In this document: positions 1 to 38,888 of the stretch, piece by piece
How positions within the stretch are numbered: the stretch's first letter is position 1
How the letters are laid out: each line of letters begins with the position of its first letter
Virus record (IMG/VR): IMGVR_UViG_3300045795_000008
Span: 1 to 38,888 of that record
Reading direction: 5' to 3' (one strand)
Source of the DNA: a virus
Length of the DNA stretch: 38,888 nucleotides
Program-made: the position numbers and the translations under genes
The notes under the pieces: model-generated
What the model was told of the DNA's origin: nothing
Databases searched by the model: none
The model's input: the letters and a program-made list of their open reading frames with translations, nothing else

Positions 1-3000
1 GTTCGTCGGCGCGTACTTCTTCAGCGGAAGGTTAATGTAGACACGGCGGTTCGTGGCGTCATTAGTGACATGCACGAGACTGTAAAGATTGGGGTCAATC
101 TGCGACCAGAGACTCTGGACTTCTTCCGAAATCTTGACAGGTTCACCACCACTGAACATCATTAACCCGGCTTCACATGCTACGACACCCCAGCCTTCAC
201 CAAGCGCGAAGCTGCGGTTGCTTAGAGCACGCATCTGTTCGCCGACCGTGTACAACGGCCAATTTAGTGGCTCACTGATTCCGTTGTCCTGTGTGCGGAC
301 AAGGTGACCAAGAGTCTGGATGTACAAGTTGTCGCGGATGATTCCGGTGTCGCGCAGATACTCTGGATATTCGGCGACGAGACTCCCCGTTGGATCGTTG
401 AACGCTCCGGGGTTGATGGCATAGCTGAATCGCGCTTGACCAGCGACGACTGGTTCCTGTGTGTAGATCGGCATCATTTCGTCAACGGTTACCTGCTGTC
501 CGTTCGCCAGACCAGTCCAATAAATCTGGAAGACGGTGTCATCCGGCATGACTGCCGGAGTTTGACTCGTGAAATTCACCGACAAAAATTGTGGTGTGGT
601 GGTCATCAAGCTGCACGGGATTACAGCAGTAGCAAGCGAGATGGGCGTGTTCCCCACGCCTCCGGTTGCGGAGTAAAGCTCAGCGGTGAACTGTCCTACG
701 TTTCCGTAACCAGACGTAAACATGCCTTGGAACGTGTATGGCGTCAGCGGATCAAAGATCGGTTCGTATTCCCAATCTTCGAAAGCATCCTGCACCAGCC
801 AACCCAGACGAGCGTCAGTGCCGTTGCCAACCGTCTGCCAACAGAAACCGAAGCCGTTCTTGCCGTTAAACATGGCACCGTTAACGCTATTGGTGATGAT
901 CCAACCCTTCGGGTACGTGCCATCGGTTGAACCAGACTCGAACCCCAGACCGAGCATGTTGGTGATGTAGTTCGTGTCATTCCACACCAAGATGCGGTTC
1001 GAGTATGACGCGATGCCGCCTACCAAACCAAGGTTCACCTGTCCGAACAAATCGGAGCCTGTTTGATCAGCGGTAAGTCCCTCGAAGAGAGTCAAGTCAT
1101 TCAAGTCCACCGTGAAGACTGTGCTGACGTTGTCCATCAATGTCGTAGTCGTGCCGACGATCTGACCGTTCTCTGTTGGTGGAGCGGTGAAGTAGAAGAA
1201 ATTATCACCACCAGCGCCAGTGAAAATGAACACGCGTCCAAGAACGTTAGGCGGACCTACCGGGATATCGGACAAAGTCCAGCGGGTGTTTCCAGCGCTG
1301 TTGAAGGTGATCGGGGGCGATGGTCTGGTGATGGTGTAATCGTTCAGCAACCAGCACATGGCAACCTGGTGCTTGCCGGGAGTAGACAAACCACCGACCG
1401 TAAGGATTCCGCCCAAACCCGTTCCAACCGCATAAACAGCGGTGAACGTGAAGGTCGTGCCATTGATGACGTCAAGAACTGTCCAATTCGCTGGTGTCGC
1501 GTAAATAGCCGACGACGCGCTGGGGATTGGTATGAACGCCGCCTGCGTCGCCCAATAGGTTGCGTTGGGTGGGGACTGATTGATGTTGGCGACGAGGGCG
1601 ACGTAATTCTGTCCGCCTACGTTGACCACAGCGCCTACGGCATAGGCTGTCGTATTCAACCACCCAGCGCCAGTCGCAGGCTGGGAGAGAATAACCATAG
1701 TCTGCTGCCCTTCCCACTGAACGTAGTCCAGTTCGCAAGGATAGGTTCCGGCAGCAGGAACGCTTACTGAGAATTGAGAATTCCACGCCCCGTGATTGGC
1801 GGAATTGTTGTTGACGGCAACGATGGGATATCCCTTCAGCGCCGTCTTGGTCTGAGTCTGTGCGTTGTTGGTTGGACCGCTTACAGGAACCACCCCACCT
1901 CCCATGCCAAAGATGGCACCGTCGTCATTCACCATCTGGAAGGTGTACGTTCCCGCTTCAGAAAATTGAAGGTTGAAGATGACAATCATGCAGTAGTTCT
2001 GCGTTGCACCGCTCCAAATGACAGCGTCAGTTCCATCCCATATGCCACCGGGCGTAACGCCGAAGATTTGCATCGGCTGATCGTTATAGGAATTGGGAGC
2101 GCCCGGCAACAATGTACCCGCGCTGCTACCGTTGGGGTTGAATGTGATTGAATCGTTCGCGCCGAGAGTGAATGTCGCAATAGGACCCGGCAGGTTGATG
2201 TCGTATCCGTCGCCGGGATAGTCGTATTCGAAGGCACCGGCAAAGGCGTGGTTGTGCGGATAGAAGGTACAGACTGGCGGAGAAGCCAAGCCCACTGCTT
2301 GCACCGCACCGCCGATTGAATTGTTGTAGTTGTTGTCGCTGTTCCCAGTGATGGTTATCGTTTCACCTTGGATCAGACCATTAGGTAATGTGGTTGTAAC
2401 CGTCACATCCAGCGGAATGACTTCACCGCCAGTGCCTTCGGGCAACCCACTTGCAAGTGTGTCGTAAACGAAGCTCGTAGGGTTGGGAACAGAAGCGATG
2501 GTCTCTTGTCCGTTGTACTGATAGACCGAGTTTCCAGTGATCAAGACATTGTCGCCAACGGATAGACCATGAGGTATAGATGTCACAACGGTTACGATGC
2601 CGTCGCCATTGGTGATCGAAACTATTGGGATGGGCGGTAAGGGGACGACGTTGACGATGTCGAAGGTTGTTGCTGCGGCGTCCGCGCACGGAGGAGTTTC
2701 GCCCGGACCTTCCATGGTAAAGCGTTCCCACTTCGTGCCATCGTACCAGCGGGGAATATCCAGACCGACGCTACCATCGGTGACGGCGATGTACTCGCGA
2801 CCGAAAGCGGTCACGGACTTACCTATCGACTTTCCAACGGCCGTAAAGATTTCCGCACCATCGGCACGCATGATTCCGTCAGACGTAAGCTCAAGCGTGA
2901 TCGGTACGTTATTGGGCTGGATATAGGATTTGATGTAAGTTACGCCAACGGTACCGTAGGTGGAATGAATTGAAGAGAGAACTTCTCGGGTATCGCATTC

Positions 3001-3141
3001 GCCGGGGAGGAAGCGCATGTCCTGACAGTCAGGCGAAAGACCGTGGGGAATTGTCGGACCAGCAAGCTCAGTGTTCAACCCTCCAAAGAGAGCCCAAGGG
3101 AGCTTGGCGCGACCGCTAGGATTTGACGCAGATGCAGGCAT
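1..3141 (-). CDS. Large virion protein, probable tail/nozzle or fibre component (3' end outside window)
   Basis: The - strand is open from an ATG at 3141 to the left edge, giving at least 1,047 residues. A GAGGTGG ribosome-binding site lies about 8 bases before the ATG. The protein begins MPASASNPSGRAKLPWALF and is rich in Gly, Thr, Asn and aromatic residues, with beta-strand-like stretches, no signal peptide and no membrane segment. The part near the window edge (..WSQIDPNLYSLVH.., then ..RRVYINLPLKKY..) resembles large podovirus tail proteins such as nozzle or tail-needle hub proteins, but this is a resemblance of style, not a recognised family. It is the last virion gene visible, downstream of the capsid, adaptor-like and DUF3494 genes, which fits a tail role. 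It could instead be a tail-fibre or baseplate-like protein. Confidence 0.75.
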   Translation of the reverse strand, partial: MPASASNPSGRAKLPWALFGGLNTELAGPTIPHGLSPDCQDMRFLPGECDTREVLSSIHSTYGTVGVTYIKSYIQPNNVPITLELTSDGIMRADGAEIFTAVGKSIGKSVTAFGREYIAVTDGSVGLDIPRWYDGTKWERFTMEGPGETPPCADAAATTFDIVNVVPLPPIPIVSITNGDGIVTVVTSIPHGLSVGDNVLITGNSVYQYNGQETIASVPNPTSFVYDTLASGLPEGTGGEVIPLDVTVTTTLPNGLIQGETITITGNSDNNYNNSIGGAVQAVGLASPPVCTFYPHNHAFAGAFEYDYPGDGYDINLPGPIATFTLGANDSITFNPNGSSAGTLLPGAPNSYNDQPMQIFGVTPGGIWDGTDAVIWSGATQNYCMIVIFNLQFSEAGTYTFQMVNDDGAIFGMGGGVVPVSGPTNNAQTQTKTALKGYPIVAVNNNSANHGAWNSQFSVSVPAAGTYPCELDYVQWEGQQTMVILSQPATGAGWLNTTAYAVGAVVNVGGQNYVALVANINQSPPNATYWATQAAFIPIPSASSAIYATPANWTVLDVINGTTFTFTAVYAVGTGLGGILTVGGLSTPGKHQVAMCWLLNDYTITRPSPPITFNSAGNTRWTLSDIPVGPPNVLGRVFIFTGAGGDNFFYFTAPPTENGQIVGTTTTLMDNVSTVFTVDLNDLTLFEGLTADQTGSDLFGQVNLGLVGGIASYSNRILVWNDTNYITNMLGLGFESGSTDGTYPKGWIITNSVNGAMFNGKNGFGFCWQTVGNGTDARLGWLVQDAFEDWEYEPIFDPLTPYTFQGMFTSGYGNVGQFTAELYSATGGVGNTPISLATAVIPCSLMTTTPQFLSVNFTSQTPAVMPDDTVFQIYWTGLANGQQVTVDEMMPIYTQEPVVAGQARFSYAINPGAFNDPTGSLVAEYPEYLRDTGIIRDNLYIQTLGHLVRTQDNGISEPLNWPLYTVGEQMRALSNRSFALGEGWGVVACEAGLMMFSGGEPVKISEEVQSLWSQIDPNLYSLVHVTNDATNRRVYINLPLKKYAPTN

Positions 3142-3258
3142 TGACTAAGTCCACCTCGTAGGACTCGTAGGCACAGGGTGCCGTCTTGCAACCCAATCCC
3201 CCGCCATTGAGCGAGGGAACTACATGGGAAAAACCAACTTTCATTTTCTTAAGCAGAT

Positions 3259-3333
3259 CGGGGTGTAGCTCAATTACAGAGCAATGTCCTGCTACGGCAT
3301 AGGTTGCGGGTAAAAGTCCCGCCACCCCGACCA
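3259..3333 (+). tRNA. tRNA-like gene, anticodon GCT, lacking elbow nucleotides
   Basis: A full cloverleaf can be drawn. The acceptor is CGGGGTG (3259-3265) with CACCCCG (3323-3329), then A73 and encoded CCA (3331-3333). The D stem is GCTC/GAGC, the anticodon stem ATGTC/GGCAT with loop CTGCTAC (anticodon GCT at 3291-3293), the variable loop AGGTT, and the T stem GCGGG/CCCGC. Anticodon GCT reads Ser AGC/AGT, but there is no long variable arm as in normal tRNA-Ser. C1-G72 with A73 is more typical of tRNA-Pro. The D loop AATTACA lacks G18-G19 and the T loop TAAAAGT lacks T55-C56, so the usual D/T-loop contacts cannot form. It is on the strand opposite to all nearby genes, in a 206-base gap. It may be a decayed tRNA, a phage tRNA mimic or a tRNA with unusual identity. 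Confidence 0.65.
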
Positions 3334-3347
3334 ATTTTGAAACATCT

Positions 3348-4385
3348 TTAGCGGTGGAAGCGTGCCACCATGCGGATGTTGTCATTGACAACCCCAGCAG
3401 GTGTAGCCCCAGCGGCAAGTTCCGCCATTGGCGATTGTGCGGCGCTGCCAGTGAAAATCTGGATGCTGCCGCCATTGTCGCTCGGGAGAGTTGCCACCGC
3501 CGATGGAACCACGACGCTGTTCACGTCATTGACGGATACGGCACCGGTGTTGGCGAGTACGCGCCCGTTCTGTGCTCCACCGATTGTCGCCGAAGTGTGG
3601 GCCAAAACGTTGCCGTTCGTGACCGAAGTAACGATACTGGTGAAAGATGTGTTAGCAACGAAGTACACGTTGCAGGCTTGGGCACCGTTGATCAAAAGAA
3701 TCTGGGCACCGCTTTCGTTCACGATGGTGGTTCCGGCATCGAACACGAACGTCGCCGCGCTGTTGCCTTGCGCGTCCAGCGTGATCGAGGTCGGAATGTC
3801 CAGCGCCGTTGCGCCGAAGTAGGCACCCGGAGTATAGGTAGAAGCCGATGAACCGTTTCCGCCCGTGGCCAGGTCAGCCAGACCCGACAGAGTCGGAGTA
3901 AGCGCGTTGAAGTAAACGATAGCCGCAGCCAGATCGGTTTGATTCTGCGCCACCGCCGTAACGAACGCCGAAGAGTCCATGAAGGTTACATTGGATTCGC
4001 CGGTGATGGAGTTGGTTGGGTATGAGCCCACGTTTCCACCAGAGACTGAAGTGGCAGCCGCGAAAGTGACGCCGGAACCGCCAAGGATCGAGTAGCTTGC
4101 GGTCGAACCGAGGGCTGCGACGTAAGGTGCGTATGCGCCGGAACTTCCGAGGTCTGGATTGTAACGATAGTTGTAGCCGCTATTGCCCGACTGGTACGAG
4201 AAAATGTCAACCGACCAGATGCCGGATGCAAACACCTTGCCGAAAAAGCTGCAAGGAAGACCGCCTGTGGTGTAGTTTCCAGCGGAAATGCCGACTTGGA
4301 AGAGGTATTCGATGGTGTCGCGGTCAATAGTTGACGCTGCGAAACCGAGAGGTGGTGCGGAAAGAGTTACGACTGAATTAGGCAT
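3348..4385 (-). CDS. Virion-associated protein with DUF3494 (ice-binding protein fold) domain
   Basis: 345 residues, ATG at 4385, with GGGGAG in the leader as ribosome-binding site. Residues about 90-297 match the DUF3494 ice-binding/adhesin pattern: the opening ALGSTASYSILGGSGVT, a middle segment with TYTPGAYFGATAL, then ITLDAQGNSAATFVFDAGTT, ILLINGAQACNVYF and a closing NGRVLANTGAVS. This family folds as a discontinuous beta-solenoid with a flanking helix and usually occurs in secreted ice-binding or adhesin proteins. Here there is no signal peptide. An unrelated 90-residue N-terminal region and a 45-residue tail flank the domain. Its place between an adaptor-like gene and the large tail protein suggests a virion part, perhaps binding a surface glycan or ice-like ordered surface; that role is inferred. 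A late-type promoter motif lies 58 bases upstream. Confidence 0.8.
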   Translation of the reverse strand: MPNSVVTLSAPPLGFAASTIDRDTIEYLFQVGISAGNYTTGGLPCSFFGKVFASGIWSVDIFSYQSGNSGYNYRYNPDLGSSGAYAPYVAALGSTASYSILGGSGVTFAAATSVSGGNVGSYPTNSITGESNVTFMDSSAFVTAVAQNQTDLAAAIVYFNALTPTLSGLADLATGGNGSSASTYTPGAYFGATALDIPTSITLDAQGNSAATFVFDAGTTIVNESGAQILLINGAQACNVYFVANTSFTSIVTSVTNGNVLAHTSATIGGAQNGRVLANTGAVSVNDVNSVVVPSAVATLPSDNGGSIQIFTGSAAQSPMAELAAGATPAGVVNDNIRMVARFHR

Positions 4386-4442
4386 TATTGTTCTCCCCGG
4401 AAAAATCTGCCGGATACATTAGTCAGGTGTTACCCTGCTAAG

Positions 4443-4454
4443 AAAAGATACCGA
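4443..4454 (-). promoter_or_regulatory. Late-type 12-bp motif TCGGTATCTTTT (copy 1)
   Basis: Exact 12/12 copy reading on the - strand, directly after the stop codon of the adaptor-like gene and about 58 bases before the ATG of the DUF3494 gene. It is one of seven copies, all at leftward gene boundaries. It is read as a promoter with an extended -10 element; no conserved -35 is seen. Confidence 0.6.
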
Positions 4455-4456
4455 GA

Positions 4457-5248
4457 TTAGAATGAGCGGCGACCAGCGCCACTGCGACCGCCGCGTCCGC
4501 CATAGGGACGCTTCTGTACGCCACGGCGTTGTTTTTTGCGAACAGTCTGGGTGACGATGAGGTCAAGCTGTTCGTCGGCGATAGCCTTAGCACCAGCCGA
4601 TTCCACGTCCTCACGAGCACCCAAGAAGATGAAAGCTGTCATGTAAGCCAGAGCTACACCTAAGCGGCGGAATGGAATGACTGCGGTGGGTCCGTCAATA
4701 TCTGGACTGAAACTTACGTAGCGAAGCCTAAGCTGATTAGTCTGCGTAGCACCGGGCAAGAAAATTGTGTCCGTGCGCCAATCCCAGAAACGGAACTGTT
4801 GACCCTGACTGAGCGCCGGAGGAATGCCGTCGTTGGCTGGGGTCACTTGGCAGTAGCCGGTATTAGTGGCGTTCATCACACGTTCGAACAAGCGCAACGG
4901 GGTGATTAGATCACCGGGAAGAGTTGGAGTGTTGTGTTGGTTGCTACCATCGAAATAACCTGTCTGGGAGATATAGACCTGCACCGAAGGGTCGGTCGAA
5001 GTCACCGGGGTCAGACCGCTGAGGATCACCTCCTTGACGTTGAACTCCACGCCGTTATCAGCCAGATACTGTTCGCACATGCGCTTAGCAAGCGACATGT
5101 ACCCCCAAGTTTGTGGCCAATCATCGGTGTAAATTTCACCGCCTGCGGATTCGATAGCATCGTTGACGATCAAGCGCACGAAGTCGGAGATGACTGACGC
5201 TTGGTCGTACACACCCCCAAGGGGCAACTGTTGTGAAACTTTAGGCAC
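4457..5248 (-). CDS. Putative head-to-tail adaptor protein
   Basis: 263 residues starting MPKVSQQLPLGG. The middle region alternates predicted strands and helices. Near residues 150-200 it has FRFWDWRTDTIFLPGATQ and LRLRYVSFSP, a pattern often seen in phage head-completion or adaptor proteins between the capsid gene and tail genes. The last 30 residues are very basic and Gly/Arg-rich (RGGRSGAGRRSF), as if to contact DNA. It overlaps the preceding small membrane gene by 8 bases, so the two are probably translated together. The adaptor role rests mainly on gene order; the family is not firmly recognised. Confidence 0.55.
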   Translation of the reverse strand: MPKVSQQLPLGGVYDQASVISDFVRLIVNDAIESAGGEIYTDDWPQTWGYMSLAKRMCEQYLADNGVEFNVKEVILSGLTPVTSTDPSVQVYISQTGYFDGSNQHNTPTLPGDLITPLRLFERVMNATNTGYCQVTPANDGIPPALSQGQQFRFWDWRTDTIFLPGATQTNQLRLRYVSFSPDIDGPTAVIPFRRLGVALAYMTAFIFLGAREDVESAGAKAIADEQLDLIVTQTVRKKQRRGVQKRPYGGRGGRSGAGRRSF

Positions 5249-5453
5249 TGGGCGGTCCTCCCGCTGGAGGGTCTTTCTGGGCAGGACTGTAGGCGTGCGC
5301 CGTGATTGTTCCCAGCACGGTCCCGGTAAACGCGACGTATGAAGGGTCGAGCTTGTGGAACCACGAGAGTGCCGTGCCGGTGACGAACACGAACACCGTT
5401 ATCGGCAGGTGGTAGTCCTTAGCTTCGCTTAGAATTTTGTCAAAGAGTCCCAT
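5241..5453 (-). CDS. Small two-helix membrane protein, holin-like
   Basis: 70 residues from the ATG at 5453, which lies one base after the TAA of the upstream gene. Two hydrophobic stretches are visible, ITVFVFVTGTALSWF (about residues 18-32) and YVAFTGTVLGTITAHAYS (about 39-56), followed by a short polar Pro-rich tail. Size and topology fit a class II holin or another small phage membrane protein. No endolysin lies nearby in the window, so the lysis role is a guess. A longer reading of the same frame upstream exists, but it runs through the coding sequence of the neighbouring gene. Confidence 0.6.
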   Translation of the reverse strand: MGLFDKILSEAKDYHLPITVFVFVTGTALSWFHKLDPSYVAFTGTVLGTITAHAYSPAQKDPPAGGPPSA

Positions 5454-5454
5454 G

Positions 5455-6657
5455 TTAGTTACCCACCGTGATCCAGTAGACCGAGCCCGAAGCATTGTTG
5501 ATGCTGATGATCGAGCCGGTGTCAGCCGTAGGACCGTAGTTTGCATTCGTGAACGGAGCCGTGAAAGTATTTCCATTGGCTGAATCAAGCGTGACTGTCT
5601 GACCATTCAGGAAGGTTGCCGTGCCGACGCCACTGAAGCTGATCTGCTGACCCACCGCGTAATTTGTGTTGGAGACAATCGTCAACTCATTGGAGGTGAC
5701 AGCCACACTCGCGACTTGACCCGAAGTTCCGTAGGCACTGAGACTGAACGTGGTTGAAGTGAGAGTCTGCGCCGAAACCGGATAAGCCGCACCAGCGCCT
5801 ACGAGAGTTGCCTGAACCACGAAGGTGGATGAACTTGTGTAAGCAACTGGTAGGGTGACCGTCACTGTTCCCGCTGCCAAGGTGGCTGCCCCGCACTGAA
5901 TGCTCGGTGCCGTAAGGGGCGTGGACGATCCCATGTAAACGGGCGTGCCCACAATCGTGATGATCCCGCCTGACGGGTTCGTGATCGCTATACCCGGACC
6001 GCTGATGAAGTTCGCGACGGTCTGGTCTGAGGTGGGGGTCCCGTTGACTTGTTCGATTGTGCCTGACGTGGATGAGAATGTGATGTTCCCACCTCCACCG
6101 TCTACAATCGACGTGCCGGTTCCGGCAATGAGGTTCTGGACAGTTTGGCTGGATGCAGCCGTCCCATTCACTTTGAATTGCACAGCCGCTGCCGTGCCAG
6201 AAATTGTTATGTTTCCACCATTGGCAGCGACTGTGATGTTCGAGCCTTGCACAATGTTGAGCAACGCTTGATTGCTGAGTGCGACGCCATTGGCTTGGAG
6301 AGTTACCCCACCCGCAGAGGACGTGACCAGAGCTTGGTCGGCAACGATGTCAATCTGTGCAAGCGTGGAGCCAACGAAGACAATGGTGTACAGCCCATCT
6401 ACCGCATAGAACCAACCATTTCCATTTGGGTCCAGCAAGAAAGGATTGGGAAGCGGATCGGCTCCAAGGCTGTCGCTGTAGATCGTCGCTAGAGGCGAAG
6501 CAGATGTTGACCATGAGCCGGGTGTCGTGTATCCCGTTCCATCTTCTGTGGGAAGCGTGATGCCCGATGTCGGCTGGTTGTAAACATAGCAACTCGCCCC
6601 ACCCGCTGGGCGGGGGACGTTATCGAGGAGACCTATGTCATAGCGAGAGAGTGGCAT
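5455..6657 (-). CDS. Repeat-containing structural protein, fibre-like
   Basis: 400 residues, ATG at 6657 with AAGGTGA before it. It starts MPLSRYDIGLLDNVPRPAGG. Residues about 125-240 hold three related beta-repeats of roughly 35 residues around the pattern (V)NG-x3-S-x-QTV-x-N-x-I-x-G-x-G followed by a G-rich turn and ITxxG, for example VNGTAASSQTVQNLIAGTG and VNGTPTSDQTVANFISGPG. Such repeats are usual in phage fibres and baseplate proteins. The C-terminal third resembles an Ig-like or jelly-roll segment ending in ASGSVYWITVGN. No enzyme motif is seen. It sits in the tail/adaptor part of the block and is followed one base later by the holin-like gene. Confidence 0.65.
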   Translation of the reverse strand: MPLSRYDIGLLDNVPRPAGGASCYVYNQPTSGITLPTEDGTGYTTPGSWSTSASPLATIYSDSLGADPLPNPFLLDPNGNGWFYAVDGLYTIVFVGSTLAQIDIVADQALVTSSAGGVTLQANGVALSNQALLNIVQGSNITVAANGGNITISGTAAAVQFKVNGTAASSQTVQNLIAGTGTSIVDGGGGNITFSSTSGTIEQVNGTPTSDQTVANFISGPGIAITNPSGGIITIVGTPVYMGSSTPLTAPSIQCGAATLAAGTVTVTLPVAYTSSSTFVVQATLVGAGAAYPVSAQTLTSTTFSLSAYGTSGQVASVAVTSNELTIVSNTNYAVGQQISFSGVGTATFLNGQTVTLDSANGNTFTAPFTNANYGPTADTGSIISINNASGSVYWITVGN

Positions 6658-6726
6658 TCATTTCACCTTAAGAACGGGGAGACCGAGAGAAGAGGCCCAG
6701 CCTCCCCGCTTCGCACCCGCGTGGAG

Positions 6727-7551
6727 TTACTCGGCGGAGGCGATTCCTTTGAGCGCCGTTCCATCGACGACCACGAGTCCTTCCGCAAGCGCTGACTCGT
6801 AGCGGTCTTTGGAAATCTTTCCGAACTGATACGCCTTCTGCCAGTTGAGGATTGCTCCGCAATGGGGAATCGGGCACTGGACGCAATTCTGTGGGATAGC
6901 TCCACGGCAAGCGGGGCATGTGACCTTTACCTGAGTTACCAAGCACCAAGGTCTCTCGTTGCCGAGTGCCCTGCAAGCTATGCGGTAAATCTCAGTGATT
7001 TCCTTGCGCTTGAGATAGTCGCCGGTGTCCCAGAGCTTGTCGGCATACTGGATAAGTTCGTCGTACTTGCGGAAAAGGTTAGCCTTCGCCTCAGCAAGAT
7101 CGAAATCGAATTCAGGAGTACCGCGCTGGTGAGCCGTCATAAAGACGCCCCACGGACGCAGATCGCATCCGACATCGCCTGACGGGCAGATGATGTCCAT
7201 TGCATACAACTTTCCGTCCATCTCGACAGCTTGCATTTTGTATTCGCCGACGTTCGTCCATTGGATTTCGGTTTCATGTACGATGACCGGAGCGCCAACA
7301 TCTTCGCCTTCCTTCGGGGGAAGAATGTAGCGCCGCCCCATATAGGACTGGGCGATAGGACCGCAGTTGTAAATCCAGAGGATTTCCTTCTTAGTTGCGG
7401 CGATGGTTGATGGGCTGAGTTTCTGGAATTTGTACGGGCTTCTGCGGGGCGCGGACAAATGAGTTGCTTGCGCTGCGCCGGGATCAAGATCGGTAAAGAT
7501 CGTTTTTCCCGCTGCCCAGATTTGCTTCATTGTTGAAAGTGGATCGGCCAT
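6727..7551 (-). CDS. Unknown phage protein with C-terminal zinc-ribbon-like cysteines
   Basis: 274 residues starting MADPLSTMKQIW, with a purine-rich ribosome-binding region (GGAGAAGAG) upstream. A Cys cluster near residues 209-230 (CPACRGAIPQNCVQCPIPHCG) has three CxxC-like pairs and could bind zinc. The rest is polar and mixed alpha/beta with no family I recognise. It follows the 244-residue unknown gene by 16 bases and precedes the repeat protein by about 70 bases. Position just after the capsid suggests a head or head-tail role; this is inferred from order only. Confidence 0.65.
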   Translation of the reverse strand: MADPLSTMKQIWAAGKTIFTDLDPGAAQATHLSAPRRSPYKFQKLSPSTIAATKKEILWIYNCGPIAQSYMGRRYILPPKEGEDVGAPVIVHETEIQWTNVGEYKMQAVEMDGKLYAMDIICPSGDVGCDLRPWGVFMTAHQRGTPEFDFDLAEAKANLFRKYDELIQYADKLWDTGDYLKRKEITEIYRIACRALGNERPWCLVTQVKVTCPACRGAIPQNCVQCPIPHCGAILNWQKAYQFGKISKDRYESALAEGLVVVDGTALKGIASAE

Positions 7552-7567
7552 ATTTTCTCTTCTCCTG

Positions 7568-8302
7568 TTAAACCTGATAGAAGCCGGGACGCTTGGTCAC
7601 GTGCTTCGGCAGTGGTAGTTCATCTACGTGCTTGAGATTTACATCCTCAGGCTTCGTGCGCTTGTTCACAGGACCACTGACAGCCTGAAATAAGCGATTG
7701 ACTCCGCCAACGGGCATAGCGTCGTCCCATACGGCGTCAAAATAGTTTTCCCAATCCTTCTCATCACGCTCTCGCTTCTGTCGTTCGGCGAGATAGATGT
7801 CAAGCTGGGTGTACTGGCGAGAAGCTTCAATCAAACGGCAATACCCTTCGATCAAGTCCGCCGTAAGTTCGCGGTACTTTCCACCCTTGGTCAACTCGTA
7901 GCAGCAGTGATATGTGCCGCGCTCTGGGTACGGACCCAAAAGACAAAGACCGCTTTCCTTATCCCTGTACTGTTTTTCCCAGTCCTCTTTCGAACATGAG
8001 GGAGGAAGCAACTTCTCAAGCACCCAACGACCTTCGCCGGGATAGCGGGGGACTTGTCGATACTCCGCTTTCTTTCCGACTACGGGATTGGTTTCGAGTA
8101 GCTCTCCGCTGGGAGCCATAAACTCCGCAGAGTGGGCTCCGTCTTGGAAGTGATCGTGCCAAAGACCGCCGCGTAAGTCATACACGCCTTCGCTCCATAC
8201 AACTCGGTAGCGATTTATCCCATGCCTATTGGTTCCGAACTTTGATAGCAAGGAAGCACAGTAGGCTGGAGCTTTGCGGTCGTGCCTGATTCCCACTTCC
8301 AT
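7568..8302 (-). CDS. Unknown phage protein
   Basis: 244 residues, ATG at 8302. The start lies only five bases after a late-type motif and no Shine-Dalgarno sequence is visible, so the message may be leaderless or start at a later codon. The protein is rich in Trp, Tyr and charged residues (SEGVYDLRGGLWHDHFQDG, CCYELTKGGKYRELTADL) and has an Arg/Lys/Glu-rich helical stretch near residues 170-185. No signal peptide, membrane segment or known motif is seen. It is the first gene after the capsid terminator and so opens a new transcription unit. Confidence 0.6.
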   Translation of the reverse strand: MEVGIRHDRKAPAYCASLLSKFGTNRHGINRYRVVWSEGVYDLRGGLWHDHFQDGAHSAEFMAPSGELLETNPVVGKKAEYRQVPRYPGEGRWVLEKLLPPSCSKEDWEKQYRDKESGLCLLGPYPERGTYHCCYELTKGGKYRELTADLIEGYCRLIEASRQYTQLDIYLAERQKRERDEKDWENYFDAVWDDAMPVGGVNRLFQAVSGPVNKRTKPEDVNLKHVDELPLPKHVTKRPGFYQV

Positions 8303-8307
8303 ACACC

Positions 8308-8319
8308 AAAAGATACCGA
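8308..8319 (-). promoter_or_regulatory. Late-type 12-bp motif TCGGTATCTTTT (copy 2)
   Basis: Exact 12/12 copy on the - strand between the capsid terminator hairpin and the ATG at 8302. The terminator-then-motif order is the clearest sign that the motif starts transcription. If TATCTT acts as the -10 hexamer, the transcript would begin at or next to the start codon. Confidence 0.65.
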
Positions 8320-8327
8320 CGCACCAA

Positions 8328-8355
8328 AAGCAAAGGGCACGCCGTTAAGCGTGCC
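8328..8355 (-). terminator. Rho-independent terminator after the capsid gene
   Basis: On the - strand GGCACGC (8355-8349), a six-base loop TTAACG and GCGTGCC (8342-8336) form a 7-bp GC-rich stem, followed by CTTTGCTTTT. It lies 25 bases after the capsid stop codon. Confidence 0.7.
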
Positions 8356-8379
8356 TTCAAGGTTCTGACCTTGTATGCG

Positions 8380-9684
8380 TTAGCTGTTGTTGTTGCTGCC
8401 GAGTGGCAGTGAAGGACTGATTGGAAGACCGTCGAGGTACAGACCAGCGCGGCGGTTGTCCGACGCAAGCTGCCAGTAGGAAATCAGGAAGGTCATCGTG
8501 CTTGGAGCAAGAGACCCGCCGCTTCCGTACTGAGGCCATTCGGTGACGCCACTCCATGCCAGAGGCACAGGGTCGCCGCCACCATCTATGACTGAACTTT
8601 TCAGCCAGTGATTCAGCATCAAACCGTCCATTCGTCCCGGTTCCGCAGTTAGCGAAATCTTGAGAGGACGACCGACGAAATTCTTCGGCGCGTCAAACTT
8701 AGCAGGATCGACTGAGTTGTTTCCGCTGACCTGATTGAGGATGATTTGCTGAAGTTGAAGACTCAGAGCGTTTACGTTGTATTCCTGATCTACGCCGCAA
8801 TACCAAGTGAAATCGCGGTCCGCTTCAGCGCCGAGAACGAGGCGCATCTTCTGGATGGCACCGTAACCGGCTTCTGTTGTCAGAGCCTGAGTGCCGAAAG
8901 CCACGTGAGGCGTTCGCAGCATTCCTGGAAAATCGCTCAAAAGCAGCCCGAGATAAGAACCGGAGTTACCGGGGTCTTGCTGAATGTAGGCGAGTCCGTT
9001 CAAAGACGTACCCTCACCAGTACCCGGAGCACCAGCGATAAGGATTAGGTCGCCAACCACCGTGCCTGCTGGTAGGGAGGCATTGTAGATGGCGATGTGC
9101 CCACCAAGAGGGTCAACGGTCAGAACTTGGAAAGTTCCGCGCTGAGTGGCGAAATTGCTCGATACGATTTGATACGTACCATTGCCACGAAAGCGGTTGG
9201 GGTTCGAGACTGCGAGATAGGCGTTACCTGCCCCGATAGCTTGAACTGTGTCAATCGTTCCGCTGGAATCTTGCTGACACATAACATCGGTGTAACAGCC
9301 AAATTCTTTAAGGGCGTTCTTCAGTTCGCGCTTCGCGAAGCTGTCAACCGCCTGTTCAGAACTTTCGGTTGCAAAAGCCGAATCTAGGCTCCATCCGGTG
9401 CTCTGCACGAAGGCAATTGGGGTGGTTTGAAAGACTTCATAGTCCGAAGCGGTTGGTGTCGGGAAGCCTACAGTGTTGCTCCCATTCAGCACGGTTTGAG
9501 CGAACTGAGAGCCTGAAATCATCTGAACTGGGATACGCATCGCACGAGTAGACACAAGGTCATTCTCGATGCGCTTAATCATGTCCGCGAAAACTTGTTC
9601 GCGAGGGTACAATAGTGCGATTTTGCTGCGAACGCGTTCGTACATTAGCGCCGTGGACTGGTTGAGTGTGTTGGGAATAGCCAT
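8380..9684 (-). CDS. Major capsid protein
   Basis: 434 residues starting MAIPNTLNQSTALMYERV. An N-terminal helix (YERVRSKIALLYPREQVFADMI) leads into a beta-rich body with a long alpha segment (AVDSFAKRELKNALKEFG) and several Gly-rich loops, the usual shape of HK97-fold coat proteins. Identification rests on position directly after the acidic scaffold-like gene, length and its own long leader and terminator, not on a specific signature. The start has AAAGGGG upstream. It is preceded by a 286-base leader with a late-type motif, and its terminator follows directly, so it can be made as an abundant single-gene message. Confidence 0.75.
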   Translation of the reverse strand: MAIPNTLNQSTALMYERVRSKIALLYPREQVFADMIKRIENDLVSTRAMRIPVQMISGSQFAQTVLNGSNTVGFPTPTASDYEVFQTTPIAFVQSTGWSLDSAFATESSEQAVDSFAKRELKNALKEFGCYTDVMCQQDSSGTIDTVQAIGAGNAYLAVSNPNRFRGNGTYQIVSSNFATQRGTFQVLTVDPLGGHIAIYNASLPAGTVVGDLILIAGAPGTGEGTSLNGLAYIQQDPGNSGSYLGLLLSDFPGMLRTPHVAFGTQALTTEAGYGAIQKMRLVLGAEADRDFTWYCGVDQEYNVNALSLQLQQIILNQVSGNNSVDPAKFDAPKNFVGRPLKISLTAEPGRMDGLMLNHWLKSSVIDGGGDPVPLAWSGVTEWPQYGSGGSLAPSTMTFLISYWQLASDNRRAGLYLDGLPISPSLPLGSNNNS

Positions 9685-9970
9685 AAAATAAAGACCCCTT
9701 TGGTGTTGATCTCACTCGCTGACCCGTTTTTCGCTTGGGGCGAACAGCTTGGGCTCTGCCGTCTGTTTCAGTTTGTGGCTGTACTGCTTAGCGCGATCAA
9801 CTCAAGTGCCCTTTCACCTTTTCAGGTCGGGACTGGGTTCCCGTTTGAGTGGTCTTTGCTTCTGTAAAAAGATACCGAAGTTTTTGGGGAGTAAATTGCG
9901 GGAGCAGCAATCTCATCCGAGAGCCTCTACCTTACGGTAGAACCCCCGTGGTTGTGCCCCCGCAAACTGC
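9685..9970 (-). promoter_or_regulatory. Long structured leader of the capsid gene with late-type motif (copy 3)
   Basis: This 286-base gene-free gap holds an exact TCGGTATCTTTT at 9878-9867, about 180 bases before the capsid ATG. Upstream of it (- strand) are small hairpins: CTACC-GTAA-GGTAG, and ATTGC with GCAAT. Downstream in the leader are CGGGA/TCCCG, ACCT-GAAA-AGGT and TTCGC-CCCAA-GCGAA, the last about 60 bases before the start codon. The bases after the motif (TACAGAAG) match those after the scaffold copy (CACAGAAG). It is probably a promoter plus a stable or regulated 5' leader. Confidence 0.6.
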
Positions 9971-11347
9971 TTACCAGCGAACGGCGATTTTGCGACCATC
10001 CTTGAGGATGAACTGATTCTTATCAGACATCTCTTCTGTGGTCTTCGTGGTGTCAACTTCTTCAGGCTTCGGAAACTTGTCCGTAGTCTGCCATCCGGCA
10101 ACAGCACCAACCTTTTTGTTCGGTGTCGCCGCCTGACCGTTCTTTGGCGAAGTCCCCACCGTAAGGTCAAACTCCTTGGCTGAATCGCGGGTAGCTTTGG
10201 CGAGTAACGGCGTAGCGTGCTGCTTCCACAAGCGGTCAAGACCATCCACATCACCCTTGGCCAATAATGCTGCGCGTTGCTTGACGAAGGTCTCATTAGC
10301 CATCACAAGATCATTGATGCGAGTACGAATGTCCGCGTCCACGCGGTTGCGGAAGTTCTCGCTGACCTTGCGTCCCTTGAGAACCTTGTCAAGTTCCGAC
10401 TTGATGCCGGGATTAAGCCAACGAGCGGTTGCCGCCTTCACGTTGCTGATGAGAGTCTGCTGTTCTACTTCTTTGACCTTCGCTTCGCGCTGAGAAAGTG
10501 CCGTATCTTTGGGATCGACCGTCTTGACCTTCGGTGCCGGTGTGGAAGATGCAATTTGGTAAAGTTCCTCAATGGCTTGGTCCACCTTCTGGGTCCACTC
10601 TTTCGCACCGGCGACGTTGCCGCTGTCGAGCGCCTGCTTGAGCATGGAGACGCCGTTGAGCACGCCGTTGGTTGACAGGGTGCTCATTGCCGCCTTGGCT
10701 ATGTAGTTGGAATAGCCTTGGATGTCCTGCTGCGCCCACTTTACTGCGGCTTGGGGCATCAGCTTGGAAAAGCCTTCGGGGGAATCTTGGATAAGATCGT
10801 CGAGGAATTGCGGGTCGCCGTCGCGCCCAGCCTTGACGTGAGTCTGAAACGCGGTGACTGCGGTCTGAAGGTCTTTGATGCCCTCTTCGCCGCCGACCAT
10901 GTCGAATTGCTGCTTGACCTTGATCGCCTCTTCTGGGGAGCCATAGGCTTCGATAGCCTGTAACTTTCGAGCTACTTCCTTGACGGTGCCGTACTTCGCG
11001 TACTGGCGGTTGCCGAAGTGAAGAGCCTTGAGGGCGTTGGCAAGCTCCGGCTTCTCGTTGGCTAGTTGCTTCGCCCACTTAGGAAGCTCTTTGTCAGTGC
11101 CGCGATCCTTGGCGTACAGATCGACATCCGGCTGCTGGACATCTTGCTGGTCTTCGTCAACTGGTTGATCATCTTCAGACGGTTGTTCATCATCCGATGG
11201 TTGTTCGTCGTCAACTGGTTGATCGTCTACGGGCTGGTCATCAACATTGCCATCATCAACCGGCTGGTCGTCTACGACTTCTTCATCTTGGGCTATTGCT
11301 GCGGGAGTGTCTCCGAGGAGGTCGGAGTACCTATCGAATGATGCCAT
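9971..11347 (-). CDS. Putative scaffold protein
   Basis: 458 residues. Residues about 20-75 are a low-complexity acidic repeat of DDQPVD/DEQPSD units; the rest is highly charged and mostly helical, with long coiled stretches (for example around ..GAKEWTQKVDQAIEELYQIA). The C-terminal end is Lys-rich. Acidic N-terminus, helical body, basic C-terminus and position immediately before the capsid gene fit a scaffolding protein that shapes the procapsid and is then released or cleaved. No protease motif is seen. The start ATG follows ACGAGGAAAAC. A late-type motif lies about 73 bases upstream. Confidence 0.7.
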   Translation of the reverse strand: MASFDRYSDLLGDTPAAIAQDEEVVDDQPVDDGNVDDQPVDDQPVDDEQPSDDEQPSEDDQPVDEDQQDVQQPDVDLYAKDRGTDKELPKWAKQLANEKPELANALKALHFGNRQYAKYGTVKEVARKLQAIEAYGSPEEAIKVKQQFDMVGGEEGIKDLQTAVTAFQTHVKAGRDGDPQFLDDLIQDSPEGFSKLMPQAAVKWAQQDIQGYSNYIAKAAMSTLSTNGVLNGVSMLKQALDSGNVAGAKEWTQKVDQAIEELYQIASSTPAPKVKTVDPKDTALSQREAKVKEVEQQTLISNVKAATARWLNPGIKSELDKVLKGRKVSENFRNRVDADIRTRINDLVMANETFVKQRAALLAKGDVDGLDRLWKQHATPLLAKATRDSAKEFDLTVGTSPKNGQAATPNKKVGAVAGWQTTDKFPKPEEVDTTKTTEEMSDKNQFILKDGRKIAVRW

Positions 11348-11419
11348 GTTTTCCTCGTGTTCGCGATTCCCTGTTGTTCAGGCTGGAGTGCGTGTCCGGT
11401 AGCGCGAGTCTCTTCTGTG

Positions 11420-11431
11420 GAAAGATACCGA
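11420..11431 (-). promoter_or_regulatory. Late-type motif, 11/12 match (TCGGTATCTTTC, copy 4)
   Basis: Reads on the - strand about 73 bases before the scaffold ATG. It abuts the 3' arm of the structured element at 11432-11546. The only difference from the consensus is the last base. The following bases ACAGAAG are shared with the capsid leader copy. Confidence 0.6.
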
Positions 11432-11546
11432 CTGCGGACGGTGCCGTCTGGGGTTGTCTGAGTCAACCTTAGGTAAGCAGTGGTCATGCGCCCACTGGAG
11501 GGATCATTCCCCCGTGCGCTGTTTGGACAGTTCTTCCCGTCCGCAG
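11432..11546 (-). ncRNA. Candidate structured RNA element before the scaffold gene
   Basis: A perfect 10-bp outer stem, CTGCGGACGG (11432-11441) with CCGTCCGCAG (11537-11546), encloses four smaller hairpins: GGTTG/CAACC (11452-11456 with 11464-11468), CAGTGG/CCACTG (11478-11483 with 11492-11497), GGGA/TCCC (11500-11503 with 11508-11511) and CTGT/ACAG (11519-11522 with 11527-11530). Together they make a closed multi-branch shape filling nearly the whole gap between the phosphatase stop codon and the late motif. Leftward transcription through the block would make this RNA. It could be a packaging or regulatory RNA, an RNA processing signal, or a terminator-like spacer. No known RNA family was recognised. 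Confidence 0.45.
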
Positions 11547-11549
11547 AAA

Positions 11550-12380
11550 TTAGGAGCCGTACTCTGCGCTGCCGTTTTCTTTGAAGACCACTTCGCAGGT
11601 GAGCTTATCTTTCTTCTCGGTCACTTGGATGATGCCCCCCGGCAGAACTGAATCCTTGGATTCGGGGCGACCCGCAGCACCTTCACCCTCGCAGTAATTT
11701 TGAAGTTGAGTCTCATTGCTGGTGTGGAACACGAGCAGGGTTATTCCGCCTGTACGTGCTTCACAGAGATAATGCTCAATGGCTTCCTGTGTGCGGTCGC
11801 CGAAGTCATTGAGTGATTCGCCGCCCGGCAAAGGATCATCGGGGTTGTCGATGTGGTCTTCGAGCACGTCCTGGTTCTCATCCCTGTCCGTACCGGCGAG
11901 GTCACCAACATCCCAAGGTCTCAGCCTGTAGTCGGAGCACGGTTCGATGCCGAGAGCTTCGCCCACAATCTGTGCCGTCTCCATTGCTCGTTCAAGGTCG
12001 GAGGAGTAGATAGCGACGATGCCCTTGTCTTGCAGGAATTCCGCTGCCTCTTTGGCGTCGGCACGCCCCTTGTCATCCAGCGGCACGTCGAGAAACCCCC
12101 TGAATTTGTTTTCTTCGTTTAGTTCCGTGGTTCCATGCCTCAAACAATAGAGAAGAGTTTTGCCGGGGGACTTGTAGAAGTTGCAGCAGTCTTCGTCGCG
12201 TACTGGCTTGGGCTTGCCGTCTTCGCCGGGAACTTCGGGGTCCAATTGAACGACAGGATGATGGCAATGGTCAGCTTTATACCAGACACAATGACCGCAC
12301 TCGCGAGGAGGCTGGTTGGATTCGCCGGACACAAAGCCGCTCATGGATGCGCCGTCTGCTAAAACCTGTAGGGGATTCAT
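11550..12380 (-). CDS. Histidine phosphatase family protein with N-terminal Cys-rich region
   Basis: 276 residues. Residues about 76-230 carry the phosphoglycerate-mutase-like signature: LRHGTTE (Arg81-His82-Gly83, the phosphorylated His), the partner Arg in YSSDLERAMETA (Arg131), PGGES near 186-190, and the second catalytic His in VFHTSN (His219). The usual acidic region is RLRPWDVGDLAG, with Asp rather than the common Glu. The N-terminal 70 residues have Cys28, Cys31, Cys39 and Cys65/66, a possible zinc site. The family removes phosphate from small molecules or phosphoproteins. Its place between portal and scaffold genes is unusual; the target is unknown. The ATG directly follows the portal TAA. 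Confidence 0.8.
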   Translation of the reverse strand: MNPLQVLADGASMSGFVSGESNQPPRECGHCVWYKADHCHHPVVQLDPEVPGEDGKPKPVRDEDCCNFYKSPGKTLLYCLRHGTTELNEENKFRGFLDVPLDDKGRADAKEAAEFLQDKGIVAIYSSDLERAMETAQIVGEALGIEPCSDYRLRPWDVGDLAGTDRDENQDVLEDHIDNPDDPLPGGESLNDFGDRTQEAIEHYLCEARTGGITLLVFHTSNETQLQNYCEGEGAAGRPESKDSVLPGGIIQVTEKKDKLTCEVVFKENGSAEYGS

Positions 12381-14678
12381 TTACTGCCCCGCTGGTGGAA
12401 CACCGGCTGGAGCCATGCCTTCTGGAATTGGCTCTGGCGGTTGTGATGCCTGCGCGTGACCAGCCATAGCGGCTTGGGCGCTGGATGCCGCGATTGCCTT
12501 CGACGGGTCTGGGATGCGATCCTGCAACGGCTCCGCCGCGTCTGGTCCTTGCGTCGAAGCGCGGAGGTGCGAGATGGCGTGCAGGCGAACGTTCATGAAT
12601 CCCTTGGGGTTCAAAATCTTTGCCTGTTGTCCTTCGTCCGAGTACATCCAATCCTTGATTGTCTGAATGTGAACCGCGTGATCGTCAAACTCGGGATCAA
12701 TCGGGACGGACGACTGCATCAAGTCTTCCGGTTGCGGCTGCGGGGACGGGTGCCCGGCTACCTGAGTAAGAGTCTGGTGCTGCGCGACCTTCTGGAGGTC
12801 TTCTTGCGTCGGCGGAATGGGCACACCGTTCAATAGCTGCTTGATTTCGCGAAGCTGTGTGTTGCGCTGGTCCGCACCGGGAACAGAGAATCCGTTAACG
12901 CCGGAAAACTTCTTGAAGAGGTTCTGATTGTTCGGGTCTTGCAATAGCTTCTGCCCAACAGGCGTAGGTCCGATGAACTGGGTGAGCTGCTGGAAGTTTT
13001 GGCGCTGCTGCGAAAACGACTCTGGAATTCCCTCGTCCACTTCAGGTTTGCAGTGGTAGGTTCCGGCGTTGAGCTTCTGGCTGTCGATGTCCACGCCCAT
13101 GTAGCCGCCGAAGTCGTCGGGGATCATTCCGCCGAGGTTGCGCTCGTCCTTTTTCGCCATGTTCACGGCGAGTTCGATCAATTTCGCGAGGGCGATCTTC
13201 AAAGGTCCGTAGCTGATGCCCAACGCTCCCATAGCTTGGTCGCGGGACTGCGCGTACACCGCAGCGGTCTTGCTGTTGACCATGCTGCCACCGAACAACG
13301 ACGGCTGTACCTGAGATACCATCTGTGCCTGTGAGCCCATGAGGTCTTTGCACGTAGCGAGTAGGTCTGGAGCCATCGAAGCGGGAGGTTCTTTGTAGAA
13401 AAGGTTGGACATGGCTTCGCCCTTCGGGCGCTTGACGCCTGTCCACATTTCGGGGCTTGCTACTTGGTCTGCTTGAGCATCCACATCAATCGCCTGCACG
13501 TCCACGAACTTGGTGGGTGCGCCGCGCTCGTAGGTTTCCTGAGCGAGGTTTGAAAGATTGTTGACGCGGCGTTGGATTGGCACGACGAACTCCCCGAGAC
13601 TTGCGACCGCTTGGCCGTCGCCGGGCTGCGGGAGATAGACGATAAGGACATCATCCATGTTCTCGTCAACGGCTTCGATGAACTCGTCGCCGATGTAGCA
13701 GACGCGCACACCGTTCGGCCATGCTTCTTGCAATTGGGCGCGACGCCCATCGTCCTTGCAGGCTTCAAAGGCTTCGGCGCGAATCCATGTGTATTGCTCG
13801 GTAGCTAGGTTGGCGTAGGTGTCGCCGCTAACCATGAACTCCGTGCCTTGCATCGTCCCCAGACGACAGATGCGATCAAACGCGTCCTCTCCGGGTCCGC
13901 TGCTGTTCTTCTTGATCTTGTCGCGCTTCTCTGGCCACTTGGCCTTGAGCATGTAGACGTTCTGCTCCGTGGCTATCTGCATGTAATGGAATTCGCTCTG
14001 CCAACGCAGGGAAATCGGCACTTTGCCTTCGAGTACGCCGTAGACGCGGGGCACTTGCCGCTTGTACGGCTTCTCGTTCTCGTCCATGTGGTCGGGATCG
14101 TCTTCTTCTTCGAGGCGGATGATCACGCGACCGTCGGTCCATGCCTTCTCGGCGATGTCCTTCAAAAGCTGGTCAACGTTTATGTCGTGGTAGAAGCGCT
14201 TGCGGTACTTCTCGGCTTCGTTGCAGCCGTCGATGTCGTCGATGTTATTGGGATCGCCGGGCAGGAAGCGCACGCCGGGTACCTGACCAACAAGGGCGGA
14301 GATGAGTGACTTGCCCAGCGGCGTGTAGATGTTGGTGACGTAAAAGAAACGGTTCTGATCGCCCTCATCGCCGCCGATGGGGGCGGGGAGACCGCCAGTA
14401 TAAGGCACGGCCCAAGCGCCCGAGTCGGCGCTGTAGACCGCGTACTGAAAACCTCTCCAGAAGAAACGCTGCTCACGGGCGCGGATAAGCTCATGCCTGC
14501 GGTTGGGCATCTCTTCAGTTGCAAATTTCTTGATTAGTGTGCGGAGTTCCGCGATGATCTCAGGCGGCGGATCGGCAGACAGAGATGCACCTACGTTCGG
14601 CTGCTGACTCTCGTCATTACCGCCCGTCTGAGGTGTATTGGACTGTTCTTGAACGTCTTCGTCGATGGCGTCAGCCAT
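12381..14678 (-). CDS. Portal protein
   Basis: 765 residues, close to the size of P22-type portals (about 725). An AAGGGG site precedes the ATG. The N-terminal acidic tail is followed by the portal-like segment FFYVTNIYTPLGKSLISALV, then WTDGRVIIRLEEEDDPDHMD, and a long helical region around residues 400-520. The C-terminal 100 residues are Gln/Pro/Ala-rich. It forms the dodecameric ring through which DNA enters the head. It follows the large terminase by a few small genes and directly precedes the phosphatase with no gap. Confidence 0.8.
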   Translation of the reverse strand: MADAIDEDVQEQSNTPQTGGNDESQQPNVGASLSADPPPEIIAELRTLIKKFATEEMPNRRHELIRAREQRFFWRGFQYAVYSADSGAWAVPYTGGLPAPIGGDEGDQNRFFYVTNIYTPLGKSLISALVGQVPGVRFLPGDPNNIDDIDGCNEAEKYRKRFYHDINVDQLLKDIAEKAWTDGRVIIRLEEEDDPDHMDENEKPYKRQVPRVYGVLEGKVPISLRWQSEFHYMQIATEQNVYMLKAKWPEKRDKIKKNSSGPGEDAFDRICRLGTMQGTEFMVSGDTYANLATEQYTWIRAEAFEACKDDGRRAQLQEAWPNGVRVCYIGDEFIEAVDENMDDVLIVYLPQPGDGQAVASLGEFVVPIQRRVNNLSNLAQETYERGAPTKFVDVQAIDVDAQADQVASPEMWTGVKRPKGEAMSNLFYKEPPASMAPDLLATCKDLMGSQAQMVSQVQPSLFGGSMVNSKTAAVYAQSRDQAMGALGISYGPLKIALAKLIELAVNMAKKDERNLGGMIPDDFGGYMGVDIDSQKLNAGTYHCKPEVDEGIPESFSQQRQNFQQLTQFIGPTPVGQKLLQDPNNQNLFKKFSGVNGFSVPGADQRNTQLREIKQLLNGVPIPPTQEDLQKVAQHQTLTQVAGHPSPQPQPEDLMQSSVPIDPEFDDHAVHIQTIKDWMYSDEGQQAKILNPKGFMNVRLHAISHLRASTQGPDAAEPLQDRIPDPSKAIAASSAQAAMAGHAQASQPPEPIPEGMAPAGVPPAGQ

Positions 14679-14681
14679 TGC

Positions 14682-14864
14682 TTACCCCTTTACGCGGTTC
14701 AACCGGGGGTTAGCCTTTTTTGCGCCCTTTGACGCCGCACGACTGGAAGCTGCGAGGATCGCGCCTGCGGCTTCTTTGCCGTAGCCTTCGCCCTGAATCT
14801 TCTTCTGCACCGCTTTGAATCCGGGGTGCGCTTTCTTTGTCGTGGGTGTGGTGAATCCAGCCAT
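14682..14864 (-). CDS. Small basic phage protein
   Basis: 60 residues, Lys/Ala/Gly-rich, with KAHPGFKAVQKKIQGEGYG followed by an Ala-rich helix. This short helical pattern recurs in small proteins near portal genes of many phages; no function is known. Its ATG overlaps the stop of the 53-residue gene by one base (TAATG), and it ends 3 bases before the portal start. Confidence 0.7.
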   Translation of the reverse strand: MAGFTTPTTKKAHPGFKAVQKKIQGEGYGKEAAGAILAASSRAASKGAKKANPRLNRVKG

Positions 14865-15025
14865 TACTTTTCTGCCTTTGGAGTGGTGAACGGTTTAGTC
14901 GCCTTCTTAGGCAGCTTTTTGCCCTTCGACGCCGAGTTCCACTCGTCAACTCCTGAATCACCTAATGCTTTGTGACCTGCCGGAGAATTGCCCCAGCGTC
15001 TTTGTGCGTCACTCTTCCACGGCAT
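14864..15025 (-). CDS. Small basic phage protein, 53 residues
   Basis: ATG at 15025, TAA at 14866-14864. It begins MPWKSDAQRRWGNSPAGHKA, a pattern common in tiny phage proteins (basic N-terminal helix with AQRRW, then a Lys-rich tail). It overlaps the HNH gene at its 5' end by 17 bases and the 60-residue gene by one base. The gene is easily missed because it is short. Confidence 0.7.
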   Translation of the reverse strand: MPWKSDAQRRWGNSPAGHKALGDSGVDEWNSASKGKKLPKKATKPFTTPKAEK

Positions 15026-15404
15026 TAGTTCTGCGCCTCAGTAGTTCTTTCTTCAATTGGTGGTTAGCGCACAATGTCTGATACCCGTTTGGGTAACCTT
15101 CAGTCATCAACGCTCTGTAAAGATGAACTCCACCCCCTTGAGTTCGTCCACGCGATTGCCTGTCAGTTGCGCCGTCGTCATTAACGTGGTCAAGAGTCAA
15201 CATGTCTATGTCAACTACTCCACAATCACGCCAACAGCATTGGAGTGTTTCGTTCTTACCGTAGTGAGTTAGGACGGCAGCCTTTATTTCGAGGAATCGA
15301 GCGGCTACTTGTTCACGGCGTCTGTGATACCTTTCACGTGCGCGTTCCTGCCATCGGCTCTTATTCTTCTGGTAATACCGTTTACAAGCGTCGGCGTTGC
15401 CCAT
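15009..15404 (-). CDS. HNH-type endonuclease
   Basis: 131 residues with a very basic helical N-terminus (RYYQKNKSRWQERARERYH). The nuclease core runs from CCWRDCG (about residue 56) through MLTLDHVNDDG to GYQTLCANHQLKKELLRRR, giving two Cys pairs, the central Asp-His and the final Asn-His of an HNH/His-Me finger. Similar proteins are free-standing homing endonucleases or terminase-associated HNH nucleases. It lies four small genes from the large terminase. The start at 15404 is 2 bases after the preceding TAG; a ribosome-binding site is weak. Confidence 0.75.
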   Translation of the reverse strand: MGNADACKRYYQKNKSRWQERARERYHRRREQVAARFLEIKAAVLTHYGKNETLQCCWRDCGVVDIDMLTLDHVNDDGATDRQSRGRTQGGGVHLYRALMTEGYPNGYQTLCANHQLKKELLRRRTNAVEE

Positions 15405-15406
15405 TG

Positions 15407-15772
15407 CTATCGCGCTATTTCGCCGCTGATCTCGTGGTGCTTGCTGACCTTGCTTGCGCTCGGACCGCCCTTGGTGTGTTCCTGACCATCGGTGCTTTCC
15501 TTGGATAGAGCTTCGCTCAAGTGCTGGATAGCATCCGCATGGTTTGGATGATAGTGCTTGGTGCCGTCGCCGGGGTCCACTACATAGGTTCCGTCGTACT
15601 TAGCTGAGATAGTTCCCGTCTTCTCTACGTCGTCAGACGAACGAGATGAAGCGCCTGCGGCTCCGCCCTTGGTTGATGTCTTGGATGGTTTCTTGTTGTC
15701 CTCATGCCCCTGATCGTCGGCTGAGTCCTTAGCTGCGTTCTTGCTGAAACTTTGGAATGGTGTGTCGAACAT
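15407..15772 (-). CDS. Unknown polar phage protein
   Basis: 121 residues from the ATG at 15772, chosen because AAGAGGGA lies 7 bases upstream; the frame also stays open further upstream into the neighbouring gene, but without such a site. The protein is Ser/Lys/Gly-rich and probably disordered, with a short ordered patch around GTYVVDPGDGTKHYHPNH. No family is recognised. A late-type motif lies 17 bases before the start. Confidence 0.6.
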   Translation of the reverse strand: MFDTPFQSFSKNAAKDSADDQGHEDNKKPSKTSTKGGAAGASSRSSDDVEKTGTISAKYDGTYVVDPGDGTKHYHPNHADAIQHLSEALSKESTDGQEHTKGGPSASKVSKHHEISGEIAR

Positions 15773-15789
15773 AGTTGTTCCCTCTTGAC

Positions 15790-15801
15790 AAAAGATACCG
15801 A
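15790..15801 (-). promoter_or_regulatory. Late-type 12-bp motif TCGGTATCTTTT (copy 5)
   Basis: Exact copy on the - strand, 3 bases after the stop codon of the 108-residue gene and 17 bases before the next ATG. Confidence 0.6.
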
Positions 15802-15804
15802 CGC

Positions 15805-16131
15805 CTAACTCTTCATAATCGCGTCGTTCTTTTGCTTTTCGACCTTCCACGCGGCGTTATGCTCTCGTTCGTAAGTCATTTGCCAATCGAGATAGGTCGG
15901 ACGGCGGAGACGAATCTGTTTTGATGGGGGCTTGGCGTCTTCGGCGGTGTCCTGCTCGATTCTGTATGCGATGGCGTTACCAAGCAGGCGGACGCCGTCC
16001 TTGTACTCCTCGGCGAGGTCGTAATTGATAGCAACTTGGTTTATTTGCCGCCTGAGGTCGGCTTCCAACCGTTCGATGATGGCGCGGTGGGTGAAAAGCG
16101 TGCGAAAAAACTCTCTAATGCGTTCAAACAT
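15805..16131 (-). CDS. Unknown small phage protein
   Basis: 108 residues, ATG at 16131 with GAGGT six bases upstream, 3 bases after the terminase stop. It starts MFERIREFFRTLFTHRAIIER, an amphipathic helix followed by a longer helical segment (LEADLRRQINQVAINYDLAEEYKD). A Tyr/Trp-rich middle (PTYLDWQMTYEREHNAAW) follows. It is probably helical and cytoplasmic. Family and function are not recognised. Confidence 0.65.
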   Translation of the reverse strand: MFERIREFFRTLFTHRAIIERLEADLRRQINQVAINYDLAEEYKDGVRLLGNAIAYRIEQDTAEDAKPPSKQIRLRRPTYLDWQMTYEREHNAAWKVEKQKNDAIMKS

Positions 16132-16134
16132 GAT

Positions 16135-17760
16135 TTACCTCGATGGTCGTCCAAAACTGCGCGGTTTACCGAAGACAATGCCGTTTCCGCGTTTCTTTTC
16201 TGCGCGTAGACGCAAGTCAACGAACAATTTTTCATTACCGTTGGTACACTGGCTCAAAATCTTCTGTCGGCGCATCTCAAATGACGTTTTTCCCGCAGCG
16301 AGTTGCGATTTCAGTGTGTAGCGGCATCCGTCATAGATGTCGTCGTTCTTTGTCTTCGTCTTTTTGACGTCCTCGTCGTTTTTTTCGTCCCTTTGCATTC
16401 GCGGGATGGCTTCGATCAATTCATCGCACTCGGAAGAGATGAGGAGCTTGGAATTCGGGCGACTGGACAGCATTTCGTCCATGAGACGCGCCCCTCCGAC
16501 GCGGTCGTCGTCGGCTACGGTCGGATAGGGAAGCTTGTAATGGCTCAGGGTGTTGCCTATTTCCTCAGCGATGGTGTTCTGGCTCGTGCGCTTAGCCCAG
16601 CAGTCGGGGGACAGGAAGATTTCCGCGATGTTCTCCTGTTGTTCGTTCCCGTCGGAGTCGATGTAGACGCACTCCTTGGCGATAAGCTCGGCAAGCTCTG
16701 CTTCGCCGGTCTTGTTGACTACCATCTCGCGATAAATCAGCGTGGCTTCGTACTCGTCGCCGTTCTCGTCGGGCAAAGTGACCTTGGATGCCCAGAACAC
16801 GGCGCAGTGGTGCTGGTATCCCCAGTCGATTCCTATCCACTTGTCGTGGTGATGCTGACGGCGGGTGAGATTGACGGCGCTGAAGTAGACGGAGAACAGT
16901 TTTTCGTACACGCAAACCGCAGGATCGAAGCGCTCGAAGAACATCCCGGCGACTGTGTCCCAAGAACCGTAAAGGTATCGTGCTTTCCAATCGGATGATG
17001 CCGATTCAAGCGTGCTGATGTACTCTTGGTCATCCTTGTACGCCGGATTGTCGTACACCGACGAGAAGATGTAGGAGTAACGGCTCGGATCGTACTTCGT
17101 GATTCTCTTGTGGGTATATTTCTGGGCGATTTCAAAGTTGCGGACTAGTTTTCCCGATTCGTCCTTCTTGCCGATGAACAACGCCTCGATCCAGTCGGAG
17201 CCGATTCCTCCGGGGTTACTCGCTAGAGCCATGCACGGCACCACCGGTCTGCCGTCCTTGTCTTCCTTGATCGGGCAGCGGTTCTGGAGGGTGAGGTACT
17301 GGAACATCTCATAGGTCCACTCCGTGGCTTCGTCGATTCCGATGAAGACGTATTCGCCGCCGTTGTAGGTGTAGACATCGTGTTCGTGTTGGCACGTGCC
17401 GAACCAGAGCTTGGAGCCGTTGCGGAAGGTGACGACATGGTCGTTGTGGTTCCACGAGCGAGGGCCGCCGTAGTAGGACGATGGAACCTTTTTCTCGAAG
17501 TGATCCATCAACGTTTTCTGTAGGTCGGGATAGGTACGACGCAGCAACAGGACGTTGCAGCCGGGGATGCGTTGACAGAATTCCATCGCTTCCCAGAGAA
17601 GGCAGAGAGATTTGCCACCGCCCTTAGCGCCGCCGTAGAGACGGTACTTCGCTGGGTTCTTGTGGAACTCTATCTGCTTATCGGATGGGTTGTAGGCGAG
17701 TTTGCCGTCTACATAAACCGCGTATGGGTTGTTGGGTATTGCCTTCGCGAATTTCGACAT
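16135..17760 (-). CDS. Terminase large subunit
   Basis: 541 residues. The ATPase domain has Walker A GGAKGGGKS (residues 43-51), Walker B YVFIGIDEA (138-145, Asp143-Glu144) and the coupling motif SNPGG (181-185). The nuclease domain begins at KWIGIDWGYQH (first acidic residue Asp312) and ends with DDIYDGCRY, where the last metal-binding Asp is expected. The protein cuts concatemeric DNA and pumps it into the head through the portal. No clear ribosome-binding site precedes the ATG; it is probably coupled to the gene ending 3 bases upstream. Confidence 0.93.
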   Translation of the reverse strand: MSKFAKAIPNNPYAVYVDGKLAYNPSDKQIEFHKNPAKYRLYGGAKGGGKSLCLLWEAMEFCQRIPGCNVLLLRRTYPDLQKTLMDHFEKKVPSSYYGGPRSWNHNDHVVTFRNGSKLWFGTCQHEHDVYTYNGGEYVFIGIDEATEWTYEMFQYLTLQNRCPIKEDKDGRPVVPCMALASNPGGIGSDWIEALFIGKKDESGKLVRNFEIAQKYTHKRITKYDPSRYSYIFSSVYDNPAYKDDQEYISTLESASSDWKARYLYGSWDTVAGMFFERFDPAVCVYEKLFSVYFSAVNLTRRQHHHDKWIGIDWGYQHHCAVFWASKVTLPDENGDEYEATLIYREMVVNKTGEAELAELIAKECVYIDSDGNEQQENIAEIFLSPDCWAKRTSQNTIAEEIGNTLSHYKLPYPTVADDDRVGGARLMDEMLSSRPNSKLLISSECDELIEAIPRMQRDEKNDEDVKKTKTKNDDIYDGCRYTLKSQLAAGKTSFEMRRQKILSQCTNGNEKLFVDLRLRAEKKRGNGIVFGKPRSFGRPSR

Positions 17761-17763
17761 TAA

Positions 17764-18123
17764 TTACTGCGTGCGATCAACAGCAGGCAAGCCGGATCGG
17801 ACGTGTACGTCTGGTCTCTTCTCTTCCGCGCTGAGTGCAGCACCTCTCTTCGTAGGTGTTTCGTCGAGAATTTCCATCATGAGTCTCATAGCTTGGATAG
17901 CGGTTCCGTTCTGCTTGAGAGACAAACCATGGAGGTTCTTCATCGACTCTTCAAGTCCTGTCTTCGGCGTGTACTTCTCCCGTTCTTCCAAGGTCTTGCC
18001 GATGATGCACACAAGTGCCTTGCGACAGTAGCGTGACCTACCGCGAACTTTAGGCTTGGTGCCGCCTTGTGTAGCGATTGCTTCTTCGATTAGTGCATTG
18101 GTGTCTGGTACTGAGGCAGGCAC
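17764..18123 (-). CDS. Putative terminase small subunit
   Basis: 119 residues. The N-terminal part is basic (PKVRGRSRYCRKALV) and the middle is helical with LEESMKNLHGLSLKQNGTAIQAMRLMMEILDE, which resembles the end of small phage DNA-binding proteins found before large terminases. It ends 3 bases before the large terminase and follows a small membrane gene by 2 bases. The assignment depends mostly on position and size. Confidence 0.5.
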   Translation of the reverse strand: MPASVPDTNALIEEAIATQGGTKPKVRGRSRYCRKALVCIIGKTLEEREKYTPKTGLEESMKNLHGLSLKQNGTAIQAMRLMMEILDETPTKRGAALSAEEKRPDVHVRSGLPAVDRTQ

Positions 18124-18125
18124 AG

Positions 18126-18368
18126 TTACTCCTTCTTCTCAAGCGCGGTTGCCGTAACCTTAGCGTCGGCGAGTACCTTGTCGGCGACCACCAAAGCGGC
18201 AGCGATCAGCTTGGCTGCGTCGTTCTTAGCAGCCAAGGCTTGGATTTTGAATTGCTGGTAGATTGACAAAACCAGTGCGGCGACGCCGGAATAGGCGACT
18301 ATTGCTTCATAGTTCATGCTGCCAAAAGATACCGATGTTACTGCGACGATTGCGTTTGATATGTCCAT
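18126..18368 (-). CDS. Small membrane protein, holin-like
   Basis: 80 residues if the ATG at 18368 is used (weak GCGGGA site), or 63 from the ATG at 18317. A hydrophobic segment covers YEAIVAYSGVAALVLSIY (about residues 20-37 of the long form), followed by an Ala/Lys-rich helix. A late-type motif lies inside the long form's first 17 codons and 6 bases before the shorter start, so the shorter form may be made from its own transcript. It could be a holin or a virion membrane-contact protein; no stronger evidence is visible. Confidence 0.5.
   Translation of the reverse strand: MDISNAIVAVTSVSFGSMNYEAIVAYSGVAALVLSIYQQFKIQALAAKNDAAKLIAAALVVADKVLADAKVTATALEKKE
18324..18335 (-). promoter_or_regulatory. 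Late-type 12-bp motif TCGGTATCTTTT (copy 6)
   Basis: Exact copy on the - strand within the first codons of the small membrane gene, 6 bases before its second ATG (18317). It would drive that gene and the two terminase genes. Confidence 0.5.
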
Positions 18369-18403
18369 GGTTAAGTCCCGCTAGAGGAAGTTACCGAATG
18401 GGT

Positions 18404-19075
18404 TTACAGCACCACCGTGGCTTCGACCCCGAGCGTGTATGTGCTGATCTGGTCACCCGCCTGTATGCCCACGGCCTGAATCTCGACGGTGTAACCCACA
18501 CCCACGACAATGGTCGGCATCGCCGCCGTGAAGTAAACGTCATCAACGGTCGTCGCCGTAAGCCCTTGACCGAAGGTGTAAACCCCGATAGCCCCAGCCG
18601 CTTGCGTATGACCGGAGAAAGTCTGGCTCATGATGTTTCCAGCCGCGTCCTTGATCAGCACCCCGAGATAACGGTTCCCAACCGTGGCCGACGTGGTGAG
18701 TCCCACATAAATTGATCGCAGCGTCCATTGCGTGTTGAGCGGAACCGTGACGCTGACGTTCGCGCCCGGTGCGGGATTGGGAACCACCACCGACTGGAAA
18801 GCCGGTTGCTGCGCGGGATTCTGAAGCTCGTACTGCGGCGGGTCGTAGGACACGACGAGTTGTATCTGACCCGTGAAAGGCGTGAAGGCGATCACGGCGG
18901 TGTACGGCTGGATCGTGATCCCCGTGACGTTTGTGGTCGCAACCCCCGTCAGCGGCACGGATTGGGACAGGATGGTCGCCGTCGTGGGTGTCCATGAAAG
19001 GGGAACGTTGTACGACGTGCTCACGCCGTCGCCTTGCAACACGTAGCTTGTTGTTGATACGAGTACTACTGCCAT
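18404..19075 (-). CDS. Fibre/decoration protein, related to the next two upstream genes
   Basis: 223 residues, preceded by GAGGAATAATCT. Its start (VSTTSYVLQGDGVSTSYNVPL) is clearly related to that of the 265-residue neighbour (LTPVSYLLQGDGASTSFSFNL). The body is beta-rich, with a jelly-roll-like C-terminal half (NRYLGVLIKDAAGN). No enzyme motif is seen. It is probably a virion surface protein, a fibre tip or a head decoration. The similar leader bases before both genes suggest duplication. Confidence 0.65.
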   Translation of the reverse strand: MAVVLVSTTSYVLQGDGVSTSYNVPLSWTPTTATILSQSVPLTGVATTNVTGITIQPYTAVIAFTPFTGQIQLVVSYDPPQYELQNPAQQPAFQSVVVPNPAPGANVSVTVPLNTQWTLRSIYVGLTTSATVGNRYLGVLIKDAAGNIMSQTFSGHTQAAGAIGVYTFGQGLTATTVDDVYFTAAMPTIVVGVGYTVEIQAVGIQAGDQISTYTLGVEATVVL

Positions 19076-19085
19076 AGATTATTCC

Positions 19086-19883
19086 TCACTGCTCCGTCCA
19101 CTCCACCCAGAACTCGCAAACGTTTCCGTTGATGGCACCGACGATGCTCACGACGAAAAAGTCGTTGACGCCGTTGAGCACGAAGGCTCTCGCCCCGGGA
19201 GCGGTTCCGAATTCGCTGACGAACGGTTGCAGAACCGCCGGAGATTCGCAGAACGTGACCGCCTCGCACCGGATCGGACCCTGCGCGAATGTCCCCGCCG
19301 TGGGGGGAGCGGTGAAATATTTCGCTACCGCCGTCGCCGGCGCATCGACAACGGGATTGGCCACGCCGGGGCTTATGGCCACGGCGGTGCCTCCCGTGGC
19401 GGTGGTGCTGTAGCGGGACATCACCACATCAACCGCGCCCGTGGCGTACCCGCCGTGACCGGATAAGTTGAACCTGACGATCTTGACGATTTTCGTCGCC
19501 GATCCCTGCAGCTGGAACACGATCCCCGGCACAGGCGTGAACGTTGGCGTGACGACATTCGCGCTGACCGTGCCGGACGCCGCGTAATAAGTGGCCGAGA
19601 TGCCCGTCACCAAGTTCACCGACCCGACGATAAGCGTGGACAGCGCCGGGATGAAGTTCACGATCAGTTCGAACTCGTAGGCGAACGCGGCAAGGAATGT
19701 GACTTTCATGTTCTGGCCATTCAGCGTGATGGACGTGATGTTCGCCGACACGTCAACCCCGTTGTAGAGCGCGGAAACGAGGGATACCGAAATCGGCTCG
19801 AAGCCGAGATTGAAGGAGAACGACGTGCTTGCGCCGTCGCCCTGGAGCAGATACGAAACCGGTGTCAACAGTGAGATTGCCAT
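19086..19883 (-). CDS. Fibre/decoration protein, paralogue with VEWTEQ tail
   Basis: 265 residues, preceded by AGGGAATAATTT. The N-terminal half is shared with the 223-residue gene, and the C-terminal half ends CEFWVEWTEQ, matching the LSGFVEWTEE end of the 845-residue protein. It therefore looks like a mosaic of its two neighbours. Predicted beta-sandwich; no catalytic motif. It probably shares an attachment point or a receptor-binding fold with the longer protein. Confidence 0.65.
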   Translation of the reverse strand: MAISLLTPVSYLLQGDGASTSFSFNLGFEPISVSLVSALYNGVDVSANITSITLNGQNMKVTFLAAFAYEFELIVNFIPALSTLIVGSVNLVTGISATYYAASGTVSANVVTPTFTPVPGIVFQLQGSATKIVKIVRFNLSGHGGYATGAVDVVMSRYSTTATGGTAVAISPGVANPVVDAPATAVAKYFTAPPTAGTFAQGPIRCEAVTFCESPAVLQPFVSEFGTAPGARAFVLNGVNDFFVVSIVGAINGNVCEFWVEWTEQ

Positions 19884-19893
19884 AAATTATTCC

Positions 19894-22431
19894 CTATTCC
19901 TCGGTCCATTCCACGAAGCCGGACAACGTGCATCCCGCCGAGAAGAAAAATGCCATGTTGTACCCGGAGCGCAGGAGGTACGGCTGTCTCCCGACGCCGT
20001 CGCCCAGGACCTCCTCGTAAACCGCGTTTGCCGAACTGAGAATGGTGGTGGTGGCCATGGTGACGAACGGTATGACATTGAGCTGGATTTGCGTGCCGCC
20101 GCCGCCGGTGGCGAGAGCGCCGTACAGGTAGATCGCGCTCGTGGGCGCGGGACCGCTGGTGTCCATGCTGAACGTGTTGTAAAGATACGAAGTTCCTCCC
20201 GTCCATGCGGCGCTTTGCGATGCCACGGTCATCGCCACGTAAGCCTGCGTCGCTGTTGTCAGCTGGAACCGCAGTTTCGTGACCTTGGTCAGTTTGCTCG
20301 TGCTGCCATAGAAAACGACCCCCGGGAATGTCGCCGACGCAAGCTGCGCATTGCTGAACGGGACCCTGAATGTGCTCTTGCGGCCTTCCGTGCTCACGAG
20401 CAACGAGCCACGGACGTCTCCCTGGATGCCCACGGACTGGCCGGTCGTCAAGGTTGGCGCGGTCGTGTTGAAAGTGTCGCTGACCGCCAACGCGTTGGCC
20501 GGGGCCGTGGCCGCTGTTATCGCGCTGTCGAGACTCGCGCCCGCGTGCCCGACGATGCCGACTTCCTGCACGCCTGCCGCCGCCGTGACCACAGCCGCAC
20601 CAGCCACGGCCTGCAGATCGTGGTTGATCGCGCCGTGGATGTCGGTGACGGCGAGGACTTGATCTCCGCTCGTGTAAGTCAGGTTGGCGTAGGCGGACTC
20701 CGCGATGAATCCAAGCACGCCCAAATTGTCGGCGATTGGCGCGGCGCTGTTGTTGGTCAGGTTCCCGGCGACCGTCACCGTGTTGGTGACAGTCGTGGAC
20801 GCAAGGGTGATCGCCCCCGAAATGACCCACGGACTTGTTGATTGCGTGACGGCGATAGTGGTGTTGGAAAATGCGACGGTGCCGGATACGACCCACGGCG
20901 ATGTCGATTGAGTGACTGCGACCGTGGCTGGGAAATTCGAGACCGCCACTGTTCCGCTTACGGGCTGCGTGGCCTGCCAGAAGGTTCCTGTGACAGGGAC
21001 GGTGTTGGTCACATCGACATTGACGGTGGATGCGATGCTGACTGGCTGCGTAGCCTGCCAAAATGTCCCCGTGACCGCCACGCTTCCGCTGACGGCTACC
21101 GTGCCGCTGACTACCCATGGCGACGTTCCCTGCAACGCGGTCACTGTTCCGCTGACGGCTTGCGTCGCCGGGAAGTTGTTGACCGCGACAGTCCACGCGC
21201 CGCTCTGCGCGGCCTGCACCGCGAACGTGCCGGTGTTCGTGACAGCGATTGTCGTGTTGGAAAATGCGACAGTGCCCGTGACGGTCACGGCACCGGAGAC
21301 GACCCATGGCGATGTGGATTGCGTGACAGCGACTGTTCCTGTGATCGTCGTGCTGGTGGGGAAATTCGAGACCGCGACTGTTCCGCCGACCGCGAATGTG
21401 CCGGTCCCCGCGTTGGCCGTCACGGTGCCGCCCACGACCCAAGGCGATGTTCCCTGCAAGGCCGTGACAGTGCCGGACACGGGCTGCGTCCCCGGGTTGG
21501 CGACGATGGCGGCGGCGATTGACGCGGCGGACACCACGTTCGTCTGGAAGGCGTTAACGGCGGGGACAAGCGCCGCCGCCGGTGTCGAGCCGTAGGCCAC
21601 CACGGCGGTCAAGCCGAGGGCCGCGCCCGCGACTTCCGTGAGGTTGACCGCGCCCAACGGAAGGGCCGAGAGCGAAACGGCCACGGTGTTCGTGACGTAG
21701 GCGTTGACGCCCTGGACATTGATCGAGCCGGGGCTTGTTCCGTAGGCGGACGGCGAACCCAGTCCCACCGAGTTGAGTTCCGTCAGGTTGACCGCACCCA
21801 GCGGTAATGACGCCAATGTCACGGGCTGGGCGATGGAGTTGAAGCTTACGATTTGCGAAGCGGGGAAGTTGCTGACCTGAATAGAGGTGTTGGAGAATGC
21901 GACAGTCCCAGAAACCGTGACCGCACCCGCGACGTTGAAAGTTCCTGTGCCTGCGTTGGCTGTGACGGTGCCGGTGATAGCAGGCAGAGAAGAGACCGCG
22001 ACGGTTCCTGTCACCGCGATGCTGGAATTCAAAATGTTCGCGTTGACGCCTATTACATTTCCTGTTAGCGGTGCGATTCCCCATGCCGTGGGTGATCCCA
22101 GACTGATGGAATTCCATTCCGTGATGTTTGCCGCGACGCCACCACCAGCGCTCGTGACAGGCAACGGAGTGCTTGGGGTTACCTGCGTCCATACGCCGCC
22201 GTTGCAGTAGCCAAGACCGATGGCGTAAGCGGGACATGATCCCCCGATCAAGCCATCAGCAGCATCCTGCGTATCTTGAACAGCACCACCGGTGCTGAAT
22301 CCGTAGACAACAAGACCGGGCGTGCCGGGAGGCGGCGTTGCGTCCACCACGTAGGCGGACAACTGCTCCGGATCAATCGGGTGACAAATCGTGATGACTT
22401 GTTTTGACTGGACGTAGTTTGGATCAGCCAT
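19894..22431 (-). CDS. Long beta-repeat fibre protein
   Basis: 845 residues. Residues about 100-570 consist of degenerate short beta-repeats with themes TSPWVVSGTV, SNFPATxAVSGTV and GTFWQATQPVS, often joined by VTGTV and VTNT. The N-terminal 100 residues (KQVITICHPIDPEQLSAYVV) are likely the attachment region, and residues about 660-845 form a distinct C-terminal domain ending FVEWTEE. Repeats of this type occur in virion proteins of many environmental phages and are thought to form extended fibres. DNA repeats within it could promote recombination. The start overlaps the preceding gene by 8 bases with AAGGTGA as ribosome-binding site. Confidence 0.75.
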   Translation of the reverse strand: MADPNYVQSKQVITICHPIDPEQLSAYVVDATPPPGTPGLVVYGFSTGGAVQDTQDAADGLIGGSCPAYAIGLGYCNGGVWTQVTPSTPLPVTSAGGGVAANITEWNSISLGSPTAWGIAPLTGNVIGVNANILNSSIAVTGTVAVSSLPAITGTVTANAGTGTFNVAGAVTVSGTVAFSNTSIQVSNFPASQIVSFNSIAQPVTLASLPLGAVNLTELNSVGLGSPSAYGTSPGSINVQGVNAYVTNTVAVSLSALPLGAVNLTEVAGAALGLTAVVAYGSTPAAALVPAVNAFQTNVVSAASIAAAIVANPGTQPVSGTVTALQGTSPWVVGGTVTANAGTGTFAVGGTVAVSNFPTSTTITGTVAVTQSTSPWVVSGAVTVTGTVAFSNTTIAVTNTGTFAVQAAQSGAWTVAVNNFPATQAVSGTVTALQGTSPWVVSGTVAVSGSVAVTGTFWQATQPVSIASTVNVDVTNTVPVTGTFWQATQPVSGTVAVSNFPATVAVTQSTSPWVVSGTVAFSNTTIAVTQSTSPWVISGAITLASTTVTNTVTVAGNLTNNSAAPIADNLGVLGFIAESAYANLTYTSGDQVLAVTDIHGAINHDLQAVAGAAVVTAAAGVQEVGIVGHAGASLDSAITAATAPANALAVSDTFNTTAPTLTTGQSVGIQGDVRGSLLVSTEGRKSTFRVPFSNAQLASATFPGVVFYGSTSKLTKVTKLRFQLTTATQAYVAMTVASQSAAWTGGTSYLYNTFSMDTSGPAPTSAIYLYGALATGGGGTQIQLNVIPFVTMATTTILSSANAVYEEVLGDGVGRQPYLLRSGYNMAFFFSAGCTLSGFVEWTEE

Positions 22432-22738
22432 CGGTCACCTTCTTCGGTGTGTGTGGGATGCAGTACACTGTGTCGCCCATCAGATTGAATCGGGAGAAAC
22501 GTTCGCCGCAGACGGAGCAGACGCGGCGGTCCATACCAGCGACGCGGTTCTGTGCGGTCTTGATTTCCGAGGAGACGTAGGCGGACACCTCTTCGCGCAC
22601 GAAGTCCTTCACGGATTGAACCGTCTCGTCAAAGTAGACGGTGAACCCGTGAGTCATGTGGAATAGGTTGTAGGCTGATGCTGCGAGGCTCAACAGTGAG
22701 ACGCCGAGCACCAGATGTAGCTCATGTACTGGCGTCAT
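22424..22738 (-). CDS. Membrane-anchored protein with C-terminal Cys pair
   Basis: 104 residues from the ATG at 22738, chosen because AAGGGGAG lies just upstream. One hydrophobic segment is seen near residues 8-24 (LVLGVSLLSLAASAYNL). A helical middle leads to RRVCSVCGERFSRFN and a later CIPH, possibly a small zinc site (Cys-x2-Cys...Cys-x2-His). A longer upstream reading runs through the repeat gene and is not supported. Its function is unknown. Confidence 0.6.
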   Translation of the reverse strand: MTPVHELHLVLGVSLLSLAASAYNLFHMTHGFTVYFDETVQSVKDFVREEVSAYVSSEIKTAQNRVAGMDRRVCSVCGERFSRFNLMGDTVYCIPHTPKKVTDG

Positions 22739-22749
22739 GTTGCTCCCCT

Positions 22750-23922
22750 TTAGCCGGAGATTTTCGCGATGATAGACTCCGGTAATCCTGTGTAAAGCAC
22801 AGCCGACGCGACTTCGGCTACCGCGTTCGCGTTGCTCAAAGTGAGCGTTGTCGCGGTCGATGCCGACGCATAGAACACTCCGTTGTTCGCGGCGTTGGTG
22901 AATCCGGTGACCGTAAAGATCAGACCGGCGAAAGCGTTGGACGCTCCCCCCGTGTATGTTCCGGTGTAGACGGCGGAGTTCTGCGTGCCGCTTGCCGTGG
23001 CTGGATGTGCCTCGGCGAACCCCCCGCTGTTGGCTAAGGTCAATGTCGAGGTCGTGGATGCGACGCAAACGTAAGTTCCGTTGTTCGCGGGTGTGGTGAC
23101 AAATCCCGCAACCGTGAAGAGCACTCCCGCGTAGGCGTTCTGCGCCCCGCCAGTGATGGTGCCCTCGTAAGTCGTGTTAGCGCCCACGGCGGTTTCGGCG
23201 TTGGTCAAGGACAACGGTCCGACTGCGGTCGATGTGGCTGCGGCGACGGACGATGTGTTGTACGGCGTCACTCCAGTCGTGGCAACAGCCGAAAATGTCT
23301 CGGCGACGGCGTTCGCGTTGAGCAGTGTGAGCGTGGTTGCGCTCGACGCCGTGGCAATGAACGTGCCGTTGTTGGACGGGTTCTGGAAACCGTTGATGAC
23401 GAAAGTCAGTCCGACGTATGCGTTGGCTGCGCCGCCTGTGATCGTTCCCGTGTAGACGGCGGAACCGCTAACCGATGTGACCACCGATGCGAGGGCGAGA
23501 ACTAGGCTGACTGCCGTGCTGGAGTTGACTTGGATAGCGAGGAACCTGAAGCCTGCGATCTTGTCCTGAGGCACTGCGCGGACTTCACCGGCGAGATTCG
23601 TGCCCGTGTCGATCACAACGTATTCGGAAGTCGGCCACGGACGCAGCGAACCTACCAGAGACAGGCTGACAGCCGAAGGCGCATTAGGGAATTCGTATTC
23701 CCATGTGATGGCGCGTTCTTGGTTGGTCGCGGCGGGAAAGCGGCGGAGGTTGAACTGCAAGCCGATGGTGCCGTTCGCCGGAATGGCTTCGGCGTACTCG
23801 GTGACGCCGTCCGTTGGAGGCGTGTCGTTGTAGCCGCTCATGTGCCCCCACGAGTAGCCGTTGAAGGCGTCGTCAAGCACGGGGCAAGTTACTTTGTTCG
23901 AAGTGTGTAGAATGGCAGGCAT
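22750..23922 (-). CDS. Structural protein with tandem beta-repeats
   Basis: 390 residues, preceded by GAGGAAAG and starting directly after the upstream stop. The N-terminal 150 residues form one domain (IPANGTIGLQFNLRRFPAA). From about residue 163 there are three copies of a 60-80 residue unit with the pattern YTGTxTGGAxNAYxGLxFxVxGF, NNGxF, ASxxTTLTLxN and AVAE. Such units resemble bacterial Ig-like repeats in phage capsid decoration or tail proteins. It ends LYTGLPESIIAKISG. It is probably exposed on the virion and may bind a carbohydrate. Confidence 0.7.
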   Translation of the reverse strand: MPAILHTSNKVTCPVLDDAFNGYSWGHMSGYNDTPPTDGVTEYAEAIPANGTIGLQFNLRRFPAATNQERAITWEYEFPNAPSAVSLSLVGSLRPWPTSEYVVIDTGTNLAGEVRAVPQDKIAGFRFLAIQVNSSTAVSLVLALASVVTSVSGSAVYTGTITGGAANAYVGLTFVINGFQNPSNNGTFIATASSATTLTLLNANAVAETFSAVATTGVTPYNTSSVAAATSTAVGPLSLTNAETAVGANTTYEGTITGGAQNAYAGVLFTVAGFVTTPANNGTYVCVASTTSTLTLANSGGFAEAHPATASGTQNSAVYTGTYTGGASNAFAGLIFTVTGFTNAANNGVFYASASTATTLTLSNANAVAEVASAVLYTGLPESIIAKISG

Positions 23923-24120
23923 TTATTCTTTCCTCTTTTGGTAGACCGTCACGTCATTCTGCCCGGTGAGGGGACGAGAAAGCAGGGCGTCTAATTTGTT
24001 ATGAAGCGGCTGAAGAAGTTTTGTCACCTTGGCTTTCACGTAGGTGACCACGGTATGCCCGGTCACGCAACCAGCGACATAGGCGGACACGATTACCGCA
24101 GCTTCGACAAGAACGCTCAT
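23923..24120 (-). CDS. Small single-span membrane protein
   Basis: 65 residues, with a hydrophobic N-terminus (LVEAAVIVSAYVAGCVTGHTVV) followed by a basic helix (VKAKVTKLLQPLHNKLDALL). The ATG at 24120 lies one base after the sigma-like gene's stop and 3 bases after a late-type motif, with no Shine-Dalgarno sequence. This suggests a leaderless message or coupling to the upstream gene. Function unknown; a holin accessory is possible. Confidence 0.55.
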   Translation of the reverse strand: MSVLVEAAVIVSAYVAGCVTGHTVVTYVKAKVTKLLQPLHNKLDALLSRPLTGQNDVTVYQKRKE

Positions 24121-24121
24121 A

Positions 24122-24745
24122 TCAAAAGATACCGATGGTTGCTCGAACCTTGAGCAGCGCCCCGTCGAGAAGTTCCTGCGTGTCGGCGCGGCTCATCTCA
24201 AGCTCGGCTGCGACTTCGCGGCATGACCTGGAAGCCCCGCCGTCGAACCCATGCGATAGTTGAATAGCTTGCCATTCCAGCGCGGATAGGCATCCTTGCG
24301 CCATCGCGGATATTTGGAGCGCGGCGTACCTGTCTCCCATTCCGTCAGCGCCGAGGTCGTCTCTTTCATCGTCCACCCACATGGGCTTCTCGGATGGTTT
24401 CTTGTCGGACAAGCCTTTGAGTCCGTTGGAGGTTTCATCATGGAGTTGCTTGCGCATGGAGTTGAGGACGAGGGAGAGCGTGTATTCGAGAAGGTGGGAA
24501 ATGATACGGTTGATGGAGTCGTTCTTGCGGGGTCGCAACCCACCCTTGTAAAGAACGCGGTGCCAGTCAGCCATGTAGATGTGAAGTATGACGCGTGTTT
24601 CCAAGTCCTCCCTGGCATGGACCGAGAGATGATAGACCTGCTGCATTCGCGCAGCGACGCTGATGATCCTCTTCTTCACGCGCTCATTGCGGCAAAGGGC
24701 GTCGGCTATGACGCCGTTTTCTGGGAAACGATAGGAGTTAGCCAC
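24122..24745 (-). CDS. Sigma-factor-like DNA-binding protein
   Basis: 207 residues with a GTG start at 24745; no clear ribosome-binding site, and the frame stays open a little upstream. Residues about 151-203 (LSALEWQAIQLSHGFDGG, then CREVAAELEMSRADTQELL) match the pattern of sigma-70 region 4, an ALxxLExxVIxLxxG helix followed by a helix-turn-helix and a final KVR helix. Residues about 45-105 are helical and basic and could correspond to region 2, but I cannot identify it surely. A phage sigma-like factor would fit the seven late-type motifs in this block; the link is inference. The last codons of the gene overlap copy 7 of the motif. Confidence 0.65.
   Translation of the reverse strand: MANSYRFPENGVIADALCRNERVKKRIISVAARMQQVYHLSVHAREDLETRVILHIYMADWHRVLYKGGLRPRKNDSINRIISHLLEYTLSLVLNSMRKQLHDETSNGLKGLSDKKPSEKPMWVDDERDDLGADGMGDRYAALQISAMAQGCLSALEWQAIQLSHGFDGGASRSCREVAAELEMSRADTQELLDGALLKVRATIGIF
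24124..24135 (-). promoter_or_regulatory. Late-type 12-bp motif TCGGTATCTTTT (copy 7)
   Basis: Exact copy on the - strand, coding for the last residues of the sigma-like protein and ending 3 bases before the ATG of the 65-residue membrane gene. It is the most upstream copy in the virion block and would drive the structural genes that follow. Confidence 0.55.
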
Positions 24746-24759
24746 ACTAATAGATACGT

Positions 24760-25359
24760 CTAATAGGCGAGAAGAATGTCGTAGACGTAAACAATAACCG
24801 CTTTTGAGTCGTCGTCCAGCGTCACTTCATCCCCGGTGTTGTGGGCAATGAGCACCCATTCATCGACCTTCAGCGCTGCCAAAGCCGCAGTGGCGAATTC
24901 GTTCGAGGGGCGTTCACTTAGACTTAGAATCTGGCATTTCGACGGCTTCACGTTCGCGATGCCCTCGATGTAGAGTCCGCCTTCGCTATAGGCTGCTTCC
25001 TCTTCGCGACGCAGCAACACCCTGTCGCCGATGGGGCGGGGCATCTTCTCTAACTTTTTCTTCGGCTTCGGCTCTCCCGCAGCGGTGAATTGTCGTTTGT
25101 CAACCACGGACACGGGAGCTTCTTCGGCGGCTACGGTGCGGTTGAACTTAACCAAGGACGAGAGCTTCTTGACAGCCGTCTCGGCATCCTTTTCGGTCGC
25201 CAGGTCGGCGTACTCCTCACCCGTCACAAGGTACTTGGCGCGGAATTCCCCTTCGGGCATCTGGTGGAAGTCGTCTATCGTGGTCGTGTCCACGTATTCG
25301 CCGGGGACGCGGAATGTAACCGGTCCCCTGTACCCACTTGCTAGTTTGTCACCCTGCAT
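24760..25359 (-). CDS. GroES-like co-chaperonin with N-terminal extension
   Basis: 199 residues. Residues about 106-199 fit the GroES/Cpn10 fold: MPRPIGDRVLLRREEEAAYS, the mobile-loop motif GGLYIEG (128-133), then KVDEWVLIAHNTGDEVTLDD and a final VYVYDILLAY like the family's closing strand. Phage co-chaperonins such as T4 gp31 replace host GroES so that capsid protein can fold in GroEL. The first 105 residues are an extra acidic/helical domain I do not recognise. AAGGAG precedes the ATG, which overlaps the preceding gene by 11 bases. Confidence 0.8.
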   Translation of the reverse strand: MQGDKLASGYRGPVTFRVPGEYVDTTTIDDFHQMPEGEFRAKYLVTGEEYADLATEKDAETAVKKLSSLVKFNRTVAAEEAPVSVVDKRQFTAAGEPKPKKKLEKMPRPIGDRVLLRREEEAAYSEGGLYIEGIANVKPSKCQILSLSERPSNEFATAALAALKVDEWVLIAHNTGDEVTLDDDSKAVIVYVYDILLAY

Positions 25360-25564
25360 GTTTGGTCTCCTTGCTCTTCATGAATTCTTCAGCGGCTTTC
25401 TTACCAGCTTGAAACGCTTCCCCACCCGATCCCGCAAGCTCGTCTATCTGGGCGTCAAGCTCGGACATCCGATCTAGGAAGAATTGGTCCAGCAACTTGG
25501 CTATGTCCGCCTTAGGTCTAGTCCTAGCGCTGAGCATCTGGGCGTATTGGTCGATCACAGACAT
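25349..25564 (-). CDS. Small helical phage protein
   Basis: 71 residues from the ATG at 25564 (GGTGG upstream); a GTG three codons earlier is possible. Almost wholly helical and charged (LLDQFFLDRMSELDAQIDEL, GKKAAEEFMKSKE). It overlaps genes on both sides by 10-11 bases, so it belongs to a tightly coupled series. No function recognised. Confidence 0.6.
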   Translation of the reverse strand: MSVIDQYAQMLSARTRPKADIAKLLDQFFLDRMSELDAQIDELAGSGGEAFQAGKKAAEEFMKSKETKHAG

Positions 25565-25701
25565 GCGAACCACCTACGATATAGCTTCGTCGTCATGGGA
25601 CGGTTCCATTTAAGCAGGTACCAGAGCACGAATGCTTTCCAGCCCGTGTAGAACGTGACCGGACTGTTACCCGCCGACTTCACTTCCACTTGGTAGCCCA
25701 T
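25555..25701 (-). CDS. Very small unknown protein, 48 residues
   Basis: ATG at 25701 with a strong GAGGAG site six bases upstream, TGA at 25557-25555. It overlaps the preceding gene by 22 bases and the next by 10. The product is aromatic and basic (AFVLWYLLKWNRP, YRRWFACL) and could lie on or in a membrane. The good ribosome-binding site and the way it fills the gap between its neighbours are the main support. Confidence 0.55.
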   Translation of the reverse strand: MGYQVEVKSAGNSPVTFYTGWKAFVLWYLLKWNRPMTTKLYRRWFACL

Positions 25702-25907
25702 CGCGACTCCTCAATCAGCTTGCGCTTGGCGGATACTTGCCCAGCGGTTCTTTCCCATTCGTCCCAATGCTCTACGCACTTCCAATAGACGCGAGTCGGC
25801 GTCTTAACTTTGAATCGGGCGGGTTCGCCGCATTCGCGATAGGTGGGCTCATCATTCTCATCAAATCCCGTGTAAACTCTGGTCGTACAGTAATTCTTAT
25901 CGGGCAT
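25680..25907 (-). CDS. Unknown small protein with possible zinc site
   Basis: 75 residues. It has Cys7, Cys23 and Cys40 with His42 (NYCTTRVYTG, TYRECGEPARF, WKCVEHWDEW), the order of a small zinc ribbon. It overlaps the preceding gene by 11 bases. Family not recognised. Confidence 0.6.
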   Translation of the reverse strand: MPDKNYCTTRVYTGFDENDEPTYRECGEPARFKVKTPTRVYWKCVEHWDEWERTAGQVSAKRKLIEESRWATKWK

Positions 25908-26400
25908 CGTTCACCAGCTTTCTCAGGATCGCGACGGCTTCGCCCGATTTCTCAGACTCGGGGTCAAGCCCGTACCTCTCCACAGCCCAATACACTTTCT
26001 GGGCTATCTCGCGTAATTTGGTGTCGGGGATTTCGGGCTTGGCTTGGGCGGAAACCGGTGCTGCCTGACCTTCTTGGATAGCTGCCACTTCAGCGTTGCT
26101 GATCCAAGTCCATTGAGCCCCCACCTTGTGTTGCGGTTCGGCATGAACCACCCACCTCTGGAACTGTTCTGCTGGTGCCTCAAGCCTGTTTCCCGCATAG
26201 TAAGAACCGGGATCCGCAAGCTCGCAAATCGTCCCGTCGGGTTCCCGGCGAAGCACAACTTTGTGCGGAGAAATTTCTACAACCGTATAAAGCGTCCGTT
26301 TGTATTCCCTCGGCGGGAACTTGTCCAGTTCGTTGACTGTGTAGCTAACTTCATCCTGCGGGTTTTTCGGCGCGTTGGTCATCACTTCTTTGCGGGACAT
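25897..26400 (-). CDS. Unknown phage protein
   Basis: 167 residues, with a good GAGGAG site before the ATG. The N-terminal half looks beta-rich (RTLYTVVEISPHKVVLRREP) and the C-terminal part is a helix (LREIAQKVYWAVERYG). No membrane segment or known motif. It is the second gene of the leftward block. Confidence 0.6.
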   Translation of the reverse strand: MSRKEVMTNAPKNPQDEVSYTVNELDKFPPREYKRTLYTVVEISPHKVVLRREPDGTICELADPGSYYAGNRLEAPAEQFQRWVVHAEPQHKVGAQWTWISNAEVAAIQEGQAAPVSAQAKPEIPDTKLREIAQKVYWAVERYGLDPESEKSGEAVAILRKLVNDAR

Positions 26401-26443
26401 TTAATGCTCCTCTTTTTCTTTTTGCGCTTCTTGGAGCCGGGCA

Positions 26444-26764
26444 TTAGTGCCATTCCCTGGTAGCCTTGTCATAGTGGAGCAGCGGGTGGGGCTCAAGACC
26501 AAGGTCCGCCCTGACAAGGTTCAACTCAGTGACATACTCGTCTGGGAGCAGGACGCCTTGGTTTAGGAGTCGCCGGAGCAACTGGGCAGCATGGTCGGCT
26601 ACAGCAAGCGCCTTAGTGCGGTCGGGCTTGACTGACAGGTGCAACATTGAGTTGGCTGGTGGTTGAAGGTTGGGATGATCGGCTTGCTGGAAGCCTTTAA
26701 CGTCGGCACCACCGACACCAAAAGGGTAATCGTCGTCCACTGGGAACATCTCGTCACGGCTCAT
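26444..26764 (-). CDS. Unknown phage protein, first gene of the leftward block
   Basis: 106 residues; the ATG is preceded by AGAGG. Residues about 45-75 form a helix (RTKALAVADHAAQLLRRLLNQG), followed by LPDEYVTELNLVRADLG. A copy of the second short motif (AGTATTTAG on the - strand, near 26784-26796) lies 20 bases upstream and may be its promoter or operator. No function recognised. Confidence 0.6.
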   Translation of the reverse strand: MSRDEMFPVDDDYPFGVGGADVKGFQQADHPNLQPPANSMLHLSVKPDRTKALAVADHAAQLLRRLLNQGVLLPDEYVTELNLVRADLGLEPHPLLHYDKATREWH

Positions 26765-27234
26765 AGGCGACCTCTTCTGTCTGCTAAATACTCACCTATG
26801 ACGTGAAAACCACGGAGTTACGAGCACCAAGCGGGAAAAGGCAAAAACGGGACGGATTGAGACCATTGGGCTTAAGGAGTGTAACTTCTAAGTCCTTTAC
26901 TTTCAGATCGTTAATAAAATTCCTGAGCGAACACCGTGGGCGAGACGCAAGCGAAAGCCCCTAGTACTTTCCCCCCACCCCCGTACCTGTGGCACTAGTG
27001 ACAAGGCATAGGGTGGCTGCGAAGCGCAGGTTTGAATCCCCTTGCCCCAATAGCAGAAGCAATAGACTCAACGACTTAGCACCCGAAGCCTCGGGGTGGT
27101 TACCAAACGATGAGGTAATGATGGCGAGATGGTAAACATACGGGTTACTTTTAGTTTGGAACCGCTCAGGTCGGGACGAAGTGGCGACGCGGCGGACTGT
27201 TATGAAGCTTGATCAGCACACCGTTTCATTCCCT
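26765..27234. other. Gene-free divergent region with stem-loops
   Basis: No convincing gene is seen in these 470 bases, which separate the leftward block from rightward genes. Structure is present: CAAGG/CCTTG (27002-27006 with 27040-27044) around CTGCG-AAG-CGCAG (27017-27029); CACCCGA-AGCC-TCGGGGTG (27080-27098); and GGTTACCAAAC (27098-27108) with GTTTGGAACC (27154-27163), a 10-bp stem with one bulged A. A pyrimidine tract of C residues lies near 26977-26992. The stretch GGTTTGAATCCCC at 27029-27041 looks like a tRNA T loop, but the stems fail. It may be a non-coding RNA, an origin or part of the lysogeny switch. Confidence 0.4.
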
Positions 27235-27288
27235 GTTAATACGTTAATAGTTAACACTCATTACTGTTAACACTTAGTATTAACACTC
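27235..27288 (+). promoter_or_regulatory. TTAACACT direct repeats, likely operator of the RHH gene
   Basis: TTAACACT occurs at 27251, 27267 and 27280 (spacing 16 and 13), and GTTAAT at 27235 and 27243. The last repeat forms the near-palindrome AGTATTAACACT (27276-27287), one base before the ATG at 27289, and its reverse complement occurs again at 30682-30693 before the TIR-like gene. There is no ribosome-binding site, so TATTAA may also act as a -10 element for a leaderless message. Autoregulation by the ribbon-helix-helix protein is the simplest reading. Confidence 0.55.
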
Positions 27289-27549
27289 ATGAAATTCAAA
27301 CTCTATGGAATCTACCTCACACCCGAACAGCACCAGCGAATGGTCGCACGCGGCTTGGAGTTCAAGCTCAGCGTTAGCGCCGTGATCCGCAGGCTTATCG
27401 AAGGCGAGATGAACGCCTCCGACCCATTCGCCAGTAAGTCGCGCAGCCGACCCGAGGAGTTGCCGCTCAAGAGCCAAGCTCGTGATCCGCAATGCCGGGA
27501 ATGCGCCAAGCAACATCCCTTGAAGTGCTTCCGCTGTCGCGAAGAGTAA
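27289..27549 (+). CDS. Ribbon-helix-helix regulator with C-terminal Cys4 knuckle
   Basis: 86 residues. The N-terminal part has the RHH layout: a strand (FKLYGIYL), a helix (PEQHQRMVARGLEFKL), and a second helix (SVSAVIRRLIEGEM), as in Arc/CopG-type dimers that bind short direct repeats. The C-terminus has CRECAKQHPLKCFRC, a CxxC-x7-CxxC site likely to bind zinc. TTAACACT repeats lie directly upstream. It is probably a repressor at the divergent region; its targets are inferred. Confidence 0.65.
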   Translation: MKFKLYGIYLTPEQHQRMVARGLEFKLSVSAVIRRLIEGEMNASDPFASKSRSRPEELPLKSQARDPQCRECAKQHPLKCFRCREE

Positions 27550-27630
27550 CTCATGGGTGTTGCCATTAGTTAGAATCCCTGTGGGTCTACTCCGCGATAT
27601 GAATGCGTGAATCCTTTTGTCATTGGGTAA

Positions 27631-28140
27631 TTAGTCGCCTAAGTCCTCGTCCTCTTGCTCGTTGGCCTGCTCCCCGTACCATTCGCGGTTGTGTATCTGA
27701 TCGCCGTAGTCGCGCAGCATCCAGCGCTTGGCGACCCTGTTGGCGCTCGTCCTGTTGCCCACGTACCCCTTCCGCAGGTCCATCGCCTTCAACTCCTCGC
27801 TGGTCATCACCGTGACGGGATTGGCCGGTTTTGCCTGCGCTTTCGCGCATTTCGCCGCGTCCTCGTCCACCTCGCGCCATTTGTCGCCGGGGGAAACGTG
27901 GCGGTTCTTTCGCTTGGTGCCCTTGTGCTTGCTGGGCGTGCTCCGCCTAGCCGCCAGTCCCGCCTCGACCCTCAAGTCCGTCCAGCCGCAATGCAGGCCG
28001 TGGCGGAGCCTGCCCGTCAGCGTGCCGACGCCCACGCCCAGTTGCCCTGCGGCATCGACGAGCTTGACGCCCTTGGCCGCCAGTGATCGGCATCGGGCGA
28101 CGAATGCGTCGTAGTCCCCGTCCCTGGGATGCTTGCCCAT
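27631..28140 (-). CDS. Putative DNA-binding protein
   Basis: 169 residues from the ATG at 28140, a better start than the upstream codon at 28206 because the segment between is a random basic stretch. Residues about 5-35 suggest a helix-turn-helix (YDAFVARCRSLAAKGVKLVD, AAGQLGVGVGTLTGRLRHG). The C-terminal half is charged and helical. The sequence GCGGTATCTAA, similar to the late motif, lies about 17 bases upstream. High GC relative to the virion genes suggests separate origin. No family recognised. Confidence 0.6.
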   Translation of the reverse strand: MGKHPRDGDYDAFVARCRSLAAKGVKLVDAAGQLGVGVGTLTGRLRHGLHCGWTDLRVEAGLAARRSTPSKHKGTKRKNRHVSPGDKWREVDEDAAKCAKAQAKPANPVTVMTSEELKAMDLRKGYVGNRTSANRVAKRWMLRDYGDQIHNREWYGEQANEQEDEDLGD

Positions 28141-28208
28141 GATGACAGTTAGATACCGCCTGCGGCCCAAACCTCGCCGTGCGGGCTTCCCTGCGCAAGC
28201 ACGCATGG

Positions 28209-28252
28209 GTTAATGCTTCGGTCTTAACGCCTGTTAAGTCGTATTGCTTAAC
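28209..28252 (+). promoter_or_regulatory. GTTAAC-type repeats before the endonuclease VII gene
   Basis: GTTAAT at 28209, CTTAAC at 28223, GTTAAG at 28233 and CTTAAC at 28247, the middle two forming the palindrome CTTAAC-GCCT-GTTAAG. The last copy touches the ATG at 28253, and no Shine-Dalgarno sequence is present. This resembles the arrangement before the RHH gene and suggests the same control. Confidence 0.45.
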
Positions 28253-28669
28253 ATGTCCTACAGGAACAACGAAGCACGCAACGCAAGAGAGCGGCAGCGC
28301 AGGTTGGATGAGACACTGGAAGAAAAAGAAGCTCGTCGCTTCAAGCAAAGAACTTCTTGGGCTGCCCAAAGCGCCTCCAACGCATGGCGTAGAAGGAACC
28401 CGGATTACTGGATCAAACGGAAATACGGCGTCTCGCAGGAGGAGAAAGAACAGCGGTTCCTTTCCCAAGGAAGCTGTTGTGCTAACCCCGGATGCAGGAC
28501 TCCCGTGTCAGGGGCTTATGCCTTCCACATAGACCACGACCACAAAACCAAACAGATCAGGGGCATTTTGTGCCGTGGATGCAACATAGCCCTCGGACAC
28601 TTACAGGATGATCCAAAGAGGGCGGCTGGACTCGCCAAGTATCTGCGTCAATTCGCACTGGGGCGGTAA
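28253..28669 (+). CDS. Recombination endonuclease VII-like protein
   Basis: 138 residues from the ATG at 28253; a TTG three codons earlier is less likely. The N-terminal half is basic and helical. Residues about 80-130 fit the endonuclease VII family (T4 gp49): Cys residues in GSCCANPGCRTP, the core FHIDHDHKTKQIRGILC (His-Me finger), then CNIALGHLQDDPKRA. T4 gp49 cuts Holliday junctions and branched DNA before packaging; many phages carry versions that act as free-standing nucleases. Followed 4 bases later by the Cys4-array gene. Confidence 0.85.
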   Translation: MSYRNNEARNARERQRRLDETLEEKEARRFKQRTSWAAQSASNAWRRRNPDYWIKRKYGVSQEEKEQRFLSQGSCCANPGCRTPVSGAYAFHIDHDHKTKQIRGILCRGCNIALGHLQDDPKRAAGLAKYLRQFALGR

Positions 28670-28673
28670 TCAT

Positions 28674-29591
28674 ATGGTCTTGATGTCAACGATTCCCTGC
28701 CCGAAATGCGGCAAGAGTTTCACCCGCAGGACGGCGGCGATAAACCGGCATGTCGCGAAAGGGATCAAGTCCTATTGCTCAAGGCGTTGCGCCAACCTGG
28801 TCAACACGCAAAAGCCCAACCCGGTGCTCAGGCTGGAGTGCCCGGTGTGCAAGCGCACATACGAGAGGCACAAGCGGGTGATCGACCACCTCAGGCGGAA
28901 GGGGCGGACGAACTTCTACTGCTCCAAGTCGTGCGCCGCGAAGGCGGCATGGAAGGAGAAGCCCGCGCCGAAGGTCACGCTGAGATGCGCGGGATGCAGG
29001 CGGCTCTTCGAGCGGAGCCCCTTCGCCGCCGCCGAGCGGAGGAAAGCCGGGCGCGTGCTCGTATGCTGCACGAAGGCTTGCGCGAACAGGGCTCGGCGCA
29101 AGCCCCCCGTGATTTTGGAATGCGACAGGTGCGGCAAGAAGTTCAAGCGGCACGGGAGCCGGGTCAGGCGTGCGGCGCGGATCGGGCTGAAGCACTGTTA
29201 TTGCTCGATGGAATGCAGGAACAATCAGCCGAAGGCGAAGGGCAGGTGGGCGACCGGCTGGAGGCGCGACTCGCAATCGACAGCCCATTGCGCGTATTGC
29301 AAGAAGAAGTTCAAGATAGACGCCGGAGCCGTCAGGCGGCGCATGACGCAGAGCAACGGGCGGCTGTACTGCTCGAAGGTGTGCTCCTCGACATACAACA
29401 GCAAGCACGGTTCCGTAGGTTCGCAGAACTTGAAGCGCCAGAAGGATTGGGATGATGAAAGATGGTACTGGGAGAAGCGCTTGAGCAGGGAAGGTCTGGG
29501 CGTGATGGTCGGCGGATCGGGAAACTTGGTGTACGGCGAGGAGTACGACCAGGGCGCTGCCGCCGCGAGGCGCAAGGCGGCTGGTTATTAA
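28674..29591 (+). CDS. Protein with five tandem Cys4 zinc-binding units
   Basis: 305 residues from the ATG at 28674; ATG at 28683 is possible. Five units with the pattern Cys-x2-Cys-x21-23-Cys-x3-Cys start at Cys9, Cys56, Cys105, Cys150 and Cys206, each with a basic helix between the pairs and (Y/C)CSxxC at the end. Unit spacing is 47, 49, 45 and 56 residues. The tail is Trp/Gly-rich (DDERWYWEKRLSREG). Such treble-clef-like units often bind nucleic acid. No exact family is recognised. It probably shares a transcript with the endonuclease VII-like gene. The GC content is high. Confidence 0.7.
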   Translation: MVLMSTIPCPKCGKSFTRRTAAINRHVAKGIKSYCSRRCANLVNTQKPNPVLRLECPVCKRTYERHKRVIDHLRRKGRTNFYCSKSCAAKAAWKEKPAPKVTLRCAGCRRLFERSPFAAAERRKAGRVLVCCTKACANRARRKPPVILECDRCGKKFKRHGSRVRRAARIGLKHCYCSMECRNNQPKAKGRWATGWRRDSQSTAHCAYCKKKFKIDAGAVRRRMTQSNGRLYCSKVCSSTYNSKHGSVGSQNLKRQKDWDDERWYWEKRLSREGLGVMVGGSGNLVYGEEYDQGAAAARRKAAGY

Positions 29592-30229
29592 TGCACCACG
29601 ACCAGGATGCCAATGCCGATGCCAACGCCAACAGCTTTCATCGTTGAACCTATTCGCTTGAAGAAGCTGGGCTTTTTCTTGAGCGCCACAATCTCATTGT
29701 CCTTCAATGCTATCTGCTGCGTCTCGTCGCTTATGGTCTTGGCTTGGGTTGCTGCCAGAGTCTTCTCGTCTGTTAGGTCTGCTTGGCAAGTGGTGAGGTT
29801 GGCTTGCGCCTGCAAGCCCGTGTTTACTTGGGAAAATAGCGGCTCCACATCCGCTTGAGGTAGTCGCCAATCAGACGAATCGGCGATGGAGGTGATTGGC
29901 TGTGGCAACTTTGCTTCGGTGGCCAATACAGTAACTTGTTGAGGCGTGGTAACTGCTTGCTGCTTTGCATTCGCCAATGACGCAATGATGGTCGCATTCT
30001 GTTGGTCCCTTGCCGCCATCTGGGTTTGAAGCGCGGCTATTGATTGGTTGTTTTGCGTGATCGCCTGTTGCAATGTAGCAACTTGGGTCTCATCGACTTT
30101 GACGGTCGCCTCGGCTTTCGCTCTCGCATCATGCTCGGCTTGCCAGTAATGGATACCGACCAAGCCCACGACCACTAGCACGACCCATGCAAGGTGGTGT
30201 TTGAAGAACGTTTCGAGAAAAGCAATCAT
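29588..30229 (-). CDS. Membrane-anchored coiled-coil protein, spanin-like
   Basis: 213 residues. A hydrophobic segment near residues 13-29 (LAWVVLVVVGLVGI) is followed by about 150 residues of coiled coil rich in Gln/Ala (TLQQAITQNNQSIAALQTQM) and a second hydrophobic C-terminus (GVGIGIGILVVVH). This fits a spanin-type or Rz-like protein bridging the envelope, but no lysin neighbours it. It overlaps the HNH gene by four bases (ATGA). Confidence 0.6.
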   Translation of the reverse strand: MIAFLETFFKHHLAWVVLVVVGLVGIHYWQAEHDARAKAEATVKVDETQVATLQQAITQNNQSIAALQTQMAARDQQNATIIASLANAKQQAVTTPQQVTVLATEAKLPQPITSIADSSDWRLPQADVEPLFSQVNTGLQAQANLTTCQADLTDEKTLAATQAKTISDETQQIALKDNEIVALKKKPSFFKRIGSTMKAVGVGIGIGILVVVH

Positions 30230-30624
30230 GACGTTCTCCGATTGTTTGCTTGTTCTTTATCTGTTGCCCAGCGAACATTACCAACTTCATAGTGACCGTC
30301 ATTGTTGACGCGATCAACAGTCATCCCCTTTGGTCTGGAACCAAGTTCAGCGTAAAATGCCTCGAATGAATCAAACCTAAACTCTATGCCGCGTCCGCCG
30401 TAAAGATTCCAATCTCGATTGTTTGAATTCTGGCAACGTGCTTTGGCACTCTCGTAGGATCGGTATTCACGAGTGCGCTTTCCACCGGATGCGTGACCAT
30501 GCACAAAGTTTCTGGCATGACCAAAAATGAAACGCAAAGGTTGTCCTTTGATCCAGCCTCGCGGTGTACTGTTCTGGGTTGCTAACTTGGTAAGCTGACC
30601 ACAACCACATTCACAAAGACTCAT
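30226..30624 (-). CDS. HNH/AP2-type homing-endonuclease-like protein
   Basis: 132 residues from the ATG at 30624; an earlier in-frame start overlaps the divergent TIR-like gene. Residues about 1-15 hold CECGCG. The segment DWNLYGGRGIEFRFDSFEAF, followed by GMTVDRVNNDGHYEVGNVRW and KEQANNRR, is the common phage HNH pattern seen in mobile endonuclease genes. The sequence AGTATTAGCAGGC precedes the ATG. Similar elements precede other early genes. Confidence 0.75.
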   Translation of the reverse strand: MSLCECGCGQLTKLATQNSTPRGWIKGQPLRFIFGHARNFVHGHASGGKRTREYRSYESAKARCQNSNNRDWNLYGGRGIEFRFDSFEAFYAELGSRPKGMTVDRVNNDGHYEVGNVRWATDKEQANNRRTS

Positions 30625-30727
30625 GCCTGCTAATACTGACGGCAAGTGATGCTGAAGGAATGTGGTGACGATGCCCATGCCAGTGTTAATACTGGATTCC
30701 AGCCCGTCGTCGGCGTACCATTTAGCG
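30625..30727. promoter_or_regulatory. Divergent control region of the HNH and TIR-like genes
   Basis: It contains CTAATACTG (30630-30638, reading AGTATTAG on the - strand) five bases from the HNH start, and the near-palindrome CCAGTGTTAATACTGG (30680-30695) before the TIR-like gene. The 12-base centre AGTGTTAATACT is the exact reverse complement of the site overlapping the RHH start. AAGGA lies at 30655-30659. Confidence 0.5.
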
Positions 30728-31117
30728 ATGCCAAATCCCAGAGCTTTCATCGCTTTTGACTACGACCATGATGAGTTTCTGCGTGTCGCGTTGGTCGGGC
30801 AGTCGAAGCACCCGGACACTGACTTCGCGATAGCCGACTGGTCCGTGAAGGTGCCGTTCGTTGGTGATTGGAAAGACAAAGTCCGCGACCGCATCCGGCG
30901 CGTTGACCAAGTGATTGTCATCTGCGGGGAAAACACGCACAAAGCAACGGGCGTAGCTGCTGAACTTGAGATTGCCCGTGCGGAAAAGAAGCCGTACTTC
31001 TTGCTGAAGGGATACCCGGACAAAACCTGTTACAAACCAACCACGGCATTGACGACGGACGAGATATACACGTGGTCTTGGGAGAATCTGAAGAACTTGG
31101 TTCGAGGGGCACGCTGA
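30728..31117 (+). CDS. TIR-like protein (DUF1863/ThsB-type)
   Basis: 129 residues from the ATG at 30728, the start expected for the family; earlier starts at 30665 or 30671 have a better AAGGA site and would add about 20 residues. The sequence has the family marks: RAFIAFDYDHDEFL at the N-terminus, GQSKHPDTDF, ADWSVKVPF, QVIVICGENTHKATGVAAEL with Glu79 in the place of the catalytic Glu, KKPYFLLKGY and a late Trp-rich YTWSWENLKNL. ThsB proteins sense phage and make a cyclic ADP-ribose-type signal in Thoeris defence. It forms an operon with a membrane protein and an unknown gene. Confidence 0.85.
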   Translation: MPNPRAFIAFDYDHDEFLRVALVGQSKHPDTDFAIADWSVKVPFVGDWKDKVRDRIRRVDQVIVICGENTHKATGVAAELEIARAEKKPYFLLKGYPDKTCYKPTTALTTDEIYTWSWENLKNLVRGAR

Positions 31118-31690
31118 TTGTCACACGGCAAGCTGCAAAACCAGACGCCCGGGGAATACGGCGACAAGTACCAAGACCATCTGCTTGAGCAGTACAAGCT
31201 GTACGTCGAGACATCGCAACACGTCACCGAAAAGCGGCAAAACTCCAACAATTATCTGCTGACTTTGAATTCCAGTTTGGTGACGCTGTATGTTGTTTTC
31301 TTATCCACATTCGGGCATTACTGGTGGAACATACTGATCCCCGCAACCGGGCTCATCGTCTGCTTCATCTGGTATTCGCTGGTGGACTCCTACAAGGAGT
31401 TGAACAGAGCCAAATTCGTGGTTATCTACGAGCTTGAGAAACAGCTTCCCGTGGCGTTGTTCCACCGAGAGTGGGATGTCTGTGGGCTTAACCAGCAGGG
31501 CAATAAAGACAAGCCCGTCGAGGAGATGTACGTCCCGCTGACCAAGTTGGAACGGTGGATTCCGGTCGCGTTCGCTGTGCTCTTCATCGGGATGGGAGCT
31601 TTCACTCTGTTGGCTCCGATGGACAAAAAGAACCCGCCACCCGCACAACAACAGCACGAGATTAAAGCAGCGCCGAAGACTGAACCATGA
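31118..31690 (+). CDS. Three-helix membrane protein, candidate effector partner of the TIR-like protein
   Basis: 190 residues with a TTG start directly after the TIR-like stop; GAGGGG lies 8 bases upstream. Hydrophobic segments lie at about 46-66, 69-90 and 147-167, with a conserved-looking soluble loop between the second and third (DSYKELNRAKFVVIYELEKQ, ALFHREWDVCG). The N-terminal DHLLEQYKLYVETSQ helix and this layout recall small effector membrane proteins next to TIR or CD-NTase genes (SLATT-like, or the family called RipA-type octameric membrane protein; named from memory). If the TIR-like protein makes a signal, this protein may respond by opening a pore. That is inference. Confidence 0.7.
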   Translation: MSHGKLQNQTPGEYGDKYQDHLLEQYKLYVETSQHVTEKRQNSNNYLLTLNSSLVTLYVVFLSTFGHYWWNILIPATGLIVCFIWYSLVDSYKELNRAKFVVIYELEKQLPVALFHREWDVCGLNQQGNKDKPVEEMYVPLTKLERWIPVAFAVLFIGMGAFTLLAPMDKKNPPPAQQQHEIKAAPKTEP

Positions 31691-32070
31691 CGCTCAAGCC
31701 TGAAACCGCCTTGCGCAAGAGACTGGAAGCCCTGGGACGCCATCGGGCATTGCTTGACGCTCTCAGTGCATTCGTCGAGGGGCATCCCAAACTCGTCGGT
31801 GACTATTCAATCCATCAACTGCACGGCAAATTAGGATTGAAATTCTCCGACTACGCTCTGATCGTGCCGAACTGGAAGAACGGAAAAGCGGTGCTGACGC
31901 TCGTGAAATCAGGCGATGATTGGGTTAACGGCATGGACTCGGAAGCCTATTACCGCATGGAGCGCACGGTTGCCGAAGACGTATCCGGCATGTCCGACAG
32001 GCAATTGGAAAAGTTGTTGGACAAAACGTATCGGGAAGCCAACCCAGACGCGGATGAAGATGAAGAGTGA
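31687..32070 (+). CDS. Unknown third gene of the TIR-like operon
   Basis: 127 residues, starting inside the membrane gene's stop (ATGA overlap). The middle is mixed alpha/beta (IHQLHGKLGLKFSDYALIV, GKAVLTLVKSGDDWVNG) and the C-terminus is acidic (NPDADEDEE). The overlap argues that it is part of the same system, possibly a regulator or an immunity-type partner, but nothing in the sequence shows this. No family recognised. Confidence 0.6.
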   Translation: MTLKPETALRKRLEALGRHRALLDALSAFVEGHPKLVGDYSIHQLHGKLGLKFSDYALIVPNWKNGKAVLTLVKSGDDWVNGMDSEAYYRMERTVAEDVSGMSDRQLEKLLDKTYREANPDADEDEE

Positions 32071-32187
32071 ATCTTGATGACTATTCAAACCGATCCAGAA
32101 GCGTTTTCCAGAAGACTTTCAGTCCACACGGCCACTCACATCGACCGTTCCACTGGAAGCGCAAAGAGCGCCGGGGCCTAGGCAGGC

Positions 32188-32253
32188 TTACTTGGATCGT
32201 CCGGCAGTTTCTTTCATAATGTTCCCGAGCGAGTAGCGATCAGCATCAGTCAT
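32188..32253 (-). CDS. Possible 21-residue peptide gene
   Basis: Begins MTDADRYSLG and follows the 79-residue gene on the - strand after a short gap. GGAG lies about 9 bases before the ATG. Supported only by the ribosome-binding site and operon position. The + strand also has a 34-codon reading frame from 32077 just after the TIR operon, without such a site. Nothing else is seen in the 200-base convergent gap. Confidence 0.3.
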   Translation of the reverse strand: MTDADRYSLGNIMKETAGRSK

Positions 32254-32271
32254 AATCGGCACTCCAAATCG

Positions 32272-32511
32272 CTATTCTTCGTTTTCGCCCATGGCGTCGA
32301 GGATTTTTTCTGAAATACGGTTGGATTCCTCCGAGCCGGGCTCGGTCCTGTCGAGGAGCGCGTATAGCTCGGTGATGCGCCCAGCGCCTATCTTGCGGAA
32401 GATGTTCTCAAGTTCGCTCACGCGGCGCTCCAGAACGCAGACTCGTGCCTCTTGCCTGTTGTGCTGGTTCACCAGCGTGCCCACCAGATCCCTGCACTGT
32501 TGATCGGTCAT
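32272..32511 (-). CDS. Small coiled-coil-like protein
   Basis: 79 residues with heptad-like spacing (VCVLERRVSELENIFRKIGAG), then acidic and Ser-rich. The start overlaps the preceding 45-residue gene by 4 bases (ATGA). The sequence AGTATTAAGCAGGC before the ATG nearly matches that before the HNH gene. No function recognised. Confidence 0.55.
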   Translation of the reverse strand: MTDQQCRDLVGTLVNQHNRQEARVCVLERRVSELENIFRKIGAGRITELYALLDRTEPGSEESNRISEKILDAMGENEE

Positions 32512-32645
32512 GCCTGCTTAATACTCCGTGCCACGCGCCTCACGTCCTCTCGGGTGACGCCACGGAACATCGAGGCGATGTAGGACCATGAAAGACCGGC
32601 GATGCCGAGCAGCCTGCGGATTTTTCCGAGTTGAACGTTGGTCAT
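32508..32645 (-). CDS. 45-residue helical protein, helix-turn-helix-like
   Basis: It starts MTNVQLGKIRRLLGIAGLSW and continues with SYIASMFRGVTREDVRRV, which reads as two or three helices and could form a small helix-turn-helix. The ATG at 32645 is chosen because it overlaps the preceding stop by four bases (ATGA), like its neighbours. A longer upstream start is possible but less likely. Confidence 0.5.
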   Translation of the reverse strand: MTNVQLGKIRRLLGIAGLSWSYIASMFRGVTREDVRRVARSIKQA

Positions 32646-32848
32646 TTCCGTTTTCTTCGAATACATCTGCGCCCTATGCCAACAGGGTATGTGTCGCCGT
32701 GTCCGTTCCATGCCGCCATTGTGGGGCAGCCGTCAACATGCCATGCGACACCATTCTGATCCACCATGCAGATGCCGCATTTGCGGAACAACCTAATCAT
32801 CTTGAAGAAATTGATACGACGGGATGCCGAGCATGGTACGGTTCTCAT
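32642..32848 (-). CDS. 68-residue protein with possible Cys/His metal site
   Basis: It starts MRTVPCSASRR and contains RKCGICMVDQNGVAWHVDGC, with a Cys-x2-Cys pair, a His and a later Cys. The C-terminus is very basic (RRCIRRKRK). ATGA overlaps on both sides (32848 and 32645) support the gene. The family is unknown. Confidence 0.5.
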   Translation of the reverse strand: MRTVPCSASRRINFFKMIRLFRKCGICMVDQNGVAWHVDGCPTMAAWNGHGDTYPVGIGRRCIRRKRK

Positions 32849-33045
32849 AGTTTCCCCACGCCCTGGTCGATGGCACCGAGCCAGAGGGATCGAAGCTCGC
32901 CGGTGGACAGCTTGAGCAGGATCGTGGCCATTGACTTGCGGCGCTTGAGCCCGCGCCTGGGCGCGACGGCAAGGACGATGTCCCATGCGTACATCACCCT
33001 CTTGGCGGCTTCGGCCCGGCGTTGGGCCTTGGACGGTTTTCTCAT
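32845..33045 (-). CDS. 66-residue basic protein
   Basis: Rich in Arg/Lys at the N-terminus (MRKPSKAQRRAEAAKRVMY), then a hydrophobic helix and SMATILLKLSTGELRSLWLG. Its ATG shares one base with the preceding replication gene's stop (TGATG). Possibly DNA-binding; not recognised. Confidence 0.55.
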   Translation of the reverse strand: MRKPSKAQRRAEAAKRVMYAWDIVLAVAPRRGLKRRKSMATILLKLSTGELRSLWLGAIDQGVGKL

Positions 33046-34178
33046 CAGCTTTCCTCGACTTCGAATCCCTGGCCGCCGGGGACGGGCTCAAGGTTGATCA
33101 CGGCCATGCACTCGTAGAGCAACTCTACGAATTCCGTCTTGGTGACGCGGCGGCGGTTTTCGACGCAAAAGCGGACGGTTGCGGCAAAGTGCGCCTCATC
33201 CGCGCCGGTTTCTTTCCACTCGGATGGCTTAATCGTCCAGTCCCCGGACTTGCAGCGTTCCGCGAATGTCGCCCGGTGCTCGACGCCGTCGTCGTTTTCG
33301 AGCACGACCTTGAATTTCGGCGGTATCTCGCGGGGATACTCTCTCTTGGCCGTTGCCACGGCGTGGTAGGCTTTGGCCAGATGGTAGTTGAGAGTCCAGT
33401 ACGCGACGAAGACGTCGAAGCCTATCATCCCCCAGAGCATCTTGGCCGACTTCTCGCGCCTGTTGAGCGTGATGTCCAGGACAGGCTCTACGACATGGTG
33501 TCCCTCTCTGGCTATGAGGCTGGTGGCTAGGCCGTACTCTTCGCTGGTGAACGGCTTGCCGGTGCGCTTGAGCCAGAGGTCCGACAGCGTCTTGGCTTCC
33601 GGATGCCAGGAAACAGAAACAGAAACACCCATCGTAGGTGCGGGTGTCCTAGAATTCGACGATATAGGTGTAGAGCGAAGCGAGACACCGCTTCCCTCAC
33701 TCTCTCTTTCAATCCCGTCGTTTACGACGGAAGATTCAGGGGGGACAGATTCATAGGACAGATTCGCATCGCATTTTGCGACGCTAGGATGTTGCAAAAT
33801 GCGACGCTTGACTTTTCGCATTTTGCTACGTTGCAATTTGTTGTACTCTGTGACAATTTGCAACGCTTCAAGGTCGATGTCATAGGCGACCGTGAAGGTA
33901 TTTCCCCCGGTGAAGTGCTTGGGACCGCCGCCGCATTCTTCACGTCCGCAAGTGTGCGACTTGGCTTCTTTCAGGATCCCCGTCTCAACCAACTCTTCCA
34001 TGTTGCGATAGACCGTGGCGCGGTTGACACTCGCGCGTTTCGCGATGGTCTCCTTGGACGACCAGATGTTGGTGCCGTCGTTATGCGCGAACGACGCCAA
34101 CGCCAGAAGCACACGCTTGTGCTTCCCCGGCAAATCCATCTCTTGAATTTTGGTTTGTAGCTTGCTACTCATAGTCAC
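33045..34178 (-). CDS. Winged-helix replication-initiator-like protein
   Basis: 377 residues with a GTG at 34178 or an ATG at 34172; neither has a strong ribosome-binding site. Residues about 20-80 form a winged helix: KHKRVLLALASFAHNDGTNI, WSSKETIAKRASVNRATVYRNMEEL and VETGILKEAK, as in phage replication-initiator N-termini. A Ser/Pro-rich linker (about 150-190) leads to a helical C-terminal domain (TLSDLWLKRTGKPF, AKMLWGMIGFDVFVAYWTLN). Helicase or primase motifs are absent. It begins a chain of five overlapping genes. It is preceded by a structured leader. Confidence 0.65.
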   Translation of the reverse strand: MTMSSKLQTKIQEMDLPGKHKRVLLALASFAHNDGTNIWSSKETIAKRASVNRATVYRNMEELVETGILKEAKSHTCGREECGGGPKHFTGGNTFTVAYDIDLEALQIVTEYNKLQRSKMRKVKRRILQHPSVAKCDANLSYESVPPESSVVNDGIERESEGSGVSLRSTPISSNSRTPAPTMGVSVSVSWHPEAKTLSDLWLKRTGKPFTSEEYGLATSLIAREGHHVVEPVLDITLNRREKSAKMLWGMIGFDVFVAYWTLNYHLAKAYHAVATAKREYPREIPPKFKVVLENDDGVEHRATFAERCKSGDWTIKPSEWKETGADEAHFAATVRFCVENRRRVTKTEFVELLYECMAVINLEPVPGGQGFEVEES

Positions 34179-34185
34179 CGTGCTT

Positions 34186-34260
34186 TCGTCACTGTCAGTC
34201 GCTGTCGAAGCGGTCGATGCGTATAGGGATAAAGTGACAGTGACGACAACTTTATCCCTA
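34186..34260 (-). promoter_or_regulatory. Overlapping inverted repeats in the replication-gene leader
   Basis: Pair A: TCGTCACTGTCA (34186-34197) with TGACAGTGACGA (34235-34246), 12 bp. Pair B: TAGGGATAAAGT (34224-34235) with ACTTTATCCCTA (34249-34260), 12 bp. On the - strand transcript the loop of hairpin B holds one arm of pair A, whose partner sits 8 bases before the start codon. The RNA could form a pseudoknot over the start or choose between forms. A DNA-level role, such as replication-protein binding, is equally possible. Confidence 0.5.
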
Positions 34261-34298
34261 CGCTGAATCCCTCGCGGAATCCCGACAATGTCTAATAC

Positions 34299-34520
34299 TC
34301 ACTCTTTAGGAACGGCATGGTTGTTGGCGTCGTTCAGGACCTCTTCGATGCGGTTGAGCAGGTTGGTGGCGTTATCGCCTGTCTCTTTCAATTCGCCAAG
34401 GTGAGCCGAGGTCCCAACCGCGTAAAGGAACGGCAGCGTCTCGCGCAGCAAGTCCAGCAGGTCTTTCTCGGTGATGGTGTATGTCTTGACTATCTGCATA
34501 GGTTTATTGACTCCCGTCAT
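34299..34520 (-). CDS. Small helical early protein
   Basis: 73 residues: TITEKDLLDLLRETLPFLYA then TNLLNRIEEVLNDANNH, two helices joined by a short loop. The ATG at 34520 follows GACGGG. The stop is directly followed by an AGTATTAG motif (34292-34300). No function recognised. Confidence 0.55.
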   Translation of the reverse strand: MTGVNKPMQIVKTYTITEKDLLDLLRETLPFLYAVGTSAHLGELKETGDNATNLLNRIEEVLNDANNHAVPKE

Positions 34521-34565
34521 TAGTTTATCGCGGTTAAGCCATCCGTGTAAACCGACGTTAACTTA

Positions 34566-34592
34566 CAATGTGTTGCAACTTGCAACACATTG
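34566..34592. repeat. Perfect 13-bp inverted repeat
   Basis: CAATGTGTTGCAA and TTGCAACACATTG with one central base, directly after the stop codon of the winged-helix gene at 34596. There is no T run, so a simple terminator is unlikely; an operator or replication site fits better. Confidence 0.6.
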
Positions 34593-34595
34593 GAC

Positions 34596-35114
34596 TCATA
34601 GCTCCTCGAAATCGTCCAGGACCGGGGACGCGGTCACGGACTGCACGGGCTTCTTGCAGGCATGGGTCTCGCCGCAGACAGGGCACGCCGTCGGCTTCTT
34701 GTTCTTGTGCCGCTCTTCGAGGATGGTCAAATTGATTTCCCGCTGCGCGGCCCGCTCGTCCACCGGCACGAATTGCAGGCAATCTTGGAGCGCGTTGCCC
34801 CTGGACTTGCGCCGGTTGCCGGTGAGCCTGACGCAACCCTTCCTGAAGAGTCCCGACCTGCGGGACGAGACGGAGCTGGTCTGGTCTGATGAGTCCAGGT
34901 CGCCGAGTTCCTCGTTCGAGAGGTCGGCGTGGGGCGCGGAAGCGAGCACGTGCTTGATCACCTGTTGCTCGTAGATCGCTAGGCACGCCTTCTCGCGTTC
35001 GGTGAGGTTCACCTTCCGCGCCGCGTCCTGGGTGGTCCTGGGGTCTGTGGATCGGGCGGGAATGGGCTCCGGCTCGGGATCGGCATCTGCTATCTGGTGC
35101 TTGGCTGTCGTCAT
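34596..35114 (-). CDS. Winged-helix early regulatory protein
   Basis: 172 residues with a good AAGGA site. An acidic/Pro N-terminus (PEPEPIPARSTDPR) is followed by LTEREKACLAIYEQQVIKHV and a winged-helix recognition region SSVSSRRSGLFRKGCVRLTG with NRRKSRGNALQDC. The C-terminus has CPVCGETHACKK, a Cys-x2-Cys...Cys zinc-like end. This order resembles phage early DNA-binding proteins that test host or phage operators. It is the first gene of the leftward early block, next to the attachment site. Confidence 0.6.
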   Translation of the reverse strand: MTTAKHQIADADPEPEPIPARSTDPRTTQDAARKVNLTEREKACLAIYEQQVIKHVLASAPHADLSNEELGDLDSSDQTSSVSSRRSGLFRKGCVRLTGNRRKSRGNALQDCLQFVPVDERAAQREINLTILEERHKNKKPTACPVCGETHACKKPVQSVTASPVLDDFEEL

Positions 35115-35136
35115 AGTTTTGAATCCTTCAAAAGTA

Positions 35137-35220
35137 GGGCGGAGCCTTGAAGGACGCTCCGCCCCGAATCTCGCTGGGAAAGCGAGTTGTCAAGAGCAAC
35201 CTCGACCTACCCTAATACTG
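35137..35220 (-). promoter_or_regulatory. Leader of the first early gene with two hairpins
   Basis: AGTATTAG (on the - strand, within 35212-35220) lies about 98 bases before the ATG. Between them are CTCGCT/AGCGAG and the 9-bp stem GGGCGGAGC/GCTCCGCCC (35137-35145 with 35156-35164), followed on the - strand by TACTTTT. The second hairpin looks like a weak terminator and could act as an attenuator. Confidence 0.45.
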
Positions 35221-35331
35221 TCCCTTTTCGCCTCCAGCGAGGAGTTACCAAGGGTTAGCTCCAAACGGTGTTGAGCTTAGCTTGCAGGCTTTCCGATTCG
35301 GGCGGTCTGAGGTGCGCACACCAAACGCGAA

Positions 35332-35366
35332 AAGGCGCTGCCCCCCAGCTATGGGAACAGCGCCTT
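35332..35366 (-). terminator. Strong stem-loop at the prophage right end, possible terminator
   Basis: AAGGCGCTG (35332-35340) pairs with CAGCGCCTT (35358-35366), 9 bp; on the - strand it is followed by TTCG after the TT of the stem. It could block host transcripts from entering the prophage. A smaller AGACG-AGG-CGTCT hairpin lies next to it. Palindromes GGGTTAACCC (35413-35422) and GTCCAC-AACCA-GTGGAC (35474-35490) follow. The 35.22-35.54 kb gap holds no gene. Confidence 0.4.
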
Positions 35367-35538
35367 AAGACGAGGCGTCTCGAAACTCTACCGCCGATCT
35401 AAGTGTACCACAGGGTTAACCCCAGTTAACTTAGCACTTGTGGCTGCGTAGCGAACGGCCTATAATGGTTTGAGTCCACAACCAGTGGACATGAGGGTAT
35501 TGACCATGCTGACAACGTCAACACCCGAGAGCCCGAGC

Positions 35539-35572
35539 AAGGTCGGTGGTTCAAATCCACCCCCCGCAACCA
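35539..35572 (+). other. Attachment site: 3' part of initiator tRNA-Met (attR-like)
   Basis: The sequence gives a variable loop AAGGTC, a T arm GGTGG-TTCAAAT-CCACC, the 3' acceptor CCCCGCA, A73 and CCA. A72-A73-CCA and CCCCGCA are the hallmarks of bacterial initiator tRNA-Met, where position 1-72 is unpaired. No matching 5' acceptor (TGCGGGG/CGCGGGG) lies upstream, so only the 3' end is present. This is what remains on one side after integration into a tRNA. The complete tRNA should lie at the left end. Confidence 0.8.
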
Positions 35573-35791
35573 AAAAATCTTTCCCCTTCAACAATTTCCG
35601 CGAACCCCGCAACCATCCGAATTGATAAAGATCCGGGAATGCCTGCTTGTCGCGCAAGAGGTCGACATGTCTGAGTCCCGTCTCTGAGATCCGATTAAAC
35701 GCGAGGATCGGCGCAGCATTTCAAGCGAACACACGGTTTCCCCTGTCACAAACCAACCCATAGGGTTGAATGGGCACGCATTCTTCAAGGT

Positions 35792-36056
35792 TCAGGCGCT
35801 TTGCTGGGCGACCATCGGCTCGGAAGCCGATGCGTCTGACATGCAGGGCAGGGATGTCCCTGATAGGCGGTTGACCCCGAAAAATCGGCTGTATTCGCGG
35901 CTGATTGCGTTGGACTTTCGTAGCCGACCTCGAAAGCGGAGCTGCCCGCATCGAGGCCACTGTTGAGCATCAGACTCCGCGCGGCCTGCAGTCGAAGTTG
36001 TTTCCGGATGCCCTCGCTGACGCGCCCTTGGCGAGCGCGAGCATCCGGGTTCTGCT
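35792..36056 (-). pseudogene. Broken AraC-family regulator, C-terminal remnant
   Basis: The - strand reads KQLRLQAARSLMLNSGLDAG, then SAFEVGYESPTQ, the second helix-turn-helix of AraC-type regulators. Near 35905 the frame breaks; one base is missing, and the next frame resumes with SREYSRFFGVNRLSG, the expected continuation. The N-terminal part is absent or unrecognisable. The C-terminal frame ends at 35792. The gene is decayed or was cut by the prophage or by deletion. The 220 bases between it and the attachment site hold nothing recognisable. Confidence 0.75.
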
Positions 36057-36731
36057 TCACGGAACCGGAATTCCTACGGCGGATGAACTGACGCGTGTCA
36101 ATAACCATCGCCCGTCGATCTTCCTGGCCTCACCGTCGAGGTCTACGTGACTTACCGCGGTCCAAAACGGCTGACCCGTAGCCGGGTTCAACGCTACGTT
36201 GAAGTAATGACATTCGAAATACACCGATGATTTCCATTGGCCGTCATAATCCCTTACAGGGACATATTTCGTTTTGTACGCCGGGGAAAGCGATACAAAC
36301 TTATTGGCTTGCTGCAGCCCGCCGGCGACATACTTGAAAAACGTGCACAGCGTGCCCTGTTGACCAGTCGGAGACGAGTCGCCCGAGGGTGGAGGGCAGC
36401 TTTCCGGGTCATCCGGATCGCCGTTGCCGATATAGTTTCCGGCTGCAGTCGTGAGTTCGGCGTCTTTAGCCCAGATTGAGAGTACCTCGCGTATTCGCTG
36501 TGTTATCACTTCTGCTGAATCGCCATTTATTGGATCGTGCACGCTGACTGCCGCGTGAAATGTCACGTGAATTTGCTGTTCTAATTCAGCCATTTGGGTT
36601 AGCTTGTCGTCATCGTTCCGCCAGCCGCCTCGGTCGGCGGCTTCTAACTGCGCTATAGCCGTCGCCGTCAATAATGCTCCCGCGAGAATCACGCTGAGCA
36701 GCGTTGTCATTTTCGCAAATGTCGATTTCAT
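36057..36731 (-). CDS. Exported NTF2/SnoaL-like protein
   Basis: 224 residues with a good AAAGGAGA site. A signal peptide covers MKSTFAKMTTLLSVILAGAL to about AIA. The mature part has the alpha-beta pattern of SnoaL-like proteins: LTQMAELEQQIHVTFHAAVS, IREVLSIWAKDAELTT, then YFECHYFNVALNP and KIDGRWLLTRV. A Pro/Ser/Gly-rich insertion (GDPDDPESCPPPSGDSS) lies in the middle. Members bind small ligands; no enzyme is shown. It belongs to the chromosome. Confidence 0.6.
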   Translation of the reverse strand: MKSTFAKMTTLLSVILAGALLTATAIAQLEAADRGGWRNDDDKLTQMAELEQQIHVTFHAAVSVHDPINGDSAEVITQRIREVLSIWAKDAELTTAAGNYIGNGDPDDPESCPPPSGDSSPTGQQGTLCTFFKYVAGGLQQANKFVSLSPAYKTKYVPVRDYDGQWKSSVYFECHYFNVALNPATGQPFWTAVSHVDLDGEARKIDGRWLLTRVSSSAVGIPVP

Positions 36732-36846
36732 CTTCGTCTCCTTTAATCATGGGATAATCTTGGGGAGTGGTGTCGTTCTCACCGCGACTGCTCGTTTTGC
36801 CTTCACTCCATATAGCAAAAAGCGCAGGAAAAACTGCGACCTCATT

Positions 36847-37599
36847 CTATTTAGAGATAATGGTCGGGCCTACCACGAATAAGCTGCGTAGTGGTCCCTG
36901 CTCCTCAAACTGCAGCCCGCCCCCCTCGAACGCTAACTTGATTCCATCCACTTGACGTTCTGCTGGCGGCTGCCCCACCGCACAATTGATCTCCAGCGTA
37001 GCCATCCGCGATGGCCCGACAATGGGCAGCATCCGCACTCGAAATATCGCCCGGCCGCCCGCGGCCATCGATTGCAACGGCCCCGGCATGCGCCGCGGGC
37101 CCACTCGCGCCGGTCCGATCACTTTTGGATCCTTAAGAATCGGACTCGGCCCCAAGCCGTAACTGTCGAAGGTGACTAACTGCTCGAGTACCCACACCCC
37201 GCTCTCGAGTGGTACCCCGAGTGAAGTTTCATGCGTAAACGTCCCTGCTCCCGCCGCGCTTCCACCGCGGGCACTGAACGTACCGGCGCCGCTAAGCCGA
37301 TAACCGTCGCCGTTCGTCGACTTCACCACTGCCGGGCATCCTCCGCTCCCACTCGAATCGCACAGCACGCCCGCCGCCACCAAAAATGTATAGTTTGCAG
37401 GTCCCTCGAAGCTATCCACGCTTTTCGAGCTCCGCGCCGGCTCGCTCGCCGGATTTCCTGCCACCTCGTCTGTGTGACTCGTATTTGCCCCGGCGTCCTG
37501 GCCGCTCGCAGCCAGCGCCCCGCTAAACACAATCGCCAAAGCTGCTGTCACCACGCACAAACCGGCGCCTCTTTTTCGCGCGCTGCCCCCACCGGCCAT
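36847..37599 (-). CDS. Exported unknown protein
   Basis: 250 residues from the ATG at 37599, chosen because a signal peptide follows (GLCVVTAALAIVFSGALAAS); an upstream start gives an unlikely 43-residue leader. The mature region is Gly/Ser-rich and beta-like, with NYTFLVAAGVLCDSSGSGGC and TFTHETSLGVPLESGVWVL. The C-terminus has LRSLFVVGPTIISK. Not recognised. Typical of secreted acidobacterial proteins. Confidence 0.55.
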   Translation of the reverse strand: MAGGGSARKRGAGLCVVTAALAIVFSGALAASGQDAGANTSHTDEVAGNPASEPARSSKSVDSFEGPANYTFLVAAGVLCDSSGSGGCPAVVKSTNGDGYRLSGAGTFSARGGSAAGAGTFTHETSLGVPLESGVWVLEQLVTFDSYGLGPSPILKDPKVIGPARVGPRRMPGPLQSMAAGGRAIFRVRMLPIVGPSRMATLEINCAVGQPPAERQVDGIKLAFEGGGLQFEEQGPLRSLFVVGPTIISK

Positions 37600-37744
37600 T
37601 CGAAACACAGTGCACCTCACATAAATCCCAGCCCCGCGGCCCGAGACCAACCGTCCCACAAATAAGTTCTTACGAAATTCGGGCGGTGCGACCTGCACTT
37701 TCACCAAGCGGCACCGCCCGAAATCCATTCAACGTCTGGAGCGT

Positions 37745-38888
37745 TTATGGACGTGGCACCAGCGCAAATCCACTGCGCCCACTCTCCAGGCCAAGATCGT
37801 CGTTAACCGAATTTCCCACGATCACTCCTTCCGCATTAATCCCAAACGCCTCAGCGTCATTGACGTAATCTGGCGGATCGAACTCCCATATCTTGCCGTC
37901 GGGAGAACGTACAAAGCAGTGACCGTGGTTCTCGGCGTCGTAATAGATTCCAACGATCTCACCGAATATGTTTAGATTGACGGCAAGCGTCCCCGTATAA
38001 GAACCCATTGCCGTACCGCCGTCCGGCGCGTCGAAACTGGTCATCTTGCCGTTCAATTGGCGTGTAAATCCGTGAAACAGGCCGTTCGCGTCGATGTAGT
38101 ATCCCACCACCACACCTAGATCGTTGATGCTCTGCGGGAACGTGCCTTGGACCGGTTGTGCAATGCCGGGGCCCGAAACATCAAAGGTTGAAAAGGTGCC
38201 ATTTGGCCAACGTACAAATCCATGAGTGACGCCATTGTCCTCCGAATAAGTGCCGGTTATAGCTCCAAGCTGATTCAATACACTGGCGACTCCGATATCT
38301 AACATTGTGCCGCCGTAGCTGCCGGCCAGGCTTGTGGCTCCTGGGGCTGCAAATGTTTCCATCCGGCCATCGGGGTAGCGGACAAAGGACCGGTACACGC
38401 GGTTGTCGTCCAGATACGATCCAGCAACCATGCCCAAGTCGTTGATCTGCGATGCGCCCCATCCCATACACCCATTGTCTACCTGCGTTGCGCACAGACC
38501 TGGCTGCGGAAAGGTAATGAACGATCCGTCGGCCTTGCGAATAAAGTTTTGATAAAAGCCGTAGGTTTGCTGGAAAGTCACTCCAGTCGTGTCACCTTGG
38601 TCGTTCAACCCCATGGCCCACGTTCCACTGGTGGGGCCAGTCCCTTGTCCTGGAGCATTGAAGGTTACGATGCGGCCGTCCTGATAGCGGACAAAGCTTC
38701 CGATCATCCCGTCGTTTACTCCGTACCATCCGCCAATCTCACCCAGGTTGTTGACATGCCACGGGCTGGTGCCCCCAAGAAAAGTGCCGCCGGCCCCCGG
38801 CACGTTGATGTTCACCACCTGATAATTCTGCGCTCTTGCGGGCACGATGAACATCAGCGCTGCGGACCCTACAAGTACCAGGGACACC
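37745..38888 (-). CDS. Secreted HAF-repeat protein (5' end near or past window edge)
   Basis: At least 380 residues. A hydrophobic signal peptide ends in PARAQ. The body has at least seven repeats with GxVxGxYxD and HGFVR/HGFTR-type segments, for example GVVVGYYIDANGLFHGFTR, the HAF extracellular repeat that forms a beta-propeller-like array. The first in-window GTG is at 38887, so the true start may lie outside. Such proteins are common in Acidobacteriota and suggest the host group. Function unknown. Confidence 0.75.
   Translation of the reverse strand, partial: VSLVLVGSAALMFIVPARAQNYQVVNINVPGAGGTFLGGTSPWHVNNLGEIGGWYGVNDGMIGSFVRYQDGRIVTFNAPGQGTGPTSGTWAMGLNDQGDTTGVTFQQTYGFYQNFIRKADGSFITFPQPGLCATQVDNGCMGWGASQINDLGMVAGSYLDDNRVYRSFVRYPDGRMETFAAPGATSLAGSYGGTMLDIGVASVLNQLGAITGTYSEDNGVTHGFVRWPNGTFSTFDVSGPGIAQPVQGTFPQSINDLGVVVGYYIDANGLFHGFTRQLNGKMTSFDAPDGGTAMGSYTGTLAVNLNIFGEIVGIYYDAENHGHCFVRSPDGKIWEFDPPDYVNDAEAFGINAEGVIVGNSVNDDLGLESGRSGFALVPRP

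Follow-up and report, generated by a model that had tools for sequence, protein, structure and literature searches.

Two inverted repeats lie interlocked in the short spacer before a replication-initiator-like gene, raising the question of whether they act in RNA, as a control element in the leader of that gene, or in DNA, as sites for a protein or as an origin of replication. The DNA analysed, hereafter the window, is the whole 38,888-base virus record IMGVR_UViG_3300045795_000008, a prophage-like region in which the terminase and other structural-looking genes lie on the minus strand and the rightmost part reads like bacterial DNA. The gene in question (rep; Table 1) is assigned its replication role from its HTH_36 domain, the names of the PHROG families that match it and the repeats that it carries. 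The HTH_36 match in the N-terminus of its product scored 45 bits against a cut-off of 25, in keeping with a winged helix of the lambda O type, and phrog_391, ‘replication initiation O-like’, matched residues 3-73 with an E value of 2.6e-6. Likeness to phage replication-initiation proteins reaches little beyond the helix-turn-helix domain, and a search of the PDB with the protein gave no match. The dyads sit in the 120-bp spacer (34179-34298) before rep, and we infer that rep and the 73-aa frame upstream of it are co-transcribed.

The ATG at 34172 is a likelier start for rep than the GTG at 34178. A distant homologue begins MSIKL where the rep protein has MSSKL, position 1 aligns with residue 3 in 2 of the 19 listed PHROG families (phrog_391 and phrog_4617), and the Shine-Dalgarno sequence GGTGA, read from 34179 to 34175, suits the ATG. 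Two bases separate the end of GGTGA from that ATG, a spacing that is ordinary only when counted from the full AAGGAGGTGA alignment. A reading of this locus made earlier from its letters (the sequence-only reading) had put the nearest repeat arm 8 bases before the start codon; this suits the GTG, with 7 bases between, but not the likelier ATG, with 13.

The same reading had proposed two overlapping 12-bp inverted repeats at 34186-34260, and these were borne out exactly: pairs A and B are each complementary at 12 of 12 positions, every stem pair is Watson-Crick with no G-U, and base 34235 is common to both. The arms of pair A are separated by 37 nt and those of pair B by 13 nt, and an arm of A lies inside the loop of hairpin B, as had been claimed, occupying 11 of the 13 loop bases. 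By chance, a 12-base arm would fall within that loop from 4 of the 109 possible positions in the spacer. Among 200,000 dinucleotide shuffles of the spacer, 48 gave at least one exact pair of at least 12 bases and none gave two. Shuffles of the whole window (n = 300), in which pairs were counted when their arms stood at most 60 nt apart, held 0.12 such pairs on average, and in none did the centres of two pairs come within 30 bp of each other; the unshuffled window holds four, namely A, B, a palindrome at 34566-34592 and a pair at 37678-37722. The two dyads are a non-random, real element, and probably a regulatory one exerting local control of rep. Adjoining dyad B are three ATCCC units (34249-34283) spaced 12-13 bp apart, two of which fold on the RNA into a short GCGA-loop hairpin (z -1.84; equal stability in 9 of 200 shuffles).

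Table 1. Features in and around the rep leader, in window coordinates.
Feature	Position	Strand	Remarks
Replication-initiator-like gene (rep)	33045-34178	-	Open frame from GTG 34178; likely start ATG 34172; N-terminal winged helix-turn-helix (HTH_36)
TTGCAAAATGCGAC-like repeat cluster	33766-33868		Mid rep gene; candidate lambda-O-type origin
Likely Shine-Dalgarno, GGTGA	34175-34179	-	Longest match to the anti-Shine-Dalgarno complement in 34160-34230
Pair A downstream arm, RNA UGACAGUGACGA	34186-34197	-	Separated from the likely Shine-Dalgarno by 6 nt
Third near-copy of the A motif, GACAGCGAC	34198-34206	-	10 bp from the copy in the downstream arm
Hairpin B 3′ arm, RNA ACUUUAUCCCUA	34224-34235	-	Exact pairing and fold
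Pair A upstream arm, RNA UCGUCACUGUCA	34235-34246	-	11 of 12 bases within the 13-nt loop of hairpin B
Hairpin B 5′ arm, RNA UAGGGAUAAAGU	34249-34260	-	Exact pairing and fold
Promoter-like site TTGTCG-18-TATACG	through B	-	8/12
Promoter-like site CTGACA-19-TATGAG	from downstream A arm	-	9/12
73-aa open frame	34299-34520	-	Upstream of rep; phrog_28063, E 0.004, function unknown
Perfect palindrome CAATGTGTTGCAA / TTGCAACACATTG	34566-34592		13-bp arms, 1-bp centre, TTGCAA core; candidate operator

The explanation that we favour, tentatively and with somewhat less than even confidence, is an RNA-level switch in the leader of the initiator gene. The leader would be transcribed from upstream of B, and the interlocked dyads would act within the rep mRNA as a control element. 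Hairpin B would fold once transcribed and show one A arm in its loop, and that arm could then engage the downstream A arm, immediately ahead of the ribosome-binding site. Such pairing might take either of two routes, forming a pseudoknot of about 10 pairs on top of B, or replacing an opened B by an alternative hairpin A, in which case the 5′ strand of B would, in the folding model, be freed to pair with the AUG. In this scheme the start would be open in B and closed in A, and interconversion of the two in the cell would set the level of Rep. The trigger might be Rep itself, some other protein or an antisense RNA. An extended form of this scheme strikes us as a long shot. In it, the temperate phage of some uncultured bacterium would carry a leader RNA with three states (B, A, and the pseudoknot that combines them), the B loop would have two targets in tandem, and B-loop RNA, released or in trans, could act on the rep leader of an incoming phage and so confer RNA-based replication immunity.

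Predicted folding gave a switch of this kind partial support. Hairpins A and B are each unusually stable and have similar energies, which argues in its favour: no shuffle out of 200 was as stable as hairpin B (34218-34266; z -6.22) or as hairpin A alone (z -4.67), and the isolated energies were -20.3 kcal/mol for B and -22.0 kcal/mol for A. The folded B stem continues beyond a 2-nt bulge with GCG/CGC. In the ensemble computed for the transcript 34300-34120, nine of the 12 B pairs had probability 1.0 and the remaining three 0.31, 0.72 and 0.53, while hairpin A had a probability of 0.001. Against the switch, the whole leader showed no clear excess stability (z -1.63; 13 of 200 shuffles equally stable), and the Shine-Dalgarno and start region was predicted to be without unusual structure (z -0.46 for 34165-34207 and -0.18 for 34150-34215). 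A known RNA family was ruled out for the leader, as the two Rfam matches in 34000-34700 (E 3.6 and 5.6) fell far under the gathering score; across the whole window, the single match at that score was the tRNA at 3259-3330. An intrinsic terminator was likewise ruled out, with zero terminator-like sites found in the spacer.

The sequence-only reading had further proposed that a loop-leader pseudoknot forms over the start region as a translational switch. The geometry for a pseudoknot is present and sterically possible, which favours action in RNA, but not for the full 12 pairs: a stem of 11-12 bp was ruled out because its 2-nt loop is too short to bridge it, and a 10-bp stem with a 3-nt loop, with 20.7 Å to span, was allowed, so that about 10 of the 12 A pairs fit. 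Reach and energy were calculated from background values for the pseudoknot penalty, the A-RNA coordinates and the length per nucleotide (6.2 Å). Energy settles nothing here, since the predicted pseudoknot share swings with the penalty, from 0.996 at 5 kcal/mol through 0.92 at 7 and 0.14 at 9.6 to 0.003 at 12; modelled against the nested folds, the pseudoknot is energetically borderline. As for the start region, the pseudoknot moved predicted Shine-Dalgarno openness from 0.41 in the free 34300-34120 transcript to 0.50, and across six transcript lengths the shift was -0.22 to +0.09 while the AUG mostly stayed open, so that the model did not bear out the pseudoknot itself as the translational switch.

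In the model, hairpin A closed the AUG better than the pseudoknot did. For 34300-34120, predicted AUG openness collapsed from 0.85 to 0.03 in the A state, where the 5′ strand of B, once released, pairs with the AUG, and transcripts starting at 34300 or 34262 ended at 0.02-0.03. When the arms and coding part were fixed and the other leader bases shuffled, an equally large fall occurred in 4 of 300 shuffles, which favours the switch, and an A-state openness of 0.03 or less in 24 of 300; this test was picked after the fold had been seen, and its outcome depends on the 5′ end of the transcript. Two features of the A state count against the switch: the closing of the AUG was weaker in longer transcripts (0.78 to 0.34 from a start at 34420, and 0.73 to 0.52 from 34521), and the Shine-Dalgarno of 34300-34120 opened, from 0.41 to 0.63, while the AUG closed. 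The A state lay 4.3 kcal/mol above the free ensemble, a cost that was as low or lower in 225 of 300 arm-keeping shuffles, so the leader surroundings do not favour A. For short leaders the modelling suggests a switch between B, with the AUG open, and A, with the AUG closed; for long leaders the suggestion is weaker, and the effect on the Shine-Dalgarno makes the picture mixed.

Control of this general kind is familiar from plasmids. In ColIb-P9 and the IncL/M plasmids, the loop of a hairpin base-pairs with RNA lying upstream of the rep start, and a further hairpin, which masks the rep ribosome-binding site, gives way when the pseudoknot forms; in the IncL/M repA leader, translation of the initiator reportedly depends on that pseudoknot. 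Here, too, a 5′ hairpin carries in its loop the complement of a stretch that precedes the rep ribosome-binding site; unlike in those plasmids, no significant hairpin is predicted over the Shine-Dalgarno, pair A has 12 bp, and the initiator is a phage protein with an HTH_36 domain. As the passages on ColIb-P9 (IncI-alpha) repZ describe it, a pseudoknot lying upstream of the ribosome-binding site is required for initiator translation and is the structure that an antisense RNA blocks (PMC8383071). The switch proposed here would work like the rep-leader switch of those passages, which speaks for it. Unlike in ColIb-P9, an antisense promoter was not found, there being no sigma-70-like site on the plus strand of 34150-34620 at 8/12 or better, and this counts against the proposed switch. 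The element is akin to ColIb-P9 repZ in geometry, but the computation gave no Shine-Dalgarno hairpin and there was no sign of an antisense RNA. It is not filed as a member of that type.

Among phages, a literature search for leader pseudoknots before a replication gene, in phages or acidobacteria, brought up gene 32 of T4 and RB69. The sections of the source that treat it describe a leader pseudoknot 5′ of the Shine-Dalgarno of this phage replication gene, serving as a nucleation site for the single-strand-binding protein and followed by UUAAA/UAAA repeats (PMC535899). To the extent of those sections, the two cases share a phage replication gene with leader pseudoknot geometry, predicted here, 5′ of the Shine-Dalgarno; unlike the gene 32 product, the protein here has a helix-turn-helix domain. 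For P4 immunity, the account excerpted in PMC4825925 has the CI RNA, which is made from the untranslated leader, pair with two complementary sequences, seqA and seqC, on both sides of CI, and control replication genes, the mechanism being premature transcription termination. By that account the B loop resembles CI RNA in having two complementary sequences, one of them imperfect, and differs in that both of its targets lie downstream and that the spacer has zero intrinsic-terminator-like sites.

Relatives that could reveal covariation in the arms were sought through the whole Rep protein and its parts, the neighbouring frames, the dyad patterns and plain DNA, and no homologous leader was found in the collections searched. 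The RNA switch therefore draws no support from covariation, although this does not tell against the pairing. The whole Rep protein had no homologue in viral contigs or genome contigs, nor did its N-terminal and C-terminal parts or the 73-aa and 172-aa frames in viral contigs; these protein scans pick up only sequences that share one of six 8-residue patterns exactly, and relatives of moderate divergence may escape them. Searched as exact gapped patterns, dyad B occurred in none of the viral contigs and the core of dyad A in four, which we treated as chance or unrelated given their different spacing and surroundings and the lack of the dyad B pattern in all four. Two of these, L013 and L014, are alike and rich in GTGACA/TGTCAC repeats. 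Three contigs (L003-L005) carry terminases 83-84% identical over residues 10-240, and a twin contig (L012) is 100% identical to another part of the window, 2150-22149; none of them had a Rep match, and against 33000-36000 they gave nothing beyond an 18-base match. In genome contigs the terminase query found two matches at 32% identity. Compared with phages and plasmids, the leader DNA gave just short matches (E 0.4 or worse). The distant homologues of Rep, in a Sphingopyxis phage and in Paraburkholderia and Paracoccus plasmids, match in the helix-turn-helix part only; when repeats of 10 or more were considered, the Paraburkholderia plasmid homologue had one 13-bp repeat before its start, and the Sphingopyxis phage homologue had none in the 221 bases up to its start, which lie inside the preceding gene.

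How the dyads act is best judged by setting the RNA switch beside action in DNA. In favour of the switch are both chance results for the geometry, namely the two exact dyads in one spacer and the A arm within the B loop, but the Watson-Crick-only stems would suit DNA sites equally well. It is possible, and only somewhat less likely than the switch, that the dyads act instead as DNA and are bound by a protein, for instance a phage repressor or an activator, with the inverted arms as half-sites controlling a promoter within or just before the spacer. Their perfect symmetry without G-U is consistent with this, as is the clustering within 57 bp here of three of the four window copies of GTCRCTGTC, two of them in tandem at 10 bp, or one helical turn. 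Four copies in the whole window compare with 0.96 expected (four or more in 2 of 100 shuffles), and when the non-arm bases were shuffled 50,000 times, three or more A-motif copies arose in 1702 cases; the third near-copy could also base-pair with the B loop, leaving one mismatch. When up to 3 mismatches are allowed, the A arm has 62 matches in the whole window against 36.3 expected, a count reached by 0 of 100 shuffles, but every match beyond the leader has at least 2 mismatches (exactly 2 in four cases), and the tail-gene stretch at 20-22 kb accounts for many of those with 3. B-arm matches are at chance level (16 against 13.7), the window inverted repeats include zero further dyads of either motif, the centre-to-centre distance of 49 bp between the A half-sites is large for a single dimer, and the fit of the A arm into the B loop is left unexplained. 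Promoter-like sites on the minus strand do cross the dyads, as an operator would lead one to expect, but their number is that of base-shuffled sequence (7 against 7.8 expected), and a stricter scan gave one site, 34551-34522 (9/12; 0.8 expected), upstream of the 73-aa frame; the chance frequency of such sites in and near the spacer fits read-through from upstream.

That the dyads form a replication origin, as iterons or as melting or primosome hairpins bound by the initiator, is unlikely. They do adjoin an initiator-like gene, and the leader folds unusually well as a single DNA strand (z -3.17; 3 of 200 shuffles equally stable), but a better candidate lies in mid-gene, and the leader dyads lack its motif. 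Rep iterons were ruled out for the dyads on the ground that the mid-gene repeats carry another motif. These repeats are mixed direct and inverted and partly degenerate. Their strict 16-base motif, TGTTGCAAAATGCGAC, has 8 matches with up to 3 mismatches in the window against 0.36 expected: three in mid-gene (the query itself and two with 3 mismatches), two that are the palindrome at 34566-34592, one per strand, and three in tail-gene DNA at 20.8-21.9 kb. A looser form is not enriched (71 against 66.3 in the window), and TTGCAA alone, the core common to the palindrome and the rep-gene repeats, occurs there 15 times. The palindrome stands upstream of both the 73-aa frame and the promoter-like site at 34551-34522. 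In the parts of PMC3985674 that concern lambda, iterons lie in the middle of the O gene; as far as that text goes, the likeness of an initiator-like protein with repeats in mid-gene is to lambda O, from which the locus differs in its mixture of direct and inverted repeats, and the likeness concerns the origin, not the leader. The leader dyads are probably not the origin, and of the earlier suggestion that they might be a protein-binding origin, the origin part is weakened by origin-like repeats of another motif in the gene and at 34566-34592, while a protein-binding DNA operator is still a possible reading. A last view, that the dyads are relics or chance folding with no present function, has in its favour that conservation was not demonstrated, and is very improbable: both dyads are exact at 12 of 12, a pairing of dyads absent from all of the spacer shuffles, and perfect arms would not be expected to outlast drift.

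Were the dyads to act at the RNA level, an environmental prophage-like initiator gene would join a form of control best known from plasmids, in a compact layout where one hairpin carries an arm of another as its loop, and the locus could show how a phage of this sort holds down its initiator in the prophage state. As a DNA operator, it would be ordinary.

Several features elsewhere in the window deserve mention. Three TGTTGGAAAATGCGAC-like matches on the plus strand of repetitive tail-gene DNA (20862-21903) mimic the rep repeats and are probably tail-gene repeats. On the plus strand at 30662-32070, a run of frames comprising a ThsB_TIR-like protein (PF08937, E 2.1e-7), a frame of the 8xMP octameric-membrane-protein family (E 5.2e-37) and a 127-aa frame with no match is a Thoeris-like defence candidate, with no PADLOC match. 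The sequence at 35520-35575 reads like the 3′ end of a tRNA gene, where ARAGORN calls no tRNA, and is a possible prophage attachment site; bacterial-looking genes follow it, with an AraC-family-like stretch at about 35.85-36.0 kb and a HAF-repeat protein. The window also carries a phage-borne GroES-like frame on the minus strand at 24760-25359 (Cpn10, E 5.8e-10) and, among the late genes at 3259-3333, a tRNA-Ser (GCT) encoded on the plus strand, against the direction of the structural-looking frames.
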